From a virus, in the IMG/VR virus record IMGVR_UViG_3300021519_000031, positions 1 to 34,836 of that record: 34,836 nt of DNA. The stretch is one strand, 5' to 3'. The position numbers and the translations under genes are program-made. The notes below the pieces were generated by a model. The model had not been told where the DNA came from. It saw nothing but the letters and a program-made list of their open reading frames with translations, and ran no database searches. Shown one piece after another: positions 1 through 34,836 of the stretch (position 1 is the first letter of the stretch; each line of letters opens with the position of its first letter).

Positions 1-597
1 GATATCAGTAAATTAACAGGGCATGTTCCCGAGACAGTACTCACACAAATTCCTGCTGTCATGGAAAAGTTTCAAGTCAACACACCTTTGCGTCTTGCAC
101 ATTTCTTGTCACAATGCGCCCATGAAAGCAATGATTTCAAGGCGGTCACCGAGAATTTAAATTACAGTGCCAAGGCGTTACAAGGAACATTCAAGAAATA
201 TTTCCCAACAGAAGCCAAAGCACTTGAATATGAGCGCAAGCCTGAAAAGATTGCGAATTGTGTGTATGCAAGTCGAATGGATAATGGCGATGAGGCATCA
301 GGTGACGGTTATAAATATCGTGGTAGAGGATATATTCAATTGACAGGAAAAGTCAATTACAAGGCATTTGATAAAGTTGTAGACGAAGATATTGTTGCGT
401 CACCAGAATTAGTTGCAACAAAGTACCCATTGTTATCTGCGGCATGGTATTGGAACAGTCGTGCATTAAATGTAAGTTCCGATAAGGGTGAAAGTGATGC
501 TGTCGTGACCGAAGTTACCAAGAAAGTTAATGGTGGCACCATCGGATTAGATGATAGAATCAAGCATTTCAAAACGTTTTATTCACTCTTAAAGTAA
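1..597 (+). CDS. GH19-type endolysin (chitinase/lysozyme fold), 5' partial
   Basis: Glycoside hydrolase family 19 lysozyme expected to cleave peptidoglycan glycan strands at lysis. The frame is open from base 1 with no stop before the ATG at 61. The residues encoded upstream (HVPETVLTQIPAV) fit the usual N-terminus of phage GH19 enzymes, so the gene is cut by the window edge rather than starting at 61. Counting from Met61, a catalytic Glu is expected at residue 22 in the QCAHES motif. The family motif YRGRGYIQLTGKVNY lies at about 86-100, and a typical AAWYW helix follows. The holin-like gene 608-880 is 10 bases downstream, which fits a lysis cassette. Family assignment is firm; substrate is inferred. 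Confidence 0.88.
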   Translation, partial: DISKLTGHVPETVLTQIPAVMEKFQVNTPLRLAHFLSQCAHESNDFKAVTENLNYSAKALQGTFKKYFPTEAKALEYERKPEKIANCVYASRMDNGDEASGDGYKYRGRGYIQLTGKVNYKAFDKVVDEDIVASPELVATKYPLLSAAWYWNSRALNVSSDKGESDAVVTEVTKKVNGGTIGLDDRIKHFKTFYSLLK

Positions 598-607
598 GGA
601 ACGCACG

Positions 608-880
608 ATGAGAAAATGGTTAGGAGAATTATTCCGCGATGAACGCGGCGCAGTATCAATTAAGCCCGTGGCTGCTTTCATTTGCACAGTGTTTCTATGC
701 GGAACAATGACAGCAAATAGTTTTTCCCATGCCGATGTTAAACCCTCTGACACATTGGTAAACGCAGTGATGTTAGTTGCGCTTGCAGGGTTGGGCGCTG
801 ACTCAGTTGACAAGTTCTCAAAGAAAGCTCCCGCAGATGCAGAGCCAGAACCTGCAAAGCCAGAACCCCTCAACGAGTAA
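608..880 (+). CDS. Small two-helix membrane protein, probable holin
   Basis: A 90-residue protein with a charged N-terminus (MRKWLGELFRDERGAVS). Two hydrophobic stretches follow, at about residues 21-40 and 50-68, and the tail is acidic and proline-rich (PEPAKPEP). Size, two helices and position directly after the endolysin suggest a holin that permeabilises the inner membrane to release the lysozyme. AAGGA at 597-601 serves the ATG at 608. Holin families share little sequence, so the call rests on topology and neighbourhood. It could instead be an unrelated small membrane protein. Confidence 0.6.
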   Translation: MRKWLGELFRDERGAVSIKPVAAFICTVFLCGTMTANSFSHADVKPSDTLVNAVMLVALAGLGADSVDKFSKKAPADAEPEPAKPEPLNE

Positions 881-889
881 TTACATTAT

Positions 890-1093
890 ATGGCACTACC
901 GTGTATGGCATGCAAGGCACCTCTTGGATTAACCTTGCAATTTATCACAAAGAATCCTGTCTGTGCATGCCCACACTGTGGTGCTGTATTTAATTTTCAT
1001 GTGAGCGATGAGGTTAAGCAATCCCTAGGGAAAGCGTTGCATGATATAGATGCATTAAAAAACAAATTCAAGGGTATGGTAAAATTTGGATAA
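890..1093 (+). CDS. Small zinc-ribbon protein
   Basis: A 67-residue protein with two CxxC knuckles, CMAC near residues 5-8 and CPHC near residues 28-31, forming a probable zinc ribbon. A short Lys-rich C-terminal helix follows. Such proteins may bind nucleic acid or protein. It starts 9 bases after the holin-like gene and probably shares its transcript. The knuckles are visible directly; the role is unknown. Confidence 0.6.
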   Translation: MALPCMACKAPLGLTLQFITKNPVCACPHCGAVFNFHVSDEVKQSLGKALHDIDALKNKFKGMVKFG

Positions 1094-1127
1094 CCCTGAA
1101 TCTATATTATGATTTCACCACTTTTCT

Positions 1128-1142
1128 GAGTTATAGTAACTC
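1128..1142. repeat. Short inverted repeat upstream of the DUF2589-like gene
   Basis: GAGTTA and TAACTC form a perfect 6-bp stem around a 3-base loop in the 75-base gap before the ATG at 1169. No strong T-run follows directly, so it is a weak terminator candidate. It could be an operator or a transcript hairpin. No good promoter match was found in the gap. Confidence 0.35.
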
Positions 1143-1168
1143 ACTCACAATTTTTACAGGACAATCTC

Positions 1169-1771
1169 ATGGCTTCAGATATCGCAAATCAGTTTGCAGG
1201 ACTTCCCATTGAAGACCTTATCGTTTCTCCCCTTATTGGTATGGCAAAGGGACAAGCAAAGTTGAATGATGTGACTTGGTCATACATTCAAGAAGTGGCA
1301 TTCATGAAGGACGAGAACGGCAAGACCGTTGCACGTTCACTTGATGTTGAAATGAACCGTGTTGTTACGGACGGATCAACAGGTGAACAAACCATTCAAA
1401 AGTTGTACAGCAAGGTTCCTATGCTTCCATTGGTTCCTCTTCCAGCACTTGCCATCACTTCTGCCGACATTGAATTCGTCATGGAAGTCAAGACATCTGA
1501 AATGTCAAAGAGCAGTCAGGACACAGAACGTACCGCAACAGCTTCCATCTCAGGTGGTTTTTGGGGCGCATCAATGTCAGCATCAGTATCAGGTAAGGTT
1601 GCCACGCATAAGGAAAATACCCGCAGTTCAGACAACTCAGCAAAGTACAATGTAAAGGTACATGCTGAACAATTACCAGCAACAGAAGGTATGTTGAAGC
1701 TCTCTGATTATCTAACACAAATGTTAGAGCCATCATTGATTCCTTTGACCGCTGACCCCAGCAAGAAGTAA
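1169..1771 (+). CDS. DUF2589-like protein A
   Basis: A 200-residue protein matching the DUF2589 pattern as I recall it: an N-terminal FAGLPIEDLIVSPL segment, a central block with VPLPALAITSADIEF leading into FVMEVKTSE, a Ser/Thr-rich middle with alternating small residues (AGGFWG-type), and a C-terminal VHAEQLPATEGMLKL. Bacterial members of this family often occur as adjacent related pairs, and a second related-looking gene follows at 1816. Biochemical function is unknown. There is no signal peptide and no membrane helix. AGGACAATCTC precedes the ATG. Its place between lysis genes and a membrane coiled-coil gene gives only a weak hint of an envelope or virion role. Confidence 0.7.
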   Translation: MASDIANQFAGLPIEDLIVSPLIGMAKGQAKLNDVTWSYIQEVAFMKDENGKTVARSLDVEMNRVVTDGSTGEQTIQKLYSKVPMLPLVPLPALAITSADIEFVMEVKTSEMSKSSQDTERTATASISGGFWGASMSASVSGKVATHKENTRSSDNSAKYNVKVHAEQLPATEGMLKLSDYLTQMLEPSLIPLTADPSKK

Positions 1772-1815
1772 TACTCCCGAAGAAAGAAGTAATACCGTAA
1801 TATTATGAGGCATAT

Positions 1816-2298
1816 ATGGCAAAACTGAGCATTGAAGAATTGGTGAGTGGTTTATTAGAAGGTGCAATGGTCGCCCAAAGCATCAGCGAAAAACAACACA
1901 TCAATGCGATACGTAATTACTTCAGTGAAGATGGTGTACCAAAAACTGTTTCTTTTAAGTTGGGAGAAAAGGATTTGGTAATACCGCTTTACATTCTTGC
2001 AGACCATTCATCAATCGGGCTCGATGAACTAGATATTGAATTCGAAGCCCGGTTGATATTTGGGGATGATTTTGAAGAAGTTTCCAGCTTGAAGCGGAAC
2101 ATGCTAGGATGCTTCAAAAAAGAAGGATTTGAGAATAACATTAAATCAATTGAAGTTGATTCAGGAAAAAGTGCTGAAGGTTCAGGAATGGCGAAAATCA
2201 AAGTGAAGTTTAAGGCTGATGAAAAACCTGAAGCAGTGTCCCGAGTTATTGATGCATATATTCAACGTTTGGATGACCCTAACGTCAGTAAAGAATAA
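1816..2298 (+). CDS. DUF2589-associated protein B
   Basis: A 160-residue protein whose middle (FKLGEKDLVIPLYILADHSSIGLDELDIEFEARL, residues about 47-80) has the same hydrophobic-block-then-(D/E)IEF layout as the preceding DUF2589-like gene. It lacks that gene's Ser/Thr-rich segment. The N-terminus is helical (IEELVSGLLEGAMVAQSI), and the C-terminus KIKVKFKADEKPEAVSRVIDAY looks like a beta strand followed by a helix. No signal peptide is seen. The pair is probably co-transcribed with a 44-base gap. I infer the two proteins work together or form a mixed assembly; function is unknown. Confidence 0.5.
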   Translation: MAKLSIEELVSGLLEGAMVAQSISEKQHINAIRNYFSEDGVPKTVSFKLGEKDLVIPLYILADHSSIGLDELDIEFEARLIFGDDFEEVSSLKRNMLGCFKKEGFENNIKSIEVDSGKSAEGSGMAKIKVKFKADEKPEAVSRVIDAYIQRLDDPNVSKE

Positions 2299-2301
2299 AT
2301 A
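2294..2301 (+). promoter_or_regulatory. Possible variant late promoter (AATAAATA)
   Basis: AATAAATA overlaps the stop codon of the preceding gene and lies 25 bases before the ATG at 2327. The same 11-mer, GAATAAATAGT, recurs at 15749-15759, again just before a gene. It differs from the T4 late box TATAAATA only in the first base. Confidence 0.3.
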
Positions 2302-2326
2302 GTATTACTCACACCCAGATACGTAT

Positions 2327-2932
2327 ATGAAATCTGTACTGTTAACATTACTAGCATTGCTCCTTGTGGGGAGCAGTGTTTATTACATTAAAAATGCATC
2401 TGACAAGGATGCACTTGATACGTACATCTCGGAATACAAAACATTTAAGGCACAAGCTGATTCTGCCAATCATTTTGCGGATAGTCTCAAAACGCAAATT
2501 GTCATACAGGAAAATGAAGCCAGAATTTCTATTAGCAAGTCTCATATGCTTGAAAAGCAAGTCACTGTGTTAAAGTCAAAAACTTCGGTGATGAAAGATA
2601 CCCGTGATAGTTTGAGAACGACCATTGTGGATTCCACTGAAATGGCTCGCAAGATTATTCCATTGCAAGATTCCATTATTGTTCATCAAGACACTGTTAT
2701 CCATAAGCAAGGTGAGCAAATCACCAATTTGATGCGAGCATTAACATTGAAAGATAGCACCATCTCACTGCTTACATTGAGCCGTGATAGTTTACAAACA
2801 ATTGTTCGCAATATTCCTCCTCCACCCAAGAATCCCAACAAGATTATGGGATTCTCCTTGCCTAGTAGAACTGTTGTGGGTGCTACTGCATTTGTGGTGG
2901 GTGTTGTTGCGTCTTTCGCACTCCATAAGTGA
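2327..2932 (+). CDS. Membrane-anchored coiled-coil protein, spanin-like candidate
   Basis: A 201-residue protein. Residues 2-20 form a hydrophobic N-terminal anchor or signal. A long charged coiled-coil/helical rod of about residues 25-160 follows, with repeated DSL/DST motifs every 20-30 residues. Then comes a proline hinge (PPPPKNPNK, about 166-174), and a second hydrophobic helix near residues 180-198. An N-terminal anchor plus periplasmic coiled coil resembles inner-membrane spanins, and it lies within 2.4 kb of the endolysin and holin. Spanins do not normally carry a second C-terminal helix, so a membrane-spanning structural or tether role is also possible. No lipoprotein partner is adjacent. 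Confidence 0.5.
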   Translation: MKSVLLTLLALLLVGSSVYYIKNASDKDALDTYISEYKTFKAQADSANHFADSLKTQIVIQENEARISISKSHMLEKQVTVLKSKTSVMKDTRDSLRTTIVDSTEMARKIIPLQDSIIVHQDTVIHKQGEQITNLMRALTLKDSTISLLTLSRDSLQTIVRNIPPPPKNPNKIMGFSLPSRTVVGATAFVVGVVASFALHK

Positions 2933-2937
2933 AACAT

Positions 2938-3423
2938 ATGAAAAATCCCTGCGAATCAGGATATAAGGCGTATGGCTTTAAAATGCTTCACGGAAAGCGT
3001 GTCCCCAATTGCGTACCCATCACAGAAGAACTGGAGTGTGATGATTGCGGACAGCTTCAAGAAGAATATGATGATTGTCCTTTCCCAGAGCCGGTGGCAC
3101 ATGAAAAGTTGAGAAGTCTCAAACAATTCATGAACATGTTAGAATCCGCTCCAGCCTGGCAACGAAAAGCAGGGAAAAATCCTGAAGGAGGATTGAACAA
3201 GAAAGGGATTGCATCATATCGTCATGAGCATCCTGGGTCAACCTTGTCGCTTGCTGTCACCACGCCTCCTGCAAAATTGAAAGCAGGTAGTAAGGCAGCA
3301 AAGCGCCGCAAATCTTTTTGTGCAAGAATGAAAGGGATGAAACATAAATTAACGTCATCAAAAACGGCGCACGACCCAAATTCACGCATCAATAAATCCC
3401 TTAGAAAATGGAACTGTAACTAA
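2938..3423 (+). CDS. DUF6321-like conserved phage protein
   Basis: A 161-residue protein from the ATG at 2938; a GTG at 2929 is in frame but overlaps the previous stop. Two conserved blocks match a family I recall as DUF6321. The first is NPCESGYKAYGFKM..GKRVPNCVP near the N-terminus. The second is WQRKAGKNPEGGLNKKGIASY followed by PAKLKAGSKAAKRRKSFCARM. Cysteines in CDDC and at the start and end suggest metal binding. The C-terminus is strongly basic. Relatives occur in many large phages with unknown function. It is coupled by a TAATG overlap to the nucleotidyltransferase gene. Confidence 0.65.
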   Translation: MKNPCESGYKAYGFKMLHGKRVPNCVPITEELECDDCGQLQEEYDDCPFPEPVAHEKLRSLKQFMNMLESAPAWQRKAGKNPEGGLNKKGIASYRHEHPGSTLSLAVTTPPAKLKAGSKAAKRRKSFCARMKGMKHKLTSSKTAHDPNSRINKSLRKWNCN

Positions 3424-4595
3424 TGTTCCCCCATGTTGCCGACGTTGAGAAAACAACAGTGCAGTATCATGATGTCATGAATCCTGCTGTCTGGAACAAC
3501 ATGGAATTGAAGCCTGATGTGTCTGATGCGTTATTGAAAGTTGCGCGGGCATTTATTGATTCCTGGAAACTAGATATTCCTATCAAGGACATCATTCTCA
3601 CAGGATCCAATGCCAATTACAATTGGACCCAGTTTAGTGATTTTGATTTGCACATCGTTGTAGATATTCATAATATTCCTACACATTATCAAGAATTTGT
3701 AGTATCATTACTGAAAAGCAAAAAGGAATTGTTTAACACACAACATCATATTCGCATCAAGGGATATAGTGTTGAGGTGTATGCACAGGATGTCAACGAT
3801 GTGTTGTATGCCACAGGTGTGTACAGCCTAACGAACAAACGTTGGGTGAAAGAACCCATGTTGCTTCGTCCTGAGTTTGAACATCCTGCAATTCAAGCTC
3901 GCGCCAATGATATTCTGCAAAACATTGATAACGCCATTGACTTCAAGGATGAACCAAAATTACGTGAGTTACTTGCCCAAATAGCGCAAATACGAAAAAC
4001 TGCACTTGCCGCAGGAGGAGAATTTGACACAGAAAATCTTGTGTTCAAGGTGCTTCGTAATAGTGGTGCAATACAAAAACTCCGTGATGTACTCAACACC
4101 ATGTATGACCAGAATTTGACACTTGAAGAACTTGGTCATGACAATGAATGGGGGCGTCCTGAATTAACACGAAAAATGTTAGCCGTCACCCCAGGTCAGA
4201 TAAACACGAAAGGACGAAACATTAAAAAGTTATGGAAAACATTCCGTGAATTCATGGAAACTGCTTCTCTTGACGAGGGGTTAACCTCTGCTGGACGATA
4301 TAAGAAACGCAGAGCTATGATACATAACAGATATAAATTGATAAATGCGAGAAAAACAATCAATCGTCACATCTCAGGTATTAATCGCCTGAATAAGCGC
4401 ACTCATAGCGCATCACTGCGAGCATACTATCATGATGTTCTTCGCGGAAGAAAGCGGTCCTCACTGTCATCAGGTGAAAGGTCTCGCTTAGAAACATTGT
4501 TAAAAAGAAAATATATAAAGTCCAATGTTTTTCGTAAAGGGTCTAATACAACTGCAAAATCACGACAAATTCAAGCAAAACGAGTGCATGACTAG
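3423..4595 (+). CDS. Nucleotidyltransferase-fold protein with basic C-terminal tail
   Basis: A 390-residue protein. Residues about 59-82 read LTGSNANYNWTQFSDFDLH, the GS...DxD signature of the polymerase-beta-like nucleotidyltransferase fold, with D73 and D75 as candidate metal ligands and an acidic VEVY near residue 119 as a possible third. Such enzymes transfer an NMP from an NTP to a protein, RNA or small molecule. The C-terminal third (about 285-390) is very rich in Lys and Arg and could bind nucleic acid. It starts on a TAATG overlap with the DUF6321-like gene, so translation is probably coupled. The target is unknown. Related single-domain proteins occur in marine T4-like phages (from memory). 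Confidence 0.7.
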   Translation: MFPHVADVEKTTVQYHDVMNPAVWNNMELKPDVSDALLKVARAFIDSWKLDIPIKDIILTGSNANYNWTQFSDFDLHIVVDIHNIPTHYQEFVVSLLKSKKELFNTQHHIRIKGYSVEVYAQDVNDVLYATGVYSLTNKRWVKEPMLLRPEFEHPAIQARANDILQNIDNAIDFKDEPKLRELLAQIAQIRKTALAAGGEFDTENLVFKVLRNSGAIQKLRDVLNTMYDQNLTLEELGHDNEWGRPELTRKMLAVTPGQINTKGRNIKKLWKTFREFMETASLDEGLTSAGRYKKRRAMIHNRYKLINARKTINRHISGINRLNKRTHSASLRAYYHDVLRGRKRSSLSSGERSRLETLLKRKYIKSNVFRKGSNTTAKSRQIQAKRVHD

Positions 4596-4615
4596 ATAGT
4601 AGAATTGTGTTTGAT

Positions 4616-4623
4616 TATAAATA
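4616..4623 (+). promoter_or_regulatory. T4-type late promoter TATAAATA
   Basis: An exact TATAAATA (followed by GT) sits in the 56-base gap between genes, 28 bases before the ATG at 4652. In T4 this box alone defines late promoters read by the late sigma factor with the sliding clamp. Its position fits the following virion genes. Confidence 0.7.
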
Positions 4624-4651
4624 GTTGGATACACTCAATCTTTTTAATACA

Positions 4652-5227
4652 ATGAAAACTGAAAACACCACTTTAGAAGAAGCATTTAATCTTCCCAAGC
4701 TTGAACTTTTGGTTCGCTTAGGGTTAATGCCGCTTCAAACATTGCCATATATTCGCAGAGCATTAGATAGATTACATAGTGGTATCATGCTATCACCAGA
4801 TGATAGAAAAACTGTATTGTCACTAATGGACAAGTTAATGTCGTTATCATTAGATGACCCCGCAACATTTCAACGTATTCGTACAAACGTTATTCAACAT
4901 AAGGTGCATACCATGGAATCTACTGTAAATGAAGCAGAATTGGATTTAAAACGCACGCCTGACGGAATGCTTGATACTTTAGCAAACAACATAAAAACAA
5001 AATTACGCGCAGGGGGACGCATCAGTGTTACTGATAAGCGTATCGCAAGTCGCGCAAAATCAGAACTTCGTCGCCGCCGGGATAATAGATTCCATAAGAT
5101 GAAAGAAGGGTATGAAGAAGCGTTCAATACCGTACTAAATAGTTATGATGTTAAGAGTGTTTCAGAATTACCGCAGGAACAACTAAAAGAATTCTTTACA
5201 AAAGTAGAAATACTTTATAACTCATAA
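4652..5227 (+). CDS. Unknown T4-type phage protein
   Basis: A 191-residue, mostly helical protein. I place the start at the ATG at 4652 rather than the TTG at 4625, because a late-promoter transcript would begin after 4630 and the N-terminus MKTENTTLEEAF resembles the common phage pattern MKTFKEF. The middle contains a very basic patch (ASRAKSELRRRRDNRFHKMK, about residues 140-160), and the tail is acidic. No domain is recognised. As the first gene after a late promoter and before a fibre gene it may be a virion or assembly protein. Confidence 0.6.
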   Translation: MKTENTTLEEAFNLPKLELLVRLGLMPLQTLPYIRRALDRLHSGIMLSPDDRKTVLSLMDKLMSLSLDDPATFQRIRTNVIQHKVHTMESTVNEAELDLKRTPDGMLDTLANNIKTKLRAGGRISVTDKRIASRAKSELRRRRDNRFHKMKEGYEEAFNTVLNSYDVKSVSELPQEQLKEFFTKVEILYNS

Positions 5228-5236
5228 AAGGTACAT

Positions 5237-6685
5237 ATGACCATAGTTTATAGAACATTTACAGAAAAATTAGGCGGCGCTAACGTTAGCACGTTTGTTG
5301 GAAAGCACGGTGATTTGTTTTATGACCCAGAAACGAATTCCCTTCGTATTTCTGATGGACATACTCCAGGAGGCAATCCCATTCTTGCCGCTGGCGTTAC
5401 CTATGATTTGTCAGCCGTTGAGCAAGACATTCTTCCTGCTGAAAATTTAACCTACAATCTTGGTAGCTTGGAAAAGCAATGGAAAACATTATATGTGGGT
5501 CTTGAAACCATTTTCATTGACGGGCATCCATTAAGTGTTCAAGCAGGAAGTAATTTCCTCACCCTTGATGGTACTGCCGTAGGAACAGGATATACAGGCT
5601 CACAAGGCGTTCAAGGATATACGGGCTCACAAGGTCCTGCTGGTGGATTTGGTGGTGCCTCGTTTAACTATCAATTCTCGACAAGTAATGCGACATCAGA
5701 ACCAGCATTAGGTACAGCAAATCTTACCGATGACGATTTCACTATGGCAGAATATTTGGTCATTAGTGCCACAGATGCAGATAGTGAAAATTTAACAACC
5801 TATCTTGATACGATTGATGACTCAACATCAGGCGTGAAAGGCACGTTTAAAATTACAGATAGAAATAATATAAACAACTTTTCCATGTTTGCGATTGTAG
5901 GAACACATACCCACAATGATGGTTGGTTCATTGTTCCAATTGCATATTTGTCAGGTAAAACAACACCATATGGTGATACGGCAGATATTAGTATTTCTTT
6001 TGCGAGAACTGGTGATATTGGTAATACCGGTTATACAGGCTCACAAGGCGTTCTAGGATACACGGGTTCCGCTGGTGAAAAGGGTTATACAGGCTCACAC
6101 GGCGTTCTAGGATACACGGGTTCACGAGGTTCTACTGGCGATGACGGCTCACGTGGCTTCACGGGGTCACGTGGCTACACGGGCTCACAAGGTGCTGATG
6201 GCACTGATGGCTCACGCGGCTACACGGGGTCACGTGGCTACACGGGCTCACAAGGTGCTGATGGCACTGATGGCTCACGCGGCTACACGGGAAGTGCAGG
6301 AGCAGGAACTGTTCCGGTAACGACTGCCTCAACAAATACTGCAACAAACACATCAGTCACTATTGATAGTCTAAGATTCCATCTTTCTTCAAGCTATATA
6401 CCTGAAGTTGAATCTGTCGGCTCATCGCAGACTATTATCGGGTCTGGTACTATTGGCTATACAGGGTCAGGTGGAAACATTTATACCCGCGCAGTTTCAG
6501 TGACAGCAGCTAGTGTATCCACTTCGGCATTTGAAGCTATCACAACATCGCCTAGCGCACTTGCAACCACTGGTGACACGGCAATATTTACGATTACCAA
6601 TACAACATCACGAAATATGTATCGGGTATCCTTTATGAAAACCGCAACAAATCAAGGCGCAGTTAGCGTTGAAACATTAATATAA
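5237..6685 (+). CDS. Collagen-like tail/capsid fibre protein
   Basis: A 482-residue structural protein. Residues 1-60 (FVGKHGDLFYDPETNSLRIS) are a head domain typical of T4-type fibre and whisker proteins. GYTGSQG-type Gly-X-Y triplets occupy about residues 117-137 and 265-355 and should form collagen-like triple helices. A globular domain separates the two tracts, and a C-terminal beta-rich domain (about 360-482) may bind the host or act as a trimeriser. The second tract contains a near-perfect 63-bp DNA repeat at 6171-6291. It sits in a late operon before other structural genes. Exact location on the virion is unknown. Confidence 0.75.
   Translation: MTIVYRTFTEKLGGANVSTFVGKHGDLFYDPETNSLRISDGHTPGGNPILAAGVTYDLSAVEQDILPAENLTYNLGSLEKQWKTLYVGLETIFIDGHPLSVQAGSNFLTLDGTAVGTGYTGSQGVQGYTGSQGPAGGFGGASFNYQFSTSNATSEPALGTANLTDDDFTMAEYLVISATDADSENLTTYLDTIDDSTSGVKGTFKITDRNNINNFSMFAIVGTHTHNDGWFIVPIAYLSGKTTPYGDTADISISFARTGDIGNTGYTGSQGVLGYTGSAGEKGYTGSHGVLGYTGSRGSTGDDGSRGFTGSRGYTGSQGADGTDGSRGYTGSRGYTGSQGADGTDGSRGYTGSAGAGTVPVTTASTNTATNTSVTIDSLRFHLSSSYIPEVESVGSSQTIIGSGTIGYTGSGGNIYTRAVSVTAASVSTSAFEAITTSPSALATTGDTAIFTITNTTSRNMYRVSFMKTATNQGAVSVETLI
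6171..6291. repeat. 63-bp tandem repeat coding for collagen-like triplets
   Basis: Bases 6171-6228 recur identically at 6234-6291 with a 63-bp period. Each unit encodes 21 residues, starting at GYTGSQGADGTDGSRGYTG. A diverged partial copy lies just upstream. In-frame gain or loss of units would lengthen or shorten the fibre. Confidence 0.85.
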
Positions 6686-6688
6686 ATA
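6681..6688 (+). promoter_or_regulatory. T4-type late promoter TATAAATA
   Basis: Exact TATAAATA overlapping the stop codon of the fibre gene, 31 bases before the ATG at 6719. It probably gives separate late expression of the next structural gene. Confidence 0.7.
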
Positions 6689-6718
6689 CAACGTACATCT
6701 AAAATTTAGGAGAATCAC

Positions 6719-7507
6719 ATGTCAGAATGGGGAAAAGCAGACGATAAGCAATCACGTGGAACTGTTGCTATTGCCACAAACGGAAACGTTACAGGCACAT
6801 CAACATATTTCACGGATGATGCAAAAGTAGGAGATTTCATGCGTACCGATGATGGACAAGATTTTTTCATCACCTCCATCACCAGTAACACCGTTGCAAC
6901 AGTATCTCCTGCTCGTAGTGGAGATGCTATCACCACCGTGTTTGCAGGAGCAGAATTCGCCCTTAGCGAAAAGCCAAAGTTCATCACCAAGGGATTCAGT
7001 AACAAGACCACTGCCGCTGAAGTGTTCGGCGTTGATGTGAATGAAATGGCTACTACGAATGGTCCTGCCCATGCAGGTTGGGTGAAGCGTAGCACAGTCG
7101 GTGACCGTGTTCGTTATGAAACATTGGTTGCCATGTCCAAGAACGGTATCACAGGCGATGCCGCAGATGATACACAGTTCGCAGATAGTAAGATTGTCAT
7201 CAGCTCAGAATCAGGTGACTTCACCGCGACTGCAAATCTCGGATACAATGACCTCTTCACTGTGAATGCCTCAGTGTTAGGTGCCATTCAATCAATTACA
7301 TACACGTGGCAAGAAAGTACGAATGGCGGCTCAACATGGTTTAACATTAGTGGTACCGCGTTCAAGACATATGCCACGAAGACGTTGGGCATAAACGCAG
7401 GTCATCTTGTGACAGGCGACACGGGATTGAAATTCCGTTGCGTCTTAACTGCCTCAGGATGCGCCACGGTGACATCAGCAGTGAAGACCTTAACAGTTAC
7501 AGCGTAA
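6719..7507 (+). CDS. Virion structural protein with C-terminal Ig-like domain
   Basis: A 262-residue protein. The N-terminus (MSEWGKAD, then repeated beta blocks such as GNVTGTSTYFTDDAKVGDFM) and the FGVDVNEMATTNGPAHAGWVKR / RYETLVAMSK blocks match a family of T4-like cyanophage virion proteins that I recognise by pattern. Residues about 170-262 (ATANLGYNDLFTVNAS..ITYTWQESTNGGSTWF..LKFRCVLTA) form an Ig-like fold often used for weak surface binding. AATTTAGGAG precedes the ATG, and a late promoter lies just upstream. It may be a neck, head-decoration or sheath-associated protein; exact location unknown. Confidence 0.7.
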   Translation: MSEWGKADDKQSRGTVAIATNGNVTGTSTYFTDDAKVGDFMRTDDGQDFFITSITSNTVATVSPARSGDAITTVFAGAEFALSEKPKFITKGFSNKTTAAEVFGVDVNEMATTNGPAHAGWVKRSTVGDRVRYETLVAMSKNGITGDAADDTQFADSKIVISSESGDFTATANLGYNDLFTVNASVLGAIQSITYTWQESTNGGSTWFNISGTAFKTYATKTLGINAGHLVTGDTGLKFRCVLTASGCATVTSAVKTLTVTA

Positions 7508-7513
7508 TCTATC

Positions 7514-7963
7514 ATGGCAGATAGCAAAGTAAGTGACCTGACAGCAGCCACGTCCGTCAACTCGGCGGACGTGCTGTATCTTATCCAGGCAAGCACGGAT
7601 AAGAAACTTAGCATTTCTACATTGTTGGCAAATTTGCCGGCTACACTTGCAAAATTTTCAGGCATCGTGGCGTTAGGAGGAACATATCAAACGATTACCA
7701 ATGCCGGCGCTATCAATGCAACAATGACTACAACATATTTTTCAAACACGCAAGATTCAGTGTTAACCATTGCCAATGGTACATATGAGGGACAACTCAA
7801 AGTGTTAATTTTTACAAATGGCGCACATGAATCCGCAATAAATAGTAATATCGGCGCATCAAGTCTTTCATTTTCTCAATCCGGGGAAACAGCAATTCTT
7901 ATGTGGTCAGTATCACAAACCAAGTGGTACATTGTGGGAGGCTCGGCAACTATAACATACTAA
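7514..7963 (+). CDS. Probable tail-fibre or spike-associated protein
   Basis: A 149-residue protein. The N-terminal segment SKVSDLTAATSVNSADVLYLIQ is a motif common at the heads of phage tail fibres and spikes, where it attaches the fibre or marks a connector. The remainder is beta-rich and Ser/Thr-rich, ending in WSVSQTKWYIVGGSATITY, as in small fibre tips. It starts 6 bases after the Ig-tailed protein. Probably a short structural component of the same late operon. Confidence 0.6.
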   Translation: MADSKVSDLTAATSVNSADVLYLIQASTDKKLSISTLLANLPATLAKFSGIVALGGTYQTITNAGAINATMTTTYFSNTQDSVLTIANGTYEGQLKVLIFTNGAHESAINSNIGASSLSFSQSGETAILMWSVSQTKWYIVGGSATITY

Positions 7964-7966
7964 ATC

Positions 7967-8344
7967 ATGACAATGTTGAATGAAGATACCTTTTTGATGT
8001 ACGCAGTGAAGCATTATAGAAATCCCAGCTGTACCGGGATGAAAGAGTTTCAAGATGATTTAAAGCGGTTTAAATATATCAAGCGATTGTTGCGACGATA
8101 TAAAAAAACACAACAGATACCTGAAAATTTGGTTCTGAATCATATCATTTTGTTATATAATGTCTTTGGTGAGGCAACTGTTCCGTTATTGTTTTATAAA
8201 ATAGAACGAGACCATTGGGTGCAACTTAAAACATTTTTAGTATTTTTGCATTACTTACCTGATAACTATCAGCTAACAGAAGAAATAACAGAATCAGATA
8301 TTCCGTTAGATGCAAGTGTTATCAACAAATTACGAAAAATATGA
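7967..8344 (+). CDS. Conserved T4-type phage protein (DUF7207-like)
   Basis: A 125-residue helical protein. The layout DTFLMYAVKHYRNPSC..EFQDDLKRFKYIKRLLRRY..ILNHIILLYNVFG..VQLKTFLVFLHYLP matches a small family conserved in T4-like marine phages, which I recall as DUF7207. Function is not known. A second in-frame ATG at 7973 could be the real start. Its stop overlaps the next ATG (ATGA at 8341-8344), indicating translational coupling. Confidence 0.6.
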   Translation: MTMLNEDTFLMYAVKHYRNPSCTGMKEFQDDLKRFKYIKRLLRRYKKTQQIPENLVLNHIILLYNVFGEATVPLLFYKIERDHWVQLKTFLVFLHYLPDNYQLTEEITESDIPLDASVINKLRKI

Positions 8345-8505
8345 AAACGTTCAAAGAATTTATTAACGAAGATGGCATGGGTGCAGGAGCTGTTCCTGCA
8401 AATAACGTTGCCAACTCAGGGGCAACTGCGATTGCAAAATATGACCCCATTATGAAATTTAAAATGTTTCGTAGAAAACCTGTCATCAAAGGAGTTAAAA
8501 AATGA
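8341..8505 (+). CDS. Small MKTFKEF-type phage protein
   Basis: A 54-residue gene that overlaps both neighbours by ATGA junctions (8341-8344 and 8502-8505), strong evidence that it is translated. The sequence begins MKTFKEFINEDGMGAGAVPANN and ends in a basic tail (MFRRKPVIKGVKK). This N-terminus followed by a Gly/Ala/Asn-rich linker is a recurring small-protein type in T4-like phage structural regions. Function is unknown; it may be a virion or assembly peptide. Confidence 0.7.
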   Translation: MKTFKEFINEDGMGAGAVPANNVANSGATAIAKYDPIMKFKMFRRKPVIKGVKK

Positions 8506-8741
8506 TTATAGATATTATTATTTTCGCTGTCGGCGTCGGAATTTTTTCTTACATCATCAAAGATTTGTTTTTTAAGAAAGAAAAAACATATGCTACTATC
8601 ATTCCTGTTGCACAAGTGGAACCTGTTGCTGAGCCAGTTGCTAAGCCAGTTGCACCTGAGATGAAAGCAGTAACGCCAAAAAGAAAGTATGGCGGCAAAG
8701 TTAAAAAGACCAAGAGTGGAATGCTTGGTCGCAATGAGTAA
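8502..8741 (+). CDS. Small single-helix membrane protein
   Basis: A 79-residue protein with a hydrophobic helix at residues 2-20 (IIDIIIFAVGVGIFSYIIK). A linker of VEPVAEPVAKPVAP repeats follows, and the C-terminus is strongly basic (PKRKYGGKVKKTKSG). ATGA overlap with the preceding gene. A membrane anchor plus Pro/Ala spacer and basic tail could tether it to phospholipid or nucleic acid. Function unknown. Confidence 0.55.
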   Translation: MIIDIIIFAVGVGIFSYIIKDLFFKKEKTYATIIPVAQVEPVAEPVAKPVAPEMKAVTPKRKYGGKVKKTKSGMLGRNE

Positions 8742-8748
8742 ATAACAC

Positions 8749-9249
8749 ATGGCAATCGACGCGGAAATTGCAGTTTTAAAGAGTGATGTTAATAGAATAA
8801 CGTCACTGTTTGAAAAACTGGATACTGCCATTGAAAAAATGGGAGACACGTCCAATACCATTGCTCAGATGTTAGCCGTACATGAGGAAAAAATAAATAA
8901 AAATGAAGAAGTCGAGGAAGAATTATTTCGATTGTTAGAACAACGGCGAGGAGAAATGCAGATTGACATTAAAGAGATGCATTCCCGCATTACAACCGTG
9001 AGCCGCGAATTAGCAGACGATATCACTGACACCGAACACCGCCTCATGACCGCCTTAACATATGGATTATCCGATGTTAAGAAATGCATCACGGATGAAT
9101 ATAAAACAAATCGTGAGAAGCAGGAATTGCTTGAGACGCGAGTCAGCGACTTGGAAAAGTGGCGCTGGGTCATCTTGGGCGGTAGCATCATGTTCAGCGC
9201 ATTTGCCCATGAAATTATAACCTTTTTATCAGCATTTCTAAGAAAATAA
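8749..9249 (+). CDS. Coiled-coil protein with C-terminal membrane anchor (DUF7201-like)
   Basis: A 166-residue protein made of a long charged coiled coil (about residues 1-140) ending in LEKWRWVILGGSIMFSAFAHEIITFL, a C-terminal membrane helix. This LEKWRW-helix ending and the AVHEEKI motif match a family in T4-like phages that I recall as DUF7201. Tail-anchored coiled-coil proteins of this type are sometimes called putative holins or spanin-like proteins. It is the last gene before the 9260 promoter. Function unproven. Confidence 0.6.
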   Translation: MAIDAEIAVLKSDVNRITSLFEKLDTAIEKMGDTSNTIAQMLAVHEEKINKNEEVEEELFRLLEQRRGEMQIDIKEMHSRITTVSRELADDITDTEHRLMTALTYGLSDVKKCITDEYKTNREKQELLETRVSDLEKWRWVILGGSIMFSAFAHEIITFLSAFLRK

Positions 9250-9259
9250 TTCTGTAGGC

Positions 9260-9288
9260 TTGACATTGCACACTACATAGTGTATCTT
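9260..9288 (+). promoter_or_regulatory. Early sigma70-type promoter of the primase operon
   Basis: TTGACA (9260-9265), 17-base spacer, TATCTT (9283-9288). The element matches four other intergenic promoters in the window. ACACTA and TAGTGT (9270-9275 and 9278-9283) form an inverted repeat inside the spacer and could be an operator. AGGAGG lies just before the primase ATG at 9309. Confidence 0.75.
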
Positions 9289-9308
9289 CCATAGATAGGA
9301 GGTACACT

Positions 9309-10322
9309 ATGTCTTATTTTATAGATGTGAAATACTTGAATATGGTTGGTCATCGCTTACCCCTGTTCAAGAAAAAGAAAACTGATTTGTGGAATTGTCG
9401 GTGCGTTATTTGTGGAGATTCATCAACAAATAAAAAGAAAGCACGTGGATATTTCTATCGGCAAAAAAATGATTTATATTACAAGTGTCATAATTGTTTA
9501 GCGAGTCAGCATTTTGGTACCTTCTTGAAGAACATGGATTCAACAACATATCAACAATATGTGTTTGAACGATACAGTAAAGGTGAAAATGGTCCTAAAG
9601 CGCATAAATCTGCTGAGACATTTATAAAATTTGAACAACCTGTATTTAAAGAAAAAAATCTGCTTGATACCATTGCCCAACGTCTTGATAGCTTGTCTGA
9701 TGACAACGAGGCGGTGCAGTATTGTCTGGCACGAAACATCTCAATTGACAAATTTTCACACTTGTATTATATTCCCTCAGTGAAAGATATTGCGAAAATC
9801 GCCCCTCAGTATGCAAGTATTCAAACAAAAGAACCGCGCTTGTTACTCCCGTTTTATAATGAATCCGGTGAATTGACGGGAGTAACAATGCGTGGTCTTC
9901 GTAATGAAGCACTCAGATATATAATGATTAAGATACGTGAAGATGAACCTTTGATTTTTGGGATGAACACACTTGATAAAAATGAACCTATTACTATTGT
10001 GGAAGGTCCTATTGATAGCTTGTTTCTTTCGAATAGTCTGGCTTGTGCTGGCACAGGCTTCGGAAAACTTGAATCATTACAGCTTCCTAAAGAAAATATC
10101 ACAATTGTTTTTGACAATCAGCCACGAAACACAGAGGTATGTAAAATTGTTGAAAAGTATATCAAGCTGGACTACAATGTTTGTATCTGGCCGTGTAGCA
10201 TCAGCGAAAAAGATGTTAACGACATGGTGTCATCTGGAAGAAACGTACAACAAATTATTCGGGACAACACATACAAAGGACTCATGGCGCAATTGAAATT
10301 TACAGAATGGAGAAATTGTTAA
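9309..10322 (+). CDS. DNA primase, T4 gp61-like
   Basis: A 337-residue primase that makes RNA primers for lagging-strand synthesis with the phage helicase. The zinc-binding module is at residues 30-63, with CVIC (32-35) and CHNC (60-63). The TOPRIM domain follows: ITIVEGPIDS near 228-237, with E232 a likely catalytic acid, and IVFDNQPRN near 266-274, where FDNQPR is characteristic of T4-type gp61. Length is close to T4 gp61. It is the first gene after the 9260 promoter with a good AGGAGG site, and its stop overlaps the thyX start (TAATG). A promoter-like element lies inside the gene at 9745-9773. Confidence 0.88.
   Translation: MSYFIDVKYLNMVGHRLPLFKKKKTDLWNCRCVICGDSSTNKKKARGYFYRQKNDLYYKCHNCLASQHFGTFLKNMDSTTYQQYVFERYSKGENGPKAHKSAETFIKFEQPVFKEKNLLDTIAQRLDSLSDDNEAVQYCLARNISIDKFSHLYYIPSVKDIAKIAPQYASIQTKEPRLLLPFYNESGELTGVTMRGLRNEALRYIMIKIREDEPLIFGMNTLDKNEPITIVEGPIDSLFLSNSLACAGTGFGKLESLQLPKENITIVFDNQPRNTEVCKIVEKYIKLDYNVCIWPCSISEKDVNDMVSSGRNVQQIIRDNTYKGLMAQLKFTEWRNC
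9745..9773 (+). promoter_or_regulatory. Promoter-like element inside the primase gene
   Basis: TTGACA (9745-9750), exactly 17 bases, then TATATT (9768-9773): the same boxes and spacing as the intergenic early promoters. It lacks the downstream ACA shared by most of those. It could drive thyX, mazG-like and nrdJ internally, or may be chance in coding sequence. Confidence 0.35.
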
Positions 10323-11005
10323 TGAAAGTGAAATTGATATCTCATACAGTAGCATGTGGAGAAGAAGCAGACACTCCATATGATGTAACCCAACTCATTG
10401 CCTATTGTGCGCGTGTGAGTAATCCTAGCAATCAAATGAACACGGGCACCGCGGACAAGTTGATTGAGTATTTGATTAAATGGAAGCATTGGTCGCCGTT
10501 TGAAATGGCAAACCTATGTTTAGAAATTGAAACCACCCGAGATATCGCGCGGCAAATTCTACGGCATCGGAGTTTCACATTCCAAGAATTCAGTCAGCGA
10601 TATGCTGACCCTGTTAAGGAACTGGAATTTGTTACACGCGAAGTCCGATTGCAAGACACGAAGAATCGTCAGAACAGCATTCCCTCGGATGATGCTAATA
10701 TGGCTGTGCAGTGGAATATTCAGCAATCCATTGTTGTTGATGCGGCAGAATCTGCATACAAGTGGGCAATTGAGCATGGAATTGCCAAGGAAGTTGCCCG
10801 TGCGGTCTTGCCCGAGGGGCTTACCATGAGTCGCATGTATGTGAACGGAACCTTAAGAAGTTGGGTTCACTATATAGAAACACGCACACACGAAAGCACA
10901 CAAAAGGAACATCGGGAAATTGCAGTAGCTTGTGCCAAAGTTATTGCTGAAATCTTCCCTTTGATAAATAAATTTTCACATAATGGGGTGTCATATGCAA
11001 AGTGA
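10322..11005 (+). CDS. thyX: Flavin-dependent thymidylate synthase ThyX
   Basis: A 227-residue enzyme that methylates dUMP to dTMP using FAD, NADPH and methylene-tetrahydrofolate. The signature RHRSFTFQEFSQRY lies at residues 81-94. GLTMSRMYVNGTLRSWVHYIETR near residues 160-185 gives the expected C-terminal active-site block. I choose the ATG at 10322 (TAATG overlap with the primase stop, GGAG 9 bases upstream) over the in-frame ATG at 10307. It works with the MazG-like and RNR genes downstream in dNTP supply, and thymidylate made by ThyX does not require host ThyA. Confidence 0.93.
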   Translation: MKVKLISHTVACGEEADTPYDVTQLIAYCARVSNPSNQMNTGTADKLIEYLIKWKHWSPFEMANLCLEIETTRDIARQILRHRSFTFQEFSQRYADPVKELEFVTREVRLQDTKNRQNSIPSDDANMAVQWNIQQSIVVDAAESAYKWAIEHGIAKEVARAVLPEGLTMSRMYVNGTLRSWVHYIETRTHESTQKEHREIAVACAKVIAEIFPLINKFSHNGVSYAK

Positions 11006-11381
11006 CGTACAGATTTTTATGGAAGCATGTGGGCAAGAAGTTCGGAGAAGCCCAAGCTACGAATTAGCGAACGAGAAGCAGGTTAATTTATATTTGGAAC
11101 TTGTTCGTGAAGAATTCGAGGAGCTGAAAGCAGGACATGTGAACAAGGATATTGTTGAGGTTGCTGATGCTTGCGGAGATTTAATCTGGGTTATTCTAGG
11201 CATGTGTAACTCATTAGGTATTAACATTCATCCGGTTTGGCAAGAAATCACAACATCAAACATGAGTAAGACAGTTGACGGTACAGTTATTCGCAGAGCA
11301 GATGGAAAGATTTTAAAGCCCGACAGTTACTTCCCACCTAACATTCACAAAGCCCTCCAGCTACAGGACACTCCGAAATGA
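10995..11381 (+). CDS. MazG-like nucleotide pyrophosphohydrolase
   Basis: A 128-residue all-helical protein with the MazG/PRA-PH metal-binding signature: REEFEEL (E39, E40, E43) and VEVADACGD (E55, D58, D62). The family hydrolyses NTPs to NMPs and pyrophosphate; in phages it may clear non-canonical nucleotides or alter ppGpp or dNTP pools. I choose the ATG at 10995 because MQSDVQIFMEACGQEV matches the usual N-terminus; an upstream in-frame ATG at 10983 lies deeper inside thyX. The stop overlaps nrdJ (ATGA at 11378). Confidence 0.82.
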   Translation: MQSDVQIFMEACGQEVRRSPSYELANEKQVNLYLELVREEFEELKAGHVNKDIVEVADACGDLIWVILGMCNSLGINIHPVWQEITTSNMSKTVDGTVIRRADGKILKPDSYFPPNIHKALQLQDTPK

Positions 11382-13237
11382 AGAAGATGGAACTTCCCGC
11401 AAAGATTTTATCCGATATCACGATATTCATGAAGTATGCAAAGTACGACAAGAAAAAAGAACGTCGTGAAAACTGGAAGGAGTTGGTAACACGCAACAAG
11501 CAAATGCACCTAGACCGGTATCCTGAGTTAAAGGATGAGATTGAGGCTGCCTATAAGTTTGTGTTTGATAAGAAAATTCTTCCCTCGATGCGTTCCTTGC
11601 AATTTGCAGGAAAGCCCATTGATATCAATAACGCACGATTATATAACTGTTGCTTTCTTCCTGTAGACCATGTGGACGCATTTAGCGAAATCATGTTTCT
11701 GTTGTTGTCAGGCACAGGGGTGGGATATTCTGTTCAACAGCATCATGTTGAGAAGCTTCCAGAAATTTCAAAGCCCGTCAAGACACGCCGCTATTTGGTT
11801 GGTGACAGCATTGAAGGATGGGCTGATGCCGTGAAGGTTATGATTACCGCATATCTCAAGGGCAAGGCACTTCCTCTGTATGATTTTAGCGATATTCGTC
11901 CCAAGGGGGCAATGCTTGTTACATCAGGCGGCAAAGCACCTGGACCTGAACCTTTAAAGGATTGCCTACATAATGTGCAAAAAATCTTGGATAGGAAGAA
12001 CAATGGCGACAAGCTTACAACGCTTGAAGTTCACGATATTCTATGCTATATTGCTGATGCTGTTCTGGCTGGTGGCATTCGTCGCTCTGCCATGATTGCC
12101 TTGTTCAACATTGATGACGATGACATGCTCACCTGTAAATTTGGTAATTGGTGGGAACAAAATGCACAGCGCGGTCGTGCCAATAACTCTGCTGTGATTG
12201 TTCGTCATATGGTTGAGAAGGAGATATTTTTGGATTTGTGGAAGAAGATTGAAGCATCCGGGTCAGGCGAGCCTGGGTTTTTCTTCACCAATGATAAGGA
12301 ATGGGGCATGAATCCCTGCGCGGAAATTTCGTTGCGTCCTTTCCAATTTTGTAATCTCACGACGATTCATGCGGGGGATGTTGAGACACAAGATGATTTA
12401 AATGCCCGTGCAAAAGCGGCATCGTTCATTGGAACATTACAAGCCGCATACACAAATTTTCATTATTTGAGGGATATATGGAAGAAGACAACCGAGAAGG
12501 AAGCGTTGATAGGAGTCAGCATGACGGGAATTGCTTCGGGTGCTGTATTGACCTTGGACCTGAAACTCGCGGCAAACATCGTGAAGGAGGAAAATGCCCG
12601 AGTTGCGGGGCTAATTGGAACGAACCCTGCGTCCAGATGTACTACAGTAAAACCGGAGGGCACCTCGTCATTGGTGCTCGGGACATCATCTGGCATTCAC
12701 TCATGGCATAGTGAATATTACACTCGCCGTGTGCGTGTGGGCAAGAATGAGAGCATCTATAATTATTTACTTATCAACCATCCTGAATTGGTGAAGGATG
12801 AATTCTTCAAGCCAAACATTCAAGCAGTCATTGAAGTGCCTCAGAAGGCCCCTGACGGGGCAATCACACGACAAGAAAGCGCCTTAGACTTATTGCACCG
12901 TGTCAGTAAGGTATGGAAGGAATGGGTAAAACCAGGCCATCGTAAAGGCGCGAATAAGAATAATGTATCGGTCACGGTGACCATGAAGCCTGAAGAATGG
13001 GCTGATGTGGGTGAGTGGATGTGGGCGAATCGTGACAACTTCACAGCATTGTCAGTGCTTCCTTATGCTGACCATAGCTATGTGCAAGCACCTTTTGAAG
13101 ATATCACGGAAGAACAATACACTGAAATGGTGAAATCATTACATGCCATCAATCTTGATGATGTCGTGGAATTAACCGATGACACTACCTTGCAGGGTGA
13201 AGTTGCCTGTGGCGGTGGTGCCTGTGAAATCGTATAG
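11378..13237 (+). CDS. nrdJ: Adenosylcobalamin-dependent ribonucleotide reductase (class II)
   Basis: A 619-residue monomeric class II enzyme that reduces ribonucleotides to deoxyribonucleotides with vitamin B12 and no oxygen requirement. The thiyl-radical loop is MNPCAEIS at 311-318 (N312, C314, E316). NCCFLP near 90-95 holds one redox cysteine. The C-terminal CGGGAC (C611, C616) is the shuttle pair reloaded by thioredoxin, which is encoded at 14783. No beta subunit is present or needed. It is shorter than the Lactobacillus enzyme but normal for phage members. The host must supply cobalamin. No intein is seen. Confidence 0.92.
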   Translation: MKKMELPAKILSDITIFMKYAKYDKKKERRENWKELVTRNKQMHLDRYPELKDEIEAAYKFVFDKKILPSMRSLQFAGKPIDINNARLYNCCFLPVDHVDAFSEIMFLLLSGTGVGYSVQQHHVEKLPEISKPVKTRRYLVGDSIEGWADAVKVMITAYLKGKALPLYDFSDIRPKGAMLVTSGGKAPGPEPLKDCLHNVQKILDRKNNGDKLTTLEVHDILCYIADAVLAGGIRRSAMIALFNIDDDDMLTCKFGNWWEQNAQRGRANNSAVIVRHMVEKEIFLDLWKKIEASGSGEPGFFFTNDKEWGMNPCAEISLRPFQFCNLTTIHAGDVETQDDLNARAKAASFIGTLQAAYTNFHYLRDIWKKTTEKEALIGVSMTGIASGAVLTLDLKLAANIVKEENARVAGLIGTNPASRCTTVKPEGTSSLVLGTSSGIHSWHSEYYTRRVRVGKNESIYNYLLINHPELVKDEFFKPNIQAVIEVPQKAPDGAITRQESALDLLHRVSKVWKEWVKPGHRKGANKNNVSVTVTMKPEEWADVGEWMWANRDNFTALSVLPYADHSYVQAPFEDITEEQYTEMVKSLHAINLDDVVELTDDTTLQGEVACGGGACEIV

Positions 13238-13239
13238 GT

Positions 13240-13959
13240 ATGCGTCGAAGTTTGAAGGAGTTAGTTACGATTGTCGTACCGTGTAAAAATGAAGAAAATT
13301 ATATTGGTCAGTTATTATCAGATATTTCTGACCAATATCATCTTCGTACTGTACGGGTGATTATTGCTGACGCACACTCCACCGATAAGACATTGGAAAT
13401 TATTGACACATATCGAAATTTGTTGGACATACAAGTAATAGAAGGTGGTACAGTATCGGTAGGTAGAAACAACGGAGCCAAATTAGTTACCACTCCATAT
13501 ATTTTATTTCTTGATGCAGATGTTCGATTTTTCAACTATTGTATGGTGTATGATGCAGTACAATGCATCCACAACAAAAATTTAGATTTGGTAACACTTA
13601 GTCCAAAAAATTATGGAACGGAATGGCGAGCATCTATTCTATTTTATCTATTTGGGGTGTTCAATAAAGTAATGGCGAAATTTACTCCGTTCGCAGTTGG
13701 AGCATTTTTTCTCACTCGAAAGTCTGTATTTGATGCATTTGGGGGATTTCCAAACAAGTATCATACATCAGAAGATTATATACTCAGTACACAATACGAT
13801 GTTAACAAATTTAAAATTGTGGATGGATATTTCGGGCAAGATGAACGCCGTTTTAAAAAACTTGGGTATTTTGGAATGTTACGATATATGATAGTAAATT
13901 TCTTCAACCGACATAACTTGGCGCATTTTGAAAAAGCTAAAGTTAATTACTGGAACTAA
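13240..13959 (+). CDS. Family 2 glycosyltransferase
   Basis: A 239-residue GT-A fold enzyme. VTIVVPCKNEENYIGQLLSD at the N-terminus is the nucleotide-sugar-binding start, IIADAHSTDKTLEII supplies the DxSxDxT motif, and LDADVRFF (91-98) holds the DxD-type metal site. ARRF-type residues (GQDERRF) near the C-terminus fit an acceptor site. No membrane helix is obvious beyond one hydrophobic stretch near residues 130-150. It starts 2 bases after nrdJ and is followed by a tiny membrane peptide and an LpxH-like enzyme, suggesting modification of host surface glycans or of phage DNA or virions. The acceptor is unknown. Confidence 0.85.
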   Translation: MRRSLKELVTIVVPCKNEENYIGQLLSDISDQYHLRTVRVIIADAHSTDKTLEIIDTYRNLLDIQVIEGGTVSVGRNNGAKLVTTPYILFLDADVRFFNYCMVYDAVQCIHNKNLDLVTLSPKNYGTEWRASILFYLFGVFNKVMAKFTPFAVGAFFLTRKSVFDAFGGFPNKYHTSEDYILSTQYDVNKFKIVDGYFGQDERRFKKLGYFGMLRYMIVNFFNRHNLAHFEKAKVNYWN

Positions 13960-13961
13960 TT

Positions 13962-14054
13962 ATGGAAAATAACATGACATGGTGGAAATGGCTTATCGTA
14001 GATGTAGTTATTGGCTCGTGGCTATATGCAACATATATGAATTTTTTCGTATAA
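13962..14054 (+). CDS. Tiny single-helix membrane peptide
   Basis: A 30-residue ORF (MENNMTWWKWLIVDVVIG, then SWLYATYMNFFV) lying exactly between the glycosyltransferase stop and the LpxH-like start with gaps of 2 and 6 bases. One membrane helix spans about residues 7-29. There is no strong ribosome-binding site, so translation would rely on coupling. Gene-tight spacing supports it, but it is short enough to be chance. Confidence 0.45.
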   Translation: MENNMTWWKWLIVDVVIGSWLYATYMNFFV

Positions 14055-14060
14055 CGTTGT

Positions 14061-14786
14061 ATGAAACATTACAAAGCTATAATTGTATCAGATGTGCATT
14101 TGGGGACTGATGATAGCAAAGCAGCAGAGTTCCTAGAATTTTTGAATTCCCATCACACAGACATTCTCATCATCAACGGTGACTTTGTGGATGGGTGGGC
14201 GTTGGCACGGGGTGTTCGGTGGAGAAGTAAGCACACCAAAGTTATTTCGAAAGTCTTGGATATTTCTCGTAAAGTTCCTGTGGTATGGATTCGCGGCAAC
14301 CATGATGAGTTTCTTCATGAGTTTATGCACATGCATCTAGGTAAATTACAAATCGCAGAGAACTATATACTAGAAATAGGTGATAAGAAATATTTTATTT
14401 TTCATGGCGATATACTTGATGTATTTGTGGCAAAGTGGAAATGGATAGCAAAATTGGGAGCAGTAGGATATGATTTTGCGTTAGCACTTAACACATGGTA
14501 TAATAAATGGCGAGCGTTTCGCAGATTACCCTATTATTCCATCTCCAAAGATATCAAGCGCGGCGTCAAGGCAGCGGTTAATTACATTACAGATTTTGAA
14601 GTGAGTGCAACGAAACTAGCACGGCAACATGATTGTGCTGGCGTTATTTGTGGGCACATTCATCAACCAGAAAATCGTCAAATCGCAGGAATCCATTATT
14701 TGAATTCAGGTGATTGGGTAGAAAACTTAACAGCAATATTAATTGATACAGACAACACCATACACATTAAGGAGTTTCATTCATGA
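14061..14786 (+). CDS. LpxH-like metallophosphoesterase (UDP-diacylglucosamine pyrophosphatase family)
   Basis: A 241-residue calcineurin-like phosphoesterase with a complete metal-site set: SDVHLG (D11, H13), NGDFVDG (D41), RGNHDEF (N80, H81, D82), FHGD (H115) and GHIHQP (H199, H201). The GNHDEF variant and overall length match the LpxH-like group, which cleaves UDP-2,3-diacylglucosamine to lipid X in lipid A synthesis. Residues 120-160 form a helical, hydrophobic cap that could bind acyl chains. Beside a glycosyltransferase, a role in changing the host outer membrane is attractive but unproven; a nucleotide phosphodiesterase is the alternative. ATGA overlap with the thioredoxin gene. Confidence 0.78.
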   Translation: MKHYKAIIVSDVHLGTDDSKAAEFLEFLNSHHTDILIINGDFVDGWALARGVRWRSKHTKVISKVLDISRKVPVVWIRGNHDEFLHEFMHMHLGKLQIAENYILEIGDKKYFIFHGDILDVFVAKWKWIAKLGAVGYDFALALNTWYNKWRAFRRLPYYSISKDIKRGVKAAVNYITDFEVSATKLARQHDCAGVICGHIHQPENRQIAGIHYLNSGDWVENLTAILIDTDNTIHIKEFHS

Positions 14787-15064
14787 TTACTGTTAAACGG
14801 TTTACTGCCTCATGGTGTGCGCCCTGTCGCATGTTGGCACCTGTTTTAAAGTCAATGGAGGTGGAGTTTCCTTCAGTGTCATTTGAGGTGATTGACACTG
14901 AAGCATCGCCAGAAGAAGCAAAGAAATATGGTGTTCGTTCCATTCCCGTTGTATTGATTCTCAGGGACAATATAGTCGTAGATACTATTGTTGGCTCAAA
15001 TTCCAAAAATACATATGTGAATGCCTTGCTTTCCGTCTTACCTATTGAACAAGGAACTATCTAA
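14783..15064 (+). CDS. Thioredoxin
   Basis: A 93-residue thioredoxin with active site WCAPC at residues 11-15, the cis-proline in RSIPVVLIL (P55) and a GVRSIP strand typical of the fold. It reduces disulfides and is the natural electron donor for the C611/C616 shuttle of the class II RNR encoded 1.5 kb upstream. The start overlaps the preceding stop (ATGA) and its stop overlaps the next gene (TAATG). Slightly short for the family but all core elements are present. Confidence 0.9.
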   Translation: MITVKRFTASWCAPCRMLAPVLKSMEVEFPSVSFEVIDTEASPEEAKKYGVRSIPVVLILRDNIVVDTIVGSNSKNTYVNALLSVLPIEQGTI

Positions 15065-15606
15065 TGACAGACATTATTGATATTATATCGGATCCAGCTG
15101 GGCTTGCGCTGACATTTAACAAAAATCTTATTGTTACACAAAATCTTGCCATTCTAGGTGACGCGGCAATTACCGGGAACACAACTATTACCGGTAATGC
15201 TGTTGTTACCGGTAATATTACAACTGATGGTAATTTAAATGTAGGAAAAAATGCTGTGTGGGCAACTTCAATTGTGGGAATCACAAAAACATTTGATATC
15301 CCACATCCGTCAACACCTGACATGCGATTGCGATATGGGTGCTTAGAAGGACCAGAGCATGCCGTTTATCTTCGCGGCAAAACAACGAACCCCATAATAA
15401 CCTTGCCTGATTATTGGGTTGACTTGGTAGACCTTGATACAATCACGATACAACTTACTGCAACAGTACATACCCAACAATTATACGTACAAGATATACG
15501 AGGTACTGAAATAAATATTTTTGGATCGAGGCTCGACCCATACTATTATTACATCATGGCCGAGCGAAAAGATGTTCCTAAATTAATAACAGAATATAAT
15601 GCATAA
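15064..15606 (+). CDS. Tail-fibre/baseplate structural protein with DIPHPS-type C-terminal block
   Basis: A 180-residue protein. Residues about 28-60 are a regular ITGN/VTGN repeat, likely a beta-helix or triple-stranded shaft. The C-terminal half, KTFDIPHPSTPDMRLRYGCLEGPEHAVYLRG then ITLPDYWVDLVD and IMAERKDVPKLITEY, is a block that recurs at the C-terminus of many T4-like phage fibres and structural proteins. It probably forms a short trimeric fibre or fibre tip. Its location between thioredoxin and a zinc-ribbon gene is away from the other virion genes. Confidence 0.75.
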   Translation: MTDIIDIISDPAGLALTFNKNLIVTQNLAILGDAAITGNTTITGNAVVTGNITTDGNLNVGKNAVWATSIVGITKTFDIPHPSTPDMRLRYGCLEGPEHAVYLRGKTTNPIITLPDYWVDLVDLDTITIQLTATVHTQQLYVQDIRGTEINIFGSRLDPYYYYIMAERKDVPKLITEYNA

Positions 15607-15754
15607 ACTACTAGTGTGTACAGCCTGCGAGGCGGAATTTAAACTCAGACATGATTTAGACCCAAATCATTATGAAATATTGTTTTGCCCATTCTGCGGT
15701 GCAGAGTTGGAGCCAGAAGAAAATTATCAATTTGACGAGGATGACAGCGAATAA
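15599..15754 (+). CDS. Small zinc-ribbon protein
   Basis: A 51-residue protein with two CxxC knuckles (CTAC at 7-10 and CPFC at 30-33) and an acidic tail (PEENYQFDEDDSE). It overlaps the end of the fibre gene by 8 bases. Small phage proteins of this shape (CxxC...EFCPFCG, acidic C-terminus) recur in T4-like cyanophages. Probably a nucleic-acid or protein adaptor; function unknown. Confidence 0.68.
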   Translation: MHKLLVCTACEAEFKLRHDLDPNHYEILFCPFCGAELEPEENYQFDEDDSE

Positions 15755-15757
15755 ATA
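15750..15757 (+). promoter_or_regulatory. Possible variant late promoter (AATAAATA)
   Basis: AATAAATA overlapping the stop of the zinc-ribbon gene, 27 bases before the ATG at 15785. It is part of GAATAAATAGT, identical to the element at 2293-2303. Confidence 0.3.
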
Positions 15758-15784
15758 GTCTAGTATCTTCACAAGGACTAGATT

Positions 15785-16180
15785 ATGTGGTTGCATGAGA
15801 ACGCTGAGTTCACTGAGGTTCCTGAAAATATCATTGGGTTCGTTTATCGAATCACCCATCTCGAAACAGGAAAACAATATTTTGGAAAAAAGTTATTTAC
15901 TTTCGCCAAACGAAAGTCAGTCAAAGGAAAAAGCAAACGATTTCGAGTGGAATCTGACTGGCGAGGATACTATGGGAGCAACAAACAACTTCTTGATGAT
16001 GTTGCTACCTATGGAGAACACGCTTTCCAACGTGAAATTTTGCATCTGTGTCGAACTAAAGGACAATGTTCTTATTTTGAAGCCAAATTACAGTTCGCCT
16101 ATGGTGTCTTAGAACACCCTGAGAAATTTTATAATGATTGGATAATGTGCAAAGTCCACCGCAAACATTTAAAACTATGA
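15785..16180 (+). CDS. GIY-YIG-like nuclease family protein
   Basis: A 131-residue protein. GFVYRITHLETGKQYFGKK (residues 18-36) is a diverged GIY-YIG core, followed by SDWRGYYGSNKQLLDDVATYGEHAF, REILHLC and the conserved YFEAKLQFAYGVL with a Glu where the family has its metal ligand. This version, with FVY/YFG in place of GIY/YIG, is widespread in T4-like phages and is not clearly a homing enzyme there. It could cut or process nucleic acid. AAGGACTAGATT precedes the ATG. Its stop overlaps the next ATG (ATGA). Confidence 0.75.
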   Translation: MWLHENAEFTEVPENIIGFVYRITHLETGKQYFGKKLFTFAKRKSVKGKSKRFRVESDWRGYYGSNKQLLDDVATYGEHAFQREILHLCRTKGQCSYFEAKLQFAYGVLEHPEKFYNDWIMCKVHRKHLKL

Positions 16181-17082
16181 TATTACTTACGCTGTTATCA
16201 GCATTGTTCATTAGCTCTGTTGCCGCATGGTTCTCGATTGCGGGATTGATAGCTATTTTTCCTGGCGCAAAAATTGCGGTGGGACTCATGGGCGCGGCAT
16301 TGGAACTAGGAAAGCTTGTTGCTGCCTCATGGTTATATCAATCATGGGGTTCGTCAAACAAACTCATGAAAATGTATTTCTTTAGTGCAGTGACCATACT
16401 CAGCTTGATTACAAGCATTGGTATTTTTGGGTATTTAACCCGCGCCCACGTCGAGGGGACTCAAGGGTTAAATGCGGGAGCAGAGCAGGTTGCATTGTTA
16501 GATGACCAAATTGCAATTGAAAAGCAAACCATCGTGTCGTCACGCGCCGCGTTACAACAAATGGATGCCGCAGTGAACAATCTTGTGGGCAATGAGAAAA
16601 CAACAGAACGTGCATTAGCGGTTCGTACCGCACAACGCACAGAACGTGCCTCATTGACAAAAGATATTTTCGCAAGCAATAGTCATGTAGTTGAATTGGA
16701 AAAGCAAAAATCATTATTGAATAAAGACCAACGAAAGTTGGAAACAGAAGTGGGTCCCATTAAATATTTTGCTCAGTTAGTATATTCCACCGACAATCTT
16801 GAAACCATTGATAAAGCAATTCGGATGCTAATCCTCATGCTCATCTTTGTGTTTGATCCCTTGGCAATTCTATTGGTGATTGCAACAAACATGCAACTCG
16901 CAGAAAAAAAGACAACGGACACTGAAAAGATTTCACCTACAAAAAATTTAGCGAAAACTCTTGATGAAAAGCATAAATCAAAAATCATGCTGGATTTTGG
17001 AGATGCAAGCGATAATGTCACCGCATTAAAAGCAGATTGGAACCCAGGCGCATGGTTTAAAATTGTGAAGAAGCCTAAGTGA
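16177..17082 (+). CDS. Four-helix membrane protein with long coiled coil
   Basis: A 301-residue protein from the ATG at 16177 (ATGA overlap); an in-frame TTG at 16138 would add 13 residues of unlikely sequence. Three N-terminal membrane helices lie at about residues 1-23, 28-48 and 58-82. A charged helical rod of about 90-195 follows, then a fourth helix at about 215-240. The C-terminal tail is polar and Lys/Asp-rich. Similar large membrane coiled-coil proteins occur in marine T4-like phages. It may rearrange or tether the host inner membrane; function is unknown. It is the last gene before the 17108 promoter. Confidence 0.65.
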   Translation: MILLTLLSALFISSVAAWFSIAGLIAIFPGAKIAVGLMGAALELGKLVAASWLYQSWGSSNKLMKMYFFSAVTILSLITSIGIFGYLTRAHVEGTQGLNAGAEQVALLDDQIAIEKQTIVSSRAALQQMDAAVNNLVGNEKTTERALAVRTAQRTERASLTKDIFASNSHVVELEKQKSLLNKDQRKLETEVGPIKYFAQLVYSTDNLETIDKAIRMLILMLIFVFDPLAILLVIATNMQLAEKKTTDTEKISPTKNLAKTLDEKHKSKIMLDFGDASDNVTALKADWNPGAWFKIVKKPK

Positions 17083-17107
17083 TTGATTTATAACGACTTA
17101 GCGGCAC

Positions 17108-17136
17108 TTGACACAGAGCATACATTGAAGTATATT
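17108..17136 (+). promoter_or_regulatory. Early sigma70-type promoter
   Basis: TTGACA (17108-17113), 17-base spacer, TATATT (17131-17136), followed by ACATG. GTATAT and ATATAC (17130-17135, 17143-17148) form an inverted repeat over the -10 and start region. It reads into 17168-19928. Confidence 0.82.
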
Positions 17137-17167
17137 ACATGTATATACTCTACTACATGGAGGCAGT

Positions 17168-17425
17168 ATGAAATATGATACGCAAGAAGTTAAACGGAGT
17201 CTGCGTAGCTTTGTAGCACAAGTAACATTCACCAAGAAGGATGGTAGCACCCGTGTTATGAATTGCACCTTGCGTCCTGACATTGTTCCTCCTGTTGTTA
17301 CCGAGGCAACGCGGACCAAGAAGGCGAATGATGATGTATGCCCGGTCTGGGATATTGATGCTCAGGCATGGCGCTCATTTCGGTATGATGCAATCACACA
17401 CATTGAGGTGAATGGTAATGGTTAA
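17168..17425 (+). CDS. DUF2693-like SH3-barrel protein
   Basis: An 85-residue protein. The layout VTFTKKDGSTRVMNCTLRPDIVPP, then NDDVCPVWDIDAQAWRSFRYDAITHIEV, matches the DUF2693 family of small SH3-like beta barrels common in T4-type and other large phages. The WRSFRYD segment is the family signature. It is the first gene after a strong early promoter (GGAGGC before the ATG), so it may act early on the host. Molecular role unknown. Confidence 0.72.
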   Translation: MKYDTQEVKRSLRSFVAQVTFTKKDGSTRVMNCTLRPDIVPPVVTEATRTKKANDDVCPVWDIDAQAWRSFRYDAITHIEVNGNG

Positions 17426-18521
17426 TCTTCATCCAGTCCACGTGCCTGTATCGGACGCTCCTATTTTCGGAGATGAGCCCACATGGCATGATGTTCAGGT
17501 CACGCCGGAAAATTACAATCACCAGCTGGCGCTTGGATTCAATTGGCATAACTATATTGCAACAACAAAGAATTGCCGAAAATATCTTGAGGAGTGGTTG
17601 AAGGAGCATGGTACAAAGGCGGACCTTGTTCAGTGGAAGAAGGTGGCTGACAATGACATGAACACCGCTGTGTGCAAGTTGGCACGGATGAACATGCAAG
17701 GGTTGACGCTTTTGGCAAAGCATACGGCATTGTTGACCGACTATGTTGCCTCGTTGGGTCAGAAGAAGCAGTCGGCAGTTACAGCAACACCAAGCACGCC
17801 TCCTGTCAACATTCAGGACAGAATTCGTCAGCAGGTTGTGGGGACATTGTCCGACTTGGATGTTGCCATTGATAGTGCGTTTGACGGAGATGTTCCAGAT
17901 GCTGACAGTCTGGCAGAAAATATTCTCACCAAGGGATTCAAGGGTCCTCAGCTAAAGCTGGTGCAAGATTATTTGGAACGCAATATTCGTGAATGGGTTG
18001 AGGCATCGTTGGGTGAGGATGAACAGCTTGCCGAGGGATATGCATATGTAGGCAAGAAGAATTTGAAAAAGATTATTGCAACATTTCAGGCGGTGCTTGA
18101 TGTTGTGTCACAGCAACACACCAAGATAAAGGCGGGGCGTATTCACAAGAAGCGCCCAATGGATAAGCGCAAGATGGCAAGCAAGTTGCGGTTCATGTCT
18201 GAGTTCGCGGAATTGAATATCAAGAGTGTCGCGGCAGTTGATATCATTGGTGCCGATGCAGTCTGGGTCTATGACACAAAGAAGCGCAAGCTGGGATACT
18301 ATGAGGCAGAAATCAAGGGAAGCATGTATATCAAGGGAACAAAGATTGTGGGATACAAGAACACCTGCGTGAAAACGTTACGAAAGCCTGCTGAACAGTT
18401 GATGCAGGTTCTAGCATTGAGAAAGAATCAGACAATGACCTGGATGGATAACATCAAGGCAAAGTGTGGTGCTTTGAATGGTAGAACACATGCGAATTTG
18501 ATTCTCTTGCGTATTGATTGA
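17418..18521 (+). CDS. Conserved T4-like phage protein of unknown function
   Basis: A 367-residue soluble protein. GAGG at 17405-17408 fits the ATG at 17418 better than the in-frame ATG at 17412; both overlap the previous gene. The N-terminal part is helical (residues 1-110), and a Pro/Thr linker follows near 118-130. The C-terminal part contains KRPMDKRKMASKLRFMSEF, VWVYDTKKRKLGYYEA, and TCVKTLRKPAEQLMQVL with NGRTHANLILLRI at the end. I recognise this C-terminal layout from conserved hypotheticals of marine T4-like phages. Basic patches suggest nucleic-acid contact. It precedes RNase H, so a replication role is possible. Confidence 0.6.
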   Translation: MVNLHPVHVPVSDAPIFGDEPTWHDVQVTPENYNHQLALGFNWHNYIATTKNCRKYLEEWLKEHGTKADLVQWKKVADNDMNTAVCKLARMNMQGLTLLAKHTALLTDYVASLGQKKQSAVTATPSTPPVNIQDRIRQQVVGTLSDLDVAIDSAFDGDVPDADSLAENILTKGFKGPQLKLVQDYLERNIREWVEASLGEDEQLAEGYAYVGKKNLKKIIATFQAVLDVVSQQHTKIKAGRIHKKRPMDKRKMASKLRFMSEFAELNIKSVAAVDIIGADAVWVYDTKKRKLGYYEAEIKGSMYIKGTKIVGYKNTCVKTLRKPAEQLMQVLALRKNQTMTWMDNIKAKCGALNGRTHANLILLRID

Positions 18522-18541
18522 CCCTAGTGGAGGATATTTAA

Positions 18542-19429
18542 ATTATTATCATTGATTATAGCCAAACGGCAATTAGCACATTGATGGCAGAGCTTCGTGG
18601 GCGTACTGACGCTGAAATCAGCACTCCATTGGTTCGACATATGATTGTGAACGCAATTCGCAGTTACAAAAACAAGTATGGTAATGAATTTGGGAACATT
18701 GTGATTGCCTGCGACAACAAGAAATACTGGCGCAAGAAGTTGTATCCGCATTATAAGGCAAGCCGAAAAAAGACCCGAGATGATTCAGGGTTCGATTGGA
18801 GTGCCATCTTTGAAGCGTTGAATTTAATTAAGCAAGAATTGTCTGAACATTTTCCGTATCCTGTCATTGAAGTGGACACGGCTGAGGCAGATGACATTAT
18901 TGCGTCATTGGTTGTGTGGACTCAGACACACGACCTTGTGCAACAAGGACTTGATGTTGTTCCACAGCCCGTGCTTATTCTGTCGGGTGACCATGATTTC
19001 GTTCAGCTTCAACGATATCCCAATGTGAAGCAATACAGTCCTGTGCTTCGAAAGTGGGTGAAGGCGGTAGGTAATCCTGAGCATGATTTAATGGAGCATA
19101 TTCTGTCAGGTGACAAGGGCGATGGCGTACCAAACTTTCTGTCACCCGACGATGTGTTTGTATCAGGTGGGCGACAAAAGCCTATCAAGAAAAAGGATTT
19201 AGAAGAATGGCGGAAATTGGATATCAGTCATTGGGATGCAACCAGCCATGCTGTGAACATCAGGCGGAATCAGCAACTCATTGATTTGCGATACATTCCT
19301 GAGGACGTTGTGGCAGGTATTATACATAGCTATGTTAATCAAAAAGATAATAAGGACAAGAGGCATCTCTTGAATTATTTCATTACACATAAGATGAAGA
19401 ATCTTATGGAGAATATCACGGAGTTTTAA
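18542..19429 (+). CDS. rnh: T4 RNase H-like 5' nuclease with apparent AUU start
   Basis: A FEN-1/T4 RNase H family 5' to 3' nuclease that removes RNA primers from lagging strands. The first in-frame TTG (18581) would delete IIIIDYSQTAIST, which aligns with LIDFSQIALST of T4 RNase H and holds a metal-binding Asp. The frame runs back to a TAA at 18539-18541 with no ATG, GTG or TTG. GGAGG at 18529-18533 is ideally spaced for ATT at 18542, so I infer an AUU start and about 295 residues. Other active-site blocks are VIACDNKK, EADDIIA, SGDHDFVQLQRYPNVKQYSP and GDKGDGVP. The C-terminal NLMENITEF resembles the T4 ending. A start-codon error in the assembly is the alternative. Confidence 0.85.
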   Translation: MIIIDYSQTAISTLMAELRGRTDAEISTPLVRHMIVNAIRSYKNKYGNEFGNIVIACDNKKYWRKKLYPHYKASRKKTRDDSGFDWSAIFEALNLIKQELSEHFPYPVIEVDTAEADDIIASLVVWTQTHDLVQQGLDVVPQPVLILSGDHDFVQLQRYPNVKQYSPVLRKWVKAVGNPEHDLMEHILSGDKGDGVPNFLSPDDVFVSGGRQKPIKKKDLEEWRKLDISHWDATSHAVNIRRNQQLIDLRYIPEDVVAGIIHSYVNQKDNKDKRHLLNYFITHKMKNLMENITEF

Positions 19430-19430
19430 T

Positions 19431-19928
19431 ATGAGTCGATTAAACGCAAACATGCAATTGAATGAAAAGCTTGATTGGATTTCTGCAGGCGAGACACTTG
19501 AGGAACAAATTTCACGGGCGAAAGAGGTTGCCAAGATTGATGTCACTTTCCCTGTGTTCATGCGTATGGCAGTTGTTCAAGAAGAACGTATCGCGGGATT
19601 GCCTGAGGGAATGCCTGATGTCTATAAGCCTAAATCTGATATGCCCGATGGCATGGCAGACACGACAGCACGGCAAGAACTTCGCCGCATCAAGAATTTT
19701 CTAGCGAATGGAAGTATGCAAAAAATTCCTGCACTTCGTCGTGAGACAAATTGGATGCAAATGCTTGAGGGCATGCATTGGAAAGAAGCAAATATTTTAA
19801 TTCATATCAAAGACCAACAATTGTTAAATCTTTACCCAAATCTGCGTGACATCTTGACAGCACTAGGCACACAGATTACTATTATAGAACAAGCAGAAAC
19901 ACCAAAAAAGAAAAAGACTAAAAAGTAG
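19431..19928 (+). CDS. DUF6433-like conserved phage protein
   Basis: A 165-residue mostly helical protein starting one base after the RNase H stop. VAKIDVTFPVFMRMAVVQE, IKNFLANGSMQKIPALRRETNWMQMLEGMHWKEANILIHIKD and PNLRDILTALG match a family in T4-like phages that I recall as DUF6433. The C-terminus is Lys-rich (PKKKKTKK). Operon position after rnh suggests a DNA-metabolism link. Function is unknown. A weak promoter-like element inside its 3' end (19854-19882) may help transcribe the tRNA array. Confidence 0.62.
   Translation: MSRLNANMQLNEKLDWISAGETLEEQISRAKEVAKIDVTFPVFMRMAVVQEERIAGLPEGMPDVYKPKSDMPDGMADTTARQELRRIKNFLANGSMQKIPALRRETNWMQMLEGMHWKEANILIHIKDQQLLNLYPNLRDILTALGTQITIIEQAETPKKKKTKK
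19854..19882 (+). promoter_or_regulatory. Weak promoter-like element before the tRNA array
   Basis: TTGACA (19854-19859), 17 bases, TACTAT (19877-19882), inside the 3' end of the preceding gene and 57 bases before the first tRNA. The -10 box is poorer than in the main promoter family, so this is tentative. Confidence 0.3.
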
Positions 19929-19938
19929 TAAGTTGACT

Positions 19939-20010
19939 GGCGCCATCGTCTATCGGTTAGGACGCTTGACTTTCACTCAGGTAAGATGGGTTCGATTCCC
20001 ATTGGCGCTA
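19939..20010 (+). tRNA. tRNA-Glu (UUC)
   Basis: Acceptor GGCGCCA pairs with TGGCGCT (one G-T). Anticodon loop is CTTTCAC, T-arm ATGGG-TTCGATT-CCCAT, discriminator A. CCA is not encoded. First of 24 tRNAs. Confidence 0.9.
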
Positions 20011-20018
20011 TGTTTTAA

Positions 20019-20089
20019 TGCCCTATCGTCCAATGGCAGGACAACGGCCTTTGGAGCCGTGAATCTACGTTCGAGTCGTAGTGGGGCAA
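20019..20089 (+). tRNA. tRNA-Gln (UUG)
   Basis: Acceptor TGCCCTA pairs with TGGGGCA. Anticodon arm ACGGC-CTTTGGA-GCCGT, T-arm CTACG-TTCGAGT-CGTAG. The U1-A72 pair is typical of tRNA-Gln. Confidence 0.92.
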
Positions 20090-20126
20090 CTCTGGTGAGG
20101 TATTCATTCTTTATAAGGAGCGGCGT

Positions 20127-20600
20127 ATGTTTCAGCTATCATCTATTGTTGTAGGTTTTTTCTTTGCTATTTTCTGCGTGTCCACTTGGAAACTGTTTTT
20201 AGTAGCAGGGTCTCTTCCGTCGATTGAAGAAAAGATACAGGACAATGAGACACGATTAAATGGATTATATGACCTTTTGACGCGCGATTATGAAGAGGTA
20301 AAGCGCGAGATTGATACCAAAATTGAAAAGACGAAAAGAGAAATTGATGGCATCTACAACACCTTGGTTCAGGATGATAGTGAAATCTTGCGTCAGATGA
20401 ATGGGAAGATTGATGCCCTTCAGGAAGATTTGGATAACCTCTATGTCACGGATAAAAATCAGAATCTTGAAGAAATTGATTATCTTTATAGCCGTGTGGA
20501 TGACCTGAATAGCGAGATAAATTCTCTACATGACCGTTTGGATGCGCTTGACCAAGCCTGGTACCACGATGAGTTGTCTGGTAATCCCGAACAAGTGTAA
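20127..20600 (+). CDS. Membrane-anchored coiled-coil protein inside the tRNA array
   Basis: A 157-residue protein with one N-terminal membrane helix (about residues 5-27). A long acidic coiled coil runs to the C-terminus with heptad-like repeats (IEKTKREIDGIYNTL, LDNLYVTDKNQNLEEIDYLY, VDDLNSEINSLHDRLDALD). TAAGGAG gives a strong ribosome-binding site before the ATG at 20127. It lies between tRNA-Gln and tRNA-Ala. Probably trimeric or dimeric and facing the periplasm. Function unknown. Confidence 0.62.
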   Translation: MFQLSSIVVGFFFAIFCVSTWKLFLVAGSLPSIEEKIQDNETRLNGLYDLLTRDYEEVKREIDTKIEKTKREIDGIYNTLVQDDSEILRQMNGKIDALQEDLDNLYVTDKNQNLEEIDYLYSRVDDLNSEINSLHDRLDALDQAWYHDELSGNPEQV

Positions 20601-20609
20601 AGTAGTGTC

Positions 20610-20680
20610 GGGGGCGTAAGCTAACGGGAAACTGGTGCCTTTGCAAGGCACACTTGTGGGTTCGATTCCCACCGCCTCCA
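20610..20680 (+). tRNA. tRNA-Ala (UGC)
   Basis: Acceptor GGGGGCG pairs with CGCCTCC (G3-U70 wobble, the alanine identity pair). Anticodon arm GTGCC-TTTGCAA-GGCAC, T-arm GTGGG-TTCGATT-CCCAC. The D-arm is weakly paired. Confidence 0.88.
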
Positions 20681-20682
20681 TT

Positions 20683-20756
20683 GGGTAATTAGCTCAGTTG
20701 GTTAGAGTCCTCGGTTTACATCCGAGTTGTCGGGGGTTCGAGTCCCTCATTACCCA
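20683..20756 (+). tRNA. tRNA-Val (UAC)
   Basis: Acceptor GGGTAAT pairs with ATTACCC. Anticodon arm CTCGG-TTTACAT-CCGAG, T-loop TTCGAGT. Two bases after tRNA-Ala. Confidence 0.93.
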
Positions 20757-20760
20757 TGTT

Positions 20761-20785
20761 GCTCCTGTGGTGGAATGGTATACAC
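20761..20785 (+). pseudogene. 5' tRNA fragment abutting tRNA-Leu(CAA)
   Basis: GCTCCTGTGGTGGAATGGTA then TACAC looks like the acceptor strand and D-arm of a tRNA. It ends exactly where the intact tRNA-Leu(CAA) begins. Its GTGGTGGAA-TGG-A-ACAC pattern repeats that tRNA's D-arm (GTGGTGGAACTGGCAGACAC). No matching anticodon arm or 3' half is nearby, so it is a truncated copy. Confidence 0.6.
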
Positions 20786-20866
20786 GGCTTCGTGGTGGAA
20801 CTGGCAGACACACTGGCTTCAAACTCCAGCGCGTAAAGCATGAGGGTTCAACTCCCTCCGAAGCCA
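20786..20866 (+). tRNA. tRNA-Leu (CAA)
   Basis: Acceptor GGCTTCG pairs with CGAAGCC. Loop TTCAAAC gives CAA, with one mismatch at the bottom of the anticodon stem. The variable arm is long as expected for Leu. T-arm GAGGG-TTCAACT-CCCTC, discriminator A. The stem mismatch lowers certainty a little. Confidence 0.85.
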
Positions 20867-20905
20867 TTTATGTAGTAGGACAGGTTGTAGCAAAAAGTTT
20901 TTTAT

Positions 20906-20988
20906 GGAAGTAATCCGGCTGGATGAGGACACCGACTTGAAATCGGCTGGGCTGAAAGGCTTTGGGGGTTCGAGTCCCTCTGCTTCCG
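20906..20988 (+). tRNA. tRNA-Ser (UGA)
   Basis: Acceptor GGAAGTA pairs with TGCTTCC, discriminator G. Loop CTTGAAA. Long variable arm (CTGGGCTGAAAGGCTTTG region), T-loop TTCGAGT. Confidence 0.9.
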
Positions 20989-21014
20989 TGGTTCATTGTA
21001 GTAGTCTTGATTTT

Positions 21015-21022
21015 TATAAATA
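21015..21022 (+). promoter_or_regulatory. T4-type late promoter TATAAATA
   Basis: Exact TATAAATA 24 bases before the ATG of the homing endonuclease at 21047. Late promoters before homing endonucleases are known in T4, where they limit early expression of the nuclease. Confidence 0.65.
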
Positions 21023-21046
21023 CTCTTGTCATCTTCAGGAGTAAAT

Positions 21047-21715
21047 ATGAATAATTGTTCGTTTTGTAAAAAAGATTGTACAAATCCAGGTGGGTTGGGG
21101 GCACATACTCCTTATTGTCATCTCAATCCACAAAGAAAAAAAAGACCATGGTCAGGTGGGTGTGCAAAAAAAGGTTCTATACCATGGAATATTGGAACAA
21201 AGGGTCTTACAGGTGGCTGGAATAAAGGTATAAAGGGGTCAACCACTGGAAAAGCCGGGAGTCCTGAAAAGGAGATATTACGAAAACAAAGAATAAGTGC
21301 ATCAATGAAAAAAAACGATAAGTGTGGCGGAAAAAGACACGCATCGGGAAGAGGAAAAAAAGGATGGTACAAAGGATTTTTTTGTGATAGCTCCTATGAA
21401 CTTGCATACGTTATATTCTGTTTAGAACATAACAAAAAAATAGAAAGATGCACACAATCTTTACCATATTTTTGGGAAGGAACCCCAAGAAATTATTTAC
21501 CAGATTTTATTGTAGATGGGAAAATAGTAGAAATAAAAGGTTACAAATCTCCTCAATGGAATGCAAAACAAAACGCATATCCTAATATTTCTGTTCTTTA
21601 TCAAAAAGACTTGAAGGATGTTTTTGAATATGTCCAAAATAAATATGGAAAAGATTATATCAGATTGTATGAAACCACCGTGAGTTCGAATCTCACCCTG
21701 TCCGTTGCTGTTTGA
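21047..21715 (+). CDS. Homing endonuclease, PD-(D/E)XK/Vsr-like, with N-terminal zinc finger
   Basis: A 222-residue protein from the ATG at 21047 (CAGGAG upstream) rather than the TTG at 21026. The N-terminus is a C2HC-like zinc module (CSFCKKDC..GLGAHTPYCH). A Gly/Lys/Trp-rich DNA-binding linker follows (GSIPWNIGTKGLTGGWNKG, NUMOD-like). The nuclease core is DSSYELAYVIFCLEHNKKIER then NYLPDFIVDGKIVEIKGYK, a D..ExK active site like Vsr-type homing enzymes. The last residues are encoded by a tRNA 3' end (21680-21704). Codon use is more AT-rich than neighbours, suggesting recent acquisition. Confidence 0.82.
   Translation: MNNCSFCKKDCTNPGGLGAHTPYCHLNPQRKKRPWSGGCAKKGSIPWNIGTKGLTGGWNKGIKGSTTGKAGSPEKEILRKQRISASMKKNDKCGGKRHASGRGKKGWYKGFFCDSSYELAYVIFCLEHNKKIERCTQSLPYFWEGTPRNYLPDFIVDGKIVEIKGYKSPQWNAKQNAYPNISVLYQKDLKDVFEYVQNKYGKDYIRLYETTVSSNLTLSVAV
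21680..21704 (+). pseudogene. tRNA-Ser-like 3' fragment within the end of the homing endonuclease gene
   Basis: GTGAG-TTCGAAT-CTCAC is a perfect T-arm, followed by CCTGTCC and discriminator G, which is a tRNA-Ser 3' end. It resembles tRNA-Ser(ACU) at 26594-26618 with a few compensated changes. It is read through as the last codons of the nuclease gene. A possible 5' partner GGACAGG lies at 20878-20884, but that 7-mer also occurs by chance at 22040. Confidence 0.72.
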
Positions 21716-21727
21716 TAATTGAAATAC

Positions 21728-21809
21728 GCGCTAGTGGCGGAATTGGCAGACGCACTTGCCTTAGGAGCAAGCGATGAAAATCTTAGGGGTTCAAGTCCCT
21801 TCTGGCGCA
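21728..21809 (+). tRNA. tRNA-Leu (UAG)
   Basis: Acceptor GCGCTAG pairs with CTGGCGC. Anticodon arm CTTGC-CTTAGGA-GCAAG, long variable arm, T-loop TTCAAGT, discriminator A. Confidence 0.93.
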
Positions 21810-21810
21810 C

Positions 21811-21839
21811 TTGACAACGGAAGTACACCAATGTATATT
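21811..21839 (+). promoter_or_regulatory. Early sigma70-type promoter inside the tRNA array
   Basis: TTGACA (21811-21816), 17-base spacer, TATATT (21834-21839), followed by ACATG as in the 17108 promoter. ATGTA and TACAT (21831-21835, 21839-21843) mirror each other over the -10 box. It reads into tRNA-Leu(UAA) and the tRNAs beyond. Confidence 0.82.
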
Positions 21840-21850
21840 ACATGAGTACT

Positions 21851-21931
21851 GCTCCGATGGTGAAATCGGTAAACACAAGGGACTTAAAATCCCTCGCCAA
21901 AAGCTTGTCGGTTCGAGTCCGACTCGGAGCA
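21851..21931 (+). tRNA. tRNA-Leu (UAA)
   Basis: Acceptor GCTCCGA pairs with TCGGAGC. Anticodon arm AGGGA-CTTAAAA-TCCCT, long variable arm, T-arm GTCGG-TTCGAGT-CCGAC. First tRNA after the 21811 promoter. Confidence 0.94.
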
Positions 21932-21941
21932 TAGTGTTAAC

Positions 21942-22014
21942 GCCCTTATAACTCAATTGGTAGAGTAGCTGGCTTTTAACCAGTAAGTTGTAGGTTCGAG
22001 TCCTACTGGGGGCA
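21942..22014 (+). tRNA. tRNA-Lys (UUU)
   Basis: Acceptor GCCCTTA pairs with TGGGGGC (two G-T). Loop CTTTTAA, T-arm GTAGG-TTCGAGT-CCTAC, discriminator A. Confidence 0.92.
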
Positions 22015-22069
22015 TGTAGTACGATGAGCGAAGGAATCCGGACAGGCATAATTCTGCACACTGATTCAT

Positions 22070-22142
22070 ACGCTAGTAGCTCATCGGTCAGAGCAGACGC
22101 CTTATAAGCGTCCGGTAGGTGGTTCAATTCCACCCTAGCGTA
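22070..22142 (+). tRNA. tRNA-Ile (UAU)
   Basis: Acceptor ACGCTAG pairs perfectly with CTAGCGT. Anticodon arm GACGC-CTTATAA-GCGTC. It reads the AUA codon directly, avoiding the need for lysidine-modified CAU tRNA. Confidence 0.92.
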
Positions 22143-22145
22143 TTT

Positions 22146-22218
22146 GCAGGAGTAACTCAATTGGCAGAGTCCTCGCCTTCCAAGCAAGTGGTTGCGGGTT
22201 CGAGTCCCGTCTCCTGCT
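22146..22218 (+). tRNA. tRNA-Gly (UCC)
   Basis: Acceptor GCAGGAG pairs with CTCCTGC, discriminator T. Loop CTTCCAA; the anticodon stem has one central mismatch (C-A). T-arm GCGGG-TTCGAGT-CCCGT. Confidence 0.88.
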
Positions 22219-22239
22219 CTTAACGTCATGGAGGTTTTT

Positions 22240-22344
22240 ATGGTGTATTCAACATGTGAAAGTTGTGGTCATATCCAGAAAGGATTGGCTCCCCCGTGCG
22301 AGAAGTGTCAGGGGATGCAGATGAAAACGATAACGAGGTCGTAG
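22240..22344 (+). CDS. 34-residue zinc-ribbon peptide in the tRNA array
   Basis: MVYSTCESCGHIQKGLAPPC begins a 34-residue ORF with two CxxC knuckles (CESC, CEKC) separated by 11 residues, a compact rubredoxin-like knuckle pair. GGAGG lies 6 bases before the ATG. It fills the gap between tRNA-Gly and tRNA-Thr. The knuckles and strong ribosome site make it likely real despite its size. Confidence 0.58.
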   Translation: MVYSTCESCGHIQKGLAPPCEKCQGMQMKTITRS

Positions 22345-22351
22345 TAAAGTT

Positions 22352-22433
22352 GCTGGTGTCGCATAGTGGCAATTGCCCCAGATTTGTAATCTGGTCTCGC
22401 AAGAGTTCGTGGGTTCGAGTCCCACCACCAGCT
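22352..22433 (+). tRNA. tRNA-Thr (UGU) with unusual long variable arm
   Basis: Acceptor GCTGGTG pairs with CACCAGC, discriminator T. Anticodon arm CCAGA-TTTGTAA-TCTGG, T-arm GTGGG-TTCGAGT-CCCAC. The variable region is 14 bases and can fold (CTC-GCAA-GAG), whereas tRNA-Thr normally has a short one. The D-arm TGTCGC-TAG-GGCAAT resembles the tRNA-Tyr in this array. Confidence 0.85.
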
Positions 22434-22437
22434 TTAC

Positions 22438-22510
22438 GCGAATGTAGCTCAGTTGGTAGAGCGCAACCTTGCCAAGGTTGATGTCGTGGGTTCAAGTCCC
22501 ATCATTCGCT
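22438..22510 (+). tRNA. tRNA-Gly (GCC)
   Basis: Acceptor GCGAATG pairs with CATTCGC. Anticodon arm CAACC-TTGCCAA-GGTTG, T-arm GTGGG-TTCAAGT-CCCAT, discriminator T. Confidence 0.93.
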
Positions 22511-22553
22511 CTTGCAGGACGAGTGGGCATACATTCGTTACACTATGGTAGGG

Positions 22554-22582
22554 AGCTTGATGCTCAACATGCCGGTCAAGCT
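22554..22582. repeat. Inverted repeat in tRNA spacer
   Basis: AGCTTGA (22554-22560) and TCAAGCT (22576-22582) form a 7-bp stem around a 15-base loop in the spacer between tRNA-Gly(GCC) and tRNA-Phe. It may be a processing signal or remnant; no T-run follows. Confidence 0.45.
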
Positions 22583-22586
22583 TAAC

Positions 22587-22659
22587 GCCATTGTAGCTCA
22601 GTTGGTAGAGCACTGCCCTGAAGAGGCAGGTGTCGGGGGTTCGACTCCCTCCGATGGCA
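22587..22659 (+). tRNA. tRNA-Phe (GAA)
   Basis: Acceptor GCCATTG pairs with CGATGGC. Anticodon arm CTGCC-CTGAAGA-GGCAG, T-arm GGGGG-TTCGACT-CCCTC. Confidence 0.94.
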
Positions 22660-22680
22660 TTCGCAATATAAAGAATACCA

Positions 22681-22701
22681 TATTCCCAAGTAGTTCAATT
22701 A
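22681..22701 (+). pseudogene. tRNA-Asn 5' fragment upstream of the GroES-like gene
   Basis: TATTCCCAAGTAG at 22681-22693 is identical to 23452-23464, the 5' flank, acceptor and start of the D-arm of tRNA-Asn(GUU). TCA and TT matches continue to about 22700. No anticodon or T-arm follows. The two copies bracket the GroES-like gene and the 23044 gene. Confidence 0.6.
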
Positions 22702-22720
22702 TATTTTTCAAGAGGATATT

Positions 22721-23014
22721 ATGAGAGCATTTAATGATAACATCGTGGTAACAGTTGATGAAACAAAGACAGGTCCCAAGACAACGGCAGGTGGATTGTA
22801 CATTCCAGAATCTGCTATGCAGGAAGATGGACAAATTTTGTCAGGCACCGTGTTCTCAATAGGCGAGATTCCATTGGCATCAGGTGAGTATCGGTTTCCT
22901 TCGGTTCATGTGGGTAATGTTATTTGGTTTGCAAAGTTTAAGGCATCGAAGATAGTGGAAGATGGTGTCACTTATCACATTGTTCCTGAATCAGCAATTC
23001 TCGCTATTAAGTAA
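22721..23014 (+). CDS. GroES-like co-chaperonin
   Basis: A 97-residue Cpn10 family protein. MRAFNDNIVVTVDE gives the first strand. GGLYIPESAMQEDGQILSGTVFSIGE contains the mobile-loop region and barrel strands, and VHVGNVIWFAKFKASKIV..YHIVPESAILAI is the conserved C-terminal barrel. Phage Cpn10 proteins (such as T4 gp31) replace host GroES to enlarge the GroEL chamber for the major capsid protein. The normal GroES roof loop is short here. AAGAGG precedes the ATG. It lies in a block bounded by a tRNA-Asn fragment and an intact tRNA-Asn. Confidence 0.85.
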   Translation: MRAFNDNIVVTVDETKTGPKTTAGGLYIPESAMQEDGQILSGTVFSIGEIPLASGEYRFPSVHVGNVIWFAKFKASKIVEDGVTYHIVPESAILAIK

Positions 23015-23043
23015 CACAAATTTATCATACACAGGAGAATATT

Positions 23044-23445
23044 ATGGCAAAGACAAAGACAGCAAAGAAGGCATCCAAGTTGGCAAAGGTGAAGCCAGAA
23101 CTTCAAACAGTTTTAGACACCACCGATGTCACGGAAGCATTTAGTTCCGTTTTGGAGTCATACCAAAACAATCCCACGCTTATTGCATTTCGAGATATGG
23201 TGGATAACTTGATTGCAACTCATGGTCCCACTGCGGAACTTGTATTCAGTCATGATTCGTATGATGTTGATTGCGTATTAGAATGGTTTGTTGAATTTAC
23301 ACGGGATGAAACTCCTGAGGAAATGAAGTCACGCCTGCAGGCAGAAAAGAAACTACGTGATAATGACAAAAAGTATGAGGCGCAGGAACTTCGTTATGAG
23401 AAGAAAGAATATCTCCGCTTGAAGAAGAAGTTCGAAGGAAAGTAA
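23044..23445 (+). CDS. Unknown charged helical protein
   Basis: A 133-residue protein with a basic Lys/Ala/Thr-rich N-terminus (AKTKTAKKASKLAKVK). The middle is helical (VTEAFSSVLESYQNNPTLIAFRDMV), and an aromatic and acidic segment (SYDVDCVLEWFVEF) follows. The tail is a strongly charged coiled-coil-like helix (residues about 95-133). CAGGAG precedes the ATG. It follows the GroES-like gene and may be co-transcribed with it. No family recognised. Confidence 0.55.
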   Translation: MAKTKTAKKASKLAKVKPELQTVLDTTDVTEAFSSVLESYQNNPTLIAFRDMVDNLIATHGPTAELVFSHDSYDVDCVLEWFVEFTRDETPEEMKSRLQAEKKLRDNDKKYEAQELRYEKKEYLRLKKKFEGK

Positions 23446-23454
23446 TACAGGTAT

Positions 23455-23527
23455 TCCCAAGTAGCTCAGTTGGTAGAGCTGGTGACTGTTAATCACCCTG
23501 TCGGGGGTTCGAGTCCCTCCTTGGGAG
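23455..23527 (+). tRNA. tRNA-Asn (GUU), copy 1
   Basis: Acceptor TCCCAAG pairs with CTTGGGA, discriminator G. Anticodon arm GGTGA-CTGTTAA-TCACC. A 5' fragment of this tRNA recurs at 22681. Confidence 0.94.
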
Positions 23528-23641
23528 CTGTAACGCCGTGAGAATGTCTTCCTACCATGTACGTCTGGTGTAGGTATAGTCACCTCACTCTTCACCGCCA
23601 GTTGAGGAAAGCGCACGGAGTCATGACCCGAACTGGCATTT
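23528..23641 (+). other. Structured noncoding spacer in the tRNA array
   Basis: A 114-base gap with no plausible gene but clear pairing. GCCAGTT (23597-23603) matches AACTGGC (23631-23637) as a 7-bp stem. CCTAC and GTAGG (about 23551 and 23571) can form another hairpin. It may be a small RNA or a tRNA-processing element. No known RNA family is recognised; a GAGGAAAG motif is too short to call RNase P. Confidence 0.35.
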
Positions 23642-23715
23642 GGGGTGGTAGCATAATTGGTTAATGCCCCGCACTGTCACTGCGGAGATTGCGGGTTCGA
23701 GCCCCGTCCATCCCG
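23642..23715 (+). tRNA. tRNA-Asp (GUC)
   Basis: Acceptor GGGGTGG pairs with CCATCCC, discriminator G. Anticodon arm CCGCA-CTGTCAC-TGCGG, T-arm GCGGG-TTCGAGC-CCCGT. Confidence 0.93.
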
Positions 23716-23740
23716 TTTCTCTTTCTGTAGGAGTGTTACT

Positions 23741-23860
23741 ATGCTATCAGGATTACTATTAGTGGTGATGTGTGTGATTGGATACAAATTAGATAAGATG
23801 GATGAAAAACTGAATATCATTATTAAAGAACTTCGTATTGATGGCTGGGCAATAAAGTAA
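23741..23860 (+). CDS. 39-residue membrane peptide
   Basis: MLSGLLLVVMCVIGYKLDKM begins a 39-residue protein with one N-terminal membrane helix followed by a charged amphipathic helix (DEKLNIIIKELRIDGWAIK). TAGGAG lies 8 bases before the ATG. The frame is open further upstream but that part is tRNA-Asp sequence, so 23741 is the true start. Lies between tRNA-Asp and tRNA-Asn copy 2. Confidence 0.5.
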   Translation: MLSGLLLVVMCVIGYKLDKMDEKLNIIIKELRIDGWAIK

Positions 23861-23864
23861 GCAT

Positions 23865-23937
23865 TGGGGTGTAGCTCAATTGGCAGAGCATCGCACTGTT
23901 AATGCGACGGTTGGTGGTTCGAGTCCACCCGCCCCAG
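23865..23937 (+). tRNA. tRNA-Asn (GUU), copy 2
   Basis: Acceptor TGGGGTG pairs with CGCCCCA, discriminator G. Anticodon arm TCGCA-CTGTTAA-TGCGA. Same anticodon as the tRNA at 23455 but a different body, so not a recent duplicate. Confidence 0.93.
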
Positions 23938-23939
23938 TT

Positions 23940-24021
23940 GGGAGTGTCGCCTAGCGGCAATGGCAGGAGACTGTAAATCTCCCGGTGTAAACCTACGATG
24001 GTTCGAGTCCATCCACTCCCA
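23940..24021 (+). tRNA. tRNA-Tyr (GUA)
   Basis: Acceptor GGGAGTG pairs with CACTCCC. Anticodon arm GGAGA-CTGTAAA-TCTCC. The 14-base variable arm (CGGTGTAAACCTAC) fits bacterial class II tRNA-Tyr. Confidence 0.93.
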
Positions 24022-24025
24022 CTAT

Positions 24026-24099
24026 ACACCAGTAGCTCAGTTGGTTAGAGCACACGCCTGATAAGCGTGAGGTCAATGGTTCAACTCCATTCTGGTGTA
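24026..24099 (+). tRNA. tRNA-Ile (GAU)
   Basis: Acceptor ACACCAG pairs with CTGGTGT. Anticodon arm CACGC-CTGATAA-GCGTG, T-arm AATGG-TTCAACT-CCATT. Confidence 0.93.
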
Positions 24100-24108
24100 T
24101 CCCATGTA

Positions 24109-24137
24109 TTGACAAATATGGCACACTGTAGTATATT
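24109..24137 (+). promoter_or_regulatory. Early sigma70-type promoter of the uvsE operon
   Basis: TTGACA (24109-24114), 17-base spacer, TATATT (24132-24137), then ACA. CTGTA and TACAG (24126-24130, 24137-24141) mirror each other around the -10 box. GAGG precedes the uvsE ATG at 24163. Confidence 0.82.
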
Positions 24138-24162
24138 ACAGTATAACTTCAAGTGAGGATAT

Positions 24163-25059
24163 ATGCCACATCAGGTTGGTTATTGCTGTATCAATACGAC
24201 ATTGGGCAAGCAAAAAATCATGACGGGCAGAACCATGCGCCAAGCCTCGTTTCTTGAGGATACCCATCTGGTACGCACCTCTTTGCTGGCGTTGCAAAAT
24301 GTACAAGATTTGGTAAAAATATTGCGCTGGAATGCGGAACACCATGTCAAGGTGTATCGTATTGGCAGTAACATCTTTCCTTGGAATTCAGAATATCACC
24401 TCACGGATTTGCCTGACATTTCAAAAATTCTTGAGGTGATGAAACAGGCAGGTGAGGTGATTCAAGCATCAGGACAACGTGTGTCATTTCATCCTGACCA
24501 TTTTGTTAAGCTAGGTACGGTGAAGGACGATGTAGCGCGCCGTTCCATTCATGATTTAAATCACCACGATGAATTAATGACCATGCTTCAACTACCCACC
24601 AATCATTATTATCCGTTAAACATTCATGTTGGCATGAATTACAGTAAGGATGTCATTCAGCGATTCATTGAACGATTCGACATGCTCAAGGATACAACCC
24701 GCCAGCGGCTCGTTGTGGAAAATGATGACAAGGCAAACTCCTTCTCAGTAAGACAGTTGTACGAGGACATTTATTCACATATCAAAACACCCATCACGTT
24801 TGATTATTTTCATCATACATTTCATCCTGACATGCTAACATCAGCAGATGCCGCGCGTTTGGCGGCGTCAACATGGGATTGTACACCGTTGTTTCATTAC
24901 AGCGAGAGCAAGAATTTAAATGAGCACCTATCAGGAAATGCTCGCGCCCATGCGGATTATGTATTTCAACCTATCGACGATTACAATCTACATATTGACA
25001 TTGATTTAGAAGCAAAGGCAAAAGAAAAGGCGCTGTTTAAATATTGGGAACTGTCATGA
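24163..25059 (+). CDS. uvsE: UV damage endonuclease UvsE/UVDE
   Basis: A 298-residue TIM-barrel endonuclease that nicks DNA 5' to pyrimidine dimers and other lesions to start excision repair. Family blocks are visible in order: VGYCCINTTLG (5-15), ILRWNAEHHVKVYRIGSNIFPW (53-74), VSFHPDHFVKLG (metal His), NIHVGMNYSKD, LVVENDDK (catalytic Glu) and ITFDYFHHTFHP (paired His metal site). Length is normal for bacterial UvsE. It is the first gene of an early operon, which suggests repair of phage DNA damaged by sunlight, and so a sunlit aquatic habitat. ATGA overlap with the next gene. Confidence 0.9.
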   Translation: MPHQVGYCCINTTLGKQKIMTGRTMRQASFLEDTHLVRTSLLALQNVQDLVKILRWNAEHHVKVYRIGSNIFPWNSEYHLTDLPDISKILEVMKQAGEVIQASGQRVSFHPDHFVKLGTVKDDVARRSIHDLNHHDELMTMLQLPTNHYYPLNIHVGMNYSKDVIQRFIERFDMLKDTTRQRLVVENDDKANSFSVRQLYEDIYSHIKTPITFDYFHHTFHPDMLTSADAARLAASTWDCTPLFHYSESKNLNEHLSGNARAHADYVFQPIDDYNLHIDIDLEAKAKEKALFKYWELS

Positions 25060-25826
25060 ACGGTATTCGAAGAAAAAACTATCTATTCAAGTATTTGCAT
25101 GTCCATGTTGGAAATTCATTGGGCGATGTGATTGTATGCACAGGCATCATTCATCACTTGGCAAAGAGCACGGAAACGTTGATTCTGGACACTAATCCAT
25201 TCTATAAAGAATCCTTGATGTGTTTGTTCAGTGACTTCCCAAATATTCTGCCGCTCACGAAAACGGAGTATGCTATTTTCAAGCAGGACAAGGGACCCAT
25301 TGAAGAAATTGTTGCTCCCAGTGCATCCTCCATGCCGATTGTATTTCCTAACGGTGAAAAGGGGTCTGCTCCTTTTGCATGGGAACGTCAGCATTATGAG
25401 AACTTTGATTTACCCTTTTCTACCCGCTACACGCAGTTTCACATGCCTAGGCACATTCCCAATGCCCACGCGCTCTATGAGACACTCACGGAAGGGGAAG
25501 AGAATTACATTGTAACGAATCGCTTTATGGGTGTTGAGTTAAACTATGCCAATTACTTTATTGACCGCTGGAACCCGCATAAGTATAAGGTGATTGACAT
25601 CACGCCCCACATGACCACGAACGTTTTTGATTTTGTTGAGTTGTTTAGACATGCCAAGCAGATTCATGTGGTGCCAACCAGCATCCATCAATTAGTCGAT
25701 AGCATGGTCAATGATATCTCCGGAGAATTGTTTTTCCATAACATTCGTGCAAATTTTTGGAGTCCTGTGAATTGTCAATTTAATGAATATCGTTGGAAAA
25801 TCATTAACTATTTGGATAAGATATGA
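25056..25826 (+). CDS. Glycosyltransferase-like protein (GT9/GT-B resemblance)
   Basis: A 256-residue protein started at the ATG at 25056 (ATGA overlap with uvsE); a TTG at 25044 is also in frame. HVHVGNSLGDVIVCTGIIHHLAKS near residues 14-37 resembles the N-terminal GDxLxxTPxIRxLK-like segment of family 9 (heptosyl) transferases. IHVVPTSIHQLVDSMVN near residues 205-222 resembles their C-terminal donor-site helix (NSSxxHLxxAL). The resemblance is by layout only. It lies between uvsE and a methyltransferase-like gene, so the three may modify DNA, virions or the cell surface. Confidence 0.5.
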   Translation: MNGIRRKNYLFKYLHVHVGNSLGDVIVCTGIIHHLAKSTETLILDTNPFYKESLMCLFSDFPNILPLTKTEYAIFKQDKGPIEEIVAPSASSMPIVFPNGEKGSAPFAWERQHYENFDLPFSTRYTQFHMPRHIPNAHALYETLTEGEENYIVTNRFMGVELNYANYFIDRWNPHKYKVIDITPHMTTNVFDFVELFRHAKQIHVVPTSIHQLVDSMVNDISGELFFHNIRANFWSPVNCQFNEYRWKIINYLDKI

Positions 25827-26437
25827 CACAACTCTGCACACTTCCTGAAAAAATCTTTGAACCCTACAATATTGAGAATTTTGTTGAGACAGGGTGCTGG
25901 ATTGGAGAAGGCATTAAATATGCATCCCACCTCGGTATTCGCAACATTTTTAGTTGTGATATTGATGAGCATGCCGTACTAGTATCTCGGCAGGTGGTAC
26001 CTGACTCACACATTTATCATGCGGATAGCAAAGAATTTCTACGAACCGTATTACCTACCCTTCGTGGAATTACAATGTTTTGGTTAGATGCTCACTTTCC
26101 CAATGAACCATGGTCACAAGGATTTATTGATAGTGCGGCACAGCAGTTAGACTTGCCAGAAAAAAAGAAAATTGATATTCATGAGGACTATGAATTTCCC
26201 TTGTTCGATGAGATAGCTCTTATCAAAGAATTGAAATACAATTACACACAAGATATTTTCTTCTGCGATGATGTGCGTGTTTTCTATGATGAACAGAATC
26301 CTATGTTTCAGCCTGAGACACCTAGAGAACATCGAGTGTACAATCGCTGGAAAGAATTCACCAATGTATTATCCAAGACACACCGCCTTGAAGTCATCAT
26401 GATAGGAGAAGGCGTTGGTATGTGGGTTCCGAAGTGA
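25823..26437 (+). CDS. SAM-dependent methyltransferase-like protein
   Basis: A 204-residue Rossmann-like protein. NFVETGCWIGEGIKYASHLG (residues 18-37) is a class I methyltransferase motif I, IFSCDIDEHAVLVSR the motif II acidic strand, and MFWLDAHFP the motif IV strand. The C-terminal part is acidic and aromatic (FFCDDVRVFYDEQNPMF). It overlaps the GT-like gene by ATGA. Phage relatives are often annotated FkbM-like or sugar methyltransferases. The substrate is unknown; a sugar made or moved by the upstream GT is a fair guess. Confidence 0.65.
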   Translation: MTQLCTLPEKIFEPYNIENFVETGCWIGEGIKYASHLGIRNIFSCDIDEHAVLVSRQVVPDSHIYHADSKEFLRTVLPTLRGITMFWLDAHFPNEPWSQGFIDSAAQQLDLPEKKKIDIHEDYEFPLFDEIALIKELKYNYTQDIFFCDDVRVFYDEQNPMFQPETPREHRVYNRWKEFTNVLSKTHRLEVIMIGEGVGMWVPK

Positions 26438-26460
26438 CAGAAGATGAAATAGAAAAGTTC

Positions 26461-26532
26461 GCCCCTATCGTCTAATGGATAAGATAACGCTCTTCTAAAG
26501 CGTCTATGTAGGTTCGACTCCTGCTAGGGGCA
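26461..26532 (+). tRNA. tRNA-Arg (UCU)
   Basis: Acceptor GCCCCTA pairs with TAGGGGC. Anticodon arm ACGCT-CTTCTAA-AGCGT. Reads AGA/AGG. Confidence 0.93.
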
Positions 26533-26533
26533 T

Positions 26534-26618
26534 GGACAGTTGGCTGAGTGGTCTAAAGCAGCCGATTACTAATCGGCAGGAGTGAAAGCTTCCGTGGGTT
26601 CGAATCCTACACTGTCCG
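26534..26618 (+). tRNA. tRNA-Ser (ACU), unusual anticodon
   Basis: Acceptor GGACAGT pairs with ACTGTCC, discriminator G and a long variable arm, all serine features. Anticodon arm GCCGA-TTACTAA-TCGGC puts ACT at positions 34-36; bacteria normally use GCU for AGY codons. Its T-arm and 3' end recur inverted at 33621-33650. Confidence 0.85.
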
Positions 26619-26645
26619 TGCATTAACGATTATATATAGTCATAA

Positions 26646-26718
26646 CGGAAAATAGCTCAATTGGTAGAGCACACGCTTTGGGAGCGTGGGGTTGCAGGTT
26701 CAAGTCCTGTTTTTCCGA
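26646..26718 (+). tRNA. tRNA-Pro (UGG)
   Basis: Acceptor CGGAAAA pairs with TTTTCCG. Anticodon arm CACGC-TTTGGGA-GCGTG. C1-G72 is typical of tRNA-Pro. Confidence 0.93.
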
Positions 26719-26742
26719 CTAACATTTAACAGCAGAGGGAGT

Positions 26743-26925
26743 ATGCATAAAATTATCAACTATATTATAAATATTCCGAGAAAACAAAAAGTCATGGCAT
26801 TCAAAGCGGTGTTATTCTTCGCGCTTATGCTGTGTGGTTTCTATTGGTATAAGATTGAAGTGACTAAAGAAAATGTTATAGAGTTTTTTCAAGGCGGTGA
26901 CATTCAAAGGTCACTTCGGGATTAA
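26743..26925 (+). CDS. 60-residue single-helix membrane protein
   Basis: MHKIINYIINIPRKQKVMAF begins a 60-residue protein with an amphipathic basic N-terminus, one membrane helix at about residues 18-36 and an acidic C-terminal tail (TKENVIEFFQGGD). GAGGGAG sits 3-9 bases upstream of the ATG at 26743. Earlier in-frame ATGs lie inside tRNA-Pro and are rejected. Between tRNA-Pro and tRNA-Cys. Function unknown. Confidence 0.52.
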   Translation: MHKIINYIINIPRKQKVMAFKAVLFFALMLCGFYWYKIEVTKENVIEFFQGGDIQRSLRD

Positions 26926-26931
26926 TACATC

Positions 26932-27005
26932 GGGCATGTGGTGAAGTGGTCTAACACAGTGGTCTGCAAAACCTCGATTCGTCGGTTCAAATCCGACCAT
27001 GCCCT
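26932..27005 (+). tRNA. tRNA-Cys (GCA)
   Basis: Acceptor GGGCATG pairs with CATGCCC, discriminator T (cysteine identity). Loop CTGCAAA, T-arm GTCGG-TTCAAAT-CCGAC. One mismatch in the anticodon stem. Confidence 0.88.
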
Positions 27006-27007
27006 TT

Positions 27008-27080
27008 AGGTCCATGGCTCAATTGGTAGAGCATCGGTCTCCAAAACCGAGGGTTGGGGGTTCGACTCCCTCTGGGCCTG
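27008..27080 (+). tRNA. tRNA-Trp (CCA)
   Basis: Acceptor AGGTCCA pairs with TGGGCCT, discriminator G. Anticodon arm TCGGT-CTCCAAA-ACCGA. Last tRNA of the array. Confidence 0.93.
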
Positions 27081-27124
27081 TTCCGAGAAATACTCGGAGA
27101 TTCAACAATTTCAAAGGAGTGATT

Positions 27125-27301
27125 ATGTCCAAGTTTTTCCTTGCAGTCGTTGTTGTAACACTTTCAGCTTGCGCTCCCAAGGGTGCCGCTGAAATACAGG
27201 AAGATGTGAAGCCCGCTGCCCCTGCCGCTGCCGCTCCTGCTGATACCACAGCAACTACATGTGACATCGCTACCAAGAAGTGTGAGGCTGTTGCCAAGTA
27301 A
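27125..27301 (+). CDS. Small Ala/Pro-rich lipoprotein
   Basis: A 58-residue protein with a signal peptide II: basic start, hydrophobic run and lipobox LSAC with Cys16 as the probable lipidation site. The mature part is APKGAAEIQEDVKPAAPAAA followed by a Thr/Cys-containing tail with two further cysteines. The true ATG is 27125 (AAGGAG upstream); the longer frame reads back through tRNA-Trp. A small outer-membrane lipoprotein could be an outer spanin, but it is far from the lysis genes. Confidence 0.68.
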   Translation: MSKFFLAVVVVTLSACAPKGAAEIQEDVKPAAPAAAAPADTTATTCDIATKKCEAVAK

Positions 27302-27331
27302 GTTTCCTTAAATATGCGAGACTAATATATT

Positions 27332-27817
27332 ATGAAAAAGAAAAAGATTAATTATTCTGAAGTGATTGAATACATCAATAAGCAAACACCTGAGACTCGC
27401 ATATATCTGGGTGCCGACTCTGAGCGGTATCGAAAGAATGGGAAATGGATGGCAGATTACACCCTGGCAGTTGTCGTGCATATTGACGGCTGCCACGGGT
27501 GTAAAATCTTCGGTGAGATTCAAACAGAGATTGACTATGACCAGAAACAAGAACGTCCTGTTATTCGTCTTATGACTGAAGTGTATAAGGTTGCCGATTT
27601 ATATTTGAAACTTGCTGATGCGCTTGTGGATAGACATGTAGAAATTCACTTAGACATTAATCCCGAAGAAGAACATGCTAGTAATGCTGTTGTACAGCAA
27701 GCAATTGGATACATCAAGGGTGTCTGTCAGCTTACTCCACAAATCAAGCCTGAAGCGTTTGCAGCCTCGTATGCCGCAGATAGACTCAAGGAAGTGTTAA
27801 TTTCGCAATACATCTAG
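27332..27817 (+). CDS. YkuK-type RNase H-fold nuclease (DUF458)
   Basis: A 161-residue protein. RIYLGADSERYRKNGKW near residues 24-40 carries the first catalytic Asp of the DUF458/YkuK family. YTLAVVVHIDG, a conserved Arg block (RPVIRLMTEVYKVADLYLKLAD) and HLDINPEEEHASNAV (acidic metal site) follow in family order. YkuK proteins are predicted RNase H-like nucleases of unknown substrate, so nucleic-acid cleavage is inferred. Its TAG stop touches the late promoter at 27818. Confidence 0.75.
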   Translation: MKKKKINYSEVIEYINKQTPETRIYLGADSERYRKNGKWMADYTLAVVVHIDGCHGCKIFGEIQTEIDYDQKQERPVIRLMTEVYKVADLYLKLADALVDRHVEIHLDINPEEEHASNAVVQQAIGYIKGVCQLTPQIKPEAFAASYAADRLKEVLISQYI

Positions 27818-27825
27818 TATAAATA
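27818..27825 (+). promoter_or_regulatory. T4-type late promoter of the exported-protein operon
   Basis: Exact TATAAATA followed by GT, starting at the base after the YkuK-type stop codon. It is 75 bases before the ATG at 27900 and would transcribe the whole 27900-33620 operon late in infection. Confidence 0.72.
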
Positions 27826-27837
27826 GTAGCACAACAG

Positions 27838-27877
27838 ACCCTATGATTTCTACTTCGTTATGTAAAAATCATAGGGT
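27838..27877 (+). promoter_or_regulatory. 12-bp hairpin at the start of the late export transcript
   Basis: ACCCTATGATTT (27838-27849) pairs perfectly with AAATCATAGGGT (27866-27877) around a 16-base loop. It begins about 13 bases after the late promoter, so it would be the 5' leader hairpin of the transcript. There is no strong T-run after it. It may protect the mRNA, control the 27900 start or end upstream transcription. Confidence 0.65.
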
Positions 27878-27899
27878 TTCCCTTATCTAGGAGTCTGAA

Positions 27900-28382
27900 A
27901 TGTTATCAAACATCATAAGTCTTGTTATGGTGAGTATGCTAAACATTATGCCCTTGAGCGCAACCAAACAAATGTTTGTTGAAAAGGTGGAAAACCAAGT
28001 GCAAATTGGTGCTCTTGCAGGTAGCAGAAATCTTGAATTTGGTGTGAAAAATATCCTTGAAGAAGCATTACTTGAAAAAGACTATGAATTAAAGCCTGAT
28101 GCCGCATTACATCTCAAGGTGGAAATCATATATCTTGATGTGTTAAATACAAAAAAGAATATTTCTGTGTTTCATAGCAGTGATGAAGCAGTTGTTATTC
28201 GTATGAAAGGCACCTTATATCTGAATGGGAAGAAAATCAAGGACACGTTTGTTGAAGAATCATCCTCGGAAATTTCCATGAGTACATTAATTATTGATAA
28301 TGGCGGTAAATTTAACCAAACAAGTTTAAGTAATGCACTGAAAAAAGCCAGTGTTGCACTTGTCAATAAACTCACGGAGTAA
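27900..28382 (+). CDS. Exported protein of unknown fold, first gene of the export operon
   Basis: A 160-residue protein with an N-terminal hydrophobic segment (about residues 1-19, SLVMVSMLNIMPLSA) that looks like a signal peptide. The mature part is alternating strands and helices (AALHLKVEIIYLDVLN, GTLYLNGKKIKDTFVEESSSEI, SNALKKASVALVNKL), similar in layout to periplasmic accessory proteins of CsgG/LpoB-like systems (DUF-type, by pattern only). CTAGGAG precedes the ATG, after the leader hairpin. It could partner the CsgG-like protein encoded at 30788. Confidence 0.6.
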   Translation: MLSNIISLVMVSMLNIMPLSATKQMFVEKVENQVQIGALAGSRNLEFGVKNILEEALLEKDYELKPDAALHLKVEIIYLDVLNTKKNISVFHSSDEAVVIRMKGTLYLNGKKIKDTFVEESSSEISMSTLIIDNGGKFNQTSLSNALKKASVALVNKLTE

Positions 28383-28385
28383 GCA

Positions 28386-30095
28386 ATGAAAAAAGTTTTT
28401 GCGTTATTGTTTGTGCCATTCATGCTGGCGCGAGCACAGTATCCCGTTTACACATTTTATCCTCAAGCCATCACACAGAACATTCATGGTGGGGCGATAC
28501 AAAAGAATGATACTGTTCAGGTGACCATTAAGGTGAATGCCAATGGCAGTACGTTGCGCTCCACCTATTTTGATTTTCAACATCAATACACCGCTATTTC
28601 ATTAATTGATGTGACGATGGCAGCAGCAGGTGCTCAGGGGTCTGCGCTTCCTACAGGAACCAGTACAAGTGTGCAGAATTATTTCTATCAGAATTGCAAA
28701 TTGAATAGAAGCACCCAGAACACCACGACAAGTAGCTGGACCAATTATCAAAATGCCAATTACACCTGTAATGCAAACACCGCCCCGAACGATGCCATTA
28801 ATCGTATCATGGCAACTGTATCAGGTAATAGCAATTTGGGTAATGGTGATTACATGTATTTGCGCTTTAGAATTACCAACATTACGGCAGGATTCCCGTA
28901 TGATTCCATTCGCATGAATTTCGCGGCAGGATATCAAAGTAATGGTAATCAACAGACCTCAACTCTCGGTGAGCCCCACGCTTCATGGGTGCAACTTGCG
29001 GCAGGGGCAAACAACCTCATAACAGGAAACATTGCACTCCCCGCAAACTTAACCGTGTTGCCCAAAGTTATGATGCTGGATAGTTTAACCAACGCATTTG
29101 TAGCAAGCACCTCGTTAACCAGCGAAGGCAATTTCGGATTCAGTACGGAGCTACAACCCAACACAAAATATAAAATGTATTTGGTGTGGACTGCTGATAG
29201 TTTAGCAAAGCTCTCGACCCAAGCCACGACACTCTCTGACTACACAATGGCATTTCAAGAATTTCTGTCACAGAATCTTGATAAGACCTATAAGAACAAC
29301 AATTTAACTCGTGGTGTTCGCTACAAGGCAGCGGATGTGACTCTTGATGGTGTGTTTGACGGTAGTGATGTGCAACTCTTATTCAACGCAGTCACCGGGC
29401 TTGATACTATACTCGCGCCCCCAAGTGGTGCAACATCCTCATGGGATTACCCCAGTGTATATCTGCTTCCTGTCGCAGTGTTTGATAGTCTTAGCGCAGA
29501 CAAGTGGAACAATACAGTGACATCTTGGCCCAATCATTACGGACTCACAACGTCAAATTCCACGCAGACCATCAATTTAAAATACTTGTTGTTAGGTGAC
29601 CCAAACTTATCCATGTCCTCACCCTTGAGTGCAGGATATAATTTACGGATGGCAAACCTCAGTACAGCAACACCTTCCATTGATGTAAATCTTGCTAACA
29701 CGATTGTCACCAATAATCAAATCACCATTCCCTTTGCTGTTGATACCAAGGGTGTGTCTGTCACGGGGCTACAATTTGAAATCACCTATGACGCCACGAA
29801 GGTGAAGTTTGACCGTCTTGACATAAACACTCCAAGTTGGATATCCTTCGTGAACAATGGCGTGGGACATATTAAATTTGGAGCGTTCGACAAGGATTTA
29901 AAAGTTGCCATCACAGGAAAGGTGACACCGTTCAACATGGTGTTCTCTGCAATTGGAAGCGGCGTTGATATGAATTCTCAGGTAAGTATTAGTCCCATCA
30001 TGGATGCATCAGACAGTAAAGGAAATCACGTTAATATCAATCTCAATACACCGATTATCAAATTAATCGGCGCCAACAATTTTCGGAAACCATAA
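28386..30095 (+). CDS. Large secreted protein with cohesin-like and dockerin-like segments
   Basis: A 569-residue protein with a signal peptide (KKVFALLFVPFMLARAQ). Residues about 38-185 (VQVTIKVNANGS..FDFQHQYTAISLIDV) and about 437-560 (IPFAVDTKGVSVTGLQFEITYDATKVKFD) look like cohesin-type beta sandwiches. VTLDGVFDGSDVQLLF near 318-334 resembles one dockerin calcium loop. Cohesin and dockerin modules bind each other and are used to build extracellular complexes. The protein may self-assemble or decorate the host surface, virion or lysate. The match is by layout, not by search. No catalytic domain is seen. Confidence 0.62.
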   Translation: MKKVFALLFVPFMLARAQYPVYTFYPQAITQNIHGGAIQKNDTVQVTIKVNANGSTLRSTYFDFQHQYTAISLIDVTMAAAGAQGSALPTGTSTSVQNYFYQNCKLNRSTQNTTTSSWTNYQNANYTCNANTAPNDAINRIMATVSGNSNLGNGDYMYLRFRITNITAGFPYDSIRMNFAAGYQSNGNQQTSTLGEPHASWVQLAAGANNLITGNIALPANLTVLPKVMMLDSLTNAFVASTSLTSEGNFGFSTELQPNTKYKMYLVWTADSLAKLSTQATTLSDYTMAFQEFLSQNLDKTYKNNNLTRGVRYKAADVTLDGVFDGSDVQLLFNAVTGLDTILAPPSGATSSWDYPSVYLLPVAVFDSLSADKWNNTVTSWPNHYGLTTSNSTQTINLKYLLLGDPNLSMSSPLSAGYNLRMANLSTATPSIDVNLANTIVTNNQITIPFAVDTKGVSVTGLQFEITYDATKVKFDRLDINTPSWISFVNNGVGHIKFGAFDKDLKVAITGKVTPFNMVFSAIGSGVDMNSQVSISPIMDASDSKGNHVNINLNTPIIKLIGANNFRKP

Positions 30096-30470
30096 ATGAA
30101 AAAACTTCTCGTTTTCTCCACAATTTTCATTATGAGTTGCACAGTTGATAATCATCCCATGGCACCCCAAGTGATTATCAATGACATGACATTGGGTGCA
30201 AAATCCATGTCCACCGTTATTGCAAGCATTTCAGAGAAAGTAACAACAGGAAAAGTAACAATCACCATGACGGTGACACCTGGTGCCATGTATAGCTTAC
30301 AGTTAACCGACATGCAAAATAAAGTGATAAATAATGAAGGATTCACAGCAAACACAATCACGCTCGTAAAGTTATTGGATTACACAAATGTTCCCACCGG
30401 GACATATGATTTAACACTTATGGACACAAGTGGGAACAGCAGTAAGATTCCCGTCATCATTCAACGCTAG
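30096..30470 (+). CDS. Lipoprotein with Ig-like beta domain
   Basis: A 124-residue protein whose ATG follows the previous TAA directly. The signal peptide ends in the lipobox FIMSC with Cys15 as probable lipid anchor. The mature part is a run of Thr/Val-rich strands (GKVTITMTVTPGAMYSLQLTD, PTGTYDLTLMDTSGN), like an Ig-fold or a type IX-style C-terminal sandwich. Likely anchored in the outer or inner membrane as part of the export module. Role unknown. Confidence 0.65.
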   Translation: MKKLLVFSTIFIMSCTVDNHPMAPQVIINDMTLGAKSMSTVIASISEKVTTGKVTITMTVTPGAMYSLQLTDMQNKVINNEGFTANTITLVKLLDYTNVPTGTYDLTLMDTSGNSSKIPVIIQR

Positions 30471-30478
30471 GAGACACC

Positions 30479-30754
30479 ATGTCTGAAGAAAAGAAAGAAG
30501 AAAGCGCAATGTCAGGCTTGAAGAAAGCAATCATTAGTGCTATTACATTACTTGTCACCACACTTGCGGGATTGCTTGTGACGAAAGTTGCTGGAGGAGA
30601 AAAGAAAGAAGCTGCTCCTGCTCCTGCCGCCGCCGCCGTCGCGCCAAGCATCATCATTAATAATAGTCAATCAAATAGTGGCGGCGGTGCAGCACCTGCT
30701 AAAAAACTAGAGGAGAAGAAAGATGGCTGGACGAAAAAAGAACCCAAGTGGTAG
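30479..30754 (+). CDS. Small membrane protein with Ala/Pro-rich linker
   Basis: A 91-residue protein: acidic/basic start (MSEEKKEESAMSG), one membrane helix at about residues 15-40 (AIISAITLLVTTLAGLLVTKVAG), an Ala/Pro stretch, SIIINNSQSNSGGG, then a Lys-rich tail. No cleavable signal is obvious, so it may sit in the inner membrane. AGGAGACACC precedes the ATG. Could link export proteins to the inner membrane. Function unknown. Confidence 0.55.
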   Translation: MSEEKKEESAMSGLKKAIISAITLLVTTLAGLLVTKVAGGEKKEAAPAPAAAAVAPSIIINNSQSNSGGGAAPAKKLEEKKDGWTKKEPKW

Positions 30755-30791
30755 CAAGAATTCGCTTCTAATAGGAGTATCACACGTATGA
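30723..30791 (+). CDS. Possible 22-residue basic leader peptide
   Basis: MAGRKKNPSGSKNSLLIGVS then HV, overlapping the end of the preceding gene and ending on a TGA that overlaps the CsgG-like ATG (ATGA at 30788). GAGGAGAAAG precedes its ATG. It could act as a translational coupling leader for the CsgG-like gene. Short enough that chance is possible. Confidence 0.35.
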   Translation: MAGRKKNPSGSKNSLLIGVSHV

Positions 30792-31498
30792 AGAAATTCT
30801 TAATGTTGTTGGTTACACCCCTTGTGCTTCATGCCCAAGTGGTAGGTTCAACGAAAACCGAAGATTACAAAGCATCTTTTGAAAAGAAGATTAGCATTGA
30901 TAGTTTGATGGATTACAACGGACCGAAGATTCCTATACAGCTCTTGAATGTAGGTATTGGCGAAGATGTCTTTGCCTCATATCCTGAACTCAAGGATAAG
31001 CGTGTGGGTTTAGGTGTAACCAACATCATTGTAGAATTTCTTGAAGAAACAAATCGCTTCACGTTCACCGAAGATAAAACAGAAATCAAGAACAGAATGG
31101 TGAAGCAGTTTCAAGCTTCCCAGTCAGGATTCACGAAGGATAAGCTGGACGGGGCAGGAAAGATTCGCTTGGCCCATTACTTTGTATATGCGGAAGTGTA
31201 TGATTTCTCTGTCTCCGAAGACGAGACCATTAATATGAAAGATGGTGTCAAGAATAAAGTTGTCACACGATTAGGATTACAAATTAAGTTTGTTGATGCA
31301 GAAACAGGCGAGTATTTCACAGGGTCTGGGTTGGGCGAAGCCAAGACCGTGCGTGAATTAACGCTGATGAATGATGCAAATTTCAGTGAGGTGAAGTTTA
31401 ACCAAAGCACCATTGGTACAACGACAAAGAAAGCGTTGGAAGATGCGGCTGCGAAAATCTTAACACGTATGGTTAAGAAGGGACTATTCAAAAAATGA
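30788..31498 (+). CDS. CsgG-like curli secretion family protein
   Basis: A 236-residue exported protein (signal peptide about residues 1-16, VLHA then Q). IPIQLLNVGIGEDVFASYPELKDKRVGLGVTNIIVEFLEETNRFTFTED matches the CsgG ring-forming fold, and the C-terminal STIGTTTKKALEDAAAKILTRMV is the family's final helix region. Canonical CsgG is an outer-membrane lipoprotein that exports curli subunits; this one lacks the lipobox cysteine, so anchoring may differ. CsgG-like genes occur in some marine T4-like phages (from memory). It lies centrally in a run of exported proteins. No CsgA-like curlin subunit is seen here. Confidence 0.72.
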   Translation: MKKFLMLLVTPLVLHAQVVGSTKTEDYKASFEKKISIDSLMDYNGPKIPIQLLNVGIGEDVFASYPELKDKRVGLGVTNIIVEFLEETNRFTFTEDKTEIKNRMVKQFQASQSGFTKDKLDGAGKIRLAHYFVYAEVYDFSVSEDETINMKDGVKNKVVTRLGLQIKFVDAETGEYFTGSGLGEAKTVRELTLMNDANFSEVKFNQSTIGTTTKKALEDAAAKILTRMVKKGLFKK

Positions 31499-32121
31499 AA
31501 AAATTCTTAATGCTGTTTGTTGCAGTATCGTCAATACAGGCACAAGATACGGTACGAGTGAAGCATGACAACTATATCTCCGTCTATTCCAAGTCGAAGC
31601 ATTATCCCCTCATGGTCGAGTGGTGGGATACAAAAGACAAGGTGGCATGTAAAAATCAACTCACACGTATTGATAAGTTTGCGCCCGATCCCTTGGCATT
31701 AAAGGACAGTGATTTAGGAAAGGATTATGTGGGCTCTGGATTAGACCGAGGACACATGAGTCCTGCCGCTGACAATGAATGTTCTGGAAAGAAAGTCTTG
31801 GAAGAAGCCTTCTACTTCACCAACATGGTGCCCCAATACCACTCGTTAAATGCGGGGGATTGGAAATCCGTAGAAACGTTTTGCCGACAACTGGCAACTC
31901 AATACGATTCCGTCCATATCTGGGCGGGTGCAGTGGGTGATGCCGAGCACATCAAGGGATTGGTCATCCCTACGAAAAATTGGAAAGTCATGTATGTTCC
32001 TAAAACACAGACTTGGTATGCGTATATCTTTGAAAACACGAAGGCGAAACCTGTTGGGGTTCTGCCTCACGTGGTAACAGTAGAGGCTGTTACAAAACTT
32101 ACCCAATTCAAATTTAAATGA
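31495..32121 (+). CDS. Exported DNA/RNA non-specific endonuclease (NUC/EndoG family)
   Basis: A 208-residue nuclease with a signal peptide ending SSIQA then Q (about residues 1-17). The family motif DRGHMSPAAD lies at residues 84-93, with His87 as general base. YFTNMVPQYHSLNAGDWKSVE (107-127) supplies the metal-binding Asn119. Such magnesium-dependent nucleases cut single- and double-stranded DNA and RNA without sequence preference. Export keeps it away from phage DNA in the cytoplasm and would place it in the periplasm or outside. ATGA overlaps at both ends join it to CsgG-like and barrel genes. Possible roles: blocking superinfecting DNA, or digesting extracellular nucleic acid. Confidence 0.85.
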   Translation: MKKFLMLFVAVSSIQAQDTVRVKHDNYISVYSKSKHYPLMVEWWDTKDKVACKNQLTRIDKFAPDPLALKDSDLGKDYVGSGLDRGHMSPAADNECSGKKVLEEAFYFTNMVPQYHSLNAGDWKSVETFCRQLATQYDSVHIWAGAVGDAEHIKGLVIPTKNWKVMYVPKTQTWYAYIFENTKAKPVGVLPHVVTVEAVTKLTQFKFK

Positions 32122-33620
32122 AAAAACTCCTTAGCACAACCGTATTATTTGCGATTGTCCTGAGTTCTCTTTTTGTTACAAGTTGTAAAGCACAAGTCAT
32201 TGTCCAAACATGGGTTGACCCATGCGATAATTCAGTCAAGACATACACATTTCCTATTACAGGACCAGGTGTTGTTGTTTTGTATCGCGGCAATGCCAAG
32301 CTGTTTACTGCAAAACAAGCGAATAGTGGTGAGTTAATGGCATGGGTATCACAGATAACAGCAACTGTGCCTTGCCCCATCACAACAAACACAGTGGTCA
32401 CACAAGCCGCGACAACAGCGGCGACCAGTGCGGCAACAGCGGCAGCAAGTAGCGCGGCAACAGCGGCAGCCTCAAGTGCCGCAAGCAGTTCTGCAAGTTC
32501 AGCAGCAAGTAGCGCAGCAAGTGGTGCGGCAACGGCGGCAGCGTCTGCTCCAGTTCCTGTTCCTACTGCTCCTCCTCCACCAACACCTGCGGCGCCGGCC
32601 CCAGCCCCAGCGCCCGCTCCTGCAGAACCTGCACCTGCTCCTAAAACAGAAGCGGCACCTGCACCTGCGGCAAAATCAGAACCTGCGCCTGAACCTAAAA
32701 CTGAAGCAAAGACGGAAACAAAAACGGAAAGTAAATCAGAAACGAAAAGTGAGAGCAAGTCGGAAAGCAAGTCAGAAGAAAAGAAATCTGAAAGTAAATC
32801 CGAAGAAAAGAAATCTGATGAGAAGAAGTCTGATGACAAGAAAAAAGAAGAGGAAAAGAAAAAAGCACAAGCACGGGTGAATCCCATGATGCTTGCCTCT
32901 GATTTAACAACAGGACAACAGGCTGATGGTAGTCTTGCGTCCATTGTGACTGTGGGTGTGTCACAGTCATCGTTAATGGGTGACAAGAGTTATGGTGCAA
33001 CAGGCATGATTTGGAGCACACTTGACCAAGGAGCAATATCATTAGCATACACTAAGATGAATTTCAAAAAAGGGAAATTGAATTACATTAGTGCATATTC
33101 AAGCACAAGTGCCTATTTAAAAGGAACGTTAATGACAATGGTGGGATACACCTGGGTGAAGCCTCATGCGCGTTTTGGTGTGTTTGGTGTTTCAACGGGT
33201 GTGATTGGCTTGTTTGTGCCTGAGAAAATTGATAGATATATCACAGACAGTTTGGAAGTATCACAATGGTTGCTAGAGCATAACGTCACAATGAAAACAC
33301 GCCCTGACACCATTCATGACAAACATACCACATATCATTCCAGCTTTGCAACATCCGCAGTGGCATTTTGGATGCATCCTCCCATTAACATCAATGAGAA
33401 AATCACTGTCTCACCACAACTCTTTGTCATGGGGTCACCCATCTCATATAACAGTGTCACAGGTCTTTCAACCAATCAAACATTTGGCACCATGATGGGT
33501 ACATCGCTTGATTATAAAATCACCAAGCGGTTTGGCATTTCTAGCGCATGGCGTATCATGATGATGCCTGGCACAAAAGCATTAAATAATTTAATGATAG
33601 GGTCTCGGATTATGCTCTGA
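32118..33620 (+). CDS. Lipoprotein with Ala/Ser, Pro/Ala and Lys/Glu/Ser tracts and a barrel-like C-terminus
   Basis: A 500-residue protein with a lipobox (FVTSC, Cys23). A globular part of about residues 24-90 comes first. Low-complexity regions follow: Ala/Ser (about 95-145), Pro/Ala (145-175), then Lys/Glu/Ser (195-255). The C-terminal half (about 260-500) consists of amphipathic strands with Gly/Ser turns (SIVTVGVSQSSLMGDKSYGATGMIWST, ISLAYTKMNFKKG, ARFGVFGVSTGVIGL, KRFGISSAWRIM), as in outer-membrane beta barrels or autotransporter-like proteins. It could span or coat the outer membrane. The final residues SRIML do not end in the usual Phe. Final gene of the late operon. Confidence 0.62.
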   Translation: MKKLLSTTVLFAIVLSSLFVTSCKAQVIVQTWVDPCDNSVKTYTFPITGPGVVVLYRGNAKLFTAKQANSGELMAWVSQITATVPCPITTNTVVTQAATTAATSAATAAASSAATAAASSAASSSASSAASSAASGAATAAASAPVPVPTAPPPPTPAAPAPAPAPAPAEPAPAPKTEAAPAPAAKSEPAPEPKTEAKTETKTESKSETKSESKSESKSEEKKSESKSEEKKSDEKKSDDKKKEEEKKKAQARVNPMMLASDLTTGQQADGSLASIVTVGVSQSSLMGDKSYGATGMIWSTLDQGAISLAYTKMNFKKGKLNYISAYSSTSAYLKGTLMTMVGYTWVKPHARFGVFGVSTGVIGLFVPEKIDRYITDSLEVSQWLLEHNVTMKTRPDTIHDKHTTYHSSFATSAVAFWMHPPININEKITVSPQLFVMGSPISYNSVTGLSTNQTFGTMMGTSLDYKITKRFGISSAWRIMMMPGTKALNNLMIGSRIML

Positions 33621-33650
33621 AATGCACGGACAGTGTAGGATTCGACCCCA
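33621..33650 (-). pseudogene. Inverted copy of the tRNA-Ser(ACU) 3' end
   Basis: Bases 33621-33645 are the exact reverse complement of 26600-26624 (T-loop through acceptor, discriminator and six flanking bases). Continuing to 33650, 29 of 30 bases match. It starts immediately after the TGA of the barrel gene. There is no 5' half, so it is a fragment in opposite orientation to the tRNA. Confidence 0.88.
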
Positions 33651-33676
33651 AAGTTGTTGTATAGCAACAGATTACG

Positions 33677-33700
33677 TCCCCACTTGACAACAGGTGGGGA
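33677..33700. repeat. 7-bp palindrome enclosing the -35 box
   Basis: TCCCCAC (33677-33683) and GTGGGGA (33694-33700) are perfect inverted repeats whose 10-base loop begins with the TTGACA of the promoter below. It could be a repressor site, or the terminator of the late operon because TTGTTG follows. Confidence 0.6.
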
Positions 33701-33712
33701 TTGTTGTATATT
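33684..33712 (+). promoter_or_regulatory. Early sigma70-type promoter of the right-end operon
   Basis: TTGACA (33684-33689), 17-base spacer, TATATT (33707-33712). Same boxes and spacing as the other early promoters. It reads into the small-gene operon starting at 33745. Confidence 0.82.
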
Positions 33713-33744
33713 TCATACATACACTTACTGGAGATTGTCACGAA

Positions 33745-33954
33745 ATGAACAAGTATTATCAAGAACAATTCATGTACTTGGTAGGACAGTTGTCTCCTGA
33801 AAACTTGCATTGTGACGGAGAAATTTCACATGCCGAAGCAAATCGCAAGCACCGGGCGCTCAGAAAGACATGGAGCGCATTGGAAACACAGGTGGGGCGT
33901 AAAGTCACTGAATATGAAATTATTGGCAATCATTTTGGGAAAACCTACGCATGA
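33745..33954 (+). CDS. Unknown 69-residue early protein
   Basis: A soluble, mostly helical protein (MNKYYQEQFMYLVGQLSPEN start) with several His and basic residues (HAEANRKHRALRKTW). The start is the ATG at 33745 with CTGGAG upstream; the longer in-frame reading begins inside the promoter. First gene after a strong early promoter, so it may be a host-takeover protein. No family recognised. ATGA overlap with the SWIM-like gene. Confidence 0.6.
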   Translation: MNKYYQEQFMYLVGQLSPENLHCDGEISHAEANRKHRALRKTWSALETQVGRKVTEYEIIGNHFGKTYA

Positions 33955-34217
33955 TTATCATTCAGTCCCCGGTGCCCCCTGCCATTGCACATATTGGTGA
34001 TAGAACCATTGTGGTGCCCAGCTGGGTGGAAGTACCTGCAGGCACCACATTGGATATGATTCAGTGGGAACGTCCCATACTGGTGAAATCCGAGGTTGCA
34101 AAGCATCATGTAGGCAAGTATATTATACAGGTACATGGGAATGGGCGCGTGACCTGCGATTGCCCAGGGTACACGTTTCGAAAAAAGTGTAAACATTCTG
34201 CTCAATTCATTAGGTGA
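33951..34217 (+). CDS. SWIM-type zinc-finger protein
   Basis: An 88-residue protein. The C-terminal GRVTCDCPGYTFRKKCKHS (residues about 66-84) is a CxC...CxH SWIM zinc finger, a module that binds DNA or protein. The N-terminus (IIIQSPVPPAIAHIGDRTIVVPSWVEVP) is beta-rich and contains a short conserved phage-type strand pair. ATGA coupled to the gene before it. Small SWIM proteins occur in T4-like phages. Target unknown. Confidence 0.72.
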   Translation: MIIIQSPVPPAIAHIGDRTIVVPSWVEVPAGTTLDMIQWERPILVKSEVAKHHVGKYIIQVHGNGRVTCDCPGYTFRKKCKHSAQFIR

Positions 34218-34221
34218 CACA

Positions 34222-34425
34222 ATGATTAATACCGATTGGTTCAAAAATATGTTTTTCAAATATGAATATTGTGTGGGGTGCAAGGAACGCACCAAGACGT
34301 TGAAAGCAACCCATATTCAATTTAGGAAACATTACATTGAAGGTGTTGGGCAGTTGTGTGATGCATGTTATGACAATCTTTTTCCCCATAGGACAGGAGA
34401 ATATCGGACATATGAAAACCAATGA
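34222..34425 (+). CDS. Small zinc-ribbon protein
   Basis: A 67-residue protein with two CxxC knuckles, CVGC (17-20) and CDAC (46-49), about 25 residues apart, forming a zinc ribbon. The N-terminus is aromatic (MINTDWFKNMFFKYEY) and the tail charged. It follows the SWIM-type gene in the same early operon and overlaps the next gene by 14 bases. Function unknown. Confidence 0.62.
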   Translation: MINTDWFKNMFFKYEYCVGCKERTKTLKATHIQFRKHYIEGVGQLCDACYDNLFPHRTGEYRTYENQ

Positions 34426-34657
34426 CCTTAAGAAGGGATGTCGGGTGTTGCTAGAAAACGGGTGGTATGCCACGATTCAGGACAACATAAAGGGGAACAC
34501 GCGACTCATGACGGTGGAAGGACATGTCACGGAAATGGGAAGTGTGTATAGCCATGACATTGTGCAAGCGGAAGTGAACAACCATTGGGTGACAGTTCAG
34601 CATACCCCGAATCAGGTTGAGTTGCGCGAGCGCGTGAGATTGTTTGATTTCTCATGA
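34412..34657 (+). CDS. Conserved small phage protein (RVLLENGWYATI type)
   Basis: An 81-residue protein from the ATG at 34412, chosen over upstream ATGs inside the zinc-ribbon gene. KKGCRVLLENGWYATIQDNIKGNTRLMTVEGHVTEMGSVYSHDI is a compact beta fold that I recognise from small conserved proteins of T4-like phages. GGACAGGAG upstream gives a ribosome site. Role unknown. ATGA overlap with the next gene. Confidence 0.62.
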   Translation: MKTNDLKKGCRVLLENGWYATIQDNIKGNTRLMTVEGHVTEMGSVYSHDIVQAEVNNHWVTVQHTPNQVELRERVRLFDFS

Positions 34658-34836
34658 CCTTACGACAATTTCGAAGCATGTGCTTGTTGGCAGGAGTTGC
34701 ATATTTCTACGCGGGAGCACAGTTTTTCATGAACAACACGTGGAAACAGTTGGTGTTGGGATTCGTTGCAGAAGTGTGTATGCTGGCAGGCGTCATGCTC
34801 ATTGAACATGCATTTCACTCACAAGGAGAAAAAACA
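34654..34836 (+). CDS. Two-helix membrane protein, 3' partial
   Basis: The frame opens at the ATG at 34654 (ATGA overlap with the previous stop) and runs off the window with no stop, giving at least 61 residues. Hydrophobic segments at about residues 9-25 (CLLAGVAYFYAGAQFF) and 33-50 (LVLGFVAEVCMLAGVML) suggest two membrane helices. It would be a small inner-membrane protein made early. The full length is unknown. Confidence 0.58.
   Translation, partial: MTLRQFRSMCLLAGVAYFYAGAQFFMNNTWKQLVLGFVAEVCMLAGVMLIEHAFHSQGEKT

Follow-up and report, generated by a model that had tools for sequence, protein, structure and literature searches.

Background

Curli modules (csgF-csgG-curlin-repeat genes) have been described in two T4-like phages, the pelagimyophage HTVC008M and the Methylophilales phage Melnitz, where a CsgG 37-40% identical to that of E. 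coli is part of an operon of exported proteins (PMC7029224, PMC9004378). Sibling capture has been proposed as the role of the pelagimyophage curli genes (PMC7029224) and a lysis-timing CsgG pore for Melnitz, in which clumping was not seen (PMC9004378). Cargo of the type IX secretion system (T9SS) is encoded by Cryophage, as single variable genes (endoglucanase, glycoside hydrolase, PA14) (PMC7468147). Other systems with which the locus studied here can be compared are the CsgG curli secretion channel (PDB 6l7a, 4uv2, 4uv3), the FapF amyloid secretion barrel (PDB 5o65, 5o68), the scaffoldin/dockerin systems of cellulosomes and the secreted DNA/RNA non-specific endonucleases of jumbo phages such as Klebsiella phage RaK2.

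In this work we analysed a gene cluster in the viral record IMGVR_UViG_3300021519_000031, of which the whole stretch examined (34,836 nucleotides) is called the window below. Like the HTVC008M and Melnitz modules, the cluster is an exported-protein operon of a T4-like phage with a gene for a predicted CsgG fold. It differs from them in having no sequence-level CsgG match, no CsgF and no curlin-type repeats, and in encoding a putative second CsgG-fold protein, a predicted 12-strand barrel and a scaffold of the cohesin/dockerin/T9SS type. CsgG genes and T9SS cargo are both familiar from phages, but their combination appears to be undescribed.

Results

Seven open reading frames on one strand fill positions 27900-33620, neighbours abutting or overlapping by 4 bases, and they are the seven that an initial annotation, made from the sequence alone, had listed (Table 1). 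The T4-type late promoter motif TATAAATA occurs six times in the window, always on the plus strand, against an expected 1.46, and no shuffle of the sequence reached six copies. In related viral loci it was found in 21 of 95 first-gene leaders and before only 3 of 548 internal genes (p 6.5e-16), and it fronts the module whichever gene comes first. The stems of the leader hairpin show compensating changes in three relatives (L008, L025 and L026). The locus thus has the sequence marks of a T4-type late transcription unit, presumably read from TATAAATA upstream of the first gene, in agreement with the late promoter and the late operon of exported envelope proteins proposed initially.

Table 1. Features of the late gene cluster in the window
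Feature	Position	Strand	Description
Late promoter motif TATAAATA	27818..27825	+	T4-type; 82 bases ahead of the first gene (A)
Leader hairpin CCCTATGATTT...AAATCATAGGG	27845..27883	+	predicted fold of -23 kcal/mol
Gene A	27900..28382	+	exported periplasmic protein of 160 aa; shortened homologue of G
Gene B	28386..30095	+	exported scaffold; dockerin-like and cohesin-like domains assigned via homologues; without T9SS sorting domain
Gene C	30096..30470	+	lipoprotein, homologue of the T9SS sorting domain fused to B in other phages
Gene D	30479..30754	+	small protein, one membrane span, conserved C-terminal ...KW
Gene G	30788..31498	+	predicted CsgG-fold protein, signal peptide, without lipobox
Gene N	31495..32121	+	secreted DNA/RNA non-specific endonuclease, DRGH catalytic motif, optional member
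Gene E	32118..33620	+	exported; N-terminal domain, long helix, linker, predicted C-terminal 12-strand outer-membrane barrel

Relatives were counted as 30 independent phage clusters at 90% identity. The neighbourhood is kept in more than 100 viral contigs, and the core genes A, B, D, G and E each recur in 27-30 of the 30 clusters, which is far beyond chance. D is invariant (30/30) and E nearly so (29/30); D lies at most 1.2 kb before G in 31 of 35 clusters and E at most 1.5 kb after G in 33 of 35. The order B-D-G-E is the same in two branches that are about 50% identical in G and have different flanks, while A changes position among relatives but remains in the module. The closest isolate, Flavobacterium phage immuto, carries the block, and together with two contigs from Bacteroidota MAGs it suggests a Bacteroidota host for the window. 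Frequent neighbours are a mannose-type lectin (17/30 clusters) and, within 5 kb, an endolysin (14/30). IMG/VR holds 509 relatives of G. Some large gp23-related contigs have no G, so that phages of the wider group can do without the module; a core set common to all gp23-related phages was considered and rejected, G being present in one of three records of at least 150 kb, a small sample including some fragments.

When the sequences of G, A, B and E from the window were compared directly with Pfam, PHROG and PDB, no decisive match was obtained; the decisive evidence came from family profiles and structure models. The AlphaFold2 model of G (pLDDT 73) was compared with the PDB using Foldseek, and the top 18 matches were all CsgG (best E 4e-7, prob 1.0, TM about 0.46). 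G is therefore predicted to have the CsgG fold, as the initial annotation had supposed, with the strand and helix order of the curli secretion channel. It differs from that channel in its 10-13% identity, polar hairpins and lack of a lipobox, and in not being accompanied by CsgE or CsgF. None of 30 G family members matched Pfam CsgG (PF03783), and the profile-profile comparison of the family with CsgG gave Prob 39 (P 3e-4). A lipobox was likewise absent from the 30 members, whose signal peptide ends in a conserved ...AQ, and members of families A, B, E and G had no Pfam matches to CsgE, CsgF or curlin-repeat partners. The model has one long hairpin (131-170), and the second hairpin region is polar; hydrophobicity in hairpin 2 is low also in known phage CsgG. 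Membrane insertion of G is doubtful because its hairpins are polar and it has no lipobox.

The first gene had been described simply as an exported protein. Profile comparison of family A with family G (P 8e-9, Prob 96) identifies A as a shortened homologue of G. A also shows weak similarity to Lipoprotein_16/TraT.

The window's own B has no significant Pfam domain, neither cohesin nor sorting domain, and its domain assignments rest on homologues. Within the B family, Pfam matches were obtained for Cohesin in 13 of 30 members (best 2.1e-5), Por_Secre_tail in 17 and Dockerin_1 in 4, the best Dockerin_1 match (0.0027) being below the cut-off. In immuto, scaffold and cohesin parts that are fused in other phages are encoded by the adjacent separate genes gp14 and gp15, the latter matching Cohesin at 5.9e-9 (36.7 bits against a cut-off of 24.1). 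These homologues lend support to the cohesin/dockerin-type protein first suggested. The T9SS sorting domain (PF18962) scored 41.6 bits on B homologues and 34.6 on immuto gp15 (Pfam cut-off 27). A signal peptide combined with a C-terminal PF18962, which defines T9SS type A cargo, is found in B of most relatives but not in B of the window.

In the window the missing domain has a counterpart in C, which matched the T9SS sorting domain in a profile comparison (P 1.7e-7, Prob 94). A B-borne sorting domain and a separate C/C2 gene never co-occur (130 / 15 / 2 / 0). Judged from these comparisons, the sorting domain of B has become detached in the window's clade as a separate lipoprotein, C. The variable single cargo genes of Cryophage likewise bear T9SS sorting domains (PMC7468147); here, in contrast, the cargo belongs to the fixed set of genes in an envelope operon.

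The lectin is missing from the window fragment and from 13 of the 30 clusters. Where present it shares a dockerin-like domain with B (P 7e-21), and 73 of 75 lectins carry the sugar-binding motif EPN...WND. The cohesin may pair with these dockerin-like domains. The arrangement recalls cellulosomes in its cohesin-type scaffold, the dockerin-like domains on a partner and the surface anchor; it differs in being viral, on a Gram-negative surface, and in having a lectin instead of a cellulase, with a dockerin similarity below the Pfam cut-off. The sorting domain and lectin of the relatives, and the origin of C, could not be seen from the window sequence alone.

N matches PF01223 (E 2.6e-33) and contains DRGH; D[RK]GH is found in all 25 sequences listed, and relatives carry signal peptides. 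A secreted nuclease had been predicted, and the match and motif bear this out, but the idea that the cluster is built around it is not supported: N occurs in just 5 of the 30 clusters, and a class 3 lipase, found in the window's clade, in 4. Single-sequence patterns detected no such nuclease in viral contigs, and the relatives were found through the CsgG neighbourhoods instead. The RaK2-type enzymes are likewise PF01223-type nucleases of large phages, but N is optional and sits in an operon, with the csgG-like gene on one side of it and the barrel gene on the other.

The N-terminal domain of E is conserved and contains two invariant Cys; a long helix, an Ala/Ser/Glu/Lys linker and the C-terminal barrel follow. 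FapF, too, has a periplasmic helical arm and a linker. AlphaFold2 predicted 12 long strands in residues 257-500 forming a closed antiparallel barrel (pLDDT about 90), and Foldseek matched it to NanC (1.2e-7), PcoB and FapF (1.6e-6), in line with the barrel-like end noted earlier. FapF shares the 12-strand barrel, but the match is not specific to it, NanC, PcoB and autotransporter barrels scoring similarly; kinship with FapF was considered and is not claimed. The term lipoprotein is rejected for E because Cys23 of the supposed lipobox lacks conservation; the signal peptide of most relatives is of the ordinary ...AQ type. Neither of the two outcomes named in the initial annotation as speaking against it, lack of a CsgG fold and genes scattered in relatives, was found.

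Discussion

We tentatively read the cluster, with a confidence somewhat short of even, as a late, lysis-linked envelope module of T4-like Bacteroidota phages whose scaffold is displayed on the surface of the infected cell. Beyond the gene set and order, the promoter motif, the domains and the predicted folds reported above, we infer that G, A, E and D are joined in one machine, that the cohesin-like and dockerin-like domains pair, that the scaffold reaches the surface and that the phage benefits from it. The products would be made from the late promoter and leave via Sec. G, its small relative A and the barrel protein E would assemble in the periplasm and outer membrane, with D holding the inner-membrane side, and B would form an extracellular scaffold bearing the cohesin-like and dockerin-like domains. 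The host T9SS would, in most phages, take B to the surface via the sorting domain, which lipoprotein C would supply in place of B in the window's clade. Many phages add the Ca-dependent mannose-type lectin, which probably docks on B through its dockerin-like domain. Before lysis the infected cell would thus come to carry a sugar-binding coat or fibre made by the phage, to which nuclease or lipase may be added as cargo. Protection from superinfection and re-adsorption through masked surface glycans is the likeliest benefit; holding on to neighbouring cells is the alternative. The more specific proposal of a trans-envelope assembly machine, in which a pair of CsgG-fold proteins acts late in infection with a barrel and a protein of the inner membrane to build a lectin-bearing cohesin-dockerin surface scaffold and recruits the host T9SS for anchoring, is somewhat less probable. 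A role as virion components was set aside, as nearly all products carry Sec signals.

It seems rather unlikely that the cluster is instead an outer-membrane disruption device of the lysis cassette, in which G, A, E and D open or weaken the outer membrane with holin and endolysin, replacing spanins, and B is a surface anchor. The late promoter and the lysis-timing pore proposed for Melnitz (PMC9004378) fit such a device, as do the nearby endolysins and the genes for small membrane proteins resembling holins (c4, c6) that lie between D and G in relatives, which also speak against the initial separation of the module from lysis. Lysis, however, has no need of a lectin, a cohesin scaffold or a T9SS sorting domain; roughly every second cluster lacks an endolysin close by, and the window's own endolysin and holin-like gene lie 27 kb away, at its left end.

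Sibling capture, in which the exported scaffold and lectin stick infected cells to their neighbours so that released virions meet hosts, is improbable. The adhesin-like make-up, the lectin motif and the potential for cohesin/dockerin polymers would suit it, and there is the pelagimyophage precedent (PMC7029224), but part of the family lacks the lectin, proteins made so late would have little time to act, and Melnitz gave no clumping (PMC9004378). Scavenging, with the pore, the barrel and a secreted nuclease or lipase degrading and taking up nucleic acid and lipid from outside the cell to feed phage synthesis, is still less probable: the nuclease is of active type by its motif, the clade has its lipase and the barrel is porin-like, but both enzymes are rare among the clusters, importer genes were not seen and a late promoter does not suit a role in supply. 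That unrelated accessory genes (morons) lie together by accident, as the coming and going of nuclease, lipase and lectin might suggest, is highly improbable, being contradicted by the recurrence of the core across clusters, by the constant B-D-G-E order in the two divergent branches and by an A that moves yet stays.

On the preferred reading of a surface-displayed scaffold, large Bacteroidota viruses probably rebuild the host cell's surface shortly before it bursts, by means of a conserved late cluster. Since G is encoded by hundreds of environmental viral contigs and the block is present in an isolated phage-host pair (immuto, Flavobacterium LMO8), the purpose of phage CsgG-type genes can be tested in culture. 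The trans-envelope machine, if true, would mean that a virus makes a scaffoldin-like surface structure, the first case of its kind. Should the surface reading be true, large phages remodel the host surface just before lysis with parts known from curli, type IX secretion and cellulosomes, with consequences in Bacteroidota-rich waters for the exclusion of superinfecting phages, the formation of aggregates and the release of DNA.

A predicted late operon conserved among related phages

The seven plus-strand ORFs of the module lie exactly where the initial annotation had placed them, and the pairs A/B, B/C, G/N and N/E abut or share 4-base overlaps, as in a co-transcribed operon. The proposal of one late promoter is backed at the sequence level by enrichment of the T4 late promoter consensus TATAAATA before the first genes of both branches, the two groups of related loci that are about 50% identical in the CsgG-like protein G. 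Among the loci gathered, the motif was found 20-130 bases upstream of the module's first gene in 21/95 leaders, versus 3/548 internal genes (Fisher p 6.5e-16), mostly at -74 to -92; this applied both to branch 1, in which A comes first, and to branch 2, in which B does. Six copies occur in the window, all on the plus strand, versus 1.46 expected over both strands, and none of the shuffles gave as many as six. The hairpin between this promoter and gene A is kept in three related loci (L008, L025 and L026), where stems of differing sequence with compensating changes make a genuine RNA element probable, one that would control stability or translation. A purine-rich Shine-Dalgarno-like motif (AGGA/GGAG/GAGG) precedes 21/40 of the listed gene starts in the window, a frequency that would be unusual if the host is a Bacteroidota bacterium.

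Features of the module and of the rest of the window
Feature	Position	Strand	Remark
Endolysin, GH19-type, then small holin-like gene	1-880		phrog_181, 3.7e-66; endolysin probably cut by record start; 27 kb from module
Collagen-like GYTGSQG repeat protein	5237-6685		probably a fibre
23 tRNA genes	19938-27081		small ORFs between
Short Ala/Pro-rich lipoprotein	27125-27301		just ahead of module; possibly an outer spanin (weak similarity to Rz-like spanins, E 0.016)
Late promoter motif TATAAATA	27818-27825	+	sequence motif
Leader hairpin	27845-27883
A, short CsgG-related protein	27900-28382	+
B, scaffold	28386-30095	+
C, lipoprotein	30096-30470	+
D	30479-30754	+
G, CsgG-like protein	30788-31498	+
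N, nuclease	31495-32121	+
E, barrel protein	32118-33620	+

With the patterns used, 509 relatives of G were found in viral contigs, and a second scan with the homologue from Flavobacterium phage immuto as query recovered a further branch. This homologue, gp17, is 52% identical to G, and immuto, an isolated T4-like myophage, encodes homologues of gp20 and gp23. Scanning 84,980 bacterial and archaeal genomes with two peptide patterns yielded only two G-encoding contigs, both in Bacteroidota MAGs and probably themselves phage contigs. All 57 well-flanked loci of branch 1 have D, at least 55 of them have E and 51 have A; for branch 2, 52/52 loci carry all four of A, D, G and E. The relatives sampled were the best-scoring ones and are redundant before clustering; clustering of G at 90% identity left 30 clusters with enough flank. 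The predicted conserved neighbourhood held, with D in 30 clusters, E in 29, and A and B in 27 each; the companion genes were a lectin (17), an endolysin (14), the nuclease (5) and a lipase (4). E starts at most 1.5 kb downstream of G in 33/35 clusters. These counts point to a block ordered B-(C)-D-(small membrane genes)-G-(N)-E, which A either precedes or follows. Common as it is, the module is not universal: of three gp23-bearing records that span 150 kb or more, two lacked G.

Two CsgG-related proteins and a predicted barrel

Structure prediction bore out the CsgG-like character that had been ascribed to G. The AlphaFold2 model (pLDDT 73, pTM 0.66) matched CsgG or curli complexes at ranks 1-18 in the PDB (best E 4e-7, probability 1.0, TM ~0.46), followed by HpaA-type proteins, FlgT, GNA1162 and LptE, and its top match among predicted viral structures was a phage protein named CsgG. 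No member of the G family matched Pfam CsgG, however, a PDB profile search gave nothing beyond one chance match, and the profile alignment with E. coli, phage and flavobacterial CsgG was collinear but weak (P 3e-4, Prob 39). Thus, the modelling supports a CsgG fold but not strict family membership. The signal peptide of G ends in AQ, and a lipobox is absent. The second half of the region matching the CsgG membrane hairpins is polar, though hairpin 2 of known phage CsgG also scores low for hydrophobicity; G is a candidate pore. The homology of family A to G extends along most of the protein (HHalign P 8e-9, Prob 95.8) and takes in the same NQ(S/T)...KKA end, so that the module yields a long (G) and a short (A) CsgG-related protein. 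Similarity of A to Lipoprotein_16 and TraT was below cut-off.

The model of E comprises an N-terminal domain, a long helix, a disordered linker and a predicted 12-strand barrel at 257-500 (pLDDT ~90). Its closest solved barrels are NanC, PcoB and FapF. FapF, an amyloid exporter with a periplasmic helical arm, resembles E in its barrel, but the match is unspecific. Both branches have the N-terminal domain and its two invariant Cys; the barrels are more diverged, with a related C-terminal part (P 1e-9). E had been taken for a lipoprotein, and the suggested lipobox Cys is not conserved among its relatives.

N is a PF01223 nuclease (2.6e-33) with a signal peptide and a DRGH motif; D[RK]GH is kept in 25/25 nuclease sequences examined. 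It is likely to be catalytically competent, and its location and role are presumptive. Rather than the centre of the module, it is an optional guest.

Scaffold proteins and lectins

The window, a virus record of 34,836 bases, is a genome fragment with a presumed host, and several of its domain assignments rest on homologues. The window's own B has no Pfam match; members of its family match Cohesin (13/30) and Dockerin_1 (4/30), and 17/30, with 3.2e-9 as the best match, end in a type IX secretion sorting domain. The sorting domain exceeds the curated cut-off of 27 bits in B of the related locus L047 (41.6) and in immuto gp15 (34.6), and the gp15 Cohesin match exceeds its own (36.7 vs 24.1). In the window's clade, B lacks the sorting domain and is followed by lipoprotein C, itself homologous to that domain in other phages (P 1.7e-7). 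Counting redundant loci, 130 have the domain and no C, 15 have C or the likewise separate C2 and no domain, two have neither and none has both. In immuto the halves of B are adjacent genes, gp14 (dockerin-like C-terminal end) and gp15 (cohesin and sorting domain); their fusion elsewhere suggests that such halves may bind each other.

A dockerin-like domain is common to B and the module lectins (P 7e-21). Immuto gp13 matches Lectin_C at 57.3 bits (curated cut-off 22.6), and the EPN...WND motif that marks calcium-dependent mannose-type C-type lectins is conserved in 73/75 module lectins. The window's fragment holds no lectin; in its clade a class 3 lipase often follows E in place of the lectin (e.g. 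L024 5122-5889, directly after E, Pfam 8.6e-23), and this lipase is absent from the window itself.

A proposed role at the cell surface

Phage csgG genes with csgF and curlin-repeat genes have been described in pelagimyophages (PMC7029224) and Melnitz (PMC9004378). The roles proposed for them are uptake, sibling capture or the timing of lysis (PMC7029224, PMC9004378). Phage-encoded T9SS cargo is known from Cryophage (PMC7468147) and near BACON genes (PMC6949934). In the literature searched we found no description of phage cohesin/dockerin scaffolds or of this operon, although such absence is weak evidence.

What the sequences themselves show is the late promoter motif, the signal peptides and domains, the predicted folds and a conserved gene order. 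From these we propose that the products cross via Sec, and that G, A, E and D would be positioned through the envelope. B, often with the lectin, would reach the cell surface via its own sorting domain or lipoprotein C. Assembly of the products into a single structure, together with cohesin-dockerin pairing, would give the infected cell a sugar-binding scaffold shortly before it lyses. A role in lysis is a serious alternative, because roughly half of the clusters have endolysin and holin-like genes close to the module. The benefit that we favour for the scaffold, which would not be mutually exclusive with a lysis role, is that surface glycans may be masked against re-adsorption and superinfection.
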